A stretch of DNA of 64,000 nucleotides from Qipengyuania citrea (lineage in GTDB: Bacteria > Pseudomonadota > Alphaproteobacteria > Sphingomonadales > Sphingomonadaceae). The notes beneath the pieces are model-generated. The model saw nothing but the letters and a program-made list of their open reading frames with translations. It was not told where the DNA came from and made no database searches. Location: NCBI RefSeq assembly GCF_024171405.1, contig NZ_JALJZT010000002.1, forward strand, positions 2,666,001-2,730,000, given 5' to 3'. A program made the translations under genes and the position numbers. Of the stretch, positions 1 to 64,000 are shown one piece after another; the stretch's first letter is position 1, and every line of letters begins with the position of its first letter.

Positions 1-1
1 C

Positions 2-2608
2 ACCCGGTTCGGAATGGACCAGGTCAAGCCGCGCCTGATGGACGCCAAGGCGATGGGCGAAGCGGTGCAGACCGATCCCGGCAGCATCGCCGACTGGGCC
101 TATAAGGGCCCGATGGCGCGCATGCAGACCTATCTGGTGATGAGCGTCGACGATTCGGGCGGCCAGCTGGCGCTCGATGACGACCGGCTGACAATTCACT
201 GGCCGGGCGCAGGCAAACAACGCACCTTCCGCCGTGACGATGACAAGATGGCCGAAGCCGCCCGCGCGATCGACGCGCAATATTTCTCCGACCCGCTGTG
301 GAGTGACCCCTTCGGCAAGAAGCTGATTACGGTTCACCCGATCGGCGGCTGCGGCATGGGCGACGATGCGGCCAGTGGCGTGGTCGACGACACCTGCCGC
401 GTCTTTGCTAGCAATGCAGGGACCGATGTTCACGAAGGTCTTTATGTCTGCGACGGTGCTGCGCTGCCCGGCTCGGTCGGCGTCAACCCGCTGCTGACGA
501 TCACCGCAGTGGCCGAACGCGCCATCGAAAAGCTGGCGCAGAGGCAGGGTTGGACCATCGACTATACGCTCGGCTCCGAAGGGCCGCTGCCCGAACCGGT
601 CCCGGCCGAGGAAGCCGCACCCGAGCCGGTGCTTGCCACGCGCGGCGATGGCCTGCGCCTGGGCATTGCCAAATGGGTGGCGGGCCATGCAATCGAACCG
701 GTGGCCCAGGGGATCGAGAAGGCCGCCGAGCACTTCGAAAGCGGCGCGGTCGACGAGGGCAAGGCGGCGATCCGCCAACTGGTGATGGACCATCCCGAAG
801 CGATGGCTCCCGGCCTGTCCTTCACCGAAACCATGGCCGGTCATATCAGCGATGTCGGTTGCCACCACCGCCCCTGCGGCCATGTCGAACGCATCCGCGA
901 CGACTACGCCAATGGCGAGGCATGGGGCCGCACGCATGGCGGCGACTGCCACTTCCGGCTGACGGTGACGACCGAGAACCTCCATCGCATGATCGAGGAG
1001 AAAGAACACCGTTCACGCATCACCGGTACGGTCACGGTCGCCGCGCTGTCACCCGATCCGCTACCGGTGCGCGAAGGCACCTTCCGGCTGCTGGTCGCCG
1101 ATCCGGCACGCGCGGAGAGCTGGACCATGCTCTACGACATGGTGCTCGACGGTCCCGCGGGGCCGGTCCATTTCCACGGCTTCAAGACGCTCGAGCAGCG
1201 CGGCAAGTCCGATCCGTGGACCGATCTCACCACGCTGTTCGTCACGCTGCGCCATGGCGAGGATGCCAGCGGCGAGTTGATCGGCCGCGGAGTGCTCAAG
1301 CTGGGCATCGACGAATTCATGCGCCAGCTCACCACGATCGAGGTGCATGATACGGGGACGCTTGTTGCCCATGTCGTGAAGCATATCCCGCGCGCCAAGA
1401 AGGCGATCGATACCTATTTCGTCGCCAAATACGCGGGCTTCTTCGCGATGACCGTGTTCCGCTCCTACGGCGGGATGCTGGCGACGCTGAACGATTTTGC
1501 GAGCAAGGATGCGGCCAAGCTGGTGGATCGCAAACTGCGGTTGCCGCCTGCTGAAAAGCATATCGTGCCGACCGAGGACGGGGCCAGCATCGGCCTGACA
1601 CGCTATCGCGGCGGTGCGCACGGACCGCTGGTGCTCGCACCCGGCTTCTCGGTGCGCGCATCCAGCTTTGCCACGCCGACGGTCGAGGAGAATCTCGCCG
1701 AAAGCCTCGTGGCGCAGGGCTATGACGTGTGGCTGTTCGATTACCGGGCAAGCGCCGATGCGGGCAATGACACCGAACACCCGCCCGAATTCACGATCGA
1801 CGATATCGCGCGTTTCGATTGGCCGGCTGCGATTGCCCGGATCCGCAAGGTCAGCGGCGCCGACAGCGTGCAGGCGATCGCCCATTGCGTGGGCTCGATG
1901 AGCTTGCTCATGGGGATCGGCGCGGGCTGGGTGTCGGGCGTGCGTTCGCTGATTTCCTCGCAGCTTACGCTGCATCCGGTGACCGACTGGCTGAACTACA
2001 TGAAAGCCGATCTGGGTGTGGCCGGGACGCTCGGGCAGATCTCGCTGCTCGACGGGCATCTCGACTTTGTCAGTCAGGGCACCGACGCCGATTACGAGAT
2101 CGACGCCATCGCCTACCAGATCCCCGTACCGGAGGGGCAGGCGTGCAAGAACCCCACCTGCCGCCGCGTGTTCGGCGTGTTCGGCCCGAGCTGGGATCAC
2201 AGCCAGCTGGGTCACGATACGCATCTGGCGCTGGGCAGCATGTTCAGCCGCGTATCGCTCAAGCCGTTCGAGCACTTGCAGGAGGTCATGCGCAAGGGTC
2301 TGGCGATCGATGCCGAAGGGGAGGCCGTCTATACGAGCGACGAAGCCGCGCGCCGTCTGGCGCTGCCGATCAGCTTCCTGTCGGGTGCGACCAACAAGCT
2401 GTTCTACCCCGAAAGCGGCCAGCGCACGCGTGTCTGGTTGCAGGACAAGAACAAGCCCGAGCTATACCAGCAGCGGATCGTGCCGAATTACGGCCATATG
2501 GACCTGTTCATCGGCCACAACGCGCACCGCGATGTGACGCCGGTCATTCTCGAACAGCTGGAATGGCTCGACGGTACCCACGGCGCGCACCGGCGGGACA
2601 TCGCCTAG
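2..2608 (+). CDS. GMC oxidoreductase C-terminal part fused to alpha/beta hydrolase (5' partial)
   Basis: The frame is open to the left edge, so the flavin-binding N-terminus lies outside. The first 180 visible residues are the C-terminal part of a cholesterol-oxidase-type GMC enzyme: HPIGGCGMG near residue 108 and LPGSVGVNP near 151 carry the family's active-site His/Asn region. A middle domain (about 280-480) follows, then an alpha/beta hydrolase (about 510-860) with a probable late catalytic His in NYGHMDLF. The nucleophile elbow reads AHCVGS, so Cys (codon 1886-1888) stands where lipases have Ser. Such fusions are known in actinobacteria and proteobacteria and are usually annotated as sterol or lipid oxidoreductases; the substrate cannot be read here. 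It converges tail-to-tail with the next gene. Confidence 0.85.
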   Translation, partial: TRFGMDQVKPRLMDAKAMGEAVQTDPGSIADWAYKGPMARMQTYLVMSVDDSGGQLALDDDRLTIHWPGAGKQRTFRRDDDKMAEAARAIDAQYFSDPLWSDPFGKKLITVHPIGGCGMGDDAASGVVDDTCRVFASNAGTDVHEGLYVCDGAALPGSVGVNPLLTITAVAERAIEKLAQRQGWTIDYTLGSEGPLPEPVPAEEAAPEPVLATRGDGLRLGIAKWVAGHAIEPVAQGIEKAAEHFESGAVDEGKAAIRQLVMDHPEAMAPGLSFTETMAGHISDVGCHHRPCGHVERIRDDYANGEAWGRTHGGDCHFRLTVTTENLHRMIEEKEHRSRITGTVTVAALSPDPLPVREGTFRLLVADPARAESWTMLYDMVLDGPAGPVHFHGFKTLEQRGKSDPWTDLTTLFVTLRHGEDASGELIGRGVLKLGIDEFMRQLTTIEVHDTGTLVAHVVKHIPRAKKAIDTYFVAKYAGFFAMTVFRSYGGMLATLNDFASKDAAKLVDRKLRLPPAEKHIVPTEDGASIGLTRYRGGAHGPLVLAPGFSVRASSFATPTVEENLAESLVAQGYDVWLFDYRASADAGNDTEHPPEFTIDDIARFDWPAAIARIRKVSGADSVQAIAHCVGSMSLLMGIGAGWVSGVRSLISSQLTLHPVTDWLNYMKADLGVAGTLGQISLLDGHLDFVSQGTDADYEIDAIAYQIPVPEGQACKNPTCRRVFGVFGPSWDHSQLGHDTHLALGSMFSRVSLKPFEHLQEVMRKGLAIDAEGEAVYTSDEAARRLALPISFLSGATNKLFYPESGQRTRVWLQDKNKPELYQQRIVPNYGHMDLFIGHNAHRDVTPVILEQLEWLDGTHGAHRRDIA

Positions 2609-2626
2609 AGCGGCAGCCATGCCCGT

Positions 2627-3988
2627 CTAGGCAGGGGCGGCCCCGGCGGCGTTCCACGCTCCCATCGAGCCGAGGTAAACGTCGAGTTTCGCAAACCCGC
2701 GGCTGGCGAGCCAGCCGGCGGCGACGGTCGCGCGCATCCCGCTGGCGCACATCAGCGTGTAGTGCGTGGCCGAGTCGAGATCGCGGTAGCGTTCGTTCAA
2801 CTCGCCGACATAGATGTGCTGCGAACCGTCGATCGCGCTGGCAGAGCGTTCGTCGGCGTCGCGCACATCGAGCAGCGTCCAGCCTGTGGGCCGGTTTTCG
2901 AGGCGGCTCGCGACCTCGCCGGTTGCGATCATCGGGATCATCGCCATGTCGCGCCCCTGCGCTGCGGCGGGAACGACACCGACATAGCCACCCACGACAT
3001 TGTCCAGCGCGATGCGCACGAGATGGGTCATGGCGGCGGCGAGCTGATCTTCGTCGGAACCCACCAGCGCGAGGCTTTCGCCTTCGCGGATGAACCATCC
3101 GGCAAAGGCCGAGATCATCCCGACGGGCAGGTTCATCGCCCCGGGCAGATGCCCCGCCGCATAGGCCAGCGGCTCGCGGATATCGACGAGATGATCGACC
3201 TCGAGTTCGCCCAGTTCCGCCAGTGACAGGCGGCGGGGGCGCATGACCCGCGGGGCCGGGTCGCCGCCGCTGAGGTTGAGCCGCTCCATCAGCCGGAAAT
3301 AGGGTGGCTGGTAGTGGTTCTCACCCACCTTGAAATCGATGAAGGCTTCGCGGTCGGCGAATTGCAGGCGCGGGTTGTTGGCGCGTTCGTGACCGACGGT
3401 CGAGAACTCGCGTTCCGCCATGCCCGACCCGCAGACCGAACCTGCACCATGCGCGGGATAGAGAATGACCTGGTCGCCCAGCGCCAGCACCTTCTGCAGC
3501 GAATCGTACAGCAACCCGGCGACTTCACGCTTGCGGTCGGGATAGAAATCGGTGCGGCCGACATCGCCGACGAACAGCGCATCGCCGGTGAACACACCGA
3601 CCGGACCATCGGGATAGGCGGTGTCATGCAGGACGAAAGCAAGATGGTCGTCGGTGTGGCCCGGCGTTTCGAGCACGCGAATGGTCAGTTGCCCGATTTC
3701 GAAGGCATCGCCCTCGCGCGCGGTTTCCGCATAGACGACATCGGCTGCAGCGTTGGGGCCGTGCAAGACCCGCGCGCCGGTCAGCGCCGCGAGGATCGGC
3801 GCGCCCGATACCAGGTCCTCGTTCCTATGCGTTTCGAAGATATGGGTGATTTCGAGCCCTGCGGCGCGCGCCATGTCGACATAGCATTCGCAGTCGCGGC
3901 GAGGATCGATAACCGCCGCCTGGCCGCCGGACCCAACGAGGTAGGACAGGTGCGACAGACCGGGGGTCTTGATTTTTTCGAGCAGCAT
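2627..3988 (-). CDS. MBL-fold hydrolase with tandem rhodanese domains
   Basis: 453 aa. Residues 1-250 form a metallo-beta-lactamase fold of the ETHE1/persulfide dioxygenase type, followed by two rhodanese domains. The usual HxHxDH metal motif is replaced by HRNEDL (residues 54-59); GHTDDH near 111 and YPAHGAG are kept. The first rhodanese domain lacks an active-site Cys; the second has C414 in MCASGMRA. Family members act on glutathione persulfide or low-molecular-weight persulfides and pass sulfane sulfur to thiols. It is the last gene of the minus-strand sulfide train and starts at an ATG behind AGGAG. The altered metal site makes the exact reaction uncertain. Confidence 0.85.
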   Translation of the reverse strand: MLLEKIKTPGLSHLSYLVGSGGQAAVIDPRRDCECYVDMARAAGLEITHIFETHRNEDLVSGAPILAALTGARVLHGPNAAADVVYAETAREGDAFEIGQLTIRVLETPGHTDDHLAFVLHDTAYPDGPVGVFTGDALFVGDVGRTDFYPDRKREVAGLLYDSLQKVLALGDQVILYPAHGAGSVCGSGMAEREFSTVGHERANNPRLQFADREAFIDFKVGENHYQPPYFRLMERLNLSGGDPAPRVMRPRRLSLAELGELEVDHLVDIREPLAYAAGHLPGAMNLPVGMISAFAGWFIREGESLALVGSDEDQLAAAMTHLVRIALDNVVGGYVGVVPAAAQGRDMAMIPMIATGEVASRLENRPTGWTLLDVRDADERSASAIDGSQHIYVGELNERYRDLDSATHYTLMCASGMRATVAAGWLASRGFAKLDVYLGSMGAWNAAGAAPA

Positions 3989-4009
3989 TTCGTTCTCCTA
4001 GCACGGGCA

Positions 4010-4037
4010 GGCGGGACCGGCGCAAGCCGGTCCCGCC
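4010..4037 (-). other. Strong intercistronic stem-loop
   Basis: A perfect 12-bp stem (GGCGGGACCGGC with its complement) is closed by a four-base loop GCAA (GNRA-like as written on the plus strand, TTGC on the transcript strand). It lies between the peroxiredoxin stop and the start of the MBL-rhodanese gene, with its base about 10 nt from the AGGAG of the latter. No T-run follows, so it looks like an mRNA processing, stability or attenuation element rather than a classical terminator. Confidence 0.6.
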
Positions 4038-4064
4038 CATGTCATGGATCGGGTTGGCCCAGGC

Positions 4065-4694
4065 TCAGTCGATTGCGACCGTGCGCAGGTAGGGCCGTAG
4101 CGTAGTGAAGCCCTGCGGGAAGCGTGCCTTGGCGTCCTCGTCGGAGACCGAGGGCGGGATGATCGCGACCTTGCCGTGGCGCCAGTCCGCCGGAGTCGCG
4201 ACGCCGTGCTTGTCGCTGAACTGCAGCGCATCGATAGCGCGCAGGATCTCGTCGAAATTGCGCCCGACGCTCATCGGATAGGTCATCGTCAGACGGACCT
4301 TCTTGTCGGGATCGATGAGGAAGACCGAGCGGACCGCGGCCGTCTCGCTCTCGTCGGGATGGATCATGTCGTAGAGCTTTGCGATCTTGAGATCGGCGTC
4401 GGCGACGATCGGGAAAACCAGATTGGTGTTCTGCGTGTCGTTGACATCCTCGATCCAGCGCGCGTGTTCGGCGGCGGTGTCGGTGGACAGGCCAAGCGGC
4501 TTCACATTGCGCTTGTCGAACTCGTCGGAGAGCTGCGCGGTGCGGCCCATTTCGGTCGTGCAGACGGGCGTGAAGTCGGCCGGGTGGCTGAAGAAGAAAA
4601 CCCAGCTGTCGCCCGCCCATTCATGCAGGCTGATTTCGCCATTCTGGGTGTCGACGGTGAAGTCGGGGGCGGTGTCGCCGATATGGAGACTCAT
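4065..4694 (-). CDS. 1-Cys peroxiredoxin (Prx6-type)
   Basis: 209 aa thioredoxin-fold peroxidase of the AhpC/TSA family. The active site SHPADFTPVCTTE holds the peroxidatic C45, the only cysteine of the protein, so it is a 1-Cys enzyme that needs an external thiol for recycling. The C-terminal extension typical of the Prx6 group is present. The ATG at 4694 is preferred because AAGGA lies 7 nt upstream; a TTG two codons earlier is less likely. It sits between the bd-oxidase genes and the MBL-rhodanese gene, where peroxide or persulfide reduction would suit sulfide oxidation. Confidence 0.9.
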   Translation of the reverse strand: MSLHIGDTAPDFTVDTQNGEISLHEWAGDSWVFFFSHPADFTPVCTTEMGRTAQLSDEFDKRNVKPLGLSTDTAAEHARWIEDVNDTQNTNLVFPIVADADLKIAKLYDMIHPDESETAAVRSVFLIDPDKKVRLTMTYPMSVGRNFDEILRAIDALQFSDKHGVATPADWRHGKVAIIPPSVSDEDAKARFPQGFTTLRPYLRTVAID

Positions 4695-4890
4695 GTGCAA
4701 ATCCTTCGCTTCGAGTGGATGCGCACCTTCTACGCGCGGTTCGGAACACCGTCCAATTCGGATTTACGATTGCATTAATCGAGTAATCAAACGCGTCTGG
4801 ATTTGACCTGCTTACGCCTTAAGGGTGCCCGCCGTAGCCGTTCATTTATGTGAAAATGATAATTGAAAGCCTTCTAGGTGACAATCCGAG

Positions 4891-5013
4891 TCAGGCCTTG
4901 AGCCAGAACCGGATGATATAAGCGACGGTGCCCAGCACGGCGATGCTCGCCGCCCAGATCACTGCCATCCAGCCAAGCCGCCGCCACAGCGGTCGTTCGT
5001 CCGGACCGGGCAT
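4891..5013 (-). CDS. DUF2474 small membrane protein, bd-oxidase accessory (CydX-like)
   Basis: 40 aa with one transmembrane helix (about residues 13-36) after a basic N-terminal WRRLGW stretch. Its ATG overlaps the stop codon of cydB (TGATG on the minus strand), so translation is probably coupled. Small single-helix proteins encoded just after cydAB (CydX, CydY, DUF2474) are subunits that stabilise the haem-containing core of cytochrome bd oxidases. The identification rests on size, topology and position. Confidence 0.75.
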   Translation of the reverse strand: MPGPDERPLWRRLGWMAVIWAASIAVLGTVAYIIRFWLKA

Positions 5014-6020
5014 CAATGATAGCCCTCGTCGCCCACCTTGCCGCGGAAGACCCAATAGGCCCAGGCAGTATAGGCGATGATCAGCGGCATGGTGATCGCC
5101 ACCCCGACCAGCATGAAGATCTGGCTTCGTTCGGGTGCCGCGGCATCCCAGATGGTGACGCCGGGCGGCACGACATAGGGCCACATGGTGAACCCGAGCC
5201 CCGCCATGCCGAAGAAGAACAGCGCGAGGCTGAGCCAGAACGGCTTGCTGTGGCGCTCGACCGACAGCGAGCGCAGCAGGGCGATCGCGATGATGCCGGT
5301 CAGGATCGGCACGGGCGCGGCGAGGTATATCTCGGGCGCCGTCAGCCAGCGATCGGCATATTCGGGGTTCAGGAACACGTTATAGAGGCTGACCCCGCCC
5401 ATCAGCACCAGCGTGGCCCAGGCGGCGCGCTTGGCAAGCTGGCGGGCGTGATGCTGGCTGTCGCCGTCGAGCTTCCACACCAGCCAGGTCGCACCAAGCA
5501 GCGCATAGCCCGCCACCGTGCCGAGCCCGGTCAGCAGCGTATAGGGCGTCAGCCAGTCGAACCAGCTGCCCGCATAGGCGCGGTCGACCACTTCGATGCC
5601 CTGCAGCAGCGCGCCCAGCGTCATGCCCTGCGCCATCGCCGCCACGAGGCTGCCGCCGGTAAAGGCCGCGTCCCACAGCCGCCGATGGCTGGGGTCGCGC
5701 CAGCGATACTCGAACGCCACGCCGCGAAAGACCAGCCCCAGCAACATGGCGATGATCAGCGGATAGGTCGCCGGCAGGATCACCGCATAGGCCAGCGGGA
5801 AGGCAGCAAAAAGCCCGCCGCCCCCCAACACCAGCCAGGTCTCGTTACCGTCCCAGACCGGGGCGATGGAGTTCATCGCCCGGTCGCGTTCGGGCCCGAC
5901 TTCGAAGGTCGGGAAGAGGATCCCGATGCCCAGATCGAAGCCGTCCATCACGACATAGGCGAAGACCGCAAAGGCGATGATGAACGCCCAGATGACGGTA
6001 AGGTCGAAATTAACGGCCAT
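5013..6020 (-). CDS. cydB: Cytochrome bd-type quinol oxidase subunit II
   Basis: 335 aa, multi-spanning membrane protein of the CydB/CioB family. The N-terminus carries the family signature region VVMDGFDLGIG and the NETWLVLGGGG segment. It forms the heterodimer with CydA that oxidises quinol and reduces oxygen to water without proton pumping. The ATG at 6020 was chosen because family homology begins there; the longer open frame upstream reads through the end of cydA. The gene overlaps cydA by 11 nt and the DUF2474 gene by 3 nt, forming a compact cydA-cydB-DUF2474 unit. Confidence 0.95.
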   Translation of the reverse strand: MAVNFDLTVIWAFIIAFAVFAYVVMDGFDLGIGILFPTFEVGPERDRAMNSIAPVWDGNETWLVLGGGGLFAAFPLAYAVILPATYPLIIAMLLGLVFRGVAFEYRWRDPSHRRLWDAAFTGGSLVAAMAQGMTLGALLQGIEVVDRAYAGSWFDWLTPYTLLTGLGTVAGYALLGATWLVWKLDGDSQHHARQLAKRAAWATLVLMGGVSLYNVFLNPEYADRWLTAPEIYLAAPVPILTGIIAIALLRSLSVERHSKPFWLSLALFFFGMAGLGFTMWPYVVPPGVTIWDAAAPERSQIFMLVGVAITMPLIIAYTAWAYWVFRGKVGDEGYH

Positions 6021-7464
6021 CGGTCGCCTCCTCGTGATCGCGCGGCAGGGTGCTGGGGTCGCCCGGGTTCTGCGACGGCCCCGGGGTAATGCCGGCGGTA
6101 CGGATGGGCCCCGTATCGCCGCGCTTGACGCCCTTCTCGCCGACATGCGGGGGACTGTGCATCAGGTGGAGAATGTACCACACCCCCGCGCCGAAAACGG
6201 CGAAATAGACCACCACGAAGGCGAGTAGCGAAGCGCCGACTGCGGGCGCGTCGAGCGGGCTGGCGGCATCCGCCGTGCGCAGCAGATTGTAGATCACATA
6301 GGGCTGGCGGCCGACTTCGGTGGTGATCCACCCGGCGATGACCGCAACGAAACCACTCGGTGCCATGACCAGCGCGGCGCGGTGCAGCAGCGGCCAGTCG
6401 TAGAGCTTCCTGCGGACACGCGCGAGCAGGCTCCACAGTCCGAGCCCGAGCATGGCGAAGCCGATGGCGACCATGATGCGGAACGACCAGAACACGATGC
6501 CGACCGGCGGTTCCTCGTCATCGGGGATCGTATCCAGCCCTGCCATCGGCGCATAGAGATCGTGCTTGAGGATCAGCGAGGATGCCTTGGGAATCTCCAC
6601 GGCGTATTTGACCCGCTTTTCCTCGCTGTCGGGAATGCCGAACAGGATCAGCGGCGCGCCATCGGGATGGCTCTGGTAATGCCCCTCCATCGCCATGACC
6701 TTTTGCGGCTGGTGCTCGAGCGTGTTGAGCCCGTGCAGATCGCCGGCGAAAATCTGGATCGGCGCGACGATCGCCGCCATCCACATCGCCATCGAGAACA
6801 TCTTGCGCGCATGGAGATTGGTGCGGTCGCGCAGCAGGTGCCATGCGCCGACCCCGCCAACCACGAAGGCGGTAGTGAGATAGGCGGCGATCACCGTGTG
6901 CACGAGGCGATAGGGGAAGCTGGGGTTGAAGATGATCTCGATCCAGCTGTCGCCCGGCAGATATTGCCCGTTTGCGCCCAGTTCGTAGCCGACCGGCGTC
7001 TGCATCCAGCTGTTGACCGACAGGATCCAGAAGGCCGACACAAAGGTCCCGACAGCGACCATCAGCGTGGCGGCGAAGTGGAGCTTCTTGCCGACCTTGT
7101 TCATCCCGAACAGCATGACGCCGAGGAACCCCGCCTCGAGGAAAAAGGCGGTGAGGACTTCATAGGCCATCAGCGGGCCGATCACCGGGCCGGCGATGTC
7201 GGAGAAGACCGACCAGTTGGTGCCGAACTGGTAACTCATGACGATGCCCGACACGACGCCCATGGCGAAGGCGATGGCGAAGATCTTGAGCCAGTATTTG
7301 AACAGGTCGAGATAGATCTGCTTGCCGGTCTTGAGCCACAGGCCCTCGAGCACTGCGAGGAAGCTCGCCAGGCCGATCGAAAAGGCCGGGAAGATGAAGT
7401 GGAAGCTCACCGTAAAGGCGAACTGGATCCGGGCGAGTAGAAGTGCGTCGACGCCTTCGAACAT
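6010..7464 (-). CDS. cydA: Cytochrome bd-type (CIO) quinol oxidase subunit I
   Basis: 484 aa. It contains the haem-ligand His near residue 22 (FTVSFHFIFPAF), the conserved GHYQ motif in the quinol loop, and a short Q-loop, which places it in the cyanide-insensitive oxidase (CioA) branch. Oxidases of this type tolerate sulfide and cyanide, unlike haem-copper oxidases. Its position directly downstream of sqr, sulP and the small HTH gene in the sulfide train suggests it receives the electrons that SQR puts into the quinone pool. No separate strong promoter was identified in the 57-bp gap upstream. Confidence 0.95.
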   Translation of the reverse strand: MFEGVDALLLARIQFAFTVSFHFIFPAFSIGLASFLAVLEGLWLKTGKQIYLDLFKYWLKIFAIAFAMGVVSGIVMSYQFGTNWSVFSDIAGPVIGPLMAYEVLTAFFLEAGFLGVMLFGMNKVGKKLHFAATLMVAVGTFVSAFWILSVNSWMQTPVGYELGANGQYLPGDSWIEIIFNPSFPYRLVHTVIAAYLTTAFVVGGVGAWHLLRDRTNLHARKMFSMAMWMAAIVAPIQIFAGDLHGLNTLEHQPQKVMAMEGHYQSHPDGAPLILFGIPDSEEKRVKYAVEIPKASSLILKHDLYAPMAGLDTIPDDEEPPVGIVFWSFRIMVAIGFAMLGLGLWSLLARVRRKLYDWPLLHRAALVMAPSGFVAVIAGWITTEVGRQPYVIYNLLRTADAASPLDAPAVGASLLAFVVVYFAVFGAGVWYILHLMHSPPHVGEKGVKRGDTGPIRTAGITPGPSQNPGDPSTLPRDHEEATDGR

Positions 7465-7521
7465 GGTGTCCCCTATCTCACAGCTCGTTTAGCGGAGCGA
7501 TGGCCGCTTGGCCCGCCCGAA

Positions 7522-7683
7522 TTACGCAATGGGTGTTGCATCGGATTGGCGCGCCGTGCGCCAGCGGTAGAACGTCTTTTCCGAGATGCCGACCTCGCGG
7601 CAGCTCTCGCACACGCCCTTGCCGGCGGCGATCAGCGTCTCGATCCGGCGGCAGCGCGCGTCCTTGTCGGGGATTACCGCCAT
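7522..7683 (-). CDS. 53-aa helix-turn-helix protein resembling an IS3 OrfA N-terminus
   Basis: 53 aa. The body IETLIAAGKGVCESCREVG followed by ISEKTFYRWR looks like the first helix-turn-helix of IS3-family OrfA transposases (CR..GIS..TFYRWR pattern), but the rest of an OrfA/OrfB and any terminal repeats are missing. The ATG overlaps the stop of the SulP gene (TGATG), so it is translated as part of the operon. It has two cysteines, C25 and C28, spaced CxxC. It could be a domesticated DNA-binding protein acting inside the sulfide operon, or a decaying relic. Confidence 0.65.
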   Translation of the reverse strand: MAVIPDKDARCRRIETLIAAGKGVCESCREVGISEKTFYRWRTARQSDATPIA

Positions 7684-9506
7684 CAGATCATCCCCCGCGC
7701 CATGTCGGGTGTGGGCGTGTCGGGCGGGCCGCCATTGGCCGCGAGTTCGCGAAAGGCGCGGTTCTGCGACAGGAACACCTTGCCGTTCAGATCGGCGACG
7801 AAATGGGTGCGGTTCAGCCGATCCATGACCGGACCTTTTACTTCGGACAAATGCAGCCCGATCCCGGCATCGGCCATACGGTGATTGATCGCCTCGAGGC
7901 TTTCGAGGCCCGAAGCATCGATTTCGTTCACTGCGCTGCACATCAGGATTACGTGGCGCACTGCGGGCCGGTCGGCGACTTCCTCGAGGACATATTCCTC
8001 GAGCCAGCGCGCGTTGAGATAGGTCAGGCTCTCGTCGATGCGGATCGACAGGACATGCGGCACGGTGAACACGTCGTGGCGGTCGATATTGCGGAAATGC
8101 TCGGTCTCGGGAACGCGGCCGACGATCGCGGCATGCGGGCGGCTGGCGCGCCACAGATAGAGCAGCAGTCCCACCGCGACCCCGGCGATCACGCCCAGTT
8201 CGACGCCCGCCAGCAGGGTGATGACGATGGTCACCATATGCGCGGCGAAATCGGCTTTCGAATAGCGCCACAGCTGGCCCGGGGTCTTCAGGTCGACCAG
8301 GCTGAGCACGGCGACGATGATTGTCGCGGCCAGCGTCGCGATCGGCAGGCTGAACAGCAGGGGTGTCAGGAACAACCCTGCCAGCGCGATACCCACCGCG
8401 GTGTAGGCACCCGCGGCGGGCGTTTCCGCACCGGCATCGAAATTGACCACCGAGCGGGCGAAACCGCCGGTTACCGGATAGCCGCCCGAAAAAGCGCTGG
8501 CGATGTTCGACGCGCCGAGGCCGATCAATTCCTGGTTCGGCGCGATCCGCTGGCGCCGCTTGGCGGCCAGCGTCTGCGCGACCGAGACGCTTTCGACGAA
8601 ACCGATGACCGAGATCAGCAGCGCGGGCACCCATAGCTGCGCAATCAGGTCGAGATCGGTCGAGGGAAGGGCGAAGGGAGGCAGACCCTGCGGGATCGCG
8701 CCGACCAGGTTCACGCCGCGATCGCCCAGATCGAATGCAATCGCTGCAAGGATGGTGACCGCCACCGCGGCTACCGGTCCGGCCTTGGCCACGATATCGG
8801 CGGCATGGAGTTTCAGGCCCATCCGCATCAGCAAGGGCTTCAGACCCTTGCGGACCCAGAACAGAAACAGCGTCGCGGGCACGCCGATCGCGAGCGTCCA
8901 CGGATTGATCTGGTCGGAAGCCGATGCCAGTCCGCCAAGCATGGCGGGCCAGGTATCGCCGCCCGCGCTGACGCCGAGGATATGCTTGAGCTGGCTGGTC
9001 GCGATGAGGATACCGCTGGCAGTGATGAACCCGCTGATCACCGGGTGCGACAACAGGTTGGCGAGGAAGCCCATGCGCAGCAGGCCGAGCACGACCAGCA
9101 TCACACCCGACAAGGCCGCCAGCGTAATCGCCGCTTCGAGATAAAGCGCGGTTCCCTGCGCGGCGACCGCGCCCGCCGCGCTTGCGGTCATCAGCGACAC
9201 CACCGCAACCGGGCCGACCGCCAGAGTGCGGCTGGTGCCGAAAATCGCATAGGCGACCAGCGGGAGGATCGAGGCGAAGAGCCCGACCACCGGCGGCAGG
9301 CCCGCCAGCAGCGCATAGGCGAGACTTTGCGGGATCAGCATGATGGTGACGACGATGGCCGCCACCATGTCCTTGGTCAGGATCGCGCCATTATACGACC
9401 GGCCCCATTCGAGGATGGGGAAATACTGCGCCAGCGCTCCTGCGCGCTGGCCCTGTCCGGGGGCGCTGGCCTGCGCCACGCCTGGGTCCGATTCCGGCCT
9501 GTCCAT
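7683..9506 (-). CDS. SulP-family anion permease with STAS domain
   Basis: 607 aa. The N-terminal two thirds are about 10-12 membrane segments with SulP signatures (LIPQSLAYALLAGLPP, GPVAVVSLM), followed by a cytoplasmic STAS domain (about 460-580). SulP proteins move sulfate, other oxyanions, bicarbonate or organic acids. In this operon, export or exchange of sulfite, sulfate or thiosulfate made from sulfide is a reasonable guess. The ATG at 9506 overlaps the stop of sqr; an upstream start would only add a poorly conserved tail reading into sqr. Confidence 0.88.
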   Translation of the reverse strand: MDRPESDPGVAQASAPGQGQRAGALAQYFPILEWGRSYNGAILTKDMVAAIVVTIMLIPQSLAYALLAGLPPVVGLFASILPLVAYAIFGTSRTLAVGPVAVVSLMTASAAGAVAAQGTALYLEAAITLAALSGVMLVVLGLLRMGFLANLLSHPVISGFITASGILIATSQLKHILGVSAGGDTWPAMLGGLASASDQINPWTLAIGVPATLFLFWVRKGLKPLLMRMGLKLHAADIVAKAGPVAAVAVTILAAIAFDLGDRGVNLVGAIPQGLPPFALPSTDLDLIAQLWVPALLISVIGFVESVSVAQTLAAKRRQRIAPNQELIGLGASNIASAFSGGYPVTGGFARSVVNFDAGAETPAAGAYTAVGIALAGLFLTPLLFSLPIATLAATIIVAVLSLVDLKTPGQLWRYSKADFAAHMVTIVITLLAGVELGVIAGVAVGLLLYLWRASRPHAAIVGRVPETEHFRNIDRHDVFTVPHVLSIRIDESLTYLNARWLEEYVLEEVADRPAVRHVILMCSAVNEIDASGLESLEAINHRMADAGIGLHLSEVKGPVMDRLNRTHFVADLNGKVFLSQNRAFRELAANGGPPDTPTPDMARGMI

Positions 9507-10738
9507 CACGCGGCGGTCTTGACCTGCGGTTTGACCATCCATTCATGGCCCTTGAGCATGCCGTTCCAGTAGATCCACGGCAGCGCTTCGGATTTCAGCA
9601 GCCAGCTCAGCCGCCGCGGACGCGTGCCGTCGATCAGCCAGGTGGGGAAGCTGGGCTGGAGCTCGCCGTCATAACCGAACTCGGCAAGCACGATCTTCCC
9701 GCGCTCGACCGTCAGCGGACACGAGCCATAGCCATCGTAATCGGCGACCGGCTGCTTGCCGTCGAGCACCGCCAGCGCGTTGACCGCGACGATCGGTGCC
9801 TGCTTGCGCACGGCCGCGGCGGTCTTGGCATTGGGGCTCGACCCGGCATCGCCAAGACCGAAGACATTGGGGTAGCGCACATGGCGCAGCGTGAACTTGT
9901 CGACATCGACAAAGCCGCTTTCGGCATGCGCCAGCGGGCTGTCGGCAACGAATTGCGGCGCCACTTGCGGGGGCACGACGTGGAGCATGTCGAACGCGAC
10001 CACTTCCTCGCCCGCTTCGGTCTTGAACGTGGCGGTCTTTGCCGGTCCGTCGACCGCGACGAGTGTCTGGTTGAGCTTGAGATCGATGCCGTATTTCTCG
10101 ACATATTCCATCAGCGCGGGGAGGTATTCCTTGACCCCGAAAAGCACGCCGCCCGCATTGCGGAACTCGACATCGATATCGTTGAGCACATGGCTATCGG
10201 CCCATGCATCGCAGGACAGGTACATCGCCTTTTGCGGCGCGCCGGCACATTTGATCGGCATCGGCGGCTGGCTGAAGATCGCCCGCCCGGACTTGAGGCC
10301 CTGCACCAGCTCCCAGGTGTAGGGGGCGAGATCGTAGCGATAGTTCGAGGTCACGCCGTTCTTGCCCAGCGTATCTTCCAACCCGGCAATCTTCTCCCAC
10401 GCCAGGCGGATACCGGGGGCGACGATCAAGATCCGGTAGGTAATCGTGCTGCCGTCGGCGAGCGTTACCTGATTATGCTCGGGCTGGAAGCTGGCCGCGG
10501 CCTCGCGGATCCAGTGGGCTCGCCGGGGCATGACGCTGGCCATCGGGCGGCGGGTTACCGGCGCATCGAACACGCCCGCGCCGACCATCGTCCAGCCGGG
10601 CTGATAGTAATGGTCCTCGGCCGGCTCGACGATCGCGATATCCAGACCGGGACGCCGCCGCAGCATCGAGGACGCGGTAGCGATGCCCGCCGATCCGCCG
10701 CCGATAATGACCACCTCGTGGGTAAGTGCCTGTGCCAT
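9506..10738 (-). CDS. sqr: Sulfide:quinone oxidoreductase, type II
   Basis: 410 aa FAD-dependent membrane-associated enzyme. It shows the Rossmann motif GGGSAGIA (13-20), YYQPGWTMVGAG (44-55), FAD-binding GLGDAGSSPNAKT, and two cysteines, C164 and C340, matching the redox-active pair of mitochondrial-type SQR; the YDGYGSCPL segment is characteristic of type II enzymes. It oxidises H2S to sulfane sulfur, transfers it to an acceptor such as sulfite or glutathione, and reduces quinone. The ATG at 10738 sits behind GGAGAGG. It is the central gene of the train, next to persulfide and oxidase genes. Confidence 0.93.
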   Translation of the reverse strand: MAQALTHEVVIIGGGSAGIATASSMLRRRPGLDIAIVEPAEDHYYQPGWTMVGAGVFDAPVTRRPMASVMPRRAHWIREAAASFQPEHNQVTLADGSTITYRILIVAPGIRLAWEKIAGLEDTLGKNGVTSNYRYDLAPYTWELVQGLKSGRAIFSQPPMPIKCAGAPQKAMYLSCDAWADSHVLNDIDVEFRNAGGVLFGVKEYLPALMEYVEKYGIDLKLNQTLVAVDGPAKTATFKTEAGEEVVAFDMLHVVPPQVAPQFVADSPLAHAESGFVDVDKFTLRHVRYPNVFGLGDAGSSPNAKTAAAVRKQAPIVAVNALAVLDGKQPVADYDGYGSCPLTVERGKIVLAEFGYDGELQPSFPTWLIDGTRPRRLSWLLKSEALPWIYWNGMLKGHEWMVKPQVKTAA

Positions 10739-10766
10739 GCCGATCCTCTCCGAGAAGTGATTTGGG

Positions 10767-11180
10767 TTATGCGCCAAGCCGCGGGCGCAGGGGGGACAGG
10801 TCGTAGCCTGCCTGCCGCGCCCGCTCGATGCGCGCATCGGCGCTCAGCTGCTCGACATTGGCAAGCGTATCGAGCGTGATCGAGCGTGTGCCGGTACGGC
10901 AGTAGGCCAGCACCTTGCCATCCGCTTCCCGGCGGACCGTGGCAAAGGCCGCGATCGCCTCCGCGGGAAAGGCGCCTCCCGAAACCGGGATATGATGGAA
11001 GGCAATGCCTGCGCTGTGCGCCGCATCGCGCATCTCGGCCACGGTGGGCTGGCCATCTTCCTCCCCGTCGGGGCGATTGCAGATGACGGTGCGATAGCCC
11101 GCATCGGCAGCGTCTCGCATGTCGGCAGCCTGCACTTGCGGGACGACTGCGAACCGCTCGGTGACTTCGATAATTCTCAT
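10767..11180 (-). CDS. TIGR01244/DUF442 sulfur-transferase or phosphatase-like protein
   Basis: 137 aa. The C-terminal half holds a CX5R cysteine-phosphatase-like loop (YCRTGTRS, Cys near residue 94), as in the DUF442 domain often fused to persulfide dioxygenases in Blh-type proteins. Here it is a stand-alone gene whose partner MBL protein lies four genes upstream. The ATG overlaps the stop of the upstream YeeE-like gene. Family members are thought to handle sulfane sulfur, but direct biochemistry is limited, so the reaction is inferred. Confidence 0.8.
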   Translation of the reverse strand: MRIIEVTERFAVVPQVQAADMRDAADAGYRTVICNRPDGEEDGQPTVAEMRDAAHSAGIAFHHIPVSGGAFPAEAIAAFATVRREADGKVLAYCRTGTRSITLDTLANVEQLSADARIERARQAGYDLSPLRPRLGA

Positions 11181-11599
11181 GCGCCCGCTCCTTCGAACAA
11201 CCGCACGAGAGCCATACCCGCAAGCATGGCCGCGACGAAGATCGCCGCCGCCGCGGGTTCGATCACCAGCGCAGCGATGCCCGGTCCGGGGCACAGTCCG
11301 GCCACGCCCCAGCCGATGCCGAACAGCGCCGCCCCGCCGATCAGGCGCGGGGTGAGGTCGGATCGGGTCGGCAGGTGGAAATGCTCGTCGAGCAGCGGCG
11401 CTGCCATGCGCGGCACGAAACGCCAGGCGATCGCCATGACGATGACCGCGCCGCCCATGACGAAGGCGAGCGTCGGGTCCCATGCGCCGAAGATGTCGAG
11501 AAATCCGCGCACACGCGCTGGATTGGTCATCCCGCCCAGCGCCAGTCCGGCGCCAAACAGCGTGCCTGAGATCAGGCTTGGGATAGTGATCCGGCTCAT
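11177..11599 (-). CDS. YeeE/YedE-type transporter, C-terminal half (DUF6691)
   Basis: 140 aa, about four membrane helices. It has [17 protein letters not shown] and [10 protein letters not shown], the pattern of the second half of YeeE/YedE proteins; the Cys in GLCPGPG corresponds to a conserved thiosulfate-path cysteine. It overlaps both neighbours by 4 nt. Together with the preceding gene it makes a two-gene version of a thiosulfate or sulfane-sulfur importer of the TsuA/YeeE kind. The split arrangement (COG2391/DUF6691) is common beside persulfide dioxygenase genes in proteobacteria. Confidence 0.85.
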
Positions 11600-12045
11600 T
11601 GCAATACCTCCAGTCCCATCGCGTTCATCACCGCGACCGTGGCAATGCCCGCCGCCATGAAAGTCGCGGTGGCGACGATCGAGCGGCCCGACAGGCGGCT
11701 GACCCCGCAAACCCCGTGTCCGCTGGTGCAGCCGCTGCCGAGGCGGGTTCCGATCCCGACCAGCAAGCCTGCGACCACCAATACCAGCGGACTGGCGAAG
11801 CGGGCCTCGATCCCGCCGCTGAGGAGCGACACGATCAGCGCGCCGAGCGGCAGGCCGATCACGAACATCCACGCGGCGCTGCGGGGAATCCCGCTACCGC
11901 CCAGGCCGACCGCCTTCGCGGCTAGCCCGGAAACGCCGGCGATACGGCCAAGCCCGAGCAGCATCAGCGCCGCGGCAAGGCCGATGAGCGCGCCGCCCGC
12001 CAGTCCGGCGAGCGGCGCGGCATCGGGAAATCCGGGGAGCGTCAT
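11596..12045 (-). CDS. YeeE/YedE-type transporter, N-terminal half
   Basis: 149 aa, about four membrane helices. The motif [12 protein letters not shown] carries two cysteines that in YeeE relay thiosulfate through hydrogen bonds to thiols. The stop overlaps the start of the C-terminal-half gene and its start overlaps the stop of the upstream MBL gene, so the three are translationally linked. Likely role: moving thiosulfate or persulfide-type sulfur across the inner membrane for the sulfide pathway. Confidence 0.87.
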
Positions 12046-12971
12046 ACCGCGTTCACCGGGATCTTGATGTAGCTCACGCCATTATCCTCGGGTTCGGGCA
12101 GGCGCCCGCCGCGAATGTTCACCTGCACCGACGGCATGATCAGCTTGGGCATGTCCAAGCCCTTGTCGCGGGTGGTGCGCATGGTGACGAAATCGTCCTC
12201 GGTGACGCCGTCCTTGACGTGGACGTTCTCCTCGCGCTGCTGCTTCACCGTGGTTTCCCAGGCGTATTCGTCGCGGCCCGGGGCCTTGTAGTCGTGGCAC
12301 AGGAACAGCCGCGTGTCGTCGGGCAGGGAGAGGAGGCGGCGGATCGAGCGGAACAGCTGGTGCGCGTCCCCGCCGGGGAAATCCGCCCGCGCAGTTCCGA
12401 AGTCGGGCATGAAGATCGTATCGCCGACAAACGCCGCATCGCCGATGATGAAGGCCATGTCCGCGGGCGTGTGCCCGGGAACGTGAAGCGCGATACCTTC
12501 CAGCTCGCCGAGGCTGAAGGTTTCGCCATCGTCGAACAGCTTGTCGAACTGCGACCCGTCACGCTCGAAATCGGTCCCGGCATTGAACAGCTTGCCGAAC
12601 ACTTCCTGCACGCGAATGATCTCGCGTCCGATGGCGAGCTTGCCGCCGAGCTTGGTCTGCAGATAGGGCGCCGCCGAAATGTGGTCGGCATGCGCATGGG
12701 TCTCGATCAGCCAGGTCACTTTCAGATTATTGGAAGTGACGTATTCGACAATCCGATCGGCGGAGCCATTCGAGGTCCGGCCCGACGCGGCTTCGAAATC
12801 GAGGACCGAATCGATGATTGCGGCCTCGCTGGTCTTGGGGTCGTGCACTACATAGGACACCGTATTGGTTGCTTCGTCGAAGAACCCGGCGATCGACGGG
12901 CGCAGCCCCTTGTTGTCCTGGGCGCGGGCAATTTGCTGGGAGGCCGATTGTAGCGATTGATCGTTATTCAT
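12042..12971 (-). CDS. Persulfide-dioxygenase-like MBL-fold hydrolase (Blh type)
   Basis: 309 aa. The metal motif is intact here: [11 protein letters not shown] gives HxHxDH, with PGHTPADM and LCHDY further on. This is the ETHE1/Blh group that oxidises glutathione persulfide with Fe(II) and O2 to sulfite and glutathione. It is the first gene after the promoter at 13.0 kb. The ATG at 12971 is chosen because GGAG lies 8 nt upstream; the GTG three codons earlier lies inside that ribosome-binding site. It contrasts with the distal MBL-rhodanese gene, whose metal motif is altered. Confidence 0.9.
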
Positions 12972-12990
12972 GATTCTCACTCCATTCGAT

Positions 12991-13011
12991 TACATAAACT
13001 ATTTATATGTA
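12991..13011. promoter_or_regulatory. AT-rich palindrome, candidate ArsR operator
   Basis: TACATA-N9-TATGTA with an AT-rich centre stands in the 74-bp gap between the divergent blh-like and peroxiredoxin genes. It overlaps the minus-strand -10 element. ArsR/SmtB repressors (BigR, SqrR and others) bind AT-rich 12-2-12-like palindromes at such positions, and an ArsR gene is two genes away. Confidence 0.65.
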
Positions 13012-13029
13012 TTGCGTTTCCGATGTCAA
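13002..13029 (-). promoter_or_regulatory. Sigma70-type promoter of the sulfide operon
   Basis: On the minus strand TTGACA (13029-13024) and TATAAA (13007-13002) are separated by 16 nt, a near-consensus promoter pair that stands out in this GC-rich DNA. Transcription would begin near 12995, giving a leader of about 24 nt before the ATG at 12971. The -10 lies inside the palindrome at 12991-13011, so a repressor there would block RNA polymerase. Confidence 0.7.
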
Positions 13030-13045
13030 GTGGTATGCAGTCGGC

Positions 13046-13717
13046 ATGACCCACGATGCCTCGAAAGACAGCGGCGAGCATATCGCCCCCGGTGCCGGCC
13101 TCCGGATCGGCGATATCGCACCCGATTTTTCCGCCCGGAGTACCACAGGCGACATGCGGCTGTCGGATTGTCGCGGGCGCTGGCTGGTCCTGTTCTCGCA
13201 CCCGGCCGACTTCACCCCGGTCTGCACGACCGAGTTCGTGGCGCTGGCCAAGGCTGCCGACCAGTTCGCGCAGCGCGAATGCGACCTCATGGCGCTGTCG
13301 GTCGACAGCCTGTTCTCGCATTTCGCCTGGCTGCGGATGATCCGCGACCGCTTCGATGTCGAAGTACGCTTCCCGATCATCGAGGATCCCACGCTCGTCA
13401 TCGGGCGCGCCTATGGCATGGTCGCGCCGGGCGATAATGACAGCGCAACGGTGCGCACGACCTTCTTCATCGATCCGCACGGCGTGATCCGCGCGATGAC
13501 ATGTTATCCCGCCAATGTCGGACGCTCGACATCCGAAATGCTGCGTACGCTCGATGCGCTGCAGGCGGTCGACAAGGATCCGGTGCTCGCCCCGGCCAAT
13601 TGGGAGCCGGGACAGAAGCTGCTGCGCCAGCCGAGCGCCGAGCTCGACGATGTGTTCGCGGCGAAGGATCACACCGACTGGTTTCTGCAGGAAGTGGGCC
13701 GGGGCAAGCGCGCATGA
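13046..13717 (+). CDS. Peroxiredoxin, AhpC/TSA family (second copy)
   Basis: 223 aa peroxiredoxin related to the copy at 4065-4694: same SHPADFTPVCTTE active site. It has extra cysteines, including one in MTCYPANVG where the other copy has TYP, so its recycling may differ. The ATG at 13046 is preferred to the one at 13007, because the latter lies inside the operator/promoter palindrome; the ribosome-binding site at 13046 is weak, so the start is not certain. It is divergent from the sulfide operon and overlaps the arsR start by 4 nt. Confidence 0.88.
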   Translation: MTHDASKDSGEHIAPGAGLRIGDIAPDFSARSTTGDMRLSDCRGRWLVLFSHPADFTPVCTTEFVALAKAADQFAQRECDLMALSVDSLFSHFAWLRMIRDRFDVEVRFPIIEDPTLVIGRAYGMVAPGDNDSATVRTTFFIDPHGVIRAMTCYPANVGRSTSEMLRTLDALQAVDKDPVLAPANWEPGQKLLRQPSAELDDVFAAKDHTDWFLQEVGRGKRA

Positions 13718-14052
13718 CCGGGGACGAACTGGTCGATGCACTCAAGGCGGTCGCGCATCCGGTGCGCCTGCGCATCTTGCAGACACTCGCCGGGACCGAA
13801 CGCAATGTCGGCGAGATCGACGAGGCGGCGGACATCGGCCAGCCCACGCTGTCGCAGCAGCTCGCCGTCCTGCGCAATGCCGGGCTGGTGACGACACGCA
13901 AGGACGCCAAGCTGGTCTTCTACCGCATCGACGAACAGCGGGTCGCGGCGGTTTCGGCTGCGCTCGGCGGTCTCGCCGGGGTGGACCTGGCCCCCACGCG
14001 CCCGACCCGCAGCCCGGCCCCGGGTGTCGCCAATTTCGCGCGCCTCACCTGA
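13714..14052 (+). CDS. ArsR/SmtB-family transcriptional regulator
   Basis: 112 aa winged helix protein. ALKAVAHPVRLRILQTL is the family's N-terminal helix and QPTLSQQLAVLRNAGLV the recognition helix region. Position suggests it represses the divergent sulfide operon through the palindrome at 12991-13011. Unlike the persulfide sensors BigR and SqrR, it has no cysteine at all, and no obvious metal-binding His/Asp cluster is seen. Translationally coupled to the peroxiredoxin (ATGA overlap). How it senses sulfide, if it does, is open. Confidence 0.88.
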   Translation: MTGDELVDALKAVAHPVRLRILQTLAGTERNVGEIDEAADIGQPTLSQQLAVLRNAGLVTTRKDAKLVFYRIDEQRVAAVSAALGGLAGVDLAPTRPTRSPAPGVANFARLT

Positions 14053-14209
14053 CCGGACCATTCGTAAGGCTCGGACGCGACCCTTTCCGAACCGCCTGGC
14101 GGCTGCGCGTTGCGCCGATCATTGCAGGCAGGGGTGCACTTCGCGCTGACCTTCAACGCGCGATCGTTGCAACAATACCACCCGTAAATCCGGCCCGATG
14201 GCCTGCAAA

Positions 14210-14241
14210 TGCGAATGACTTGCAATAGTATTCTCATCGCA
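14210..14241. promoter_or_regulatory. Fur-like box upstream of exbB
   Basis: The segment has the inverted ends TGCGA and TCGCA and the inner sequence TTGCAATAGTATTCTCATC, which resembles alphaproteobacterial Fur/Mur sites (TGCAA...ATTCTCAT...GCA). It lies about 45-75 bp before the GTG of exbB at the head of a complete iron-uptake operon. Called by eye from pattern and context. Confidence 0.55.
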
Positions 14242-14282
14242 CTAGGCGGACCTTCGAACGAATCACGAGGGCCCCCATACAA

Positions 14283-15053
14283 GTGTCTCGACATCGATTT
14301 TTTGCTGCCGTCCTTGCTTTGACGGCGTTTCCCGTCGGCGCGCAAGCGCAGGGCGGCGGGACAAGCGCGGCCGCGCCCGGCTTGCCGACCGACCTCAGCA
14401 TCTGGGGCATGTTCGCGCAGGCCGACTGGGTGGTGAAGCTGGTGATGATCGGGCTGGTGCTCGCCTCGCTGGTCACCTGGACCGTGCTGGTCGCCAAGCA
14501 TCTCGAACTCGCGCGGCAACGCGAAAGCGCGGAGCAGTTCCGCGACAAGCTCGCCGCCACGCAATCGCTGGCGCAGCTCGACCCCGCCTTTGCCGATCAT
14601 CCGATCGTCATCCAGGCGCGCGAAGAGATCGCGCAATCGGCGGGCTCGCTCGACGATCGCGAAGGCTTGAAGGAACGGCTCGTCTCGCGGCTCGACCGGC
14701 ACGAGGCGAAGGTCGCGCGCAAGATGACGCAGGGCGTCACCATTCTCGGCACGATCGGGGCGACCGCGCCCTTCGTCGGCCTGTTCGGCACCGTCTGGGG
14801 CATCATGAACAGCTTCATCGGTATTGCCGAACAGCAGACCACCAATCTCGCAGTGGTCGCGCCGGGTATTGCCGAAGCGCTGCTGGCCACCGCGCTCGGG
14901 CTCGTCGCCGCCATTCCGGCGGTGGTGATCTACAACCATTTCGCACGCGCCATCGCGGCGCACCGCGCCGTTGTCGCCGATAGTGCGGCCGCGCTGCTAC
15001 GCGTGGTCTCGCGCGATCTCAGCCGGGGCACGCTGCCGGAGGGCAAGGTCTGA
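14283..15053 (+). CDS. exbB: ExbB/TolQ-type proton channel subunit
   Basis: 256 aa. A signal-peptide-like N-terminus (residues 1-23, ending AQAQ) precedes an inner-membrane protein with three helices (about 48-70, 155-180, 195-220) and the MotA/TolQ/ExbB signature GTIGATAPFVGLFGTVWGIM. With ExbD and TonB it couples the proton gradient to outer-membrane receptors. It starts with GTG behind a weak ACGAGGG. It is followed after 1 nt by exbD, in one operon with a siderophore receptor, and is probably repressed by iron through the upstream Fur-like box. Confidence 0.93.
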   Translation: MSRHRFFAAVLALTAFPVGAQAQGGGTSAAAPGLPTDLSIWGMFAQADWVVKLVMIGLVLASLVTWTVLVAKHLELARQRESAEQFRDKLAATQSLAQLDPAFADHPIVIQAREEIAQSAGSLDDREGLKERLVSRLDRHEAKVARKMTQGVTILGTIGATAPFVGLFGTVWGIMNSFIGIAEQQTTNLAVVAPGIAEALLATALGLVAAIPAVVIYNHFARAIAAHRAVVADSAAALLRVVSRDLSRGTLPEGKV

Positions 15054-15054
15054 G

Positions 15055-15483
15055 ATGGCGCTCAGGCTCGCCTCGGACAGCGAAGACCTGGCGGTCGCGC
15101 ATGAGATCAATGTCACGCCGTTCATCGACGTGATGCTGGTGCTGCTGATCATCTTCATGGTCGCCGCGCCGCTGGCGACGGTCGATGTGAAGGTCGATCT
15201 GCCGGTATCCAACGCGCAATCCGCACCCAAGCCCGAAGCGCCGGTCTATCTGTCGCTGCAGGCCGACGGGTCGATCCTCGTCAATGAAGATGAGGTGCGG
15301 CTGGCGGCGCTGGGTGCAGCGATCACCGAAGCGACTGCGGGCGACCGCGAAGAGCGGGTTTTCCTGCGCGCCGACAAGGCGATCACCTATGACGAAATCA
15401 TGCAGGCGATGAACGCGCTGCGCGCCGCGGGTTATGTCCATGTGGCGCTGGTCGGTGCCGAGACCGGGGCCGCGGTGCCATGA
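15055..15483 (+). CDS. exbD: ExbD/TolR-type biopolymer transport protein
   Basis: 142 aa. Short cytoplasmic N-terminus, one membrane helix (about 24-43, FIDVMLVLLIIFMVAAPLA) with the essential Asp at its start (FID), and a periplasmic domain. It pairs with ExbB to energise TonB. The ATG lies 1 nt after the exbB stop, and the stop overlaps the start of tonB by 4 nt, showing a tightly coupled exbB-exbD-tonB unit. Confidence 0.94.
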   Translation: MALRLASDSEDLAVAHEINVTPFIDVMLVLLIIFMVAAPLATVDVKVDLPVSNAQSAPKPEAPVYLSLQADGSILVNEDEVRLAALGAAITEATAGDREERVFLRADKAITYDEIMQAMNALRAAGYVHVALVGAETGAAVP

Positions 15484-16229
15484 TGCTGGCAGGGGCAGGA
15501 CGCACCAACTGGATGCTGGGGGGCGGCATTGCCTTCGCCGGCCATGCAGCCGTGGTCGCGGGTCTGCTCCTGATCGGCACCGCGCCGCCCAAGCCCATCG
15601 TCGAAGACCCGGTCGTCCTGCTGGAACTGCCCCCGCAGGCCGCCCCGGCGCCCGCTGCGTTGAACGAGCAGCCGGTCGATGCGCTCCAGCCCGACTATGT
15701 CCCGCCGCAGACCTTCCAGCCGCGGATCGAGGCACCGCAAGTGAGGGCGCCGCTGCCGCGCGAGTTCGTTGCGACGCCGCCGCCACCACCGCCCTTGCCC
15801 TCGCGCCGCAGTGTCGCGCCCGCGCCGCAGCCGACCACTTCCGCCCGGCCCGCGCGCAATGCGCTGGCGGTCGCTCCCGAAGGCAGCGGCACCGGAACCG
15901 CTGCCACCGCGGGCGACGATCCGAAGGCCAAGCGCGAAGAGGCCGATTACTATGCGCTGCTGAGCGCGCATCTCAATCGCAAGAAACGCTATCCGAGCGA
16001 GGCCAAGAAGGCGCGCCAGCAGGGCGTGGTGACGGTGCGCTTCACCGTGCTTGCCGATGGCCGGATCAGCGCCAGCTCGATCCGCACGTCCAGCGGGCAC
16101 GACCTGCTCGACCAGGCCACGCTGGACCTGATGCAGCGCGTTGCGCCGCTGCCCAAATTCCCGCGATCGATGACCAAAGACAGTGTCACGATCTCGCTTC
16201 CTATCGACTATTCCCTACGCACAAGATGA
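15480..16229 (+). CDS. tonB: TonB energy-transducing protein
   Basis: 249 aa. N-terminal membrane anchor (about 14-34), a Pro-rich periplasmic spacer (about 38-125, including a run of proline before LPSRRS), and a C-terminal TonB domain (about 160-249) with KRYPSEAKKARQQGVVTVRF. It transfers the energised state to the TonB box of outer-membrane receptors. Encoded directly before a siderophore-type receptor, so it is probably a dedicated iron TonB. Confidence 0.92.
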   Translation: MMLAGAGRTNWMLGGGIAFAGHAAVVAGLLLIGTAPPKPIVEDPVVLLELPPQAAPAPAALNEQPVDALQPDYVPPQTFQPRIEAPQVRAPLPREFVATPPPPPPLPSRRSVAPAPQPTTSARPARNALAVAPEGSGTGTAATAGDDPKAKREEADYYALLSAHLNRKKRYPSEAKKARQQGVVTVRFTVLADGRISASSIRTSSGHDLLDQATLDLMQRVAPLPKFPRSMTKDSVTISLPIDYSLRTR

Positions 16230-16248
16230 TGATTAGAAAGGTTTTTCC

Positions 16249-18618
16249 ATGAGGGATCGTAACCAGGGCGTGATCCGCCCGATCAGCCTGCGCGGTGCCG
16301 GACGGAGCACTGCAGTGGCGGCCATCGGCCTGTCGGCAGCGCTCATCGCCGGCAACGCCAAGGCACAGGATGCCAATGACGAAGACGAAGTCGTCCTCGA
16401 CACGCTGCAGATCGAAGACGCTACCGCCGACGTCAATCCGAACGCGCAGCCGGGCGTGCCCTACAAGGCGCGCACTTCGGGCGATTTGCGCCGCGTGAAG
16501 CCATTGTCGGAAACCCCGCAGACGATCCAGGTGCTGACCGAGCAGCAGCTCGAGGAACAGGGCGCGACCGATCTGCGCGACGTGCTCGACAATATCCCCG
16601 GCGTGACCGTGGGTACGGGCGAGAACGGCAACGCCTTCGGCGACCGCTACATCATCCGCGGCCATGAAGCGCGCAGCGATGTCTTCGTCGACGGTCTGCG
16701 CGATCCGGGCATGACCACGCGCGAAACCTTCGCGGTCGACCAGATCGAGATCACCAAGGGGCCGAGCTCGAGCTTCGCGGGTCGCGGTTCGACCGGCGGC
16801 GCGGTCAATTCGATCACCAAGAAGGCCAGCACCGATTACCAGTTCACGCGCGTCGATGCCGGCATCGGCACCGACGACTATTACCGCGTCACGCTCGACG
16901 CCAATGTGCCGCTGACCGACACCATCGCGGTGCGCGCCAACCTGCTCTACGGATATGAGGAAGTGCCCAACCGCAACTTCTCCGACCGCGAGCGCTACGG
17001 TGCAGCCGTGTCGGCGGCGTTCAAGCCGAGCGACACCTTCGAACTGGTGCTCGATTATTACCACCTGACCGCGAATGACACGCCCGATCTGGGCGGCTAT
17101 GTTCCGGGCCCGACGGGGACCGGTCCGAGCGATGCAACGGTATACCAGCCGTGGGATGATGTGCCCAATTACACCCAGACCGGCGATTTCCTCGAATCGG
17201 ACGTCGATACCGTCACCGGGCGGATCTACATCACGCCGTTCGACGGCTTCCAGATCGTCAACTCGACCCGCTATGGCGAAACCAGCAACGGTTACGTTCT
17301 CACCGGGCTGCGCGGCGGCTCCTACGATCCGGACACCGATACCTTCGCCCCGGTCACGCTGAGCACCCACCAGGGCAATCAGGAAGTCGAGTATTTCGTC
17401 AACCAGTTCAATGTGATCGGCGAATTCGCGACCGGCAGCCTGGTGCATAATCTGATTGTCGGTACCGAATATTCGAACCTGCAGGTCGCCAACGGCACCT
17501 ACGATCTGACCGAGAATGGCGCGACCAATTGCGTCACTGCCGGTCGTGGTGGTAGCCTCAACCCGAGCTATTGCATCACCGACGAAAACCGCAATGTGCT
17601 GTTCGGCGAGAGTGAAATCCACAATCTGCTGCAGCGCGACATCGCCCGCAGCGATGTCGACAGCGACTGGCAGGTCGAAACGTTGTCGATTTACGCGATG
17701 GACACGATCGACTTCACCGACTGGCTGTCGGTCCATGGCGGTATTCGCATGGACGCCTTCAGCTACAGCAATGTGGTCGACAGCCGCGGCACCGTGACGC
17801 CCTTTACCTACAGCGACACTCTGTGGAACGGCCATGCCGGCGTCGGCGTCAAGCCGATGGAAGAGGTCTATGTCTACTTCAACTACGGTTCGGCCAAGAA
17901 CATCAATGGCGGCGAATCCGACCTCGGCGCCAATTGCGGCTATGGCGGCATCTGCGTCGACGAGGGCACCGGCATCGGCGATGGCCGCCCCGAAAGCAGC
18001 GAAAGCTTTGAACTGGGCGTCAAGGCCGATCTGTTCGACGACCGCTTCATGCTGACCGCAGCGGCGTTCCAGATCACCAAGGGCGACGTGTTCGAATCCG
18101 CAGGCGACGACTATAGCGCCGGCGGTTCGCTCAACACCGGCGAGAACCGCGTCCGCGGTGTCGAATTCGGCCTGGTGGGCAATATCACGCCGAAGCTGCT
18201 CGCACAGGCGGCACTGACCGTGATGGAATCGGAAATCACCGATTCGAACGATCCCGAAAAGATCGGTCGCCGTCTGAGCAATTTCGCCAACACGCAGTTC
18301 AGCGGCCAGCTCCGCTACCAGGCGACCGAGGCGCTCGCCTTCGGCGGGACCGCGACCTACAAGGGCGCGCTCTACACCGGCCAGCCCGACGATGCGGCAA
18401 GCTTTAACGACACGCTGGGGATCTACACCTATCGCGTCCCCGACTACTGGACCTTCGATGCTTTCGTCAGCTTCGACTTCAACCAGAATTTCGGCGCGCG
18501 GGTGAATGTGACCAATGTCACCGACGAGGATTATTACCTCGCCGGCTATCGTTCGGGTCACTTCCTCTACAAGGGTGACGAACGCCGGGCGACGCTCACG
18601 CTCACCGGGAAGTTCTGA
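16249..18618 (+). CDS. TonB-dependent siderophore receptor (catecholate type)
   Basis: 789 aa outer-membrane receptor. Signal peptide (about 1-40, ending NAKAQ), plug domain (about 75-190) with the siderophore-receptor pattern LSETPQTIQVLTEQQLEEQG and QIEITKGPSSSFAGRGSTGG, then a 22-strand barrel ending in a terminal Phe (LTGKF). Similarity in layout to Fiu/CirA/PiuA receptors plus the PiuC-like gene behind it suggests uptake of catecholate siderophores or their breakdown products. AGAAAGG precedes the ATG. A terminator-like hairpin follows the stop. Confidence 0.93.
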   Translation: MRDRNQGVIRPISLRGAGRSTAVAAIGLSAALIAGNAKAQDANDEDEVVLDTLQIEDATADVNPNAQPGVPYKARTSGDLRRVKPLSETPQTIQVLTEQQLEEQGATDLRDVLDNIPGVTVGTGENGNAFGDRYIIRGHEARSDVFVDGLRDPGMTTRETFAVDQIEITKGPSSSFAGRGSTGGAVNSITKKASTDYQFTRVDAGIGTDDYYRVTLDANVPLTDTIAVRANLLYGYEEVPNRNFSDRERYGAAVSAAFKPSDTFELVLDYYHLTANDTPDLGGYVPGPTGTGPSDATVYQPWDDVPNYTQTGDFLESDVDTVTGRIYITPFDGFQIVNSTRYGETSNGYVLTGLRGGSYDPDTDTFAPVTLSTHQGNQEVEYFVNQFNVIGEFATGSLVHNLIVGTEYSNLQVANGTYDLTENGATNCVTAGRGGSLNPSYCITDENRNVLFGESEIHNLLQRDIARSDVDSDWQVETLSIYAMDTIDFTDWLSVHGGIRMDAFSYSNVVDSRGTVTPFTYSDTLWNGHAGVGVKPMEEVYVYFNYGSAKNINGGESDLGANCGYGGICVDEGTGIGDGRPESSESFELGVKADLFDDRFMLTAAAFQITKGDVFESAGDDYSAGGSLNTGENRVRGVEFGLVGNITPKLLAQAALTVMESEITDSNDPEKIGRRLSNFANTQFSGQLRYQATEALAFGGTATYKGALYTGQPDDAASFNDTLGIYTYRVPDYWTFDAFVSFDFNQNFGARVNVTNVTDEDYYLAGYRSGHFLYKGDERRATLTLTGKF

Positions 18619-18625
18619 TACGGCA

Positions 18626-18660
18626 GGGCGCGGGCTTCGGCTCGCGCCCTTCCATTTTCC
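18626..18660 (+). terminator. Terminator-like hairpin after the siderophore receptor
   Basis: A 10-bp stem with one mismatch (GGGCGCGGGC and GCTCGCGCCC) closed by a TTCG tetraloop, followed by TTCCATTTT. It may reduce transcription into piuC relative to the receptor, giving step-down expression inside the operon. Confidence 0.6.
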
Positions 18661-18678
18661 ACGACAAGAACCCCCGCC

Positions 18679-19362
18679 ATGCTGACGATCATCGAGAACC
18701 TGCTGGACGATGAAACGGTGCGCCGCTTCCGCGACCGGCTGGCCGAAGCCGACTGGCAGGACGGGGGCAGCACGGCGGGCACGCGGTCGATCGCGGTCAA
18801 GCAAAACCTGCAATTGCCGCGGCAGGATGCGCTGGCGCAGGAGCTTGGCACTGCGATACTGCGCGAACTGGGCCGGCACGCGGAATTCGTCTCGGCCTCG
18901 CTGGCGGAGAAGATCTGGCCGCCGGTGTTCAATCTCTACCAAGACGGCGGGCATTACGGCACGCATTCGGATGCCGCGCTGATGCGCCTGCCCGAAGCCG
19001 ATCTGACCATTCGCAGCGATCTTTCGGCGACGCTGTTCCTGTCCGATCCCGGCAGCTACGACGGCGGCGAGCTGATCGTCGAGGAGCAGTTCGGCGCGCA
19101 GGCGGTCAAGCTCGCCGCGGGCGATATGGTCCTCTACCCCTCATCCAGCCTGCACCAGGTTGCCCCGGTAACCCGCGGGCAGCGGATCTGCGCGATCAGC
19201 TGGATCCAGAGCGCGGTGGCCGATACGCCGGCGCGCGCGCTGCTCTACGATCTCGACCAGTCGATCCGCGCGCTGACGCCCGACCGCCCGCAGGAAGATC
19301 CCGAGATCAACCGGCTGATCCACGTCTATCACAATCTGCTGCGGCGCTGGGCGCAGCCGTGA
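18679..19362 (+). CDS. piuC: PKHD-type Fe(II)/2-oxoglutarate hydroxylase (PiuC/YbiX-like)
   Basis: 227 aa. Double-stranded beta-helix dioxygenase with the iron triad H96xD98 (HYGTHSDAA) and H159 (SSSLHQVAPV), plus an Arg in VTRGQR for 2-oxoglutarate. It is usually encoded next to PiuA/Fiu-type receptors and is iron-regulated, though its substrate is unknown. Length matches the family. The stop overlaps the GTG start of the next membrane gene. Confidence 0.9.
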   Translation: MLTIIENLLDDETVRRFRDRLAEADWQDGGSTAGTRSIAVKQNLQLPRQDALAQELGTAILRELGRHAEFVSASLAEKIWPPVFNLYQDGGHYGTHSDAALMRLPEADLTIRSDLSATLFLSDPGSYDGGELIVEEQFGAQAVKLAAGDMVLYPSSSLHQVAPVTRGQRICAISWIQSAVADTPARALLYDLDQSIRALTPDRPQEDPEINRLIHVYHNLLRRWAQP

Positions 19363-19943
19363 TCGGCTGGCGCCGCGCGCTGCTGTGGTTTGTCCTCGCC
19401 ATTCCGGCGGCGCTGATGATCCAGCGCATCGCCAGCGGCGAGGCGCTGGCGATGGACCTCTACCACCCCAGCGGCGAGATGTCGGTCCGCCTGATGATCC
19501 TTGCGCTGCTGCCCGGTCCGCTGACCGATGCGCTGGGCCCCAACCGCTTTCTGCGCGGCTGGCTGGCGATCCGCCGCAATCTGGGCGTGGCGGCGTTCCT
19601 CTATGCGCTGCTGCATCTCGGTTTCTACGTGCTCGACATGCAATTGCTGTCGGCGATGGTGGGCGAGCTGCCCATTCCCGGCATCTGGACCGGCTGGCTG
19701 GCCTTCGCGCTGTTGCTGGTGCCCGCCGCGATCAGCTTCAATGCCGCGATGCGCCGGCTGGGGCGGCGCTGGAAGCAGATCCAGCGCCTCGTCTATCCCG
19801 CCTTCGTGTTGGCGCTGATCCACTGGCTGCTGCTCGATTGGGCGTGGGGGCCAGCGCTCGTTCACCTCGCACCATTATTGGTGGCATGGACATTGCGCAT
19901 GGCCATGCGCCGCAGGACAATCGTTACCAGGAGTATCGCATGA
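19359..19943 (+). CDS. Ferric-reductase-like transmembrane protein (MsrQ/FRD family)
   Basis: 194 aa with about six membrane helices and conserved histidines that could bind haem (LHLGFYVLDM; ALIHWLLLDW). The family includes MsrQ, the haem membrane partner of methionine sulfoxide reductase MsrP, and ferric reductase-like proteins. No msrP is nearby; instead it lies in an iron operon after piuC and before a PepSY protein, so reduction of imported ferric iron is a plausible role. GTG start overlapping the piuC stop. Confidence 0.8.
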   Translation: MIGWRRALLWFVLAIPAALMIQRIASGEALAMDLYHPSGEMSVRLMILALLPGPLTDALGPNRFLRGWLAIRRNLGVAAFLYALLHLGFYVLDMQLLSAMVGELPIPGIWTGWLAFALLLVPAAISFNAAMRRLGRRWKQIQRLVYPAFVLALIHWLLLDWAWGPALVHLAPLLVAWTLRMAMRRRTIVTRSIA

Positions 19944-20269
19944 GTTTTCGCCGGATCCTCAAGGCTTCGACCCTTCTTGCAGCCGTCGCGGCTGTCGGCC
20001 TCGCCGCCCCCGCGCAGGCCGATGGCGACATCGTCTGCAAGGCCGGCCCCAAGGATGGCTGGCAGAAGATCTCCAAGCTGAAGAAGAAGGTCTGGCTGGA
20101 GGAATGGAAGCTGCTGAAAATGCAGGTCGAGGGCGATTGCTACGAAGTCTACGCCCGGACCAAGGAAGGCCAGTCGATCGAAGCCTTTTTCCACCCGGTG
20201 ACGCTGAAAAAGCTGGTGGTCTTCCGACGCGGCCAGGAAATCTACCGCGCCGAGGGCTTCACCGGCTAG
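19940..20269 (+). CDS. Small exported PepSY-like protein
   Basis: 109 aa. Signal peptide (about 1-27, cleaving after AQA) and a short basic PepSY-type domain (about 45-109) with the pattern EVYARTKEGQSIEAFFHP. Two cysteines (C33, C67) could form a disulfide. The ATG overlaps the stop of the reductase-like gene (ATGA). PepSY domains occur in periplasmic and membrane ferric-siderophore reductases, so it may work with the upstream protein. Last gene of the iron operon. Confidence 0.75.
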   Translation: MSFRRILKASTLLAAVAAVGLAAPAQADGDIVCKAGPKDGWQKISKLKKKVWLEEWKLLKMQVEGDCYEVYARTKEGQSIEAFFHPVTLKKLVVFRRGQEIYRAEGFTG

Positions 20270-20309
20270 CGTTCGATTGGGTGGTGCACCCAGCGCATGA
20301 GGGGGCGGG

Positions 20310-21101
20310 CTAGGCGGTGTCGCCAGACACCACGCGCGCGGCGACTTCGCCCAGACCTTCGAAGCGGGCGACCGCATGCTGGCCCGCGGCAATTTCGTGA
20401 ACGCCGGTGATGGCGCCGCTTGAAACCCACCAACCCGCCTGCGGTTCGATGCCGCGTTCCGCCAGATTGCGGAGCAGGAAGGAGACGGCGCCGAACGGTC
20501 CGTCGAGCATGGTCGCAGTGGTCGCGCGACCCTGTTCCTCGCCATCGATGTCGAGTGTCACAGTGATATCGTCAAGCCGCGACCAATCGGCGCGAGCGAC
20601 TGCCCGGCCGATCAGCAATCCGGCATTGTTGCCATGGTCCGATACGGTCACGCAGGGCCCGTCGACATTGATCGCGGCATAGGGGGACGAGGCCACTTCG
20701 AGGCCGATGCGGACCTCATCGACCCAGTCCATCGCCTGTTCGCGGTCATCGGGCAGGGGGCCTTCGCGAGGGGCCAGCCGCAACATGAACTCCGCTTCCA
20801 TCGCGGCAAAACCGCCGCTGAAAATCGGGAATTCGGCCACGTCCGCGGTTTCCTGCCGGATAGCATCGGCAAAGGCCGGACCGATCAACCGGTCAGCCCC
20901 CAGGTCGTCGCTCGCGGGCGGATTGATCTTGCCCACTTTCCAGCCGCCGATCGGACGATCCCAGATGCTGATGGCATGATCCTGCACGGCATAGGCCTGC
21001 GCAAGGTCGGTCGGTCGGACCCCGGGATACTCGCTCAGGACTTTCCAGTTGCGGCGGGCATTTACAAAGGCGTTTGCAATCTCGCCAGCTGCGGAATTCA
21101 T
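20310..21101 (-). CDS. FAH/MhpD-superfamily 2-keto acid hydratase
   Basis: 263 aa, similar in layout to 2-keto-4-pentenoate hydratase (MhpD) and 2-oxo-hepta-3-ene-dioate hydratase. Candidate metal-binding acids are in MEAEFML and GLEVASSPY; QAYAVQD and GWKVGK are family segments. Such enzymes act on 2-keto acids with Mg2+. No aromatic ring-cleavage genes are near; instead its promoter region holds a copy of the LacI operator (21151-21169) that is shared with uronate genes, so the substrate could be a sugar-derived 2-keto-deoxy acid. ATG behind GAGAGGGG. Confidence 0.8.
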   Translation of the reverse strand: MNSAAGEIANAFVNARRNWKVLSEYPGVRPTDLAQAYAVQDHAISIWDRPIGGWKVGKINPPASDDLGADRLIGPAFADAIRQETADVAEFPIFSGGFAAMEAEFMLRLAPREGPLPDDREQAMDWVDEVRIGLEVASSPYAAINVDGPCVTVSDHGNNAGLLIGRAVARADWSRLDDITVTLDIDGEEQGRATTATMLDGPFGAVSFLLRNLAERGIEPQAGWWVSSGAITGVHEIAAGQHAVARFEGLGEVAARVVSGDTA

Positions 21102-21150
21102 GGGGGCCCCTCTCGAAATGTCCCATTTTCAGCGCGACTTTGACGAAAAA

Positions 21151-21169
21151 GGAAACCGGTGTCAAAACG
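21151..21169 (-). promoter_or_regulatory. LacI-family operator A
   Basis: Read on the minus strand it is CGTTTTGACACCGGTTTCC, centred on the palindrome ACCGGT and containing a TTGACA -35 hexamer. It is an exact 19-base match, in opposite orientation, to the site at 22332-22350. It lies between the divergent hydratase and lacI-family genes, so it can control both. Confidence 0.75.
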
Positions 21170-21265
21170 TATTTACCACACGCTTGCGGATAGCGGGCGG
21201 CTCTGCCCTCCCATTTCCTCGTGGGCGGGCTATGAGCGGTGGCAGGCAGCAAAAGGTTGTGACAC

Positions 21266-22291
21266 ATGGCAAAGTCCGGTCCGGCACCTACGATCAACGA
21301 CGTGGCGCGGATTGCAGGCGTCTCTAAGAAGACGGTGAGCCGGGTGATCAATCGATCCCCGCTGCTCAAGCAAGCCACCCGCGAGAAGGTCGAGAAGGTT
21401 ATCGCCGAACTCGGCTATACGCCGAACCCGCAGGCGCGGGCCCTGGCGCTGCGGCGCAATTTCCTGCTTGGCCTGCTGCACGACAACCCCAATGCGCAGA
21501 CCGTGCTCAACTTCCAGGAAGGGGTACTCGACGCGATCCGCGATACCGAGTTCGCGCTCGTGGTGCGCCCGGTCGATCGACATTCGCCGGCCATGCTCGA
21601 CGACATCCGCAATTTCCTCGAGCTGCAGCGGTTATATGGCGTGCTGATCCTGCCGCCGATTTCCGAGAATGACGAACTGGCCGCGCTGTGCCGCGAAATG
21701 GGCTGCGGCTATGTCCGCATGGGCTCGGCTGCGCTCGACGAGGCCGAGCATCTGGTCCAGTCGAACGACCGCGAGATGGTCGAGGCCGTGGTCGATTATC
21801 TCGTCGAACTGGGTCACGAGCGGATCGGCCTGATCGAGGGGCCAGCGGGGTTCCGGTCGGCCTTCGAACGGCGCGAAGGTTTCCTCGCCGCGATGAAGCG
21901 GCATGGGCTCGACATGCCCAGCGAAGCACTGGTGCAGGGCAATTATCGGTTCAATTCAGGCGTCGAGGCGGCCCACCAGCTGCTGAGCGAGAACCCCCAC
22001 GTTACCGCGATCTTCGCCAGCAATGACGAAATGGCCGCGGGCGCCTATCATGCTGCACGCGAACGGGGCGTCGATGTCCCCAACGACCTGTCGCTCGTCG
22101 GGTTCGACGATTCCCCGATTGCGGCGCATATCTGGCCGCCGATGACCACCGTCGGCTGGCCGATCCGCGAGATGGCCAAGGCGGCCGCGCTCAAGCTGGT
22201 TGCCCCCGATACGGCAGAGGCGCAGCCATCGAACTTCCCCGCGCGGCTGGTGACCCGCAATTCGGTCGCGCCGCCCGCCAAGAAAATCTGA
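21266..22291 (+). CDS. LacI-family transcriptional regulator (hexuronate/pectin locus)
   Basis: 341 aa. N-terminal HTH (about 8-55, TINDVARIAGVSKKTVSRVI) with the hinge helix (NPQARALALRR), then a periplasmic-binding-protein-like effector domain ending with FDDSPIAAHIWPPMTTV. It lies between two identical copies of the ACCGGT operator and in the middle of uronate genes, so it most likely represses them and responds to a uronate or 2-keto-deoxy intermediate. It would be a functional counterpart of KdgR/UxuR, but from the LacI family. AAAGG precedes the ATG. Confidence 0.9.
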   Translation: MAKSGPAPTINDVARIAGVSKKTVSRVINRSPLLKQATREKVEKVIAELGYTPNPQARALALRRNFLLGLLHDNPNAQTVLNFQEGVLDAIRDTEFALVVRPVDRHSPAMLDDIRNFLELQRLYGVLILPPISENDELAALCREMGCGYVRMGSAALDEAEHLVQSNDREMVEAVVDYLVELGHERIGLIEGPAGFRSAFERREGFLAAMKRHGLDMPSEALVQGNYRFNSGVEAAHQLLSENPHVTAIFASNDEMAAGAYHAARERGVDVPNDLSLVGFDDSPIAAHIWPPMTTVGWPIREMAKAAALKLVAPDTAEAQPSNFPARLVTRNSVAPPAKKI

Positions 22292-22331
22292 TCCGGATGG
22301 TTGAAATGGCCCCCGCTTTGCGGATAGAAGT

Positions 22332-22350
22332 CGTTTTGACACCGGTTTCC
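22332..22350 (+). promoter_or_regulatory. LacI-family operator B
   Basis: CGTTTTGACACCGGTTTCC, identical to operator A in reverse orientation. The TTGACA hexamer inside could be the -35 of the dhuI-kduD-kdgK-esterase operon; the ATG is 60 bp downstream. Confidence 0.78.
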
Positions 22351-22409
22351 TTATTCGACTCGGAACCGCCTGAATTCGCACCAGCGCCCCCAGCGGGCAG
22401 GGAGAACCC

Positions 22410-23042
22410 ATGAAGATCGCTCTCATCACCGAGAACAGCCAGGCCGCCAAGAACGGCCTCATCTACGATGCCCTCAACACCGCTGCCGAACCGTTCGGCC
22501 ATGAAGTGTTCAATTACGGCATGTACACCGCCGAAGACAGCGCATCGCTGACTTATGTGATGAACGGTGTGTTGGCGGGCATCCTGCTCAATTCCAAGGC
22601 CGCCGATTTCGTCGTGACCGGTTGCGGCACCGGCATGGGTTCGATGCTCGCCTGCAATGCCATGCCCGGCGTGTTCTGCGGCCTCGTGATCGACCCGACC
22701 GATGCTTTCCTGTTCAACCAGATCAATGCCGGCAATGCGATCGCGATGCCCTATGCCAAGGGCTTCGGCTGGGCCGCCGAGCTCAATCTGCAGGATTGCT
22801 ATCGCAAGCTGTTCGAAAACGAAGCGGGCGCGGGCTATCCGCGCGAGCGGGCCGAACTGATGCGCAAGAACCGCGGCTTCCTCGCCGACCTCAAGGCTGC
22901 CAGCACGCATGACATGCTGACCGTGCTGAAGAATGTCGATCAGGACCTGCTGCGCGCCGCGATTGCGGGCGAACGCTTCGCAGAATATTTCTACGCCAAT
23001 TCGCAGGATGACGCGATCAGCGACTATCTGCGCAATCTTTGA
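22410..23042 (+). CDS. RpiB/LacAB-family isomerase, probable 4-deoxy-5-ketouronate isomerase (DhuI-like)
   Basis: 210 aa. The core GCGTGMGSMLACNAMPG and N-terminal MKIALITENSQAAKNG belong to the RpiB/LacA/LacB sugar-phosphate isomerase family, with an added C-terminal helical part. A branch of this family (DhuI) isomerises 4-deoxy-L-threo-5-hexosulose uronate, replacing the cupin-type KduI. No KduI is present and kduD follows, so this role is well supported by context. AGGGAGA precedes the ATG; the promoter carries operator B. Confidence 0.82.
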   Translation: MKIALITENSQAAKNGLIYDALNTAAEPFGHEVFNYGMYTAEDSASLTYVMNGVLAGILLNSKAADFVVTGCGTGMGSMLACNAMPGVFCGLVIDPTDAFLFNQINAGNAIAMPYAKGFGWAAELNLQDCYRKLFENEAGAGYPRERAELMRKNRGFLADLKAASTHDMLTVLKNVDQDLLRAAIAGERFAEYFYANSQDDAISDYLRNL

Positions 23043-23087
23043 CCCCTTCGGGAATCGCATGACCGGCATGAACCGGCACCGGGGGTA

Positions 23088-23116
23088 GGGGATCGCGTCG
23101 TCGCGGCGCGATCCCC
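23088..23116 (+). other. Stem-loop in the dhuI-kduD intercistronic region
   Basis: A perfect 10-bp stem, GGGGATCGCG with CGCGATCCCC, and a 9-nt loop. There is no T-run, so it more likely affects mRNA processing or relative expression than ends transcription. Its base lies 14 nt before the GGAGAG of kduD. Confidence 0.55.
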
Positions 23117-23144
23117 ACCGCACCACACTGGGAGAGTGAATACC

Positions 23145-23918
23145 ATGGCCACCACCCCCTTCGACCTGACGGGGCGCACCGCGCTCGTCACGGGTGCCAA
23201 TACGGGTATCGGGCAGGGCATCGCCATCGCGCTGGCACAGGCCGGGGCCGATATTGCCGCGGTGGGCCGCAGCCCTGCCGACGAGACCGCCGAACAGGTC
23301 CGCGCGCTGGGCCGCCGCTGCGAGCTCGTTTCCGCCGACCTGTCCTCGATCGAACCGGTCACCGAAGTGGTTGACACGGTCGTTGCCAAGCTCGGGCGTC
23401 TCGATATCCTCGTCAACAACGCCGGGATTATTCGCCGCGAGGATGCGCTCGACTTTTCGGAAGAGGATTGGGACGCCGTGATGGACACCAATCTGAAGAC
23501 GCTGTTCTTCCTGTGCCAGGCGGCCGCGCGCCATATGACCGGCTGGGCATCGCAGGATGGCGAGCGGGGCAAGATCGTCAACATCGCCTCGATGCTGACC
23601 TTCCAGGGCGGCATCCGCGTGCCGAGCTATACCGCCAGCAAATCCGGCGTCGGGGGCCTGACCAAGCTGATGGCCAATGAATGGGCGCCGCGCGGCATCA
23701 ACGTCAACGCGATCGCGCCGGGCTATATTGCGACCAACAACACGGCAGCGCTCCAGGCGGACGAAACGCGCAGTCGCCAGATCCTCGAGCGGATCCCCGA
23801 ACAGCGCTGGGGCGACCCGGCCGATATCGGCGGCGCGGCCGTCTTTCTTGCCAGCCGCGCGGCGGATTATGTGCAGGGGCATATCCTCGCGGTCGATGGC
23901 GGATGGCTGGCGCGATGA
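23145..23918 (+). CDS. kduD: 2-deoxy-D-gluconate/5-keto-uronate dehydrogenase (SDR)
   Basis: 257 aa short-chain dehydrogenase. GANTGIGQGI is the NAD(P)-binding glycine motif, NNAG follows near 90, and YTASK is the catalytic YxxxK. KduD/DhuD reduces 2,5-diketo-3-deoxygluconate to 2-keto-3-deoxygluconate (KDG). The ATG at 23145 has GGAGAG 8 nt upstream; an earlier in-frame GTG overlaps this site. Its stop overlaps the start of kdgK, so both steps to KDPG are co-translated. Confidence 0.9.
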   Translation: MATTPFDLTGRTALVTGANTGIGQGIAIALAQAGADIAAVGRSPADETAEQVRALGRRCELVSADLSSIEPVTEVVDTVVAKLGRLDILVNNAGIIRREDALDFSEEDWDAVMDTNLKTLFFLCQAAARHMTGWASQDGERGKIVNIASMLTFQGGIRVPSYTASKSGVGGLTKLMANEWAPRGINVNAIAPGYIATNNTAALQADETRSRQILERIPEQRWGDPADIGGAAVFLASRAADYVQGHILAVDGGWLAR

Positions 23919-24940
23919 CCGCGTTGCCGAAATCGGGCCACGTGGTCTGTTTCGGCGAGATGCTGGCGCGCCTGTCGCCCGAGGCGGGGACGCCGCTAGC
24001 GCGCGCGCGCAATCTCGCGCTCGCAATCGGCGGGGCCGAGGCCAATGTCGCCATAGCGCTTGCCAGCCTTGGCCAGCCCGCCGCGATGCTCAGCAGTGTG
24101 CCGGACAATCCGTTGGGGCTCCGCGCGCTGGCTGCGCTGGGCGAAGCGGGTGTGGATCAGCGCTTCGTGCGCCGCGCAGCGGGCCGGATGGGCCTCTATC
24201 TGTTCGAACCGCCCAGCGGTCCGATCGGGGGGCGGGTGACCTACGACCGTGCGGGAAGCGCCTTCGCCATGGCGCAGCCGGAAGATTTCGACTTTGCCGG
24301 AGCGCTCGATGGGGCGCGGCTGCTGCACCTTTCGGGCATCACGCCGGCGCTGGGCCCCAACGGGGTGGCGCTGGCGAAGAAAGCCGTCGCTGCCGCGCGG
24401 GCGGCAGGCGTGCCGATCTGCTTCGATGGCAATTACCGTGCCAGTTTATGGGATGCCTGGGATTGCGATCCGCAGGCGATCCTGACCGAACTGGTCGAAG
24501 CGGCCACCATCCTGATCGGCAATCACCGCGACATCTCGCTGCTGCTCGGTAAGAGCTTCTCGGGCGACGGGGCGGATCGGCGGCGCGAAGCCGCCGAAGC
24601 CGCCTTCGCGCGCTTCCCCGATCTGGCAGCGATCGCCTCGACCGCGCGCCATATCGAAAGCTCGACCACGCATGGCCTCGCCGCCCGGGTCGACCTGCGC
24701 GAAAGCCATTGGCAGACCGACGAGGTCCGGATCGCCCCGGTGGTCGATCGGATCGGCACTGGCGATGCCTTCGCCGGGGGCGTGTTGCTGCGCTGGCTGG
24801 AAGATGGGGCCGCGCAGGAGATGGCCAAGACGGGGCTGTCGCTGGCGGTGATGAAACACGGTATTCCGGGCGATACGATAGCGGTCACGCGCGGTGAGCT
24901 GGAGAGCTTTCTTCCGGCAGGAGCCGATGTCAGCCGCTGA
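23915..24940 (+). CDS. kdgK: 2-keto-3-deoxygluconate kinase (PfkB family)
   Basis: 341 aa ribokinase/PfkB-type sugar kinase. GGAEANVAIALASLG near residue 42 and RIGTGDAFAGGVLL near 283 are the two PfkB signatures; the Asp of GTGDAFAGG is the catalytic base. It phosphorylates KDG to 2-keto-3-deoxy-6-phosphogluconate, where the pectate and galacturonate branches of this locus meet. The KDPG aldolase is not in the window. Overlaps kduD by 4 nt and the following esterase by 14 nt. Confidence 0.92.
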   Translation: MTALPKSGHVVCFGEMLARLSPEAGTPLARARNLALAIGGAEANVAIALASLGQPAAMLSSVPDNPLGLRALAALGEAGVDQRFVRRAAGRMGLYLFEPPSGPIGGRVTYDRAGSAFAMAQPEDFDFAGALDGARLLHLSGITPALGPNGVALAKKAVAAARAAGVPICFDGNYRASLWDAWDCDPQAILTELVEAATILIGNHRDISLLLGKSFSGDGADRRREAAEAAFARFPDLAAIASTARHIESSTTHGLAARVDLRESHWQTDEVRIAPVVDRIGTGDAFAGGVLLRWLEDGAAQEMAKTGLSLAVMKHGIPGDTIAVTRGELESFLPAGADVSR

Positions 24941-26489
24941 CGGCATGACCCGCCGCGCGGCTCTGCGCGGGGGCCTCGTAGGGGGCGCATTGCTTGCGGC
25001 CCCGGCGGTGGCGGCTGGCGGCAGCGGCGATCCCCGGGCTCTGGCCTATCGCGGCATGATCGATCGCGGGGTGCCGGCATTTCTCGGCATCCGCTATGCC
25101 CGCGCTGCGCGGTTCGACCGCCCGGTGCGCGAACCTGTTCCTACCGCGCCCACGCCCGCGACGCAGTTCGGTCCGCTGTGCCCCCAACGTCGGCCGATGA
25201 CCCCGGCGATGAGCGAGGACTGCCTGTTCCTCAACATCTGGACGCCGGATGCCCATTCTTCCGCGCGCCGCCCGGTGATGGTCTATTTTCATGGCGGGGC
25301 CTACAATTGGGGCTCGGTCACCGATCCGCTGACGCATGGGGCGAAGCTTGCCGAACAAGGCGATGTGGTGGTGGTTACGGTCAATCACCGGCTCAACCTG
25401 TTCGGCTATGGCTGGCTGGCACCGCTCGGTGAGCGTTTCCGCCACAGCGGCAATGCGGGCCAGCTCGACCTGATCTGCGCGCTCGAATGGATCCGCGAGC
25501 ATATCGGGGCCTTCGGCGGGGACGCGAACCGCGTGATGGTTTTCGGCCAGTCGGGCGGCGGCGCCAAGATCGCGACGCTGATGGCTATGCCTGCAGCCGA
25601 TGGGCTGTTCCATACGGCCGCAACGATGAGCGGCCAGCAGGTCACCGCGCAGGGACCCGGCAATGGCTGGCGGCGGACGCGCGCCCTGCTCGACCATCTC
25701 GGACTGGCGGAAGATGGCGGCGCTGCCCTGCTTACCCTCCCGTATGAACGCTTGCTCGAAGGCCTGGAGGCGACCGATCCGGTGCTCGGGGGCAGTCTCT
25801 ATTTGGGCCCGACGCTGGATATGCTGCATCTACACCGCCATCCGTTCTGGCCCGATGCCGCGCCGCAATCGCGGCACATCCCGATGATCCTCGGCAACAC
25901 GCGGCACGAGACGCGGGCCTTCATCCGCAGCGACGGGCCCGTCGTGCAAGGTCTCGACTGGCAGAATATCGCCGAGCGGCTGGCCCCGCAGATCCGCATC
26001 GATTTGCCTGCGGACTGGGTAGTCGCGCAATATCGCGCGCAGTTTCCGCAGTGGTCGGCCGAGCAAGTATTCTATGCCGCGACCACCGCCGGACGCAGCT
26101 GGCCTGGTCAGGTGATCGAGGCCGATGCGCGCGCCCGCGCAGGGGCGCAGGCCACCTGGGTCTACCAGCTCGACCGGCCCAGTCCGATCGATCCCACGCG
26201 CGGTGCGGCGCATACCGACGATCTGCCCTATGTCTTCGGGACGCTCGCTGCACCGGGCAGCTATTCGGGAACCGGGCCACGCGCCCGCACGGTCAGCGAT
26301 GCGATGATAACTGCCTTTGCGGGCATGGCGCATACGGGCCGGCCGGGGCTTCCATCATGGGCGCCCTATACGCTTGCAGAACGCGAGACTTTGGTGATTG
26401 GCGAAGAGAGCATCGCGACCAAGAACGATCCACGCGGGTGGGAGCGCGAGCTGTGGGCGCGGGGGCCCTATATCCAGCCGGGCAGTTGA
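24927..26489 (+). CDS. Type B carboxylesterase, Tat-exported
   Basis: 520 aa. N-terminal twin-arginine-like signal (TRRAALRGG, about 7-30), then an alpha/beta hydrolase of the acetylcholinesterase/type B group: SEDCLFLNIW signature, oxyanion FHGGAYNWGS, nucleophile S209 in FGQSGGG. In this operon it may remove acetyl, methyl or feruloyl esters from pectin fragments, but the substrate is not shown by sequence. AGGAG precedes the ATG, which lies inside the end of kdgK. Confidence 0.85.
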   Translation: MSAADGMTRRAALRGGLVGGALLAAPAVAAGGSGDPRALAYRGMIDRGVPAFLGIRYARAARFDRPVREPVPTAPTPATQFGPLCPQRRPMTPAMSEDCLFLNIWTPDAHSSARRPVMVYFHGGAYNWGSVTDPLTHGAKLAEQGDVVVVTVNHRLNLFGYGWLAPLGERFRHSGNAGQLDLICALEWIREHIGAFGGDANRVMVFGQSGGGAKIATLMAMPAADGLFHTAATMSGQQVTAQGPGNGWRRTRALLDHLGLAEDGGAALLTLPYERLLEGLEATDPVLGGSLYLGPTLDMLHLHRHPFWPDAAPQSRHIPMILGNTRHETRAFIRSDGPVVQGLDWQNIAERLAPQIRIDLPADWVVAQYRAQFPQWSAEQVFYAATTAGRSWPGQVIEADARARAGAQATWVYQLDRPSPIDPTRGAAHTDDLPYVFGTLAAPGSYSGTGPRARTVSDAMITAFAGMAHTGRPGLPSWAPYTLAERETLVIGEESIATKNDPRGWERELWARGPYIQPGS

Positions 26490-26529
26490 AACTCGGTCAG
26501 ACCTGATGCAGTGTTCCGTGACAGTCGGC

Positions 26530-26575
26530 AGGCGGCTCGCTTGCGGCATGAAGACATACCGCCGCGAAGCCGCCT
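26530..26575. terminator. Possible terminator stem-loop between convergent genes
   Basis: AGGCGGCT (26530-26537) pairs with AGCCGCCT (26568-26575), with further partial pairing inside. It lies in the 110-bp gap between the convergent esterase and pectate lyase genes. The lack of a T-run keeps the call tentative. Confidence 0.4.
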
Positions 26576-26599
26576 ACCTATTGAAAAGCCCCAGCATGT

Positions 26600-27934
26600 T
26601 TACCGATTGGTGGCGCGCATCTCGCGGTCGCGGGGCGAAAGATGCTCCTGCGCACCGTCCTTCTGGCCCGGCCAGATACCCGACTTCGGGGTCATGGTGG
26701 CAAGGTCCCAATCCGCTTCGACGAAGGGCGCGCTCGTCGCTTCGAACTGCGGATAGCCGCCGACCTCCTCTTCCGAATCGATCACTTCGCCGCGTCCTTC
26801 GGCGATGTAGAACAGGACGCGGATTTCCATTTCGCTGCGATCCCACGGGCGCGCGCCCGTGGTTGCGAGCAGGACGGTCTCGACATCTTCGCTGGGCATG
26901 ATCGAATAGCCATCGAGATCGTGCAGCGGCGCATCTTGCTCGACGATCTGCGCGCGTGTCTGGCCATAGCGGCCGAACATCGGCAGGTCGTTGCCATACC
27001 GGTCGATCGCGACATTGTCGCGGCCATAGTATTTCAGATCGCCGACGCCGCCGATCGTCAGGAACGGCAGGCCCGCATCGGTGCTGTTGCCGCCGCGCAG
27101 GACATTGCCCACTGCGGTGAGCTGGCCGTCGACCGGCGCGTGGCCCGCCCATTCCAGATCCATCAGATTGTAATGCACCGCGCGATATTGCGGATCGTAG
27201 ATCAGATTGTTGATCATCAGCGCCTCGACCCCGCCCTTCAGCAACGGAGAGCGTTCGACATTGTGGGCCCAGACATTGCGTTCGAACACGATGCCGGTGG
27301 CATTGTCGTGGATCAACGACCCCTTCGAGTGTTCGCCCTTGGGGTGCGTCGAATCGGCCAGGCCCTCGGCCGCCAGGTTCGACCGGAAGACGATGTTGCG
27401 GCTGGTGCCTTCGCGCCATTCTTCCACCGTATCCCCGGTAAAGCGCGGGCCCGAAGCGGACATGTTCTCGTCGACGCCCCAGAAGAAGCTGTTGTTTTCG
27501 ATCAGCAGATTATGCGCCGAACGCGTGGAAAAGGCATCGACCTCCCAGCCATGCCGCTTGGGCAGGCCATCGGCGCCGACCGCGACCCGCAGGTGGCGGA
27601 TGATCACGTCATGCGTGGCCACATTGATCCCGCCGCGCAGGATCGTGATCCCCGGCGATGGGGCCGTCTGACCCGCGATCGTGACATGCGGCTGGGTGAT
27701 GGTCAGCGAGGACCGTTCGAGGTCGATCGCGCCGCCCACTTCGAAGACGATGATACGCGGCCCTTCGCGGGCGAGCGCTTCGCTGAGGCTGCCCGGACCG
27801 TCCTTGGCGAGCGTGGTCACGCGAATGATTTCCCCGCCCGCTCCGCCATCGGTGGGATCGGCAGCCTGTACGATCGCGGGGGATGCAATCAGAAACAGGC
27901 AGAGCGCCAGCAGGCAATTTGCGAAATATCTCAT
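26600..27934 (-). CDS. Pectate lyase, PL1-type right-handed beta-helix
   Basis: 444 aa. Signal peptide (about 1-25, cleaving near VQAAD) and a parallel beta-helix polysaccharide lyase with VTIAGQTAPSPG and IIRHLRVAVG, typical of the PL1 group seen in Bacteroidetes and Sphingomonadales. It cleaves de-esterified polygalacturonate by beta-elimination to unsaturated oligogalacturonides, which feed the kduD branch. ATG at 27934 behind GAGGAAA; a longer reading upstream lacks a ribosome-binding site. Divergent from the TonB receptor, sharing the operator-rich gap. Confidence 0.9.
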   Translation of the reverse strand: MRYFANCLLALCLFLIASPAIVQAADPTDGGAGGEIIRVTTLAKDGPGSLSEALAREGPRIIVFEVGGAIDLERSSLTITQPHVTIAGQTAPSPGITILRGGINVATHDVIIRHLRVAVGADGLPKRHGWEVDAFSTRSAHNLLIENNSFFWGVDENMSASGPRFTGDTVEEWREGTSRNIVFRSNLAAEGLADSTHPKGEHSKGSLIHDNATGIVFERNVWAHNVERSPLLKGGVEALMINNLIYDPQYRAVHYNLMDLEWAGHAPVDGQLTAVGNVLRGGNSTDAGLPFLTIGGVGDLKYYGRDNVAIDRYGNDLPMFGRYGQTRAQIVEQDAPLHDLDGYSIMPSEDVETVLLATTGARPWDRSEMEIRVLFYIAEGRGEVIDSEEEVGGYPQFEATSAPFVEADWDLATMTPKSGIWPGQKDGAQEHLSPRDREMRATNR

Positions 27935-27995
27935 GGCAATTTCCTCTCTCTTAATTGCAACCTTGACACTGAAGGTCAGATGGATCAAGAAGAAT

Positions 27996-28009
27996 TGACA
28001 CCGGTTACC
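27996..28009 (+). promoter_or_regulatory. LacI-family operator C
   Basis: TGACACCGGTTACC preceded by T, so TTGACA (-35-like) is included. The 16-mer TTGACACCGGTTACCA is identical to operator E at 37902. It lies between the divergent pectate lyase and TonB receptor genes. Confidence 0.75.
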
Positions 28010-28052
28010 AAACGGGCCGGGTTGAGGGAAATTGGAGTGTCAGATGGGGGGT

Positions 28053-28067
28053 GCGGCAGGCTGCCGC
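28053..28067 (+). other. Small hairpin in the TonB-receptor leader
   Basis: GCGGCA-GGC-TGCCGC followed by AAATTTTCTCC. It sits between operators C and D, about 50 nt before the receptor ATG. It could be an attenuator or simply a short inverted repeat. Confidence 0.35.
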
Positions 28068-28085
28068 AAATTTTCTCCTCCAAAA

Positions 28086-28099
28086 AGACACCGGTGCCA
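28086..28099 (+). promoter_or_regulatory. LacI-family operator D
   Basis: GACACCGGTGCC core: the same ACCGGT-centred palindrome, nearly symmetric (GRCACCGGTGYC), ending 17 nt before the TonB receptor start and next to its GAGAGGAGG. Paired with operator C about 90 bp away, it would allow DNA looping or a roadblock. Confidence 0.65.
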
Positions 28100-28116
28100 A
28101 TTGAGAGGAGGATGCG

Positions 28117-30885
28117 ATGAGGTTTATGGTTTCCACGGGAAGCGTGAAGGCGGCTTTGCTGGCCGGTAGCGCATTGGTTTTTTCGGCGCCAGCAATGGCC
28201 CAGGATTCGGGCACGCTCGACGATGACGAAGTAAGCGATGTCGCTTCCGACGCATCGGGCGAGATTTCCGATAGTGATAATGTGATCATCGTATCGGGCT
28301 TCCGCCAGTCGCTCAACGCGGCCATTTCGGCGAAGCGCGAAGCGGTCGGCCAGGTCGATGTCATCGTGGCCGAGGACATCGCCAAATTCCCCGACACCAA
28401 TCTTGCCGAATCGCTCCAGCGTATTCCTGGCGTTGCGATCGAACGCGATGCAGGCGAGGGACGCCAGATCACGGTTCGCGGGCTGGGTGGGCAATTTACC
28501 CGCGTGCGCGTCAACGGAATGGAAACGATCGCGACCTCGGTCGATGGCGCATCGTTTAACCGGGACCGCGCTTTCGATTTCAACGTCTTCGCGTCGGAAC
28601 TGTTCAATTCGATCGTGGTCAACAAGACCGCGTCGGCAGCGCTCGACGAAGGTTCGCTGGGGGCGGTCATCGACCTCAATACCGGCGATCCGCTTGCGTA
28701 CGGTGCGGGTCTCAAGCTGGTCGGTTCGGCGCAGGGGCGCTACAATGACCTGAATGACGACATCGCACCGCGTCTCGCCGGCCTGCTGGCGTGGAGCAAT
28801 GCGGACGAAACCTTCGGTATCTCCGCATCGGCTGCCTGGACCAAGTACGAGACGCCCGAACTGGGCAACAACTCGGTCCGCTGGGCGAATGATGCGACCT
28901 TCCGTTCGGTCGATGGCGTCGATTGCGCCGCCAATGCTGCCGATCCCGGATGTGTGGAAGTGCGCGACGCTTTCCACCCGCGCATCCCGCGCTACGGCCT
29001 GGTCAATCACGACCGCGAACGTCTCGGCGCGACCGCGGCAATCCAGTTCCGTCCGACGGATCGCACTGATATCCAATTCAACGCGCTCTATTCCAACTTC
29101 AAGGAAAACCGCGACGAGTATTGGGGTGAAGTCCTGCTGCGTTCGAACGAGGACGAAATCGACCTCTCGAACTATGTCATCGATGGCGACAACAACGTCA
29201 TCAGTGCCGATCTCGAGAATGCGTGGATCCGCAACGAGCGCTATCACCGCGAAAGCGAAACCGATTTCTACCAGATTTCGGGGACCATCGAGCAGGCGTT
29301 CAGCGACAACTTCAGCGCCTCGCTGCTCGCGGGCTTCTCCAAGTCCGACGCGACCATCCCGGTCGAAACCACGATCATTTTCGATGATCGCGACGGGACC
29401 TACAGCTACGACTACACCGATATGAAATTTCCGGTGCTTGCATTCGGTACGGATGTGACCAATCCGGGCAATTTCCAGCTGGCGGAATTCCGCGATCGCC
29501 CGAGTTCGGTCGAGAACAAGTTCAAGACCATCGCGCTCGATCTCGATTGGGAGCCCACCAGCGGACTGCGCCTGTCGGGCGGGCCGTTCTACCGTCAGTT
29601 CGACTACTTCACGCAAAGCGCGCGGCGTGACGGGCAGTATTGTTCGGCATTCACCTGCGCAGCCGGAGCCTATGGCGCGCCGGTCACGGCGGATCTGTCC
29701 GAGCTGTTCGAACTGGGTGATGCAGGCCAGCCGGCTGGCAACACCAACAGCTGGGTCGTGCCGAACCTCGACGCGGCGGTGGCTTTCCTCGATCTCTACA
29801 ACATCCCTGCGGTGACCCGTGAAGGCGATGTCCGTTCGGTCGAGGAAAAGGTCACCGGGGGTTATTTCCAGACCGATTTCGAGATCGACCACGGACTGCG
29901 CGTAACCGGCAATTTCGGGGTCCGCTATGCGCGCACCGAACAGTCCTCGCAGGGGTTCAACAACGGTCAGTACGTGACGGTGGAGCGTAATTACGACGAC
30001 TTCCTGCCGGCGCTCAATCTGAACGTGTTCCCGAGCGACGACGTCGTCCTTCGCGGGGCGATCGCTCGTGTGATTACCCGTCCCACGCTCGGCTCGCTTA
30101 CGCCGGGCGGATCGGTCGACGAATTCAATTTCGTCATCAGCACGGGTAATCCGTTCATCGAACCCTACCGGGCCTGGAACTACGATCTTTCGGCAGAATG
30201 GTATTTTGCACCCGGGGCAATCCTGTCGCTGGCGGGCTTCATCAAGGAGATCGAAAGCTTCCCGGTCAGCCGGCCGCTGCAGATCACCTATGCGCAAAGC
30301 GGCTTGCCGACATCGCTGCTTACGTCGGGTACGCCCGTCTATGATGCGATTGTCAACGGGACCGATCCCAATCGCCAATTCGAGTTCCGCACGACAACCA
30401 ACGGCGAAGGCGCGACGATCAAAGGGGTGGAGCTTGGTCTGAACCTGCCCTTCTCTGCTTTCGCCTCGGGCGCGCTGGCGAATTTCGGTGTGCTGGGCAA
30501 TGTCACCTATGTCGACAGCCAGCAGGAGATCGAGTTCGAGGATCAGATCTTCGAAACAACGTTTAGCGGCGTGTCGAAATACTCGGCCAACGGTACGGTC
30601 TATTACGATGACGGGCGGATCTCGATCCGTATGTCGGGCGCTTATCGTAGCGGCTACAACACCGGCCTCAGCGGCAATAACAATTTCCTGGAAGGCTACA
30701 CCTCGTCGTTCAACCTCGATGCGGCGATCCGCTACAAGGTCACGGATTCAGTCGAGCTGATGCTGGACGGGAATAACCTGACCGACGACTACCGTTACCG
30801 TTGGACCGACGACGATGCGCGGCGGAACTACGAGAACAACCACTTCGGCCGCATCATCATGGCCGGTGTGCGCTTCGAATATTAA
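28117..30885 (+). CDS. TonB-dependent receptor, oligosaccharide type (Xanthomonas-Caulobacter family)
   Basis: 922 aa outer-membrane protein. Signal peptide (about 1-28, ending AMAQD), an acidic linker, then a TonB-box-like segment and plug with VIIVSGFRQSLNAAISAKR and DTNLAESLQRIPGVAI, the pattern of TonB-Xanth-Caul receptors that import carbohydrates. The barrel ends in a C-terminal aromatic (RFEY). Regulation by two ACCGGT operators and the pectin gene neighbourhood point to oligogalacturonide uptake. It heads an operon with esterase, GH43 and TRAP genes. Confidence 0.93.
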   Translation: MRFMVSTGSVKAALLAGSALVFSAPAMAQDSGTLDDDEVSDVASDASGEISDSDNVIIVSGFRQSLNAAISAKREAVGQVDVIVAEDIAKFPDTNLAESLQRIPGVAIERDAGEGRQITVRGLGGQFTRVRVNGMETIATSVDGASFNRDRAFDFNVFASELFNSIVVNKTASAALDEGSLGAVIDLNTGDPLAYGAGLKLVGSAQGRYNDLNDDIAPRLAGLLAWSNADETFGISASAAWTKYETPELGNNSVRWANDATFRSVDGVDCAANAADPGCVEVRDAFHPRIPRYGLVNHDRERLGATAAIQFRPTDRTDIQFNALYSNFKENRDEYWGEVLLRSNEDEIDLSNYVIDGDNNVISADLENAWIRNERYHRESETDFYQISGTIEQAFSDNFSASLLAGFSKSDATIPVETTIIFDDRDGTYSYDYTDMKFPVLAFGTDVTNPGNFQLAEFRDRPSSVENKFKTIALDLDWEPTSGLRLSGGPFYRQFDYFTQSARRDGQYCSAFTCAAGAYGAPVTADLSELFELGDAGQPAGNTNSWVVPNLDAAVAFLDLYNIPAVTREGDVRSVEEKVTGGYFQTDFEIDHGLRVTGNFGVRYARTEQSSQGFNNGQYVTVERNYDDFLPALNLNVFPSDDVVLRGAIARVITRPTLGSLTPGGSVDEFNFVISTGNPFIEPYRAWNYDLSAEWYFAPGAILSLAGFIKEIESFPVSRPLQITYAQSGLPTSLLTSGTPVYDAIVNGTDPNRQFEFRTTTNGEGATIKGVELGLNLPFSAFASGALANFGVLGNVTYVDSQQEIEFEDQIFETTFSGVSKYSANGTVYYDDGRISIRMSGAYRSGYNTGLSGNNNFLEGYTSSFNLDAAIRYKVTDSVELMLDGNNLTDDYRYRWTDDDARRNYENNHFGRIIMAGVRFEY

Positions 30886-30918
30886 TTCGACAGCGTAAGG
30901 GATACAGGGGGCTCGCGC

Positions 30919-31896
30919 ATGAGAAGTGATCGACGGTCGCTTCTTGTCGCGGGCCTTTCCCTGTCTGGTGCATGGACCACACGCGGCTCGGCGGGTTCGC
31001 AGGCAAGTGTGGCTGCCAAGCCAACAGAACCGATCGCGCTATGGCCGTACGGCGCGCCCGGCATTCCCGACCCCGCACCGAGTGAGCGGATAACCGAACG
31101 CTCGACCGATCCCTCGTTCAAGGACCGCGCCGTTGCGGCGGTTGCCGAACCGCGCCTGGTTGTCTTCCATCCCGCGCATGCCAGCGGGGCGTCGGTCCTG
31201 CTGATGCCCGGCGGTGGCTATCGGCATGTGGTCGTCGACAAGGAGGGCTACGAGATGGGGCGCTGGCTGGCCGCGCGCGGCATCACCGCCTTCGTCCTGT
31301 TCTACCGTCTGCCCGGCGATGGCTGGGCGGCGGGCCCCGACGTCGCGCTGTCCGATGCGCAGCGCGCGATCCGGCTGATCCGCAACCGCGCTGACGAATG
31401 GGGCCTCGACCCCGCGCGCGTGAGCGCGATGGGCTTCTCCGCTGGCGGGCATTTATGCGCCGACCTTGCCACACGGTTCGATCACGGTGCCTACGATGCG
31501 GTGGATGCAGCCGATTCGCTTTCCGCGCGTCCCGACAGCGCCGCGTGCATTTACCCGGTTATCAGCATGGAACCCGGCGTAGCGCATGCCGGATCGCGGG
31601 AGCTGCTGATCGGTAGCGACGCCGACGCCGCGCTGGAACGCGCGCATTCGCCCGATCAAAATATCCCTGCCGAAGCCCCGCCTTTTTTCCTGCTCCATGC
31701 GGAGGACGACGCCTCGGTCCCGGTCGAGAATACGCTCCGCATGCGCGCGGCGCTCAAGGCGCGCGACCTACCCGTCGAAACACATCTGTTCGAAGCCGGC
31801 GGGCATGGCTTCGGGCTGCGCAAGGCAGCGGGCAAACCGGTCGAGGTCTGGCCGGAATTGTGGCTCGCCTGGGCCAGAACAAGGAATTTTGCATGA
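30919..31896 (+). CDS. Exported alpha/beta hydrolase (acetyl-esterase-like)
   Basis: 325 aa. Exported (signal about 1-33), then an esterase/lipase of the BD-FAE/xylan-acetylesterase kind: oxyanion segment LLMPGGGYRHV, nucleophile S174 in GFSAGG, Asp in HAEDDASVP and His in AGGHGFGL. Enzymes of this shape in plant-polysaccharide loci deacetylate xylan or pectin. Its stop overlaps the start of the GH43 gene. The exact ester cleaved is inferred from context only. Confidence 0.85.
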   Translation: MRSDRRSLLVAGLSLSGAWTTRGSAGSQASVAAKPTEPIALWPYGAPGIPDPAPSERITERSTDPSFKDRAVAAVAEPRLVVFHPAHASGASVLLMPGGGYRHVVVDKEGYEMGRWLAARGITAFVLFYRLPGDGWAAGPDVALSDAQRAIRLIRNRADEWGLDPARVSAMGFSAGGHLCADLATRFDHGAYDAVDAADSLSARPDSAACIYPVISMEPGVAHAGSRELLIGSDADAALERAHSPDQNIPAEAPPFFLLHAEDDASVPVENTLRMRAALKARDLPVETHLFEAGGHGFGLRKAAGKPVEVWPELWLAWARTRNFA

Positions 31897-33509
31897 CGAT
31901 CCGCCGCAGGGATTTGCTCGCCGGGGTTGGCGGGGCAGGGCTGGCAAGCTTGGTGCCCGCATTGCCCGCTCCGCTTCGCGCGCGAACGTATGATGCTCCT
32001 GCCGTGCGCCAGTACCGGCGCGGGTTCGACAACCAGCGAGTTCCCGATCTTGGCAATGGCACCTTTCTGAATCCTGTAGTCTCGGGTGATCGGCCGGATC
32101 CCGCGATCCTCAAGGATGGTGCGGATTACTACATGACCTTCTCCACCTTTGACGCCTATCCCGGGCTGACGATCTGGCATTCGCGCGACCTGGTGAACTG
32201 GCGGCCGCTCGAAGCCGCGCTGACGCGCAATATCGGGTCGGTTTGGGCCCCCAGCCTGCACAAGGACAAGGGCCGCTACCTCCTCTACATCCCGGTGAAG
32301 GCCAAGCCGCAGAACGACATCTTCGTCGCCTGGGCGGACGATATCACCGGGCCGTGGAGCGACCCGATCCCGCTCGGCCTGCCGAACCATATCGACCCGT
32401 GTCATGCCGTGGCCGAAGACGGCAGTCGCTGGTTGTTCCTGTCGGGCGGCGACCGTGTTCGCCTGTCCGGCGACAATCTCTCGCTCGCCGGCGCGGTCGA
32501 GCATGTCTACGATCCCTGGCGCTATCCGTCCGACTGGATCGTCGAAGGGTTTTCGCCCGAAGGTCCGAAGATCCACCACATCGGCGGCTGGTATTACATG
32601 ATCACCGCAGTGGGCGGCACCGCCGGTCCGCCGACCGGGCACATGGTCATCGCCGCCCGTTCACGCTCGCTGCATGGCCCCTGGGAACACCATCCCGGCA
32701 ATCCGCTGGTCCGCACCGAGAGCGTGGAGGAAGCCTGGTGGTCGCGCGGCCATGCCTCGCTGGTCGAAGCGCCCGATGGCAGCTGGTGGTCGCTCTATCA
32801 CGGCTATGAAAACGGCTATTGGACGCTTGGCCGCCAATGCCTGCTCGATCCGGTGGAATTCACCCCCGACGGGTGGTTCCGCATGACCGGCGGCGACCTG
32901 TCCGCGCCGATCGCCAAACCGCGCGGCGGGGCTGCGGTCACGCATGGCATGCCGCTGACCGACGATTTCTCCGCCCCGCTTGCGCTGGGCAGCAAATGGG
33001 CCTTCTTCAAGCCCGACGCCGATGAAGCGGCGCGAATAACCAGCGGCAATGGCGTGTTGCGGCTGAAGGGCAAGGGCGCGGCGCCGTCCAGCGGATCGCC
33101 GTTGCTGCTGACCGCAGGCGACCGATCCTATCGCTTCGAATGCGATATCGAACTCGCGCCCGGCGGACGGGCGGGGCTGATCCTGTTCTATGACGACAAG
33201 CTCTATTGCGGGCTGGGTTTCGATGCGGAGCGCTTCGTCACGCACCAATACGGGCGCGAGCGGGCAAGGCCCGCCAATCCGCATGGCGGGCGGATGCGCA
33301 TGCGCGTGACCAATCGGCGCCACATCGTCACGTACGATACCAGCGGGGATGGCGGGAAAACCTGGCACCGCTTTGACCGCGGGATGGAAGTCTCCGGATA
33401 CCACCACAATGTGCGCGGCGATTTCCTGATGCTGCGGCCCGGCCTCTATGCGGCGGGGCCGGGCGAGGCGAAATTCCGTGACTTCCGCTTCACCGCGCTC
33501 GAAGATTGA
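31893..33509 (+). CDS. Glycoside hydrolase family 43 with C-terminal beta-sandwich
   Basis: 538 aa. Tat-type signal (TIRRRDLLAG, about 1-30), a five-bladed propeller (about 50-340) with the GH43 general base Asp in SGDRPDPAIL and the general acid Glu in IVEGFSPEGPKI, and a C-terminal GH43_C2-like beta-sandwich (about 350-538). Family members are arabinofuranosidases, xylosidases or galactosidases, so it probably trims neutral side chains of pectin. ATG overlaps the stop of the esterase. Confidence 0.9.
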   Translation: MTIRRRDLLAGVGGAGLASLVPALPAPLRARTYDAPAVRQYRRGFDNQRVPDLGNGTFLNPVVSGDRPDPAILKDGADYYMTFSTFDAYPGLTIWHSRDLVNWRPLEAALTRNIGSVWAPSLHKDKGRYLLYIPVKAKPQNDIFVAWADDITGPWSDPIPLGLPNHIDPCHAVAEDGSRWLFLSGGDRVRLSGDNLSLAGAVEHVYDPWRYPSDWIVEGFSPEGPKIHHIGGWYYMITAVGGTAGPPTGHMVIAARSRSLHGPWEHHPGNPLVRTESVEEAWWSRGHASLVEAPDGSWWSLYHGYENGYWTLGRQCLLDPVEFTPDGWFRMTGGDLSAPIAKPRGGAAVTHGMPLTDDFSAPLALGSKWAFFKPDADEAARITSGNGVLRLKGKGAAPSSGSPLLLTAGDRSYRFECDIELAPGGRAGLILFYDDKLYCGLGFDAERFVTHQYGRERARPANPHGGRMRMRVTNRRHIVTYDTSGDGGKTWHRFDRGMEVSGYHHNVRGDFLMLRPGLYAAGPGEAKFRDFRFTALED

Positions 33510-33535
33510 ACAAAATGACGGGGAGCGGAAGAAAC

Positions 33536-34546
33536 ATGACGAACGGGCGTATGGCGCTGTCGCGGCGAAGCGTGCTGGCCGGCGGCATGGTGCTGGGGGC
33601 AGGCGCGATCCTGCCCGGCTGCAAACCGGTGATGTCGGGGCTACTGACCGGCGCCGACGCGCATCCGGGCGATTACCCGACCGTACGCGCGGTCGAGTTC
33701 ATGGGCCGCTATCTCGATGAGAAAACGGGCGGCCGGCTGGGCATCAGGATGTTCGCCGGCGGCCAGCTCGGCAGCGAGACCGATACGCTGGAGATCACCA
33801 GTTTCGGCGGGATCGATTTCAACCGGGTAAACTTCGCGCCGCTCAATTCGATCGAGCCGATGACGCTGCCCTTCTGCCTCCCCTTCGTGTTCGATTCGGT
33901 CGCGCATATGCGGCGCGTGGTCGACAGCGAGGTGGGCGATGAAGTGATGGCCTCGCTCGAACCGCACAATCTCATCGGCCTGTGCATTTACGATTCTGGT
34001 GCGCGCAGTTTCTACAATGTGCGGCGACCCATCACCACGCCGGATGATCTGCGCGGGCTCAAGATCCGCGTGCCCGCATCGGACCTCTATATCGCGATGG
34101 TCAATGCGCTGGGCGCCAATGCGGTGCCGATTCCCTTTGGCGAAATCTACCAGTCGCTTGCCCAAGGCGTGATCGACGGCGCGGAAAACAACTGGCCCAC
34201 CTTCGTGGGCGAGCGCCATTACGAAGTCGCCAACTATCTCAGCCTGACCCAGCACCTGCTGACCCCCGAGGCGCTGGTCATGAGCAAGGCGAGCTGGGAA
34301 CGGCTGTCGCGTGCGGACCAGCTGCTCGTGCGCGAGGCGGCCAAGGCTTCGGTCGTCGAGATGCGCCGCTTGTGGGACATTCGCGTTAACGAAGCCAAAG
34401 CTGCGGTCGCCGCGTCGGACGTCGCCGTGAACACGGTGGATACCGAACCCTTCGCCGCGCTGATGCGGCCGGTGTGGGATCAATTCATTACGACGCCCGC
34501 GCAGCAGGACATCGTCCGGCGGATCCGCGATATGAGGGAAGGATGA
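33536..34546 (+). CDS. dctP: TRAP transporter substrate-binding lipoprotein (DctP family)
   Basis: 336 aa. N-terminal twin-arginine (SRRSVLAGG) and lipobox LPGC (C29), so it is predicted to be a Tat-exported, membrane-anchored solute-binding protein. The conserved Arg in LKIRVPAS and the IPFGEIYQSLAQGVIDGAEN segment are DctP/UehA-type signatures for binding a carboxylate. Likely ligand: galacturonate, glucuronate or a short uronide. ATG at 33536 follows GGAAG; other in-frame starts lie 21 and 30 nt upstream. Stop overlaps dctQ. Confidence 0.9.
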   Translation: MTNGRMALSRRSVLAGGMVLGAGAILPGCKPVMSGLLTGADAHPGDYPTVRAVEFMGRYLDEKTGGRLGIRMFAGGQLGSETDTLEITSFGGIDFNRVNFAPLNSIEPMTLPFCLPFVFDSVAHMRRVVDSEVGDEVMASLEPHNLIGLCIYDSGARSFYNVRRPITTPDDLRGLKIRVPASDLYIAMVNALGANAVPIPFGEIYQSLAQGVIDGAENNWPTFVGERHYEVANYLSLTQHLLTPEALVMSKASWERLSRADQLLVREAAKASVVEMRRLWDIRVNEAKAAVAASDVAVNTVDTEPFAALMRPVWDQFITTPAQQDIVRRIRDMREG

Positions 34547-35028
34547 CTATGGCCGCGACCCTATCGCGCTGGTTGATCGGTTTCGGTTCGATCGGGCTTC
34601 TGGCGATGACCGCGATCATCGGCTGGCAGGTGTTCGGGCGCTTCGTGCTCAACTCGAGCCCGTCTTGGACCGAACAGGCTTCGCTGATCATGATGATCTG
34701 GTACGTGATGTTTGCCGCCGCCGCGGGTGTCTATGAAGGCTTCCATATCCGCATCGCGCTGCTCGAGGAAAAGCTGGGCGATCGCGCGCGGCCGCTGCTG
34801 CGGATCGTCGCGCTCGTGATCGCCGTGATCGGTCTGGTGCTGCTCGTTTACGGCGCGCAGCTGTGCTGGGCGGTGCGCGGCAATGTCGTCCCTTCGCTCG
34901 GCGTCAGCCGCGCGGTAGCCTATGTGCCGCTGCCCGTTTCGGGACTGCTGATGACCTGGTTCGCGCTGCCACAGCTATTTACCGGGCGTCATCCGGCGGA
35001 TGATGCCAGTAAAGGGGAGCGCGGCTGA
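34543..35028 (+). CDS. dctQ: TRAP transporter small membrane subunit
   Basis: 161 aa with four membrane helices and the DctQ motif around SWTEQASLIMMIWYVM. It bridges the binding protein and the large permease in sodium-driven TRAP uptake. Its ATG overlaps the dctP stop (ATGA) and its stop overlaps the dctM start (TGATG), so all three subunits are translated as a unit. Confidence 0.93.
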   Translation: MTMAATLSRWLIGFGSIGLLAMTAIIGWQVFGRFVLNSSPSWTEQASLIMMIWYVMFAAAAGVYEGFHIRIALLEEKLGDRARPLLRIVALVIAVIGLVLLVYGAQLCWAVRGNVVPSLGVSRAVAYVPLPVSGLLMTWFALPQLFTGRHPADDASKGERG

Positions 35029-36311
35029 TGGAACTCCTCGTCCTGTTCGGCGTGCTCTTCGCCATGCTCGTCATCGGCGTACCGGTGGCCTTTTCCCTGC
35101 TCGCGGCGGCGCTTGCCTGTTTCCTCGCGATGGATATCCCTCCCATCGTCGCGGTCCAGCGCGTCGCCGCGGGGATCAGCGTTTTCACGCTGATGGCGAT
35201 CCCCTTCTTCATCTTCGCGGGCGACCTGATGTACCGTGCGGGGATTGCCGACCGGCTGGTCCGCGTGGCCGATGCCGCCATCGGGCGCGTGCGCGGCGGG
35301 CTGGGGATCGTCGATGTCGGGGCCTCGATGATGTTCGGTGCGGTGTCCGGCTCTGCCATCGCCAGCGCCTCGGCGATCGGCTCGACCATGGTCCCGCTGA
35401 TGAAGGAGAAAGGCTATCCTGCAGATTATGCGGTCAACGTCACCGTTACCGCGGCGATCGTCGGCCTGCTGATCCCGCCTTCGCACAATATGATCATCTA
35501 TTCCGCCGCTTCGGGGATCGGCGTATCGATCGGCGACCTGTTCCTTGCCGGCGTCATCCCCGGCGTGCTCACCGGCCTGATGCTGATGCTGGTGGCGTGG
35601 CTGGTGGCCAAGCGCGGCAAACTGCCGCTGGGCCGCTTCCCCGGCTGGCGCGAGTTCATCCTCGCAAGCGCCTATGCGATCCCCGGTCTGATGACCGCGG
35701 TGATCATCATGGGCGGCATCCTCAGCGGGTTTTTCACGCCTACCGAAAGCTCGGCCATTGCCGTGATCTACACCATGCTCATCGGGACCTTCGTCTATCG
35801 CAGCCTGGGGTGGAAGGGCATGTGGGAAGCCGCCGGGAAGTCGGTGCGCACCGCTGCCATGGTCTTGTTCATCATCGCTGCCGCCACCGCATTCGGCTTC
35901 GCGCTCGCGCTGCTCGAAGTGCCAGCCGCGATGGGCGCGCTGATCGGCGTGATGACCGACAATCCGATCCTGACCCTGCTGATCATCAACCTCATGCTGC
36001 TGGCGCTGGGCACCTTCATGGACATGGCCCCGCTGATCGTCATCACCACGCCGATCTTCCTGCCGGTGGCGATGGATGTCGGGGTCGATCCGGTGCATTT
36101 CGGGATCATCATGATGCTCAATCTGGGCATCGGCCTGGTTACGCCGCCGGTCGGCTCGGTGCTGTTCGTTGGCTCGGCGGTGGGCAAGATCCCCGTGACC
36201 GCGCTGGTGAAGACCATCTGGCCGTTCTATCTCACGCTGATTGCGGCGCTGGTGGTGATTACCTTCGTGCCTGCGCTCTCGCTCTGGCTGCCGGGGGCAT
36301 TCGGCGGCTGA
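35028..36311 (+). CDS. dctM: TRAP transporter large permease subunit
   Basis: 427 aa with about 12 membrane helices and DctM signatures (ASASAIGSTMVPLMKEKGY, LLIPPSHNMIIYS). It is the ion-coupled transport channel and the last gene of the TonB receptor-esterase-GH43-TRAP operon. The stop is immediately adjacent to the stop of the convergent uxaA gene, leaving no room for a separate terminator. Confidence 0.94.
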   Translation: MELLVLFGVLFAMLVIGVPVAFSLLAAALACFLAMDIPPIVAVQRVAAGISVFTLMAIPFFIFAGDLMYRAGIADRLVRVADAAIGRVRGGLGIVDVGASMMFGAVSGSAIASASAIGSTMVPLMKEKGYPADYAVNVTVTAAIVGLLIPPSHNMIIYSAASGIGVSIGDLFLAGVIPGVLTGLMLMLVAWLVAKRGKLPLGRFPGWREFILASAYAIPGLMTAVIIMGGILSGFFTPTESSAIAVIYTMLIGTFVYRSLGWKGMWEAAGKSVRTAAMVLFIIAAATAFGFALALLEVPAAMGALIGVMTDNPILTLLIINLMLLALGTFMDMAPLIVITTPIFLPVAMDVGVDPVHFGIIMMLNLGIGLVTPPVGSVLFVGSAVGKIPVTALVKTIWPFYLTLIAALVVITFVPALSLWLPGAFGG

Positions 36312-37832
36312 TCACAGCGTCACCCCGCGTTTCCAGATCGAAATCACGCGCTGGTCGCTGCGTTCGGCGGCGGTGGGCTCGCCGCTGGCAATGTTGAGCA
36401 GGTAGTCCGCAAAGGCGGCATCGACCGCGTCCACCCCTTCGGCAAGCGCGCGGCCCGCATCGAAATCGATCCAGCCCGGCTTGGTTTGCGCGAGTGCGGT
36501 GTTGGACGAAATCTTGACCGTGGGGACCGGGAAGCCGAGCGGCGTGCCCCTTCCGGTAGTGAACAACACCAGGGTCGCCCCCGCCGCGGCCAGCGCGGTG
36601 GAGGAGACCGCATCATTGCCCGGTGCTTCGAGCAGCGTCAGGCCCGGTCGCGATACGGTGCCCCCATAGTCGATCACATCGACCAGCGGGGCGCAGCCGC
36701 CCTTCTGCACCGCGCCCAGCGATTTTTCTTCCAGCGTGGTGATCCCCCCCGCGATATTGCCGGGCGAGGGGTTCTTCGAAACCGGCTGGCCCTGGTCGAG
36801 GAAATAGCGCTTGAAGCGGTTCACCAGCTCGCCTGCCCGCTCGAAAACCTCCGGTGACACGGCGCGCGCCAACAGTGCTTCCTCGGCGCCGAAGATCTCG
36901 GGGATTTCGGTCAGCACAAGGCTGCCCTCCGACCCTGCGAGACGATCGCTGAAGCGCCCGAGCAGAGGATTGGCGGTCAGCCCGGACAGCGCGTCCGACC
37001 CGCCGCATTTCAGCCCCACGGTCAGCGCGCTCGGCGGCGCGTCTTCGCGCATTACCGGAGCGAGTTCAGCCACCAGATCGGCAATTTCCGCAAGCAGGCG
37101 TTCGCGCTCGTCGCCCGGGTCCTGCGCCCGGACAAGCCGCAGCTTGGCGCGGCTGCGCTCGGCGACGCTGGCAACAAGGTCATCGAGCTGGTTGCTCTCG
37201 CAGCCGAGCCCCACCAGCACCACGCCTCCCGCATTGGGGTTGTCGCACAGCGCGGCCAGCAGCGCGCGCGTGCCCGATAGATCGTCGCCCAATTGCGAAC
37301 AGCCGTGCGGGTGGCCGAACCCCACGATTGCATCCACGCTGCCGCGATGGATTGCGCTTGCTTCGCGCGCCACCAATTCCACCAGCGGGGCGACGCAGCC
37401 GACAGTGGCCAGCAGCCAGATCTCGTTACGAGTGGCAAAGCGCCCGTCGGCGCGCCGGTATCCCCGCCAGTTGCCCAGCGGCGGTGAGGCTTCCGGGATC
37501 GGCGCAGGTGGCGCAAAGGTGCCATACTCCATCTCCCCATCCAGCGCGGTGGCGAGATTGTGCGAATGGACATGCTCGCCCGCTGCGATCGGCTGGCTGG
37601 CAAGGCCGATCGGGGCGCCATAGCGCAAGACCGGTTCGCCTTCGTTGTGGGAGCGGAGGGCGAATTTATGGCCCCTCGGGATCGCTTCGGGCAACCGCAG
37701 GACAATTCCGTCCAGTTCGATCCATTCGCCGGCCTTGTGATCGCGCAGTGCGACGCCGACGCCATCGGCCAGGTGCGAGCGCCAGACATGGGGCGACCTC
37801 ATCCCTGCGGAAGCGCTGTCGGCCTCGGTCAT
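36312..37832 (-). CDS. uxaA: Altronate dehydratase, full-length
   Basis: 506 aa, combining the N-terminal SAF domain (about 14-95, with HVHSHNLAT) and the catalytic C-terminal altronate hydrolase domain (VGCVAPLVE, GFGHPHGCSQLGDD, KCGGSDALSGLTANP). It removes water from D-altronate to give KDG using Fe2+ or Mn2+. The ATG at 37832 has AAGGAG about 10 nt upstream. Divergent from uxaC-uxuB; operator E lies between them, so both sides can be controlled together. Confidence 0.93.
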   Translation of the reverse strand: MTEADSASAGMRSPHVWRSHLADGVGVALRDHKAGEWIELDGIVLRLPEAIPRGHKFALRSHNEGEPVLRYGAPIGLASQPIAAGEHVHSHNLATALDGEMEYGTFAPPAPIPEASPPLGNWRGYRRADGRFATRNEIWLLATVGCVAPLVELVAREASAIHRGSVDAIVGFGHPHGCSQLGDDLSGTRALLAALCDNPNAGGVVLVGLGCESNQLDDLVASVAERSRAKLRLVRAQDPGDERERLLAEIADLVAELAPVMREDAPPSALTVGLKCGGSDALSGLTANPLLGRFSDRLAGSEGSLVLTEIPEIFGAEEALLARAVSPEVFERAGELVNRFKRYFLDQGQPVSKNPSPGNIAGGITTLEEKSLGAVQKGGCAPLVDVIDYGGTVSRPGLTLLEAPGNDAVSSTALAAAGATLVLFTTGRGTPLGFPVPTVKISSNTALAQTKPGWIDFDAGRALAEGVDAVDAAFADYLLNIASGEPTAAERSDQRVISIWKRGVTL

Positions 37833-37901
37833 TGCGCGTCGCTCCTTATCCCCCTGCCTCGCCGGTTGATTTCCTCTCCGGTAAGCGGCAGAACCTGTTC
37901 T

Positions 37902-37915
37902 TGACACCGGTTACC
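37902..37915 (+). promoter_or_regulatory. LacI-family operator E
   Basis: TGACACCGGTTACC with the preceding T forming TTGACA. It shares a 16-base match with operator C. It lies 24 bp before uxaC and 70 bp upstream of divergent uxaA, linking the galacturonate genes to the same regulator. Confidence 0.78.
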
Positions 37916-37938
37916 ATAGTTCGTCGCGGGAGAGAAGA

Positions 37939-39339
37939 ATGAGCAAGCCCCTGGAGCTGCATGAGGATCGCCTGTTCCCGGCGGAACCCGGCATCCGCGC
38001 GCTTGCGCGCGAGCTCTATGCCGATGTCGCCGATCTGCCGATCATCAGCCCGCATGGGCATACCGATCCAGCGTGGTTCGCTCATGACGAGCCGTTTGGC
38101 AATGCGACCGAACTGCTGCTGCATCCCGATCATTACGTGTTCCGTATGCTGTATTCGCAGGGGATTGCGCTGGAGGATCTGGGCATCGGGGGAGGCGGGG
38201 CCGATCCGCGTGCCGCGTGGCGCATCTTCGCCGAGAACTATCACTTGTTTCGCGCCACGCCTTCGCGGATGTGGCTCGACTGGGTCTTCTCCAAGGCCTT
38301 CGGCATAGAGCTGCGGCTCGATGCGGGCACGGCCGATCACTATTTCGATACGATCACCGAGAAGCTGCAGCAGGACGATTTTCGCCCCCGCGCGCTGTTC
38401 GACCGTTACGGCATCGAAGTCCTCGCCACGACGGAAAGCCCGCTCGACCCGCTCGACCATCACCGCGCCATTCGCGGCAGCGGTTGGGGAGGCCGGGTCA
38501 TTACCGCCTATCGCCCCGATCCGGTGGTCGATCCCGAGTTCGAAGGCTTTGTCGATAATCTGCGCACATTCGGCGACCTCACTGGCGAGGATACGCTGTC
38601 ATGGCCGGGCTATCTCGCCGCGCACCGCCAGCGGCGCGAATACTTCGCTGCGATGGGGGCGACCTCGACCGATCACGGCCACCCTAGCGCAGCCACTGCC
38701 AATCTGCCGGATGCCGATGCGGCGGCGCTGTTCGAGCGCGTGAAGCACGGGGGTGCCTCCGCCGCCGATGCCGAACTGTTCCGCGCGCAGATGCTCACCG
38801 AAATGGCGGCGATGAGCGTGGACGATGGGCTGGTGATGCAGATCCACCCCGGCAGCTTCCGCAACCATAACCACCAGCTGTTCGCTAGGTTCGGTCGCGA
38901 CATGGGGGCCGATATCCCCACGCGCACCGACTATGTGCAGGCGCTCAAACCGCTGCTCGACCGGTTCGGGAACGAGGCGGGTCTGTCGATCATCCTCTTC
39001 ACGCTCGATGAAAGCGCCTATGCGCGCGAACTGGCGCCGCTGGCGGGGCATTATCCGTGCCTCAAGCTTGGCCCGGCGTGGTGGTTTCACGACAGCCCTG
39101 AAGGCATGCGCCGCTTCCGCCAGATGACGACCGAGACCGCCGGTTTCTACAACACGGTCGGCTTCAACGACGATACGCGCGCCTTCCTGTCGATCCCCGC
39201 GCGGCACGACGTCGCCCGGCGGGTCGATTGCGGCTTTCTTGCGCAGCTTGTCGCCGAACACCGGATCGAGGACTGGGAGGCCGCAGAGGTCGCCCGTGAG
39301 CTTGCCTATACGCTGGCGAAGCGGGCCTACCGCCTGTGA
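37939..39339 (+). CDS. uxaC: Glucuronate/galacturonate isomerase
   Basis: 466 aa, the usual length of UxaC. Family segments include ISPHGHTDPAWFA (metal-binding His), FRMLYSQGI, TDDP-like TESPLDPLDHH, and TFTLDE-like IILFTLDESAYARELAP. It converts D-galacturonate to D-tagaturonate and D-glucuronate to D-fructuronate. Its stop overlaps the GTG start of uxuB by 4 nt. Confidence 0.94.
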   Translation: MSKPLELHEDRLFPAEPGIRALARELYADVADLPIISPHGHTDPAWFAHDEPFGNATELLLHPDHYVFRMLYSQGIALEDLGIGGGGADPRAAWRIFAENYHLFRATPSRMWLDWVFSKAFGIELRLDAGTADHYFDTITEKLQQDDFRPRALFDRYGIEVLATTESPLDPLDHHRAIRGSGWGGRVITAYRPDPVVDPEFEGFVDNLRTFGDLTGEDTLSWPGYLAAHRQRREYFAAMGATSTDHGHPSAATANLPDADAAALFERVKHGGASAADAELFRAQMLTEMAAMSVDDGLVMQIHPGSFRNHNHQLFARFGRDMGADIPTRTDYVQALKPLLDRFGNEAGLSIILFTLDESAYARELAPLAGHYPCLKLGPAWWFHDSPEGMRRFRQMTTETAGFYNTVGFNDDTRAFLSIPARHDVARRVDCGFLAQLVAEHRIEDWEAAEVARELAYTLAKRAYRL

Positions 39340-40706
39340 GGCTCGGGCCCGATACGCTGGTCCACCTGCCTGCCGATGTCGGCACATGCCCTTACGACCG
39401 AGACGCGCAGGAGATCGGCATCGTTCATTTCGGCATCGGGGCGTTCCACCGTGCGCACCAGGCCTGGTATACCGATTGCGCGATGACCGCGGGGGACCGC
39501 GATTGGGGCATTTGCGGCGTTTCGCTCCGCTCGCCCGACGTTGCCCGACAGCTCAATCCGCAAGACGGGCTCTATACGCTGACTGAACAGCAGGGCGAGG
39601 CTACGCAAACGCGCGTTATCGGGGCGGTTCGCGAAGTACTCTACGCCCCCGATCAGGCCGGGGCGGTAATTACCCGGCTCGCTGATCCGGCCTGCCATAT
39701 CGCCAGCTTCACCGTCACCGAGAAAGGGTATGCGCGGGGCCATGACGGCGGGCTCGACCTCGCCGCGGCGCGCAGCAGTTTCTATCCCTTGTTGGGGCAG
39801 GGAATGGCCGAGCGCCGCGCGCGCGGACTGGGCGGGCTGACGCTGCTGTCCTGCGACAATCTGGCGGAGAACGGCCGGGTCCTGGCGCGGCTGATGGAAC
39901 AGTGGCTGGCGGCGGACATGCCCGAGATGGTCGAATGGTTCACGCGCGAATGCCGTGTCCCCTCGACGATGATCGACCGCATCGTACCGCGCAGCGGCCC
40001 GCAGGATCTGGCTGAGCTCGAGCAGCGCCTCGGAATGAGCGATGCCGGAGCGGTCTTTACCGAGCGGTTCAGTCAATGGGTGATCGAGGACGACTTTGCC
40101 GGCCCGCGCCCGCAGTGGGAGAACCACGGTGTGGAGCTGGTCGATGATGTCGTCCCTTTCGAAACCGCCAAGCTGCGCATGCTCAACGGCGCGCATTCGC
40201 TGCTTGCCTATTGCGGGCTCGAGGCTGGCTATACCTATGTCCACGAGGCCGTCGCCGATCCCCGCCTCGCCGCGCTTGCCGAGCGGCTGATGCGCGATGA
40301 AGCGATCCCGACGATCACTGCCGCACCCGGTCAGGATCTTGCGGCCTATGCCGGGCAATTGATGCAGCGCTTTGCCGATCCTGCGCTGATGCACCGGCTC
40401 GACCAGATCGCGATGGATGGTACGCAAAAGATCCCCCAACGCTGGCTCGACACCGCCGCCGAGCTTGTCCGCCGGGGCCAACCCTTCGATGCGATCGCGA
40501 CGGGTTTTGCCGCCTGGGTCTGGCACTTAGCCGATGGCCGCTTTGTCGACGATCCGTATGGTGAAGAACTGCATACGCTTGCTGCCGAAAAGGGTTCGCC
40601 CGCACTTGTCGCGCGGTGTTTCGGACCGTGTCCGAAGGCCGCTGCGCTGTGGCCGCGCTACGAACATCTGGCCGCAACCATGCTGCGACAGGCGCAGCCG
40701 TCATAG
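39336..40706 (+). CDS. uxuB: Mannitol-dehydrogenase-family uronate reductase (UxuB-like)
   Basis: 456 aa long-chain polyol dehydrogenase. The N-terminus IVHFGIGAFHRAHQAWYTD is the NAD-binding motif of fructuronate reductase and mannitol dehydrogenase, and KLRMLNGAHSLLAY carries the family's catalytic Lys region. By similarity it is UxuB (fructuronate to mannonate), but the partner dehydratase beside it is altronate-specific UxaA, which would need tagaturonate reduction. So it may work as the UxaB of this locus. GTG start, coupled to uxaC. Confidence 0.85.
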   Translation: MRLGPDTLVHLPADVGTCPYDRDAQEIGIVHFGIGAFHRAHQAWYTDCAMTAGDRDWGICGVSLRSPDVARQLNPQDGLYTLTEQQGEATQTRVIGAVREVLYAPDQAGAVITRLADPACHIASFTVTEKGYARGHDGGLDLAAARSSFYPLLGQGMAERRARGLGGLTLLSCDNLAENGRVLARLMEQWLAADMPEMVEWFTRECRVPSTMIDRIVPRSGPQDLAELEQRLGMSDAGAVFTERFSQWVIEDDFAGPRPQWENHGVELVDDVVPFETAKLRMLNGAHSLLAYCGLEAGYTYVHEAVADPRLAALAERLMRDEAIPTITAAPGQDLAAYAGQLMQRFADPALMHRLDQIAMDGTQKIPQRWLDTAAELVRRGQPFDAIATGFAAWVWHLADGRFVDDPYGEELHTLAAEKGSPALVARCFGPCPKAAALWPRYEHLAATMLRQAQPS

Positions 40707-40757
40707 GAGTTTCGCTGGCTGGTATGTCCCGCCCGCTCGATCGCGAGGCCGGGAAAG

Positions 40758-40849
40758 TGGCGGAGACGGAGGGATTCGAACCCTCGATACCCGTTACCAG
40801 GTATGGCTCCTTAGCAGGGAGCTGGTTTCAGCCACTCACCCACGTCTCC
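40758..40849 (-). tRNA. tRNA-Ser (anticodon GCU)
   Basis: Class II tRNA with 7-bp acceptor stem GGAGACG/CGTCTCC, anticodon loop CTGCTAA giving anticodon GCT, a long variable arm, T-loop GGTTCGAATCC and genome-encoded CCA. Strand and ends were set from the folded cloverleaf. No CDS overlaps it. The following 230 bp up to the DUF1134 gene show no further gene. Confidence 0.95.
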
Positions 40850-41080
40850 GCATGTCGCAGGATCGGGCATGCCCGCTGCGAGGGGCGCGCTATAGCCATG
40901 GCTTTGCGGGCCTTCAAGCGGAGTTTTGCATGCCGGTGCAGACAACGGCCCGACCCCTGCAACGACTCGGTTCGCCGCATTTCCGATTCGGTTCATCGCC
41001 GTTTCATTGCCGCGCCGCTCTAAGAGGATTCTTCTCACCGCGCAGCTGTCTGCGCACGCGCCGCCGACACGGAGGGATCG

Positions 41081-41908
41081 ATGACGAAATTTACACGCAT
41101 ATGGCCGCATCTTGGCATGGCGCTCGCAGCATTCGGCATGGCGGCGAGCCCGCTCGCCGCGCAGGTCGAAACGATCGACCCCGACAGCGCGATCGACGGC
41201 GATCTGGTCGAGCAGCCGGGCGACCAGCCGGTCTATGGCGAGCCAAAGACCGCGCCCAGCTATGCGCCGCCCCCGTCCACCGACGGGACGGATGAAACCG
41301 TTTGGGACTATGAAACGCAAACCGATCCGGTCCAGACCGATTCCGGGCAACCGCAATGGTCCGAGCAGGCGGCCGAAGAGGCTGCCGGCGATGCGGTGGA
41401 CGGCGCGGTGGCCGACGATCCCACGACGACCTACCGCGAAGATGATCTCATCGGTGCGGCCGAAGGCGTCTTCGGCAAGGGCGCCGAAGGCGTGGCCAAG
41501 ATGATCCGCGGCCTGCTGGAAAAGCAGGGCGAACCCAATGGCTATATCGTCGGCCGCGAGGCGGGCGGGGCCTTTATCGTCGGGGCGCGCTATGGCTCGG
41601 GCACGCTCTACCACAAGATCGAAGGCGAGCTGCCGGTCTACTGGACGGGTCCCTCGATCGGGCTCGACGCCGGGGCCAATGCCGGCAGCACCTTCGTGCT
41701 GGTTTACAATCTGTACGATACCGAGGAACTGTACGAGCGCTATCCGGCGGGCGAGGGGCAGGCCTATGTCATCGGCGGGCTCACTGCGAGCTATCTGCGC
41801 AAGGGCGATGTCGTGCTCATCCCGATCCGCATGGGCGCGGGGCTGCGTCTCGGCATCAATGCAGGCTATATGAAGTTCTCCAAGGAGCACCGCTGGCTGC
41901 CCTTCTGA
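41081..41908 (+). CDS. DUF1134 (EipA-like) exported protein
   Basis: 275 aa. Signal peptide (about 1-27, ending LAAQ), a Pro/Asp-rich low-complexity stretch (about 30-120) and a compact C-terminal domain (about 125-275) with GYIVGREAGGAFIVGARYG and YRKGD-type turns. This is the DUF1134 family; its Brucella member EipA is a periplasmic beta-sandwich protein needed for envelope integrity. CGGAGGGATCG precedes the ATG. Monocistronic, followed by a small hairpin. Confidence 0.85.
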   Translation: MTKFTRIWPHLGMALAAFGMAASPLAAQVETIDPDSAIDGDLVEQPGDQPVYGEPKTAPSYAPPPSTDGTDETVWDYETQTDPVQTDSGQPQWSEQAAEEAAGDAVDGAVADDPTTTYREDDLIGAAEGVFGKGAEGVAKMIRGLLEKQGEPNGYIVGREAGGAFIVGARYGSGTLYHKIEGELPVYWTGPSIGLDAGANAGSTFVLVYNLYDTEELYERYPAGEGQAYVIGGLTASYLRKGDVVLIPIRMGAGLRLGINAGYMKFSKEHRWLPF

Positions 41909-41910
41909 GC

Positions 41911-41931
41911 AAGGGCGAACAAGCCGCCCTT
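41911..41931 (+). other. Inverted repeat after the DUF1134 gene
   Basis: AAGGGCG (41911-41917) and CGCCCTT (41925-41931) form a 7-bp stem with a 7-nt loop directly after the stop codon. The position suits a terminator, but no T-run follows. Confidence 0.4.
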
Positions 41932-42019
41932 CGGATCGCCCAACCATAATTCGCGCAGGCACGGGGCCGCGACGGGATTTCCTGTTGCGGCCCTTGGCAT
42001 ATCGGGCGATGAGGCGCGC

Positions 42020-43201
42020 ATGCTTGACCAACTCGAAGCCCAGTCTCCCGACGCGCTGCTCGCGCTCATCAAGATGCATGCGCAGGACCCGCGCGAGGAC
42101 AAGATCGACCTCGGCGTGGGCGTCTATCGCACCAATGACGGCGCGACGCCGGTCTTCCGTTCGATCAAGGCGGCGGAACAGCGGCTGGTCGATACGCAGG
42201 ATTCCAAGAGCTATCTGGGGCCCGAGGGCGACACCGGCTTCGTCGATGCGCTCAAGCCCTATATCTTCGGGAAGGACGCCACGATGGGCGGACGGCTCGA
42301 AGGCATGCAGACCCCGGGTGGCACCGGCGCGGTGCGGCTGGCGGTGGCGCTGGCCAAGGCGGCGGGCGTGACGCGCATCCATCTCGGCGTGCCGAGCTGG
42401 CCCAACCATGCGCAGATCCTGCAGGACGTCGGGGTCGAGACCACCACCTTCCACCATGCCAATGCCGATGGCACCGCCGATATCGACGCGCTGCTCGAGG
42501 CGATCGGCAATGCGCGCGCGACCGATGCAGTCCTGCTGCATGGCTGCTGCCACAACCCCACCGGGGTCGATTACACGCAGGAGCAGTGGGGCCGGATCGC
42601 CGATGCCTTTGTCGAAAGCGGTGTCCTGCCGATCCTCGATGTCGCCTATCACGGGCTGGGGCAGGGGCTCGATGAAGACATCGCGGGGGTGCGCCAAGTG
42701 CTTGCCAAGGTGCCCGAGGCGCTGGTCGCCTATAGCTGCGACAAGAATTTCGGTCTCTACCGCGACCGCGTGGGCGCCTTCTACATGATCGCGCGCAGCG
42801 CTGCCGACCTGCCCGCGATCGTATCCAACGCGAACGCACTGGCGCGGGCCAATTGGTCGATGCCGCCCGATCATGGCGGCGCGGCGGTGCGCACGGTGCT
42901 GCGCGACGAGGAACTGACCAACCAGTGGCTCGACGAACTGGGCGAGATGCGCGCGCGCATGCGCCGCGTGCGCGAGCGGCTGGCTGCCGCGGATAATGAG
43001 GTGCCGAGCCTCAACCTTGCCGCGCTGGGTCACCAGAACGGCCTGTTCGCCATGCTGCCCCTGTCGCGCGAGCAGATTGCGCAACTGCGCGAGGAGCACG
43101 GCATCTACATGGCCGGTTCGGGCCGCATCAACGTGGCCGGTCTGCACGAAGGCAACACGCCCCGCTTCATCGCCGCACTGGCGGACGTCACGAGCGCGTA
43201 A
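42020..43201 (+). CDS. Aromatic/aspartate aminotransferase (class I)
   Basis: 393 aa PLP enzyme of the TyrB/AspC Ia group. K242 in SCDKNFGLYRDRVGA is the PLP Schiff-base lysine; HGCCHNPTGVDYT and the C-terminal GSGRINVAGL (substrate carboxylate Arg) are family motifs. It exchanges amino groups between aromatic or dicarboxylic amino acids and 2-oxoglutarate. The next gene's ATG follows its TAA directly. Confidence 0.92.
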   Translation: MLDQLEAQSPDALLALIKMHAQDPREDKIDLGVGVYRTNDGATPVFRSIKAAEQRLVDTQDSKSYLGPEGDTGFVDALKPYIFGKDATMGGRLEGMQTPGGTGAVRLAVALAKAAGVTRIHLGVPSWPNHAQILQDVGVETTTFHHANADGTADIDALLEAIGNARATDAVLLHGCCHNPTGVDYTQEQWGRIADAFVESGVLPILDVAYHGLGQGLDEDIAGVRQVLAKVPEALVAYSCDKNFGLYRDRVGAFYMIARSAADLPAIVSNANALARANWSMPPDHGGAAVRTVLRDEELTNQWLDELGEMRARMRRVRERLAAADNEVPSLNLAALGHQNGLFAMLPLSREQIAQLREEHGIYMAGSGRINVAGLHEGNTPRFIAALADVTSA

Positions 43202-43741
43202 ATGGACCGCCAGCGGACTCTCGAAACCGAGCGGCTGGTGCTGCGTCCGCTCGCCGAGGCCGACCGCGACGCGCTGTACGAAATCGCTTCCGATCCCGCG
43301 GTCTGGGAACAGCACCCGATCCACGATCGCTGGCGGCGCGAAGTGTTCGACGCCTTCCTCGACGAAGGGTTGGCGAGCGGCGGCGCGCTGGCAGTGGTCG
43401 ACAAGCGCGACAATCGCGTGCTCGGCTCCACCCGCTTCGACAAATACGATGCGGATGAGGGCGGGGTGGTCGAGATCGGGTGGACCTTCCTCGCGCCGCG
43501 CTGGTGGGGCAAGGGCATCAATCCCGAGATGAAGCGCGCCATGCTGGCCCATGCCTTCGAGCATGTCGCGCTGGTCGAGTTCCGCGTGGGCGATACCAAT
43601 TACCGTTCGCGCAATGCGCTGGAAGCCATCGGCGCGGTGCGCACCGAGCGCTATGAACTGGAAAAGTACCAGGGCAAGCGCGTGGTCCATCTGGTCTACG
43701 AGATCGACCGCGACGGCTTCGCGGCGGGCCCGCTGAGCTGA
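43202..43741 (+). CDS. GNAT-family N-acetyltransferase (RimJ/RimL-like)
   Basis: 179 aa. ETERLVLRPLAEADRDALY at the start, WTFLAPRWWGKGINPEMKR as acetyl-CoA-binding motif A, and VEFRVGDTNYRSRNALEAIGA are typical of RimJ/RimL-type acetyltransferases that act on protein N-termini or small amines. Begins right after the aminotransferase stop with no gap, so the two are probably co-transcribed. Substrate unknown. Confidence 0.88.
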   Translation: MDRQRTLETERLVLRPLAEADRDALYEIASDPAVWEQHPIHDRWRREVFDAFLDEGLASGGALAVVDKRDNRVLGSTRFDKYDADEGGVVEIGWTFLAPRWWGKGINPEMKRAMLAHAFEHVALVEFRVGDTNYRSRNALEAIGAVRTERYELEKYQGKRVVHLVYEIDRDGFAAGPLS

Positions 43742-43783
43742 TGTAGGACATGTGTAGGATTGCCGCGGGCAAGTCCTGTCACA

Positions 43784-43806
43784 TGGACCGCATGTTACAC
43801 GGTCCA
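43784..43806. repeat. Perfect inverted repeat in a 247-bp intergenic region
   Basis: TGGACCG (43784-43790) and CGGTCCA (43800-43806) with a 9-nt spacer, 43 bp after the GNAT gene. It could be a terminator stem or an operator. The remaining gap to 43988 shows no convincing gene; only a clear AGGAGG before the next ATG. Confidence 0.4.
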
Positions 43807-43988
43807 GGCGAAGAAAACGGCGGGCTGCGGCGGAGCCTGCGAAACGGGCAAAACGGCACGGGCGAGACGGCTGCGGCATCCTGCGGGTTCGAGCAGAATT
43901 CGCCCGAGTAGGAAAATCGGCACGCTTCGCTTTTCATTCGCCGATAGCGCGGTTATTGCGAGCGCTTCTCAAAAGGAGGAAACACCCT

Positions 43989-44498
43989 ATGCGTAAGCTT
44001 GTACTTGCCGCCGCCCTTTCGGGCACCATGCTCACTCTCGCCGCCTGCTCGGGCGCTGCCGACGAAACGGCAGAGCCGGCCGACACCGCCGAAGTCGAAA
44101 CCATCGACGATGCCGCAACCGCTGAAACCGCCGCCGTGCTGGATGCCAACACCGCCACTGCCGAACAGCTTGCCGGCGCCGAAGGCGTGAGCGAGGAACT
44201 GGCTGCCGCGATCGCGGCCGGCCAGCCCTATGCCAGCGTGACCGACCTCAACGCCAAGCTGCTCGAAACGCTGAGCGCCGAGGAAGCCGCCGCCGTTCTC
44301 ACCAATGTCTTCGTGCCGGTGAACCTCAACAGCGGGACCGAGGAAGAGATTCGTCTTATCCCCGGCATGACCGACAAGATGGTCCACGAATTCGAAGAAT
44401 ACCGTCCCTATGCCGACATGGGCGTGTTCGATCGCGAAATCGGCAAGTATGTCGACGAAGCCGAAGTCGAACGGTTCAAGAACTACGTCACTTTCTGA
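43989..44498 (+). CDS. Helix-hairpin-helix lipoprotein
   Basis: 169 aa. Lipoprotein signal with C20 in LTLAAC, an acidic Ala/Glu/Thr-rich linker (21-60), and two helix-hairpin-helix-like repeats: LDANTATAEQLAGAEGVSE and VNLNSGTEEEIRLIPGMTD, the pattern of ComEA-type DNA-binding proteins. An exported, membrane-anchored HhH protein may bind DNA or another partner in the periplasm. AAGGAGG precedes the ATG. Its 3' end overlaps the convergent MsrQ-like gene by 16 nt. Confidence 0.85.
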   Translation: MRKLVLAAALSGTMLTLAACSGAADETAEPADTAEVETIDDAATAETAAVLDANTATAEQLAGAEGVSEELAAAIAAGQPYASVTDLNAKLLETLSAEEAAAVLTNVFVPVNLNSGTEEEIRLIPGMTDKMVHEFEEYRPYADMGVFDREIGKYVDEAEVERFKNYVTF

Positions 44499-45070
44499 GC
44501 GCGCTGTAGCGCAATCCTGACGATCTCGATCGCGGCCAGGATCCCGATGTGGATCCAGGCCGTGGTCGGGTCGAAAGCCGACCATGCCCAGTGCAGGAAG
44601 GTGAGGATCGCCGCCGGATAAACCAGCCGGTGCAGGCGCTTCCAGCCGCGCTTCATCATCCGCACCGAAACATCGTTCGAGGTCAGCGCCAGCGGCACGA
44701 ACAGCGCCAGCGCCGCCCAGCCTGCCAGCATGTAGGGGGTGGTGAATTCGGCCAGCACATATTCGGGCGAACCCTTGCGCACGAGATAGATCGCAGTGTG
44801 CAGCGCGGCATAGGCGAAGCTGGCCACGCCGATATCGCGCCGCCGGCGCATCAGCCACAGGGTCCAGCCGCTGCGCCGGAAAACCAGCCGCAACGGGGTG
44901 ACGGCGAGCGTCGCCATCAGCAGCCATGCGGCCCAGTCGCCGCTATCGCCGATCGCATGGCCATAGCCATATTGGTCGGGCGTGATCGACCAGCGCAGCC
45001 CGATCCACAGCGCGGGCAGCGCCAACACCAGCCATAGCATCGGGCGTGATCGCTTGAGGGTCGAAAGCAC
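44483..45070 (-). CDS. MsrQ-like haem membrane protein (ferric reductase-like)
   Basis: 195 aa, six predicted membrane helices. Candidate haem ligands are in ALHTAIYLV and FLHWAW. In E. coli, MsrQ delivers electrons to the periplasmic methionine sulfoxide reductase MsrP; msrP is not next to this gene. It is the second member of the family in the window (other at 19359) and is followed upstream by ribE on the same strand, with 20 bp between, so it may be co-transcribed with the riboflavin genes, which fits the family's need for flavin. Confidence 0.8.
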   Translation of the reverse strand: MLSTLKRSRPMLWLVLALPALWIGLRWSITPDQYGYGHAIGDSGDWAAWLLMATLAVTPLRLVFRRSGWTLWLMRRRRDIGVASFAYAALHTAIYLVRKGSPEYVLAEFTTPYMLAGWAALALFVPLALTSNDVSVRMMKRGWKRLHRLVYPAAILTFLHWAWSAFDPTTAWIHIGILAAIEIVRIALQRAQKVT

Positions 45071-45090
45071 GGGGAGAATCGCCGCGCCTG

Positions 45091-45708
45091 TCAGCCGGCG
45101 AGGCTCTGCATTCGCTTGAGATAGCGCGCGAGCACGTCGATCTCGAGATTGACCGTATCGCCTTCGGACAGGTCGCCGAGCGTGGTCACTTCGCCGGTAT
45201 GCGGGATGATGTTGAGCGCGAAGCGGACCTCGCCGCTGGGTTCATCCTCGACCGCGTTGACCGTCAGCGAAACCCCGTCGACCGTGATCGAGCCTTTTTC
45301 AGCGACGAAGGGGGCAATATCCGCGCCCGCGAGGATTTCGAGCCGGGTCGAGCCGCCGATATCCTCGGCCAGCGCCACCCGCCCGACCGCATCGACATGC
45401 CCGGTAACGAGGTGTCCGCCCAATTCGTCGCCCAGGCGCAGCGCGGGTTCGAGATTGAGCCGCCGATCGGCGCGCCACTGGTCCTGCGCGGTGCGACTGA
45501 CCGTCTCGCCCGAGACGTCGACCGCGAACCACGCATCGCCTTCCTGCCCGCCTTTCTCGACCACGGTCAGGCAGACGCCCGAACATGCGATCGAGGCACC
45601 GATATCGATCCCCGCCGGGTCCCACGGGCAGGCAATGGTGACGCGCAAATCGCCCTTGTCCGCGACTGCGCTGATGGTGCCGATGGCGGTGACGATTCCG
45701 GTGAACAT
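45091..45708 (-). CDS. ribE: Riboflavin synthase alpha chain
   Basis: 205 aa with two lumazine-binding repeats: MFTGIVTAIGTI at the start and GHLVTGHVDAVG in the second half, each with the conserved ASIACSGVCLTV / SITVDGVSLTV segment. It dismutates two 6,7-dimethyl-8-ribityllumazines to riboflavin. It follows ribD by 12 nt on the minus strand. No FMN riboswitch was recognised upstream. Confidence 0.94.
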   Translation of the reverse strand: MFTGIVTAIGTISAVADKGDLRVTIACPWDPAGIDIGASIACSGVCLTVVEKGGQEGDAWFAVDVSGETVSRTAQDQWRADRRLNLEPALRLGDELGGHLVTGHVDAVGRVALAEDIGGSTRLEILAGADIAPFVAEKGSITVDGVSLTVNAVEDEPSGEVRFALNIIPHTGEVTTLGDLSEGDTVNLEIDVLARYLKRMQSLAG

Positions 45709-45720
45709 GTGTGCTCCTGA

Positions 45721-46692
45721 TTACCGCAGGCGGCTGTAGGCGGCGAAGCTGTCGCTGCCAAGCTGGCGGCTTTCGGCAAGCTGCCACCGGCCATGCGCCG
45801 CGGCGAGGCTGTCGAGCCCGAGGTCGGCGACAGCGCCGCGCCCGCCGCCGATGACAATCGGGGCGCGGTAAAGCTCGAGCCGGTCGACGAGATCGGCGGC
45901 AAGAAGGCTGGCGGCGATATTCGCGCCCGCTTCGACATAGAGATAGAGCGCATCGAGCCCGGCCACCTGCGCGGGGGTGTTGATGACCTTGACCCCGTCG
46001 GGGGCGACCCCGCGGGTAAGCACGACGCGCTGCGGGCTGCGGTTCTCGAGCCCGGACAGCCGCACATCGAGGCCGGGCCGGTCGGCGCGCCAGGTTCCGC
46101 CGCCGACGAGTATCGCATCCGCCTGTGCGCGGCGCGAATGGACATGCGCGCGCGCGGCATCGCCGGTGATCCACTGGCTTTCGCCGCTGGCCATGGCGAT
46201 GCAACCATCGAGCGACATGGCGATCTTCATCGTGACATGCGGCCGGTCGTGACGAGCCCGGGTGAGATAGCCCGCCAGGCTGGCTTGGGATGCGGGGGAG
46301 GGGAGGAGCGAGGCCTCGATCCCCGCCGTGCGCAAGCGCGCCAGCCCATCGCCCGCAGTGCGCGGATCGGGGTCCTCGACGCCTGCGACCACGCGCGCGA
46401 CACCGGCTTCGACCAGCAAATCGCTGCACGCCGGGCCGCGCGGCGAGCGGTGCGCGCAGGGTTCGAGCGTGACATAGGCAGTGGCGCCGCGAGCGGCCTC
46501 GCCCGCCTGGTCCAGCGCGGCTGCCTCTGCATGCGGGCGGCCGCCGGCATGCGTCCAGCCGCGTCCGACCACGCGGTCGTCTTTGACGAGGATGCAGCCC
46601 ACGCCGGGATTGGGATAGCTCGCCGGGCGCGAACGGCCCGCCAGCCGTGCCGCCGCGTCGAGCCAGCGCGCGTCAGTCGCCGCTGAGGTCAA
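45721..46692 (-). CDS. ribD: Bifunctional riboflavin deaminase/reductase
   Basis: 323 aa. The N-terminal deaminase has Zn ligands in RPHAEAAAL (HAE) and LEPCAHRSPRGPACSDLL; the C-terminal reductase has KIAMSLDGCIA and ILVGGGTWRADRP. It performs the second and third steps of riboflavin synthesis. Family homology begins at a TTG (46692), inside the end of the upstream gene; no ATG or GTG lies between it and SYPNPGVGC, so a TTG start with translational coupling is proposed. Confidence 0.9.
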   Translation of the reverse strand: MTSAATDARWLDAAARLAGRSRPASYPNPGVGCILVKDDRVVGRGWTHAGGRPHAEAAALDQAGEAARGATAYVTLEPCAHRSPRGPACSDLLVEAGVARVVAGVEDPDPRTAGDGLARLRTAGIEASLLPSPASQASLAGYLTRARHDRPHVTMKIAMSLDGCIAMASGESQWITGDAARAHVHSRRAQADAILVGGGTWRADRPGLDVRLSGLENRSPQRVVLTRGVAPDGVKVINTPAQVAGLDALYLYVEAGANIAASLLAADLVDRLELYRAPIVIGGGRGAVADLGLDSLAAAHGRWQLAESRQLGSDSFAAYSRLR

Positions 46693-47128
46693 GTGCCGAG
46701 CCTGCCTGGTAGCGTTCGCGCCGCCGTGCCTCGGCGATGGCTTTCTCGCGCGCGGCTTCGATCTGCGCCTGCCGCTCCATTTCGTCGACATCGAGCCCGG
46801 TTGCGCGGCCGAGCGCCTTGTAGGCCTCGACCTTGCGCGCGCGCAGTTCCTCGCGTTCGGCCTCGCGCGCTTCCTTGCGCTGCTGGTTGACGAGGTTCGA
46901 CTGGCGGATTTCCTCGTCGCTGCGCCCCTCGGCGAAGGTCGAGATGAAGTTCACCTTGGGCGCATCGGGCGGGCGGAAATGCGATTCCTGCGTCAGCATC
47001 GCCACCCCGGCGAGTGGGATCGCGATCGATACCGCGAGTATCGGCCAGCGATAGGGCCGCGGTTCGCGGAGATATTCCCACAGGTCGGCGGCCCCGGCCC
47101 GGGGATCGAAGCGTGACGTAAAGCGCAT
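46673..47128 (-). CDS. Conserved hypothetical membrane-anchored protein
   Basis: 151 aa. One membrane helix (about 30-50, WPILAVSIAIPLAGVAML) followed by an amphipathic, charged Glu/Arg/Ala-rich region (about 80-145) likely to form a coiled coil. No enzyme motif seen. ATG at 47128 marks the start of this pattern; the stop overlaps the proposed ribD start by 20 nt. Similar small proteins precede ribD in several Erythrobacteraceae as far as known, but the function is not recognised. Confidence 0.7.
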   Translation of the reverse strand: MRFTSRFDPRAGAADLWEYLREPRPYRWPILAVSIAIPLAGVAMLTQESHFRPPDAPKVNFISTFAEGRSDEEIRQSNLVNQQRKEAREAEREELRARKVEAYKALGRATGLDVDEMERQAQIEAAREKAIAEARRRERYQAGSALDLSGD

Positions 47129-47171
47129 GGGTGCCAAGATAGGGGGTTTCGGTGAACCGCGCCAGTATTGG

Positions 47172-47894
47172 CTAGCCGAAGCTTGCGTAAAGTTCGCGTC
47201 CGTGACGGCTGAGCCAGCGATTGGCCTGTTCGATATCGTCTTCGTAGAGCTGGTCGAGCAGCGCGTGGAACGCGGGCGAATGGTCGAAATGGACCAGATG
47301 CGCGACTTCATGCGCAACTACCGAGCGGCGGACATGGTCGGGCGCCTGGACGAGCCGCCAGTTGAGCCGCAATACGCCTTCGGACGAACAGCTCCCCCAG
47401 CGCCGCCGCGCACGGGTGAGCTTGACCTCGGCTTGCGCGAGATCGCCGCGGGCGCAGTAATCGGCGGCATCCGCGGCGAACAATCGCACTGCCTCGCCCT
47501 CGAGCCAGCGCTGCAGGCGTTTGCCCAGCGTGTCCTCGGGGCCGCCGACGGTCAGCGTGTCGCCCGCGACCTGCGGCTTGCGCGGGGCATCTGCGCGCCA
47601 GTCGATGGCGATCTCGGCGCCGCGATAGGGCAGCCGCCGTTCCCGCACGGGGTCGCGCTGCGTGGGCACCTTGGCCAGCTGCGCCGCCAGCCATTCGCGC
47701 CGTGCATGGGCAAAGGCGATCGCTTCGGCGCTGCGGCACCAATGCGGCAGCGTGATGCGCACCGCGCTGCCATCGGGCGCCAGCCGCAGCGTCAGCCGCC
47801 GCGCGCGGCGATTGCGGATGATCTCGATCGGCAGTTCGCGGTCATCCAGCGCGATCACCGGCTCGAGCGCTTCGCGGCGCAGCCAGTCGATCAT
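47172..47894 (-). CDS. YgjP/SprT-like zinc metallopeptidase (M48-type)
   Basis: 240 aa. The HEVAH motif at 195-199 followed by LVHFDHSPAFH gives the zinc site of the YgjP (DUF45) family. The N-terminal half has the family pattern RRARRLTLRLAPDGSAVRITLP. RRRWGSCSSEGVLRLNW is the conserved stretch before the zinc site. Role in the cell is not well known. Its ATG overlaps the stop of the YcgN gene by 4 nt. Confidence 0.87.
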   Translation of the reverse strand: MIDWLRREALEPVIALDDRELPIEIIRNRRARRLTLRLAPDGSAVRITLPHWCRSAEAIAFAHARREWLAAQLAKVPTQRDPVRERRLPYRGAEIAIDWRADAPRKPQVAGDTLTVGGPEDTLGKRLQRWLEGEAVRLFAADAADYCARGDLAQAEVKLTRARRRWGSCSSEGVLRLNWRLVQAPDHVRRSVVAHEVAHLVHFDHSPAFHALLDQLYEDDIEQANRWLSRHGRELYASFG

Positions 47895-48352
47895 GCCGCG
47901 TCTTCCTCGTCGTCGTCGTCCCATTCGACGACATGGTGTTCGAGCGGGCCGGCATCGGTTTCGCTCACCACGCGGCCCGCTACCGATACGCCTGCGCGGA
48001 CCACATCCTCGCGGTCGCCGGTCAGCAAATAGTGCCAGCGCGGCAGCGGCTGCCCGTCGGCGCGGCGGCGATAGGCGCAGGTCGCGGGCAGCCAGCTCAC
48101 GTCTTCGACGATCTTGAGCGTCAGCCGCAGGCAATCGGGGACGAAAGCCTTGCGGTGCTTGTAGTCGGTGCACTGCGCGGATCGTGGGTCGAGCAGCTTG
48201 CACGCCACATTGGTGTGCTCGATCTCGCCCGTGTCTTCATATTCTACCTTGTGCAGGCAGCAGCGTCCGCAGCCGTCGCACAGCGCTTCCCATTCCTCAG
48301 TGGTGAGATCGGCTAGCGGCCGCTCCCAGAAACGCTCCCTCAGCGCACCCAT
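47891..48352 (-). CDS. YcgN-family cysteine-cluster protein
   Basis: 153 aa of UPF0260/YcgN. The cysteine pattern CDGCGRCCLHK, CKLLDPRSAQCTDY and the later PDCLRL suggest a bound metal or iron-sulfur cluster. Function unknown in the family. It overlaps the SCO gene by 13 nt and the YgjP gene by 4 nt, so the three form one minus-strand unit. Confidence 0.9.
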   Translation of the reverse strand: MGALRERFWERPLADLTTEEWEALCDGCGRCCLHKVEYEDTGEIEHTNVACKLLDPRSAQCTDYKHRKAFVPDCLRLTLKIVEDVSWLPATCAYRRRADGQPLPRWHYLLTGDREDVVRAGVSVAGRVVSETDAGPLEHHVVEWDDDDEEDAA

Positions 48353-48939
48353 TTTTCCAGTTCCGCGGCGACCGCTTCGGAGCCTTCATCGGTGGGCAGC
48401 ATGGCCAGCGGCTCGCCATCGGGTCCGAACAGATAGGTGATGTTGGTATGGCCGACGAGATAGCCGCCGCCCTCTGACGGATCTTCGATCGTATAGGTCG
48501 CGGCGAAGGCCCCGGTGACCGCGTCGAGTTGCTCTTTCGTGCCCGTCAGCCCGATCAGCCGCGGGTGGAAATTGTCGGTGAACTCGGTGAGCGTGGCGGG
48601 ATTGTCGCGGCCCGGATCGACGCTGATGAACAGCGGCTGGATCTGCGCGCCGAGCGCGGGGTTCGCCTCTTCGAACGTCTTGAGGCCCGCCATCGCGCGC
48701 TGGGTGTCGACCGGGCAGACGTCGGGGCAATAGGTGTAGCCGAAATAGACGGTGCGGTACTGCCCGTCGAAATCGCTCCAGCTGACATCGCTGCCATCCT
48801 CGCCCGTCAGCGTAAACTCGCCGCCGATCGCGGCGCCGGCCAGCGGCGGTGTTGCGGGAGGGGCGCTGTTGCAGGCGGAGAGCAGCAGCAGCGCGGCGAA
48901 AATCGGGGCGTGGTTGCGTAGCATGGTGTGAGGGTTCAT
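48340..48939 (-). CDS. SCO1/SenC-family copper chaperone lipoprotein
   Basis: 199 aa. Lipobox LLSAC (C23), thioredoxin fold with copper ligands C71 and C75 in YCPDVCPVD, and a distal His in LVGHTNITYLF. SCO proteins deliver copper or keep the CuA site of cytochrome c oxidase reduced. The start is either at MNPHTM or at a Met five codons later; neither has a clear ribosome-binding site. Divergent from the ankyrin gene. Confidence 0.9.
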   Translation of the reverse strand: MNPHTMLRNHAPIFAALLLLSACNSAPPATPPLAGAAIGGEFTLTGEDGSDVSWSDFDGQYRTVYFGYTYCPDVCPVDTQRAMAGLKTFEEANPALGAQIQPLFISVDPGRDNPATLTEFTDNFHPRLIGLTGTKEQLDAVTGAFAATYTIEDPSEGGGYLVGHTNITYLFGPDGEPLAMLPTDEGSEAVAAELEKWVR

Positions 48940-49007
48940 GGTCTGCTAACCGGCGCTCGGCAAGGGCGAGTCAGCCATTGAATTGCGGATAATAGGGACC
49001 CTACACG

Positions 49008-49613
49008 GTGAAGCGTTTGGTGAAAAACATCCTTCTGGCGGCGCTGGCAGGATCGCTGCTGGCGGGGCCGCTGCAGGCGCAGTCGCAGCGCGACGGATAC
49101 AAGTTCCTCGAAGCGGTAAAGAAGCGCCAGGGTGACGAAGCGACGCTGCTGCTCGAAGAACCGGGCAGCGTGCTGGTCAATTCGCGTGACATTTCCAGCG
49201 GTGAAACCGCGCTGCATATCGTGACCCAGCGGCGCGATGCGGTGTGGCTGCGGTTCCTGCTGTCGAAGGGCGCCAATCCCAATCTCGCCGACAAGCACGG
49301 CACTACGCCGCTGCAGCTCGCCGCCCAGCTCGGCTTTTCCGAAGGCGTGGAAATCCTGGCCGGGCGCGGCGCGGCGGTCGATGTGCCCAACAGCACCGGC
49401 GAAACCCCGTTGATTGCCGCCGTCCACCGGCGCGATAGCGGCCTGGTCCGGCTGCTGATCGAAAAGGGCGCTGATCCCGACCGGGCGGACAATTCGGGCC
49501 GCACCGCGCGCGATTATGCGCGGTTGATGGGTGCGCGCTCGACCATGCTCGAGGAAATCGAACGCGCCGAGGCCGATCGCGGCGAGCAGGCCGAAGCCTA
49601 CGGGCCGAGCTGA
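49008..49613 (+). CDS. Exported ankyrin-repeat protein
   Basis: 201 aa. Signal peptide (about 1-24, ending LQAQ), then about four ankyrin repeats (GETALHIVTQRRDAVWLRFL, GTTPLQLAAQLGFSEGVEIL, GETPLIAAVHRRDSGLVRLL). Starts with GTG. Periplasmic ankyrin proteins are protein-protein interaction modules; the partner is unknown. coq9 follows after 1 nt. Confidence 0.88.
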   Translation: MKRLVKNILLAALAGSLLAGPLQAQSQRDGYKFLEAVKKRQGDEATLLLEEPGSVLVNSRDISSGETALHIVTQRRDAVWLRFLLSKGANPNLADKHGTTPLQLAAQLGFSEGVEILAGRGAAVDVPNSTGETPLIAAVHRRDSGLVRLLIEKGADPDRADNSGRTARDYARLMGARSTMLEEIERAEADRGEQAEAYGPS

Positions 49614-49614
49614 C

Positions 49615-50274
49615 ATGGACGTCGCCGACCTCACGCTCGACGAGCTGCGGCTCGCGCTGGCCCCGGGGATCGCCGAGGCGGCGATCTTCGATGGTTGGAG
49701 CGATGCCGCACTGGACATGGCCGCCGACCAGCTTGGCGCGGACCGCGATGTTGCCCGGCTCGCCTACAAGGATGACGGCGCGATGGGCATGATCTGCGCC
49801 TGGATCGAGACGATCGACCGGCAGATGATGCTCGACCTGCCGCCCGAAAAGCTGGCCGAGATAAAAATCCGCGAACGCATTCGCAGCCTCGTCCAGTATC
49901 GACTCGATGCGGTGGCCGGGCAGGAAGAGGCGCTGCGCCGCGCGCTGGCGATCATGGCGATGCCGCGAAACGCACCGCGCGCGCTCAAGACCGGCTGGAA
50001 CAGCGCCGATGTAATGTGGCGGCTCGCGGGCGATACGGCGACCGATTACAATCACTACACCAAGCGCGCGATCCTCGCCTCGATCTATGGTGCGACGCTG
50101 GCGGTGTTCGTCGATGACGAGAGCGAGGGCAAGGCCGAGACGCGGGCCTTCCTCGAGCGCCGGATCGACGGCGTGATGACGTTCGAACGGGTCAAGGCCA
50201 AATGGCTCAATCCCGATCGCGAGAGCTTCAGCGTCTCGCGCTTCCTCGGACGGCTGCGCTACCCCGCACGCTAG
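49615..50274 (+). CDS. COQ9-family ubiquinone biosynthesis protein
   Basis: 219 aa. TetR-like helical fold with the COQ9 C-terminal pattern GWNSADVMWRLAGDTATDYNHYTKRAILASIY. COQ9 binds lipids and supports COQ7-type hydroxylation in ubiquinone synthesis; it is common to mitochondria and alphaproteobacteria. Its ATG is 1 nt past the ankyrin gene stop. A Fur-like box for feoAB begins right after it. Confidence 0.9.
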   Translation: MDVADLTLDELRLALAPGIAEAAIFDGWSDAALDMAADQLGADRDVARLAYKDDGAMGMICAWIETIDRQMMLDLPPEKLAEIKIRERIRSLVQYRLDAVAGQEEALRRALAIMAMPRNAPRALKTGWNSADVMWRLAGDTATDYNHYTKRAILASIYGATLAVFVDDESEGKAETRAFLERRIDGVMTFERVKAKWLNPDRESFSVSRFLGRLRYPAR

Positions 50275-50277
50275 CGC

Positions 50278-50300
50278 GCTATTGATAACCAGTTGCAACT
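50278..50300. promoter_or_regulatory. Fur-like box upstream of feoAB
   Basis: GCTATTGATAACC followed by AGTTGCAACT reads on the other strand as TTGCAACTGGTTATCAAT, close to alphaproteobacterial Fur sites (TTGCAA...ATTATCAAT). It lies 28-50 bp before the feoA ATG. Called by eye. Confidence 0.6.
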
Positions 50301-50328
50301 ACCGCGCACTTCTGACAGGGCGGCGCGT

Positions 50329-50568
50329 ATGACGCTGGACGGGTTCGAACATGAAAAGGCCGCGCGGATCGTGGCCGTAGACTGGGCCGCGCTGGCCGAG
50401 GATGAAGGCAAGCGCCTCAAGGCGCTGGGCGTGGATGAAGGCGCCGAGGTCGCGATCATCCATCGCGGCATTTTCGGAACGCGCGATCCGCTTGCCATCC
50501 GTATCGGACGCATGACCATTGCGCTGCGCCGCAGCCACGCAATGGCGATCGAGGTCGAACCCGCATGA
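50329..50568 (+). CDS. feoA: FeoA ferrous iron transport protein
   Basis: 79 aa SH3-like protein: LKALGVDEGAEVAIIHRG and DPLAIRIGRMTIALRR are the FeoA core. It binds the FeoB core and is needed for ferrous iron uptake. The ATG at 50329 is the first in the family-sized frame; the reading further upstream would enter the Fur-like box. Stop overlaps the feoB start (ATGA). Confidence 0.92.
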   Translation: MTLDGFEHEKAARIVAVDWAALAEDEGKRLKALGVDEGAEVAIIHRGIFGTRDPLAIRIGRMTIALRRSHAMAIEVEPA

Positions 50569-52412
50569 GCCGCAAACGCATCGCCGCCCTTGTCGGCAAT
50601 CCCAATGCGGGCAAATCCGCGCTGTTCAACGCGCTCACCGGCGCGCGCCAGAAGATCGCCAATTATCCCGGCGTAACGGTCGAACGCAAGGCGGGGCGGC
50701 TGGCGCTGCCCAGCGGCGAACCGGTCGAACTGATCGACTTGCCCGGCTCCTACAGTTTCGATGCCGCGAGCCCCGACGAGGAAGTGACCCGCAAGGTCGT
50801 CCAGGGAGAGTTTGAAGGCGAGGCCACGCCCGAGGTCATCGTGCTTGTCCTCGATGCCGCGAATCTCGAACAGCATCTCGTCTTCGCGCAGGAAGTGCTC
50901 GAACTCGGGCGCCCGACGGTGGTCGCGCTCAACATGATCGACCTTGCCGAGCGCGACGGTCTGGTGCTTGATCCCGAGGCGCTGTCCGCAGCGCTGGGGG
51001 TGCCGGTGATCCCGACGGTCGCGGTGCGGCGCAAGGGGCTGAAGGAACTGGCTGCGGCGATCGCAGAAGCCGAAACCCATGCCGACGAGGACGCGCATCG
51101 GCAATGGCATTTGACGCTGCCCGAGCGGCGGCTGGCGGCCAAGCACATGGCGCGCGGCGCGATCCTGTCGACCTCGACCCGCCACACGGTCGAGAACGGC
51201 GTCGACCGGGTCTTGCTCAATCCCTGGATCGGGCCGGTCATCCTGTTCGGCCTGCTGTTCGTGATCTTCCAGGCGGTGTTTGCCTGGGCGACCCCCTTTG
51301 CCGATGCGCTCGAAGGCGCGGTCGGCGCGATATCGGGGGTGGTGACCGATGTCGTGCCCGCCGGGCTGATCCGCGACTTCCTTACCGAAGGCGTGCTGGC
51401 AGGCGTCGGCTCGGTGGTGGTCTTCCTGCCGCAGATCGTGATCCTGTTCTTCTTCATCCTGGTGATGGAGGCAAGCGGCTACATGGCGCGCGCGGCGTTT
51501 CTGATGGACCGGTTGATGGCGGGCGTTGGCCTGTCGGGCAAAAGCTTTATCCCGCTGCTTTCCAGCTTCGCCTGCGCGATCCCCGGCATCATGGCCGCGC
51601 GCAGCATTCCCGATGCCAGGGACCGGCTGACCACCATCTTGATCGCCCCGCTGATGACCTGTTCGGCGCGGCTGCCGGTCTATGCGGTGATCATTGCCGC
51701 AGTGATCCCCGAAACCAGCGTGGGGCCGGGCATCGGCCTGCAGGGCCTGGTCCTGTTCGTGCTTTATCTGGCGGGAATCGTCGGCGCGATGGTGGTGGCG
51801 CTGGTACTGCGCAGCACCGTGGCGCGCGGCGCGGCGAGCGGGTTTATCATGGAAATGCCGCGCTATCAGCTGCCGCGGATCAAGGATCTGGCGATCGGCC
51901 TGTGGCAGCGCGCGTGGGTCTTCCTGCGCCGCGCGGGCACGATCATCTTCGTCGTCACAATCGCGCTATGGCTGATGTTGAGCTTCCCCAAGGCCGCACC
52001 GGGCGAAAGCCAGATGGATGCCAGCGTCGCGGGCCGGGTCGCCGATGTGCTGCACCCGGTGCTCGAACCGATCGGCTTCAACCGCGAGATGAGCCTCGCG
52101 CTGATTCCGGCGATGGCCGCGCGCGAAGTGGCGGTTTCCGCGCTGGCGACGACCTATGCGGTCGATACCGAGGATGAAGACCTCGCCGCCCAAGGCGTGA
52201 CCGACCGGATCGCCGCGCTGTGGAGCCTGCCGACCGCGCTCGCTTTTCTCGCCTGGTTCGTCTTCGCGCCGCAATGTATCTCGACCATCGCGGTCGCCCG
52301 GCGCGAGACCAACGGCTGGAAATGGCCCGCCTTCATGGTCGCGTACCTGTTCGCGCTGGCCTATGTCGCGGGCGGGCTGACCTTCTGGATCGCGACCGCA
52401 CTGGGACTGTAG
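50565..52412 (+). CDS. feoB: FeoB ferrous iron transporter
   Basis: 615 aa. N-terminal G protein domain with G1 GNPNAGKS (11-18), DLPGSYSF and ALNMID (G4-like NxxD), then the membrane domain with two Gate regions (FIPLLSSFACAIPGIMAAR; VAVSALATTY). Shorter than the 773-aa E. coli protein because the cytoplasmic C-terminal extension is absent, which is common in alphaproteobacteria. It imports Fe2+ under low iron. Confidence 0.95.
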   Translation: MSRKRIAALVGNPNAGKSALFNALTGARQKIANYPGVTVERKAGRLALPSGEPVELIDLPGSYSFDAASPDEEVTRKVVQGEFEGEATPEVIVLVLDAANLEQHLVFAQEVLELGRPTVVALNMIDLAERDGLVLDPEALSAALGVPVIPTVAVRRKGLKELAAAIAEAETHADEDAHRQWHLTLPERRLAAKHMARGAILSTSTRHTVENGVDRVLLNPWIGPVILFGLLFVIFQAVFAWATPFADALEGAVGAISGVVTDVVPAGLIRDFLTEGVLAGVGSVVVFLPQIVILFFFILVMEASGYMARAAFLMDRLMAGVGLSGKSFIPLLSSFACAIPGIMAARSIPDARDRLTTILIAPLMTCSARLPVYAVIIAAVIPETSVGPGIGLQGLVLFVLYLAGIVGAMVVALVLRSTVARGAASGFIMEMPRYQLPRIKDLAIGLWQRAWVFLRRAGTIIFVVTIALWLMLSFPKAAPGESQMDASVAGRVADVLHPVLEPIGFNREMSLALIPAMAAREVAVSALATTYAVDTEDEDLAAQGVTDRIAALWSLPTALAFLAWFVFAPQCISTIAVARRETNGWKWPAFMVAYLFALAYVAGGLTFWIATALGL

Positions 52413-52512
52413 CGAACCGGGTCCGGTCCGGTGGAAACGCAGCCGCGCCTGTCTAGCCCCCGCTGGCGGGCTGGGTTAGGCCGTGGGTCAACAGTTACGA
52501 AGGAACGATTCG

Positions 52513-53067
52513 ATGGCCGGTAGCCTCAACAAAGTCATGCTCATCGGGAATCTCGGCGCCGATCCCGAGATCCGCAGCTTCCAGAATGGTGGCAAGGTCG
52601 CCAATCTGCGCATCGCCACGAGCGAGACGTGGAAGGACCGCAACACCGGTGAACGGCAGGAACGCACCGAATGGCACACGGTTGCGATTTTTTCCGAAGG
52701 TCTGGTGGGCGTGGTCGAACGCTTCCTGCGCAAGGGTTCGAAGGTCTATATCGAAGGCCAGCTGCAGACCCGCAAATGGCAGGACCAGTCGGGTAACGAC
52801 CGTTATTCCACCGAAGTCGTGCTGCGCGGCCTCAACGGCACGTTGACCATGCTCGACGGCGCCCAGGGCGGCGGCGGCGGCGGTGGCCAGCGCGGCGGCG
52901 GTGGCGGCGGCTCGTGGGACCAGGGCGGCGGCTCAGGTGGCGGCGGCCAGAGCGGCGGCTGGAACCAGGGCGGCGGCGCCCAGGGCGGCGCAGCATCGGG
53001 CGGCAGCGCGGGCGGCGCCGGCGGCGGTTCGAACTACGACGATCTCGACGACGATATTCCGTTCTGA
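52513..53067 (+). CDS. ssb: Single-stranded DNA-binding protein
   Basis: 184 aa. OB-fold (1-110) beginning [20 protein letters not shown], then a Gly-rich linker (about 118-172) and the acidic tip DDLDDDIPF that recruits repair and replication proteins. ATG at 52513 behind AAGGA. A decayed copy of its 3' third lies 440 bp downstream (53509-53622). Confidence 0.96.
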
Positions 53068-53112
53068 TGGAGTGGTTGTAATCCCACTTACAGCTAAGGA
53101 TCGAGAACCGTC

Positions 53113-53481
53113 ATGGACTACAAGCTGCTGATCAAAACGATCCTTACCTATCACGCAATTTTTGCATGCTTTTTCGTTGTGACGATGGCAGTTGCTTCAT
53201 ACTCGACGGTACTCATTGTCTGGACCCTCATCCTGACTTGCATGGCTGCGTCCCTCGCCCTGGGATTGGCAAAAAGCGCTAATCGGCTGAATTTTCTCCC
53301 TATTCTCGGTCCAATGGCGCTGGGTATACTTTTTATTGCCAACGACTTTTTTAGTGCCTCTTTTGGCACCAAAATGGACATCCTAGTCCTACCAATATTT
53401 GTTTCCACCTTGATCCTCTATGTTTCTCTCACGTACAAATCGAAGTATGGCGATGTCGTTTTCTTCAGGTGGAATAGATGA
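53113..53481 (+). CDS. Hypothetical four-helix membrane protein in an AT-richer insert
   Basis: 122 aa, no recognised family. Four predicted membrane helices (about 11-30, 33-52, 64-82, 90-108) and a short basic C-terminus. Base composition is near 47% GC and codon use is unlike the roughly 65% GC neighbours, a sign of foreign origin. It is flanked by the ssb gene on the left and the decayed ssb tail on the right. No good ribosome-binding site beyond a weak AAGGA about 15 nt upstream. Might be an immunity, toxin-like or unknown cargo protein; nothing in the sequence decides this. Confidence 0.6.
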   Translation: MDYKLLIKTILTYHAIFACFFVVTMAVASYSTVLIVWTLILTCMAASLALGLAKSANRLNFLPILGPMALGILFIANDFFSASFGTKMDILVLPIFVSTLILYVSLTYKSKYGDVVFFRWNR

Positions 53482-53508
53482 GGGCCGTTATGTACTTATC
53501 CTCTACCT

Positions 53509-53622
53509 CGAGGTTCTAGCGGCACACTGATGACACTCGACGGCGCGACGAGAGGTGGCGGCGGCTAGAACCAGAGGGGCGGCTCGAACTACGACGATCT
53601 CGACGACGACATCCCGTTCTGA
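53509..53622 (+). pseudogene. Decayed copy of the ssb 3' end
   Basis: 38 codons that align in frame with the end of ssb: RG..GTL..LDGA, a shortened Gly-rich linker, [16 protein letters not shown] and the stop. One Trp codon has become TAG (53566-53568) and most of the linker is deleted. The final 36 bases differ from ssb by only two synonymous changes. No start or OB-fold remains, so it is a relic of a second ssb copy or of the original gene end. Confidence 0.85.
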
Positions 53623-53626
53623 TCGC

Positions 53627-54058
53627 TTACAGCGACTTGACCAGATAGTCGGCGCTGGCAGGGCACAGCGCGGCGAATTCGCGTGAGGATGCGACCGCTT
53701 CGGGCGCATCCTCCCGGTCGTGATCGCGGTAACCCAGCTTCCGGAAAAAGTCCGCTGCGGTGGTGGTCAGCAAATGCAGCCGGGCGGCACCCTGACGACG
53801 CGCCTCGCTCTCCAGTAGCGTGACGGCCTCGCGCCCCGTGCCCCGACCGCGCGCCGCGCGGAGGATGACGAGGGAGCGCAGAATGCGGTCCCGGCCATCG
53901 CCCTCGATCCCGCCGAAGCCGATGCATTCCCCCGCGTGATGAAAGGCGAAAAACGCGCGCCCGTCGTCTTCGATATCATCCACCGGTAGCCCCTCCGCTG
54001 CGAGCGCCGGAACGAGCTCCTCGAGCGAGGCCATGGGGGTGATCATGAGCGCCGTCAT
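53627..54058 (-). CDS. ArsN2-like GNAT acetyltransferase
   Basis: 143 aa. The pattern IGFGGIEGDGRDRILRSL followed by ARGRGTGREAVTLLE is the acetyl-CoA-binding site of the ArsN2/GNAT group, and FFRKLGY is typical near the C-terminus. ArsN homologues have been linked to arsenic tolerance, but no ars genes are here. The ATG overlaps the stop of the DUF177 gene (TGATG). Starts 4 nt from the ssb relic, converging with it. Confidence 0.85.
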   Translation of the reverse strand: MTALMITPMASLEELVPALAAEGLPVDDIEDDGRAFFAFHHAGECIGFGGIEGDGRDRILRSLVILRAARGRGTGREAVTLLESEARRQGAARLHLLTTTAADFFRKLGYRDHDREDAPEAVASSREFAALCPASADYLVKSL

Positions 54059-54591
54059 GCCTGGTCCTTCTTCAACGCCGCCAGCGCCTCGGCCAGCGGA
54101 CCGCTCGGGGCCTGGTCCTCGTCGCTGGCAATGCCCGCCTTGCGGCGTGCCTCGTCCGCGCCCGGGCCTTCGCGATAGGGATCGATCGCCAGCGCGAGCG
54201 TCTGCGCGATCGCCTCGCCGAGATCGAAGACGTCGCCCTCGTATGGAATCTCGTCGAGGTCTTCGGTGTCGAGTTCGACTTCCTCGTCGGGGGCATAGTC
54301 GGGCATCGATTCGGCAGGCACGAAGCGCAGCGCGAGCGGCTCGGTCACCGCATAGCGGATATTCTCGCGCGTCACCGCACAGGGCTGTTCGATGGTCGCG
54401 GTGAGCGTGCCATTGGCCAGCACCGCCTCGCCGTCGGTGTCGAAGGTGACGCTCGCGGTGAGGTCGGGGACCGAGGTGACGGCAAACCGCTGCGCCAGCG
54501 CGGCGCGTTCGGCGTCGGTGGCCTCCACCACCAGCGGCGCACCGGGCAGCGCGCGCGGCTTTACCAGGCGACTGAGTTCCCCGGCGCTCAT
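54055..54591 (-). CDS. DUF177/YceD-family protein
   Basis: 178 aa of the YceD (DUF177) family, linked to 23S rRNA or large-subunit assembly and usually found beside rpmF. Here there is no rpmF; its neighbours are the cytochrome bc1 chaperone and a GNAT gene, an order seen in other alphaproteobacteria. The acidic stretch DEEVELDTEDLDEIPYEGD and LGEAIAQTLALAIDPY are family features. It overlaps both neighbours by 4 nt. Confidence 0.85.
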   Translation of the reverse strand: MSAGELSRLVKPRALPGAPLVVEATDAERAALAQRFAVTSVPDLTASVTFDTDGEAVLANGTLTATIEQPCAVTRENIRYAVTEPLALRFVPAESMPDYAPDEEVELDTEDLDEIPYEGDVFDLGEAIAQTLALAIDPYREGPGADEARRKAGIASDEDQAPSGPLAEALAALKKDQA

Positions 54592-55115
54592 GCCGCGATC
54601 TCACCTGTGCGCAATTCGTCCACGCCGGTGCGTTCGAGCCGCGCATGCAGCGCCGCCATGCGCTGGACCAAGGCCTCGGCCTCGTCGGGCTGCGCCATGG
54701 TGACGTTGCGGCGCACCGCCTCGACCAGCACCTTGGGGTCGCTGCGCAGCCCGTCGCGATAGGCGCCGATGCGCCCGTTCATGCTTTCCATCAGCGCGTT
54801 GATCTTCTTGCCCACGGTGGGATCGCCGATCCCCGCTTCGCGCATCTGGCCTTCCATGTCTTCGACGAACAATTCGGTCAGCCGGGCGGTGGCGGGGCCC
54901 ATGTCGCCCGCATCCTCCAGCCGCAGCATCACCAGCGTGAGCACCAGCGTGATCATGTCGTAGCGCCCCTCGACGCTGTCGGCGACGCCGCACATGCGGT
55001 ACCAGTCGGGATCGCGCGCTTCGGCGACCACGCGGTGCCACAGTGGGCGCCATTCTTCGCGCGGGTCCGGGCCAGAGGAAAAGACGGTGCCGAAAAGGCG
55101 GGCAAGGATAGACAC
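54588..55115 (-). CDS. Ubiquinol-cytochrome c chaperone (UQCC1/CBP3-like)
   Basis: 175 aa helical protein of the ubiquinol-cytochrome c chaperone family: WYRMCGVADSVEGRYDMITL and FVEDMEGQMREAGIGDPTVGKKI are typical. It assists assembly of cytochrome b of the bc1 complex. The family occurs in mitochondria and alphaproteobacteria, supporting the taxonomic call. First gene of the UQCC-DUF177-GNAT minus-strand operon; divergent from bamE. Confidence 0.9.
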   Translation of the reverse strand: MSILARLFGTVFSSGPDPREEWRPLWHRVVAEARDPDWYRMCGVADSVEGRYDMITLVLTLVMLRLEDAGDMGPATARLTELFVEDMEGQMREAGIGDPTVGKKINALMESMNGRIGAYRDGLRSDPKVLVEAVRRNVTMAQPDEAEALVQRMAALHARLERTGVDELRTGEIAA

Positions 55116-55276
55116 AGACTACTCCGTTCAGCGGCAATTCAAACCGCGATCCCCAAGCGCACCCCATTGCCGAGTTGCAAGGGCCGACGCTTTCGGATTA
55201 AGGCGTTGCCCGAGCATATAGGCAGGTGGTCGCCCGCGGCCAAGCGCCTGCCGACAGACGGAGATTTGCTGTTCCC

Positions 55277-55729
55277 ATGAACAGGTCGAAAATTCTGGGC
55301 CTTGCCGTAATTGGCGCGGCTGCCATTGCCACGAGCGGTTGCGCTGCGATCCGCGAGCCGCGCGGCTATATCGTCGATGCGACCCTGCTGCAGTCGGTCC
55401 AGCCCGGCATCGATAACGAGCGCAGCGTCACCGGCACGCTCGGCCGCCCGACCTTCGAAAGCCAGTATGGCGAGAAGACCTGGTATTATGTGTCGAGCAC
55501 GACGGGGCGCAAGCCGTTCGTCCGCCCGCGCATCCGCGAACATTCGGTACTGGCGGTGAAGTTCGATGCCGCCGGCAATGTCGTTTCCGCCGAACAGACC
55601 GGCATGGACAAGGTCGTCTTTCTCAGTCCCGATGGCAACGAGACCCCCACGCTGGGCCGCGAGCGGAGCTTCCTCGAAGACCTGTTCGGCAATATCGGTG
55701 CGGTCGGCCAGGCGGGTGTCGGCGGCTAG
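55277..55729 (+). CDS. bamE: BamE/SmpA outer-membrane assembly lipoprotein
   Basis: 150 aa. Lipobox TSGC (C22), then the BamE fold with LLQSVQPGIDNERSVTGTLG (the PGM-like loop) and TWYYVSSTTGRKPF. It is the small lipoprotein of the BAM complex that inserts beta-barrel proteins such as the TonB receptors of this window. ATG at 55277 follows a weak site; family length matches. hslV begins 42 bp after its stop from its own promoter. Confidence 0.9.
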   Translation: MNRSKILGLAVIGAAAIATSGCAAIREPRGYIVDATLLQSVQPGIDNERSVTGTLGRPTFESQYGEKTWYYVSSTTGRKPFVRPRIREHSVLAVKFDAAGNVVSAEQTGMDKVVFLSPDGNETPTLGRERSFLEDLFGNIGAVGQAGVGG

Positions 55730-55735
55730 GCTGCG

Positions 55736-55763
55736 CTTGACCCCGGCCGCGCACCCCCCATAT
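55736..55763 (+). promoter_or_regulatory. RpoH (sigma-32) heat-shock promoter of hslVU
   Basis: CTTGACC (55736-55742), 13-nt spacer, CCCCATAT (55756-55763): a close match to the sigma-32 consensus CTTGAAA-N13-15-CCCCATnT. It lies just before the heat-shock protease genes hslVU. The expected start of transcription, near 55769-55771, falls at or next to the hslV ATG (55772). Confidence 0.8.
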
Positions 55764-55771
55764 CGCGCGGC

Positions 55772-56344
55772 ATGGATGCAAACGACAATCGCCACGGGCT
55801 GACCCAGTGGCATTCCACCACCATCATCGGCGTCAAGCGCGGCGATGTCACCGTGATTGCCGGGGACGGACAGGTCTCCATGGGCAATACGGTGATGAAG
55901 CCCAATGCCAAGAAGGTCCGCCGGATCGGCGAAGGCGAGAAAGTGGTCGCCGGTTTTGCCGGTGCGACCGCCGATGCCTTCACGCTGTTCGAACGGCTCG
56001 AAAAGAAGCTCGAGCAATATAACGGCCAGCTCCTGCGCGCCGCGGTCGAGCTGACCAAGGACTGGCGCATGGACAAGTACCTGCGCAATCTCGAAGCGCT
56101 GATGATCGTGGCCGACAAGGACAACCTGCTGGTGCTTACCGGCAATGGCGACGTGCTCGAACCCGTTTCCGACTCCGGGGCGATGATCGCCGCGATCGGC
56201 TCGGGCGGCAATTACGCGCTCAGCGCGGCCAAGGCGCTCGTCGATTACGAAGACGATCCAGAAACCATCGCGCGCAAGGCCATGGCGGTTGCCGCCGATG
56301 TCTGCGTGTTCACCAACGGCAATGTGACCGTCGAAACGGTCTGA
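55772..56344 (+). CDS. hslV: HslV (ClpQ) ATP-dependent protease peptidase subunit
   Basis: 190 aa N-terminal-nucleophile (Ntn) hydrolase. A 15-residue propeptide (to QWHS) precedes the catalytic Thr of TTIIGVKRG (residue 16). [13 protein letters not shown] and the [13 protein letters not shown] segments are HslV signatures. Two hexameric rings of HslV are capped by HslU. No ribosome-binding site is seen before the ATG and the predicted transcript begins almost at it, suggesting leaderless translation. Confidence 0.95.
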
Positions 56345-56352
56345 AGAGTTTC

Positions 56353-57654
56353 ATGACACAAGCACTGACCCCCAAGGCGATCGTCGCCGCGCTGGACGAA
56401 CACATCATCGGCCAGAAGGATGCCAAGCGCGCCGTCGCGGTGGCGCTGCGCAATCGCTGGCGCCGCCAGCGGCTCGACGCCGAGCTGCGCGACGAGGTGA
56501 CGCCCAAGAACATCCTGATGATCGGCCCCACCGGCTGCGGCAAGACCGAGATCAGCCGGCGGCTGGCGAAGCTCGCCGAAGCGCCCTTCATCAAGATCGA
56601 GGCGACTAAGTTTACCGAGGTCGGCTATGTCGGCCGCGACGTCGACCAGATCGCGCGCGACCTTGCCGAAGAAGCGATCCGGCTGGAAAAGGACCGCCGC
56701 CGCGAGGCAGTGCGCGAAACCGCGAGCAAGGCGGCGATGGACCGCTTGCTCACCGCGCTGGTCGGCGACAATGCCAGCGAAGCGACGCGCGAGGCCTTCC
56801 GCCAGCGGATCGTCGACAATTCGATGAACGATACCGAGGTCGAGATCGAGGTGCGCGAAGCGCCCAGCTCGCCGATGGATGTGCCCGGAATGCCCGGCGG
56901 GGTCGGCATGATCGACCTCTCGGACATGCTCGGCAAGGCGATGGGCAAGAGCCCGCTCAAGCGCCGCAAGCTGAAGGTGCCCGATGCCTGGGACCGGCTG
57001 GTCGAGGAAGAAAGCGACAAGCGCATGGACCAGGACGACGTCAATCGCGTCGCGCTGGAAAATGCCGAAACCAATGGCATCGTGTTCCTCGACGAGATCG
57101 ACAAGATTGCGGTCAGCGATGTGCGCGGCGGCTCGGTCAGCCGCGAAGGCGTGCAGCGCGACCTGCTGCCGCTGATCGAGGGCACCACGGTGGCGACCAA
57201 ATACGGTCCGATGAAGACCGATCACGTGCTCTTCATCGCCAGCGGCGCGTTCCACCTGTCCAAGCCTTCGGACATGCTGCCCGAACTGCAGGGCCGCCTG
57301 CCGATCCGCGTCGAATTGCGTGCGCTGACCGAGGAGGACTTCGTCCGCATCCTCAAGGAAACGCGCGCCAATCTGGTCGAACAGTACTGCGCGCTGATCG
57401 GGACCGAAGACGTCACGCTCGATTTCACCGAGGATGCGATCACCGAAGTCGCCAAGCTGGCCGCGCAGGTCAATGAAGCGGTCGAGAACATCGGTGCCCG
57501 CCGCCTGCAGACGGTGATGGAGCGCCTGCTCGAGGACATCAGTTTCGAGGCCGAGGAGCACAAGGGCGAGACGATCACGATCGACGCGGCCTATGTGCGC
57601 GAACGGCTCGAAACGCTGGCGGGCGATACCGACCTCAGCAAGTATATCCTGTAA
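56353..57654 (+). CDS. hslU: HslU (ClpY) ATPase subunit
   Basis: 433 aa AAA+ unfoldase. Walker [14 protein letters not shown] near residue 56, GYVGRDVD pore motif, Walker B FLDEIDKI, and C-terminal sensor 2 with the terminal KYIL that docks into HslV. It unfolds substrates for HslV in heat shock. Follows hslV by 8 nt in one operon. Its stop overlaps the ATG of the next gene. Confidence 0.96.
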
Positions 57655-58058
57655 TGGGCGGGCCGGTGCGCGATGGCCGGGCGATGATCGCCGCCATGGC
57701 GCCCCGGCTCGACTCGCGCCGCTGGCGTTTCGTCCTCGTACAACCGGACACGGCGCCGCAATTGCTCGGCGCGGCGATCGGTACCTTTCGCGAGGACGAG
57801 GGCGTGACCGCTATTGTCCCTGCCGATGTGGCGGATGAACTGGGGATCGAGGGTCCGGACTTCGCGCGCATTACGCTGATGGTGCATTCCGACCTCGAAG
57901 GTGTCGGGCTCACTGCCGCAGTCGCCACCGCACTCGCCGATGCCGGGATCGCCTGCAACATGATCGCGGCATTCCACCACGATCATGCCTTCGTGCCTGC
58001 TCTCCGCGCGCAAGAGGCGCTCGAAGTTCTGCGTACAGGGGCGGCGTCTGCGGCCTGA
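57654..58058 (+). CDS. ACT-domain protein
   Basis: 134 aa. Two ACT-like halves: RWRFVLVQPDTAPQLLGA and the segment FARITLMVHSDLEGVGLTAA / GIACNMIAAFHHDHAFVP, matching small ACT (CASTOR-like) domain proteins. Such proteins sense amino acids, but no partner enzyme is near. The ATG overlaps the hslU TAA by 1 nt, so it is probably part of the hslVU transcript. Confidence 0.82.
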   Translation: MGGPVRDGRAMIAAMAPRLDSRRWRFVLVQPDTAPQLLGAAIGTFREDEGVTAIVPADVADELGIEGPDFARITLMVHSDLEGVGLTAAVATALADAGIACNMIAAFHHDHAFVPALRAQEALEVLRTGAASAA

Positions 58059-58187
58059 CGGTCAGGGGCATAGTGCCCGGCCGCGATCGGCCACCCGAAT
58101 GCGAAACCGAAGCGGGCGAAGTGTGTTCCTTTGATGAAGCGCCGGACGTTTCGGCCGCGCCAAAATCCCCCGAAAAGGACAAAACTT

Positions 58188-58871
58188 ATGAAAATTCTTA
58201 TGGTTCTGACGAGCCACGACGAGCTCGGCGACACAGGCGACAAGACGGGCTTCTGGCTCGAAGAGTTCGCTGCCCCCTATTACGTCCTCAAGGATGCGGG
58301 GCATGACATCACGTTGGCCAGCCCCGCAGGCGGGAAGCCGCCGCTCGATCCGAAATCCGACGAGCCCGATGCGCAGACCGCGGCGACCGAACGATACAAG
58401 AAGGACAGCGAGGCCCAGGCGGAGCTGGCCTCGACCGAGAAACTCGCGGATGTCGATGTCGCATCGTTCGACGGCGTCTTCTACCCGGGCGGGCACGGGC
58501 CGCTCTGGGACCTGGCCGAGAGCGCGGTTTCAAAAGCCGTGATCGAAGACACGCTGGCCGCCGGCAAGCCGGTGGCGCTGGTCTGCCATGCGCCTGCCGT
58601 GCTGAAGAACGTCACCGCGCCGAATGGCGATCCGATCGTTAAGGGACGCAAGGTCACCGGCTTTACCAACCAAGAAGAAGACGCGGTCGGCCTGACCGAT
58701 ATCGTGCCCTTCCTGCTCGAAGACGTGTTGATCGAGCAGGGCGGGACCTTCTCCAAGCAGGGCGTCTTCGAACCCTATGTCGTTCAGGATGGCCTGCTCA
58801 TCACCGGCCAGAACCCGCCGTCGAGCGAGCCTGCGGCCGAGAAGCTGCTGGAAGCGCTGAAAGCGGACTAG
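58188..58871 (+). CDS. DJ-1/PfpI-family type 1 glutamine amidotransferase-like protein (Hsp31-like)
   Basis: 227 aa. Nucleophile C133-H134 in LVCHAPAVL, with E25 in WLEEFAAPYY and an acid elsewhere forming the Hsp31/glyoxalase III-type triad; YPGGHGPLWDL is the family loop. Members detoxify methylglyoxal or act as deglycase-like or chaperone proteins; the choice cannot be made from sequence. ATG at 58188 behind AAAAGGAC. A strong terminator follows. Confidence 0.9.
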   Translation: MKILMVLTSHDELGDTGDKTGFWLEEFAAPYYVLKDAGHDITLASPAGGKPPLDPKSDEPDAQTAATERYKKDSEAQAELASTEKLADVDVASFDGVFYPGGHGPLWDLAESAVSKAVIEDTLAAGKPVALVCHAPAVLKNVTAPNGDPIVKGRKVTGFTNQEEDAVGLTDIVPFLLEDVLIEQGGTFSKQGVFEPYVVQDGLLITGQNPPSSEPAAEKLLEALKAD

Positions 58872-58888
58872 GCTTCGGCGAATGCACT

Positions 58889-58927
58889 AAAAAGGGCGGG
58901 CGCGGATATACCGGGCCCGCCCTTTTT
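58889..58927. terminator. Bidirectional Rho-independent terminator
   Basis: AAAAA-GGGCGGGC (58889-58901), a 13-nt loop, then GCCCGCCC-TTTTT (58915-58927). The T-run on either strand lets it end both the DJ-1 gene (plus strand) and the second SulP gene (minus strand). Confidence 0.88.
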
Positions 58928-58991
58928 CATGCCCGCAGCTGCGTATCAGGGGCGGCTCGCGAAGGGGCGGCCATTGCCCCCGACATGCGGC

Positions 58992-60497
58992 TTACGGATG
59001 CGGGGCCAGCCCGATTTCGACGCCGGTCTTGTCGGTCAGCGCGAACTTGTCGACCAAATCGCTGCTCGCGCGGTTGAGCCCGACGACCTGCACGCTGCGG
59101 CCATTGCGGCGCATGCGTTCGACCACCTTGTCGAGCGCGCCGATCGCGCTGATGTCCCAGAAATGCGCCTTCGACACGTCGATGATCACATGGTCGGCAG
59201 GGTCGGGCATGATGCTTTCGGGGCCAAGCGCGGCTTCGAAGCGTTCGACGCTGGCGTAGAAGATCTGCCCCTTGGCGCGGTAGATCGCGGTTTCCCCGTC
59301 GCGTTCGCGAACGACCTCGAACATCGTCATCACCTTGTGGGTGAAGAACACGCCCGAGAGCACCACGCCCGCCAGCACGCCCAGCGCGAGGTTATGCGTC
59401 GCCACGACCACGGCAACCGTGGTCAGCATCACCACCGAGCTCTGCCAGGGGTGCTTGCCGATATTGGGGATCGAGTTCCAGCTGAAGGTTCCGATCGAGA
59501 CCATGATCATGATCGCCACCAGCGCGGGCATCGGCACCTGGCCGACAAGGTCGCCAAGCAGCGCAAGCAGGATCAGCAGCGACAGGCCCGCGGTAAAGGT
59601 CGACAGCCGGCCGCGGCCGCCGCTGGTCACGTTGATGACCGACTGGCCGATCATCGCACAGCCGCCCATGCCGCCGAAGAAGGCCGCGACAATATTGGCG
59701 ATGCCCTGACCGCCGCTCTCGCGGCGCTTGTTGCTGCCGGTATGCGTCATATCGTCGACAATCTGCGCGGTGAGCAGCGATTCGAGCAGGCCGACCGCGG
59801 CCATGGTCGCCGCATAGGGGGCAATGATGGTCAGCGTTTCCCAGGTCAGCGGCACATTGGGCAGCGCGAAATAGGGCAGGCCTTCGGGCAGCTCGCCCAT
59901 GTCGGTGACCGTGTTGACCGGCGCATCGAGGAAAATCGTCAGCGCGGTCAGCACGATGATCGCGATCAGCGGGCTGGGGATGGCGGTGGTGAACTTGGGG
60001 ATGATGTAGATCATCGCCAGCGCGGCAGCGACCATCGCATAGGTCACCCAGCCAATCCCGGCAGCGGTCGGGTCGAGCTGCGGCAGCTGCGCCATGAAGA
60101 TCAGGATCGCCAGCGCATTGACGAAGCCAGTGATGACCGAGCGGCTGACGAATTGCATCAGCAGGTCGAGCCGCAGCAGCGCGGCAATGCCCTGGAAGAC
60201 GCCCATCAATATGGTCGCGGCGAAGAGATATTCGACCCCGTGGTCGCGCACCAGCGGCACAACCACCACGGCCACCGCCGCAGTCGCTGCCGAAATCATG
60301 CCCGGGCGCCCGCCGGTAAAGGCGATGACCATCGCGATCGCCACCGAGGCATAGAGGCCGACCCGCGGATCGACCCCGGCGATGATCGAGAAGCCGATCG
60401 CCTCGGGGATCAGCGCCAGCGCGACGACGAGGCCGGCAAGCACGTCTGCGCGGATGTTGGAAAACCAGTCGCGGTGGATCGCGGCACGGTCGAGCAT
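58992..60497 (-). CDS. SulP-family permease with STAS domain (BicA-like)
   Basis: 501 aa. Ten to twelve membrane helices with [23 protein letters not shown] and [20 protein letters not shown], then a STAS domain (about 385-495). This sequence pattern is that of the short SulP group containing BicA-type bicarbonate transporters, different from the copy in the sulfide operon. AGGAC precedes the ATG. Stand-alone gene ending at the bidirectional terminator. Substrate is inferred. Confidence 0.85.
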
Positions 60498-60645
60498 GGG
60501 AAATGTCCTGTCAGGTTCGGGAAGCGCACGCGCAATCGGCGCGCGAAAATCGCTTCGCCCTATGAACGATGTTGCAGTGCATCACAAGACTGCGGCCAGA
60601 CGCACCGGGTTCGCGCGAATCCTACGCGGCCTACAGCGAGCGGGC

Positions 60646-62448
60646 TCAGGCGTCGCTTTCGGCCTGCTGGCGCGCCCACATATCGGCATAGAGGCCGCGC
60701 GCGCGGAGCAGGTCGCCATGCGTCCCGCTTTCCGCCAGCCCCCCCTGGTCGAGCACCAGGATGCGGTCGGCATCGGCAATGGTCGAGAGCCGGTGCGCGA
60801 TGGCCAGCGTGGTGCGATGTTCCGAGACCCGGCGCAGCGTGGCGAGGATCGCCTGTTCGGTGCGGCTGTCCAGCGCGCTGGTGGCTTCGTCGAGCAGCAG
60901 GATCGGGGGGTCCTTGACCAGCGTCCGCGCAATCGCGACGCGCTGCTTCTCGCCCCCCGACAGCTTGAGCCCGCGTTCGCCGACCTCGGTATCGAGGCCG
61001 TCGGGCAGGCGTTCGATGAAGGGCAGGATCGCTGCCGCGCTGGCCGCCGCGGCCACCTGATCGGTGCTCGCCCCGGCGCGGCCATAGGCGATGTTGTAGC
61101 CGATGGTGTCGTTGAACAGCACGGTGTCCTGCGGGACGATGCCGATCTTGTTGCGCAGCGAGGCCTGCGTCACCTGCGCGATGTCCTGTCCGTCGATCAG
61201 GATCCGGCCCGCCTGCGGATCGTAGAAGCGGAACAGCAGCCGTCCGATCGTGCTCTTGCCCGCGCCCGAGGGACCGACGATCGCGACATGGTTGCCCGCG
61301 GGCACCTCGAAGCTCAGACCGTGGAGGATGGTGCGGTCTTCCTCATAGCCGAATACGACATCCTCGAACGCCAGCGTCGGTCGCCGCACGATTAGCGCCG
61401 GGGCACCGGGGGCATCCTGCACTTCTGCATTGGTATCGATCAGGCGGAACATCTCGGCCATGTCGATCAGCCCCTGCCGGACCGTGCGATAGACCATGCC
61501 AAGCATGTCGAGCGGGCGGAAAAGCTGGATCAGATAGGTGTTGACCAGCACCAGGTCGCCGGTGGTCAGCACGCCCTGGCTCCACTGCCACACGGTAAAG
61601 CCCATCGCGCCGCCCATCAGCAGGTTCATGATCACCGCCTGGCTGATGTTGAGCAGGCCGAGCGAGTTTTCGCTCTTCACCGCGGCTTCGGCATAGGCAT
61701 GCGCGGATTCGGCGTAACGTTCGCGCTCGCGCACCTCGGCGCCAAAATATTTGACCGTCTCGTAATTGAGCAGGCTGTCGACCGAGCGCGCCAGCGCGGT
61801 CCCGTCGAGCTCGTTCATCTGACGCCGCAGATCGTTGCGCCATTCGGTGATCTTGCGCGTCACCGTTATATAGGCGCCCACGGTCAGCGCGGTGGCGGCG
61901 ACCAGTTCCCAGCCGAAGTTGAGGTAGAAGATCACGCCCACCGCAATCAGTTCGAGCGCGGTCGGGGCGATGTTGAACAGCAGGAAATAGAGCATCACGT
62001 CGATGCTCTTGGTCCCGCGGTCGATCGTCTTGGTCACTTCGCCGGTGCGGCGCGAGAGGTGGAAGCGCAGCGACAGCTGGTGCAGCCGGGCAAAGGTATC
62101 CTCGGCCAGTTGGCGCGTGGCATCCTGCCCGACGCGTTCGAAGGTGATGTTGCGCAGATTGTCGAACACCACCGCCGCGAGCCGTCCCGCAGCATAGGCG
62201 ATGACGAAGGCCAGCGCGACCATCGCTGCCTCGTTTGCGGGCGTGGTCATCGCGTCGACCGCCCCCTTATAGGCGAAGGGCAGCGCCAGCATGGTCCCCT
62301 TGGCCAGCAGCACGAACAGCATCGCGCCGACGATCCGCCGTTTCAGATGCGGCTTATCCGCAGGCCAGAGATAGGGGAGGAAGCGCCGGACCGTGGCCCA
62401 GCCTTCGGGATCGTGACGCTGGGCGGAGGCTGTAAGGTCGGGCGGCAT
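60646..62448 (-). CDS. ABC exporter, Atm1/heavy-metal-tolerance type (half transporter)
   Basis: 600 aa. Fused membrane domain (about 35-330, six helices) and ATPase domain (about 360-595): Walker [10 protein letters not shown], signature LSGGEKQR, Walker [14 protein letters not shown]-loop IAHRLST. The size and N-terminal pattern [18 protein letters not shown] match Atm1/HMT1-like exporters, which move glutathione-bound metals or persulfides. Such a link to sulfur chemistry is of interest given the sulfide island. Homodimeric function expected. Confidence 0.9.
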
Positions 62449-62495
62449 AGGGCGGCTATGTGGGACGATTGCGCCGCCGGGGCAAGGTGGCGGGC

Positions 62496-63476
62496 CTACG
62501 GGCTCCCCGGTCCACCGGGTATGGGACCGCCAGACATAAACATCGCGCGCGCGCGCGAGGGATCATGGCGGCCGGGAATGTCGAACAGGATCTGGCGGCG
62601 CGCGAAATCGATCGCCACCCGGTCGAACACGCGCATACTGCCGATTCCCAGGATCAGCGCGGGCCGTTTGCCCAGACCAAGCGCGGCGAAGGTCGGGCTG
62701 TCGGCAAAACCGATCGGGACATTGCCCATGGTCATCCCGCCGATCTCGAGCTTGCGCGCATAGGAAAGGTCGCTGACTATCTGCGTCCCATGGACATCCA
62801 TGCTGGTGATCTCGCCCATGTCGCGCGCGCGCAATTTGCGCAGCAAGGCGCTGTTGCCCAAGGTTGTCTGGGCTCCGGTATCGACCACCACCGCGACGCG
62901 GATATTGTCGACCAGCGCATCGGTGATCACCATCTGCCCCAGCTTGCGCCGCGCGCGGACGATGATCTCATATCCCGCATTGCCGCCCAGCGTCGCCGCA
63001 TCGGCCACCTGCATGCGCTCTTCGCGGAAGTCGATCAGCACGCGCAGGTCCTGCAAGCTGTCGAGCCCGAGGATCCCGTCGGCGCCGATATTGCTGGAAT
63101 GAAGCAGCGGCGAGAGCAGGCCGGTGACCGAACGGTCGGCAAAGCGCAGTTCGTCGACCTCGATCAGATCGACCATCTCGGCGCTGCCCATCGCGACGAG
63201 CATTGCCCGGCCGCGGCGCGGCAGCGCAAGATCATCGACGATCTTGTGCGTCACCACGGTGGCCTGCGCGCCGGTATCGATCAGGAAGCGATAGGGGCCC
63301 TGGCCCGCGATGGTGACCGGCACGGTCAGCCGTTCGTAGCGATCGCGGTCGATGACATGGTCGTCGGCAGGTGGCTCCGCGCCAGCCTCGGCAGGGGCGG
63401 GCGACTGCGCGGCCAGCGGCGCGGCTATCGCCAGCGCGGCGGCGGCGGCCAGTCGGGATAACCCGTATCGAGCCAT
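62496..63476 (-). CDS. Periplasmic retropepsin-like aspartic protease with two lobes
   Basis: 326 aa. Signal peptide (about 1-24, ending LAAQS), then two tandem retropepsin-type domains, each with a catalytic motif: LIDTGAQATV (D67) and VVDTGAQTTL (D199). Thus one chain could supply both aspartates of the active site, like eukaryotic pepsins but unlike dimeric viral enzymes. Each lobe also has the GILGLDS / LILGIGS second motif. Length and layout are like other proteobacterial aspartyl protease family proteins. Role unknown. Confidence 0.85.
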   Translation of the reverse strand: MARYGLSRLAAAAALAIAAPLAAQSPAPAEAGAEPPADDHVIDRDRYERLTVPVTIAGQGPYRFLIDTGAQATVVTHKIVDDLALPRRGRAMLVAMGSAEMVDLIEVDELRFADRSVTGLLSPLLHSSNIGADGILGLDSLQDLRVLIDFREERMQVADAATLGGNAGYEIIVRARRKLGQMVITDALVDNIRVAVVVDTGAQTTLGNSALLRKLRARDMGEITSMDVHGTQIVSDLSYARKLEIGGMTMGNVPIGFADSPTFAALGLGKRPALILGIGSMRVFDRVAIDFARRQILFDIPGRHDPSRARAMFMSGGPIPGGPGSP

Positions 63477-63614
63477 GGCTTTCACTCTTCCTCTCGCGCG
63501 CAGGATACCACGGCGGGGCGAGCCGGCAAAATCGGGGAGGGGAAGGGCGGAGGGGCGTGGTGCAGAGCCTGGGCGAGACTTACCGTGCATGCCTGCCTCG
63601 GACGGGGCCGCGGC

Positions 63615-64000
63615 TTAATCCGCTAAGGTACTGGTTCGATCGGCGGACGCTCGCGCGGATGCGTGCGGCGGCAGCGGATCTGCCGGGGTGCGCCTGATCA
63701 TCGCAATGCTCTGGCGCACCACATCGGGCCAGACGAAATAGAGGATACCCGCATAGGCCGCGGCGCCCGCGCTCCCGAGAATGCCCAGCGTGGCGACAGG
63801 GCCTATATCTGCGGGCAGCGCCTGGCGCAGACCCAGCACCATCACGGCCATGATCAGGCAGGCGAGGGCCGGCGGCGCGAGTGCCTGCGCGAGGCGCTTC
63901 ACCGACAGATCGATCTGCGGCAACGTCAGCGCCAGCGTGAAGATCAGGAGCAAGGGGGCGGCGACCCACCAGGCATGCACCAGCCCCTGCGCGCCATATT
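63615..64000 (-). CDS. C-terminus of a polysaccharide flippase-like membrane protein (5' partial)
   Basis: The frame stays open to the right edge, with the reading YGAQGLVHAWWV at the boundary. About 128 residues are visible, with four membrane helices, as in the C-terminal end of Wzx/MVF (MATE-like) oligosaccharide flippases. Only the end is visible, so the family call is moderate. The terminal SADRTSTLAD tail is polar. The 138-bp gap to the protease gene shows nothing definite. Confidence 0.6.
   Translation of the reverse strand, partial: YGAQGLVHAWWVAAPLLLIFTLALTLPQIDLSVKRLAQALAPPALACLIMAVMVLGLRQALPADIGPVATLGILGSAGAAAYAGILYFVWPDVVRQSIAMIRRTPADPLPPHASARASADRTSTLAD

What the first reader, a model, noticed from the sequence alone, without database searches (positions are those of the whole stretch)
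2627..12971. Eleven-gene sulfide/persulfide train that includes its own bd-type quinol oxidase
From one promoter, minus-strand genes encode persulfide dioxygenase-like, YeeE-type transporter halves, DUF442, type II SQR, SulP, an HTH protein, CydA/CydB/DUF2474, a 1-Cys peroxiredoxin and MBL-rhodanese. Most neighbours overlap by 3-11 nt. Sulfide poisons haem-copper oxidases but not bd-type ones, so pairing SQR with its own terminal oxidase would make a self-contained sulfide-respiring detox module.
Basis: partly seen in the sequence, partly recalled or inferred. Interest (0 to 1): 0.65.

Follow-up and report, generated by a model that had tools for sequence, protein, structure and literature searches.

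The report
Mobile sulfide-oxidation operon with own oxidase
A run of bacterial genes packages the enzymes that burn off toxic sulfide together with a respiratory oxidase of a kind that sulfide does not poison, and the same package recurs in many related bacteria and on plasmids, under an unusual repressor paired with a peroxiredoxin.

Summary
The genes are real. There are twelve, not eleven: ten are tightly packed (12971 to 4891, minus strand), then a peroxiredoxin and MBL-rhodanese pair lies behind a 196-nt gap with a promoter-like site. One operator palindrome, the only such site found in the genome, sits on the -10 region of the leading gene. SQR is type II; the bd oxidase is the only one found in the genome, beside two haem-copper oxidases. 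In 147 Sphingomonadales genomes, 24 of the 42 with this SQR carry cydA within 7 kb downstream. Outside the family the pairing recurs in 8 of 38 SQR genomes in other layouts (0.25 expected). Modules ride on predicted conjugative Sphingobium plasmids. This strongly supports functional coupling, SQR to quinone to cytochrome bd; sulfide induction and insensitivity are untested here. New observation: BigR-like repressors next to such a peroxiredoxin carry a C-terminal tail motif (58 of 59; 0 of 40 without one) and often lack the known sensing cysteines; the window's repressor has none. Sensing through the peroxiredoxin is the boldest reading.

The parts
12042..12971 (-). ETHE1/Blh-type persulfide dioxygenase (PDO), first gene of the operon
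   Evidence: Pfam Lactamase_B; NCBIfam Blh model 398 bits over its C-terminal part, below the 625 cut-off; the sulfurtransferase domain is a separate gene
11596..12045 (-). YeeE/YedE-type sulfur transporter half
   Evidence: Pfam Sulf_transp
11177..11599 (-). second transporter half, DUF6691
   Evidence: Pfam DUF6691 9e-40
10767..11180 (-). DUF442 sulfur transferase
   Evidence: TIGR01244 above its cut-off
9506..10738 (-). type II sulfide:quinone oxidoreductase
   Evidence: best PDB relatives are mitochondrial SQOR chains, 320 bits; Cys164 and Cys340 align with KCAGAPQK and SCPL of SQOR
7683..9506 (-). SulP anion transporter with STAS domain
   Evidence: Pfam; in 9 relatives a TauE/SafE-like gene stands in or near its place
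7522..7683 (-). 53-aa transposase-like HTH protein, optional
   Evidence: Pfam HTH_Tnp_1 just over its cut-off; found by tblastn in 6 of the 80 related loci
6010..7464 (-). CydA, cytochrome bd subunit I with short Q-loop
   Evidence: Pfam 558 bits; about 60 residues of the E. coli Q-loop region absent in the alignment; only CydA found in the genome
5013..6020 (-). CydB
   Evidence: Pfam
4891..5013 (-). DUF2474, small membrane protein after CydB
   Evidence: Pfam
4695..4890 (-). 196-nt gap with promoter-like TTGTCA-17-TATCAT (4884-4856) and an upstream element partly conserved in some relatives; probable separate promoter
4065..4694 (-). 1-Cys peroxiredoxin (Prx_op), probable separate transcription unit
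   Evidence: Pfam AhpC-TSA and 1-cysPrx_C; sits at another place in some relatives
4010..4037 (-). perfect 12-bp GC hairpin between Prx_op and MBL-rhodanese
2627..3988 (-). MBL-rhodanese protein (CstB-like architecture, likeness recalled)
   Evidence: Pfam Lactamase_B and Rhodanese
12991..13011 (.). operator palindrome TACATA-N9-TATGTA over the -10 region
   Evidence: the extended pattern hits one place in the genome
13046..13717 (+). divergent 1-Cys peroxiredoxin (Prx_div)
   Evidence: Pfam; Cys60 kept in 36 of 36 pairs, window included
13714..14052 (+). Cys-less BigR/SqrR-like ArsR repressor with C-terminal tail GVANFARL, overlapping Prx_div by 4 nt
   Evidence: best PDB relative BigR 3pqj; no cysteine; tail

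Best explanation
This is a repressor-controlled sulfide-detoxification operon that brings its own electron outlet. Type II SQR oxidises sulfide and passes two electrons to ubiquinone; cytochrome bd takes them to O2 while the haem-copper oxidases are poisoned. The persulfide made by SQR is handled by the DUF442 sulfur transferase and the persulfide dioxygenase, giving sulfite, which SulP (TauE/SafE in relatives) exports; the YeeE-type pair moves sulfur compounds. A divergent ArsR repressor, made with a 1-Cys peroxiredoxin, sits on the palindrome over the -10 region and lets go when reactive sulfur rises. Shown here: gene content, linkage, recurrence, presence on plasmids, a conserved palindrome. 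Inferred from known family biochemistry: every reaction, repressor binding, induction by sulfide and insensitivity of this oxidase.
For: Compact ten-gene run. Type II SQR. bd-type oxidase, the only one found in the genome, with two haem-copper COX1 genes. Linkage: 38 of 80 nearest CydA loci have SQR or PDO within 9 kb upstream on the same strand, 34 of the 38 with SQR; 24 of 42 SQR genomes among 147 Sphingomonadales. Other orders in other families: 8 of 38 SQR genomes outside the family within 12 kb, expected 0.25 for a 15-kb window, P 3e-10 by random placement (layouts). L127 has CydA-CydB-DUF2474-YeeE-DUF6691-PDO-DUF442-SQR-SulP on one strand. Predicted conjugative Sphingobium plasmids carry ArsR-Prx|PDO...TauE-CydAB; 8 plasmids in the listed rows of two searches have Prx_div and CydA 2.0-8.2 kb apart, divergent. 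A minimal form, ArsR-Prx|PDO-TauE-CydAB, lacks SQR; in L077 ArsR-Prx faces cydAB directly. TTGAC in 35 of 35 intergenic regions, window included; palindrome in 28 of 34 by pattern; one site in the genome. Literature: isolated E. coli bd oxidases insensitive to sulfide up to 58 uM, bo3 IC50 1.1 uM (PMC4815019, abstract); a SQR-to-CydAB link through the quinone pool was predicted for A. baumannii (PMC7315123, passages).
Against: No transcript or enzyme data. 42 of 80 nearest CydA loci lack linked SQR or PDO by this rule (three, L022, L033 and L050, are on contigs cut close upstream, and L022 still has SulP-HTH before CydA), and 10 of 42 SQR genomes in the order had no CydA at the threshold, so neither needs the other. 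The CydA tree needs 11 changes of the linked state (8 forced by supported branches), so the link forms or breaks often. Of the 8 linked genomes outside the family only 3 (G210, G309, G398) carry a CydA close to this one (68-72 percent identity); in the other 5 it is a distant bd oxidase (33-48 percent), and in G355 the SQR is distant too. G126, in the same genus, has SQR-TauE beside the same neighbour gene, with cydAB elsewhere. No CydC above its curated cut-off was found in the genome, leaving oxidase assembly open. The 57-nt gap before cydA could hold an internal promoter, though the scan found none there.
Confidence: 0.8

Rival explanations
1. cydAB is simply a microaerobic oxidase that drifted next to a sulfide operon; the proximity has no functional meaning.
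For: Many relatives have cydAB without linked SQR or PDO (42 of 80). In Sphingopyxis granuli cydA induction followed oxygen deprivation, and the SQR operons are described apart from it in the passages I saw (PMC6472365, passages).
Against: Linkage far above random placement in the order and, in other gene orders, in other families; presence of the whole module on plasmids; cydAB directly opposite ArsR-Prx in L077.
Confidence: 0.12
2. The unit is mainly a persulfide or oxidative-stress defence (two peroxiredoxins, two MBL proteins), with cytochrome bd serving as a peroxide-tolerant oxidase rather than as an electron outlet for SQR.
For: Two 1-Cys peroxiredoxins beside the unit. The minimal plasmid form keeps PDO, TauE and CydAB but no SQR, and 4 of 38 linked loci show no SQR hit. 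A peroxiredoxin can reduce S8 (PMC9426444, abstract).
Against: SQR is present in 34 of 38 linked loci.
Confidence: 0.2
3. The window's Cys-less ArsR is a degenerate or constitutive repressor, or senses a metal, and the real sulfide control lies elsewhere.
For: It has no cysteine, whereas BigR senses through two (PMC5823870, passages).
Against: Palindrome, gene overlap and tail motif are kept in most or all Cys-less relatives, so the protein is under selection; the palindrome pattern occurs once in the genome.
Confidence: 0.25

Closest known systems
bigR operon (Xylella, Agrobacterium) and A. baumannii BigR/FisR sulfide operons
   Same: ArsR-type repressor with PDO, DUF442 sulfur transferase, transporters; A. 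baumannii also has a YeeE/YedE pair in its BigR operon and induces cydAB with sulfide (PMC7315123 and PMC5823870, passages)
   Different: there cydAB is at another locus (A1S_1433-1434); here it is in the operon. BigR has the Cys42/Cys108 dithiol; this ArsR has none and adds a tail and a coupled peroxiredoxin
E. coli YgaV
   Same: SqrR/BigR homologue whose deletion raises cydAB reads (PMC9774250, passages)
   Different: it controls some 140-150 genes; the authors say the mechanism of sulfide-dependent cydAB induction had remained unknown. That E. coli cydAB is not linked to sulfide genes is recalled
Rhodobacter capsulatus SqrR regulon
   Same: a peroxiredoxin gene and sqr are both raised more than 10-fold by sulfide and by sqrR disruption (PMC9995734, passages)
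   Different: the passages seen mention no peroxiredoxin-repressor gene pair, and the SqrR chain in the PDB (identified by recall) ends 3 residues after its last aligned cysteine
B. licheniformis 11-gene sulfide cluster
   Same: co-transcribed sulfide and sulfane-sulfur cluster with SQR and PDO (PMC9918477, abstract and passages)
   Different: CstR-like repressor and NreBC; the term cyd is not found in its main text

Membership tests
Type II sulfide:quinone oxidoreductase | closest to eukaryotic-type SQOR with its two active-site cysteines | tested here: met
   320 bits to mitochondrial SQOR, C164 and C340 aligned; chains named sulfide-quinone reductase score 41-43 bits. NCBIfam's best model is a type III seleno form, far below its cut-off. 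The type of the other chains and the catalytic role of the Cys are recalled.
Cytochrome bd, short Q-loop (CIO-like) | CydA and CydB with haem-ligand positions, Q-loop shorter than in E. coli | tested here: met
   H, H and M positions aligned with E. coli CydA (ligand identities and the CIO name recalled)
Cytochrome bd, short Q-loop (CIO-like) | insensitivity to sulfide or cyanide | not testable with these tools
   seen in print for the E. coli enzymes
BigR/SqrR dithiol persulfide sensor | ArsR winged-helix fold related to BigR | tested here: met
   3pqj is the best PDB hit, 2.4e-19; HTH_5; by sequence only, no structure was predicted
BigR/SqrR dithiol persulfide sensor | two redox cysteines (BigR Cys42 and Cys108) | tested here: not met
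   no cysteine in the window protein; in the Cys-bearing relative L072 the Cys are off register by +1 from BigR and by 8 from the last Cys of the SqrR chain (my reading of the alignment)
BigR/SqrR dithiol persulfide sensor | NCBIfam BigR equivalog cut-off | tested here: not met
   82.5 bits against 155
Blh bifunctional sulfur transferase/dioxygenase | DUF442 and ETHE1 domains in one protein | tested here: not met
   two genes here
Single polycistronic operon of all listed genes | one promoter for all | tested here: inconclusive
   first ten genes compact, last two behind a 196-nt gap with a promoter-like site; no RNA data

The most novel reading that the evidence does not exclude
The repressor of this module has handed its sensing to a partner. 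A translationally coupled 1-Cys peroxiredoxin is persulfidated or oxidised and docks on the C-terminal tail motif (A-x-F-A-[RKQ]) of a BigR-like ArsR, so that reactive sulfur is read by the peroxiredoxin and DNA release is executed by an ArsR that no longer needs cysteines. This would be a peroxiredoxin-ArsR two-protein switch commanding a mobile sulfide-oxidation and cytochrome bd cassette.
Probability: 0.35. Interest if true: 0.8.

Novelty: new variant of a known kind. Interest (0 to 1): 0.62.

Why it matters
Sulfide-insensitive respiration by cytochrome bd and sulfide oxidation by SQR were linked before by induction data and models. Here they are joined genetically in one repressor-flanked package that also occurs on plasmids, which makes the link directly testable by deletion of one DNA segment. 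It also bears on how sulfide induces cydAB, described as unknown for E. coli before the YgaV work (PMC9774250, passages). The tail and peroxiredoxin pairing points to a route for sensing reactive sulfur that would not use cysteines in the repressor.

Tried and rejected
Single clade of sulfide-linked CydA: rejected; the label changes 11 times on the CydA tree.

Prx C-terminal Cys as the partner of an ArsR alpha-5 Cys: 14 of 14 against 0 of 22 in the first set, and L088 agrees, but plasmid locus L115 has the ArsR Cys without the Prx Cys and the split follows lineages, so I do not rely on it.

Independence of the tail and peroxiredoxin association: only 3 contrasts on supported branches. They agree on average (2.9 same, 0 opposite), but a sign test cannot reach significance. 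The tail pattern was first seen in the 36 pairs and its loose form was widened after seeing more data. Outside that first set 24 of 25 paired proteins match the strict or loose pattern, 20 of 25 the strict one, and 0 of 40 unpaired proteins either. In the first test set the strict pattern gave 17 of 21 against 0 of 19. The length of the C-terminal extension separates the groups largely without any pattern: 40 or more residues in the 50 paired rows that could be measured (4 could not), 10-26 in 17 of 19 unpaired rows, the other two 35 and 42. Fisher values ignore relatedness.

HTH protein as a required regulator: rejected, found in only 6 of the 80 related loci.

Paper searches (one search failed) showed, in the listings and in the passages I opened, no report of cydAB inside an SQR-PDO operon and none of a peroxiredoxin-ArsR pair of this kind. 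That library is open access only, and most listed papers were seen only as listings.
Full report
WHAT IS THERE. On the minus strand, from 12971 down to 4891, ten genes follow each other closely: persulfide dioxygenase, YeeE-type half, DUF6691 half, DUF442 sulfur transferase, SQR, SulP, a 53-aa HTH protein, CydA, CydB and DUF2474. Their nine junctions are overlaps of 4, 4, 4, 1, 1, 11 and 1 nt and gaps of 28 and 57 nt. Then comes a 196-nt gap, a 1-Cys peroxiredoxin (Prx_op, 4065-4694), a 76-nt gap with a perfect 12-bp GC hairpin, and an MBL-rhodanese gene (2627-3988).

The last two genes look like a separate unit. The gap before Prx_op holds the only sigma-70-like hit of the scan (1 found, 2.1 expected in shuffles, so weak alone). 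In relatives Prx_op sits either after DUF2474 (L004, L005, L040; 201 nt before it) or between SulP and CydA (L015, L016, L029, L038; 188-198 nt; L013 and L028 about 770-790 nt), and an upstream element is partly conserved in some of them.

THE OTHER HALF. On the plus strand a second 1-Cys peroxiredoxin (13046-13717) overlaps by 4 nt an ArsR gene (13714-14052). Between the two units, read toward the operon, lie TTGACA, 16 nt and TATAAA (seen directly; the scan demands T at the last place and skips it). The palindrome TACATA-N9-TATGTA covers the -10 region. BigR is reported to recognise the -10 region of its operon (PMC5823870, passages). TTGAC is present in 35 of 35 intergenic regions including the window; a pattern for the palindrome matches 28 of 34. 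The extended pattern with up to 3 mismatches hits one place in the 3.2-Mb genome (both strands of the same site), with 0 in the reversed control.

WHAT THE PROTEINS ARE. SQR is type II: mitochondrial SQOR chains score 320 bits and chains named sulfide-quinone reductase 41-43; Cys164 and Cys340 align with the SQOR motifs. CydA is a bd-type subunit I lacking about 60 residues of the E. coli Q-loop region. It is the only CydA found in the genome, beside two haem-copper COX1 genes; by my reading of their ORFs one is an aa3-like enzyme and the other a fused COX1/3 with a subunit II that bears a haem c motif. No CydC scores over its curated cut-off in the genome (best 278.7 against 329).

IS THE LINKAGE REAL? 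Of the 80 nearest CydA loci in public genomes, 38 have SQR or PDO within 9 kb upstream on the same strand, 34 of them with SQR. 42 do not; three of these are on contigs cut close upstream (L022, L033, L050), and L010, L022, L051, L060, L077 and L078 keep some parts of the module nearby. In 147 Sphingomonadales genomes, 42 have this SQR, 81 a CydA, 32 both; in 24 they lie on one strand 875 to 6,980 nt apart. In 289 Alphaproteobacteria, 42 have SQR and 30 both; outside the window's family 38 have SQR, 27 both, and 8 have them within 12 kb, against 0.25 expected by random placement in a 15-kb window, P 3e-10. The layouts there differ. L127 is CydA-CydB-DUF2474-YeeE-DUF6691-PDO-DUF442-SQR-SulP on one strand. 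L125 and L126 have cydAB divergent from PDO-DUF442-SQR-SulP. These three have a CydA of 68-72 percent identity. In the other five the CydA is distant (33-48 percent): L132 has a distant SQR beside CydB-CydA, and in L128 to L131 the distance is 7-12 kb, so these are weaker cases. Different orders in different families argue for repeated assembly.

It is also on plasmids. Predicted conjugative plasmids of Sphingobium sp. WTD-1, Sphingobium sp. EP60837 and S. herbicidovorans carry ArsR-Prx divergent from PDO...TauE-CydA-CydB; in pEP2 the module lies between Tn3-family and IS30-family genes. Eight plasmids in the listed rows of both searches have Prx_div and CydA 2.0-8.2 kb apart and divergent (40 of 62 and 25 of 550 records were listed). 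A Paracoccus plasmid has SulP, SQR, PDO, DUF6691 and YeeE with Crp/Fnr and Rrf2 regulators divergent from peroxiredoxin-CydAB. A Sinorhizobium meliloti pSymB copy of cydAB has no such neighbours within 7 kb, and plasmid copies of Prx and ArsR with SQR or PDO genes but without cydAB nearby were found too: L114 to L118 and L122. The CydA tree (80 rows, one locus dropped) needs 11 changes of the linked state, 8 forced by supported branches, against 27 in shuffles: clustered, but gained or lost often. In G126, of the same genus, the neighbour of the window's operon (the GMC-domain ORF, 87 percent) is kept, but the module there ends SQR-TauE and cydAB is elsewhere. In nine relatives, among the loci whose gaps I read, a TauE/SafE-like gene is found where SulP would be or between the module and CydA (the name comes from annotated copies), which fits an export role for SulP.

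HOW IT MOST LIKELY WORKS. SQR oxidises sulfide and reduces ubiquinone; cytochrome bd reoxidises the quinol with O2 where haem-copper oxidases are inhibited; PDO and DUF442 process the persulfide; SulP or TauE exports sulfite. Gene content and linkage are shown; the reactions are inferred from the families. Isolated E. [quoted passage not shown] The SQR to quinone to CydAB link was already proposed for A. baumannii, where sulfide induces a cydAB that lies elsewhere (PMC7315123, passages). E. coli YgaV, a BigR homologue, affects cydAB reads (PMC9774250, passages). So the concept is known; one operon holding both parts, its recurrence and its presence on plasmids are what this adds.

THE REPRESSOR. 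The window's ArsR has no cysteine, although BigR is its best PDB relative. Among 36 divergent Prx-ArsR pairs including the window, 22 lack both conserved ArsR cysteines, and 20 of these have no cysteine at all. The 14 others (Novosphingobium, Sphingobium, Sphingorhabdus, Sphingomonas and some MAGs) have one or two; in L072, the one I aligned with PDB chains, they are off register from BigR by +1 and from the last Cys of the SqrR chain by 8. All 36 keep the peroxiredoxin Cys60. 35 of 36 keep a C-terminal tail G-x-A-x-F-A-[RKQ]-[LIMV] (one or two residues at the second x) after a linker of variable length; L066 is cut short. With the start codon taken nearest the Prx stop, 32 of 36 pairs overlap by 4 nt (the window's by its coordinates).

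To test whether tail and peroxiredoxin go together I collected BigR-like ArsRs by their core domain only, from 289 class and 397 phylum genomes (only the 30 best loci of each were readable, out of many more matches), plus the Prx-based and plasmid loci. After removing duplicates 99 proteins remain. 58 of 59 with a peroxiredoxin within 2.2 kb on the same strand have the tail by the strict or the loose pattern (L099 is the exception), and 0 of 40 without one do. Outside the 34 paired rows in which the motif was first seen the counts are 24 of 25 (20 of 25 by the strict pattern alone) against 0 of 40. 38 of 40 unpaired proteins match a simple dithiol pattern against 9 of 59 paired; 25 paired and 0 unpaired proteins are free of cysteine over the matched stretch. 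The unpaired label means none in the readable stretch, about 1.5 kb each side for most. Paired proteins are not one clade (5 changes, 3 on supported branches), and the supported contrasts agree in direction (2.9 of 3, none opposite), but three contrasts cannot reach significance. My reading, at 0.35, is that the peroxiredoxin has become the sensor and docks on the tail.

VERDICT. A conserved sulfide-oxidation operon with its own bd oxidase, also found on plasmids: a new variant of the BigR/SQR/PDO kind, under a repressor that fails the dithiol test of that family and shows a tail-peroxiredoxin association not met in the papers I saw.

Noticed in passing
window 60787-62103, minus strand: An ABC exporter resembling CydC (229.7 bits, below the family cut-off of 329). 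No CydC in the genome passes the cut-off (best 278.7), although cydAB is present.
   Followed up: no
L122 533-12493 (Methylobacterium radiotolerans pNYY1_4): An SQR-Prx-PDO-ArsR-YeeE-TauE cluster lies next to genes for a haem-copper oxidase and c-type cytochromes, a possible different oxidase pairing.
   Followed up: no
L169 4012-9399 (Sphingobium herbicidovorans pMSHV): Minimal form of the module on a predicted conjugative plasmid: ArsR-Prx divergent from PDO-TauE-CydA-CydB, without SQR.
   Followed up: partly
L170 1-9486 (Paracoccus p1PARARS4): Sulfide genes with Crp/Fnr and Rrf2 regulators divergent from peroxiredoxin-CydAB: same parts, other control.
   Followed up: no
window 7522-7683, minus strand: A 53-aa transposase-type HTH protein found in 6 of 80 related loci inside the operon (60-84 percent identity); perhaps a domesticated IS remnant.
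   Followed up: partly
window 14283-18618, plus strand: ExbB and a TonB-dependent receptor, with ExbD/TonB-like ORFs between them by position only, follow the ArsR gene.
   Followed up: no
L133 3613-12509 (genome G126): A same-genus relative has the module ending in TauE beside the same GMC-domain gene, with cydAB elsewhere in the genome: a natural comparison for gain or loss of cydAB at this site.
   Followed up: partly
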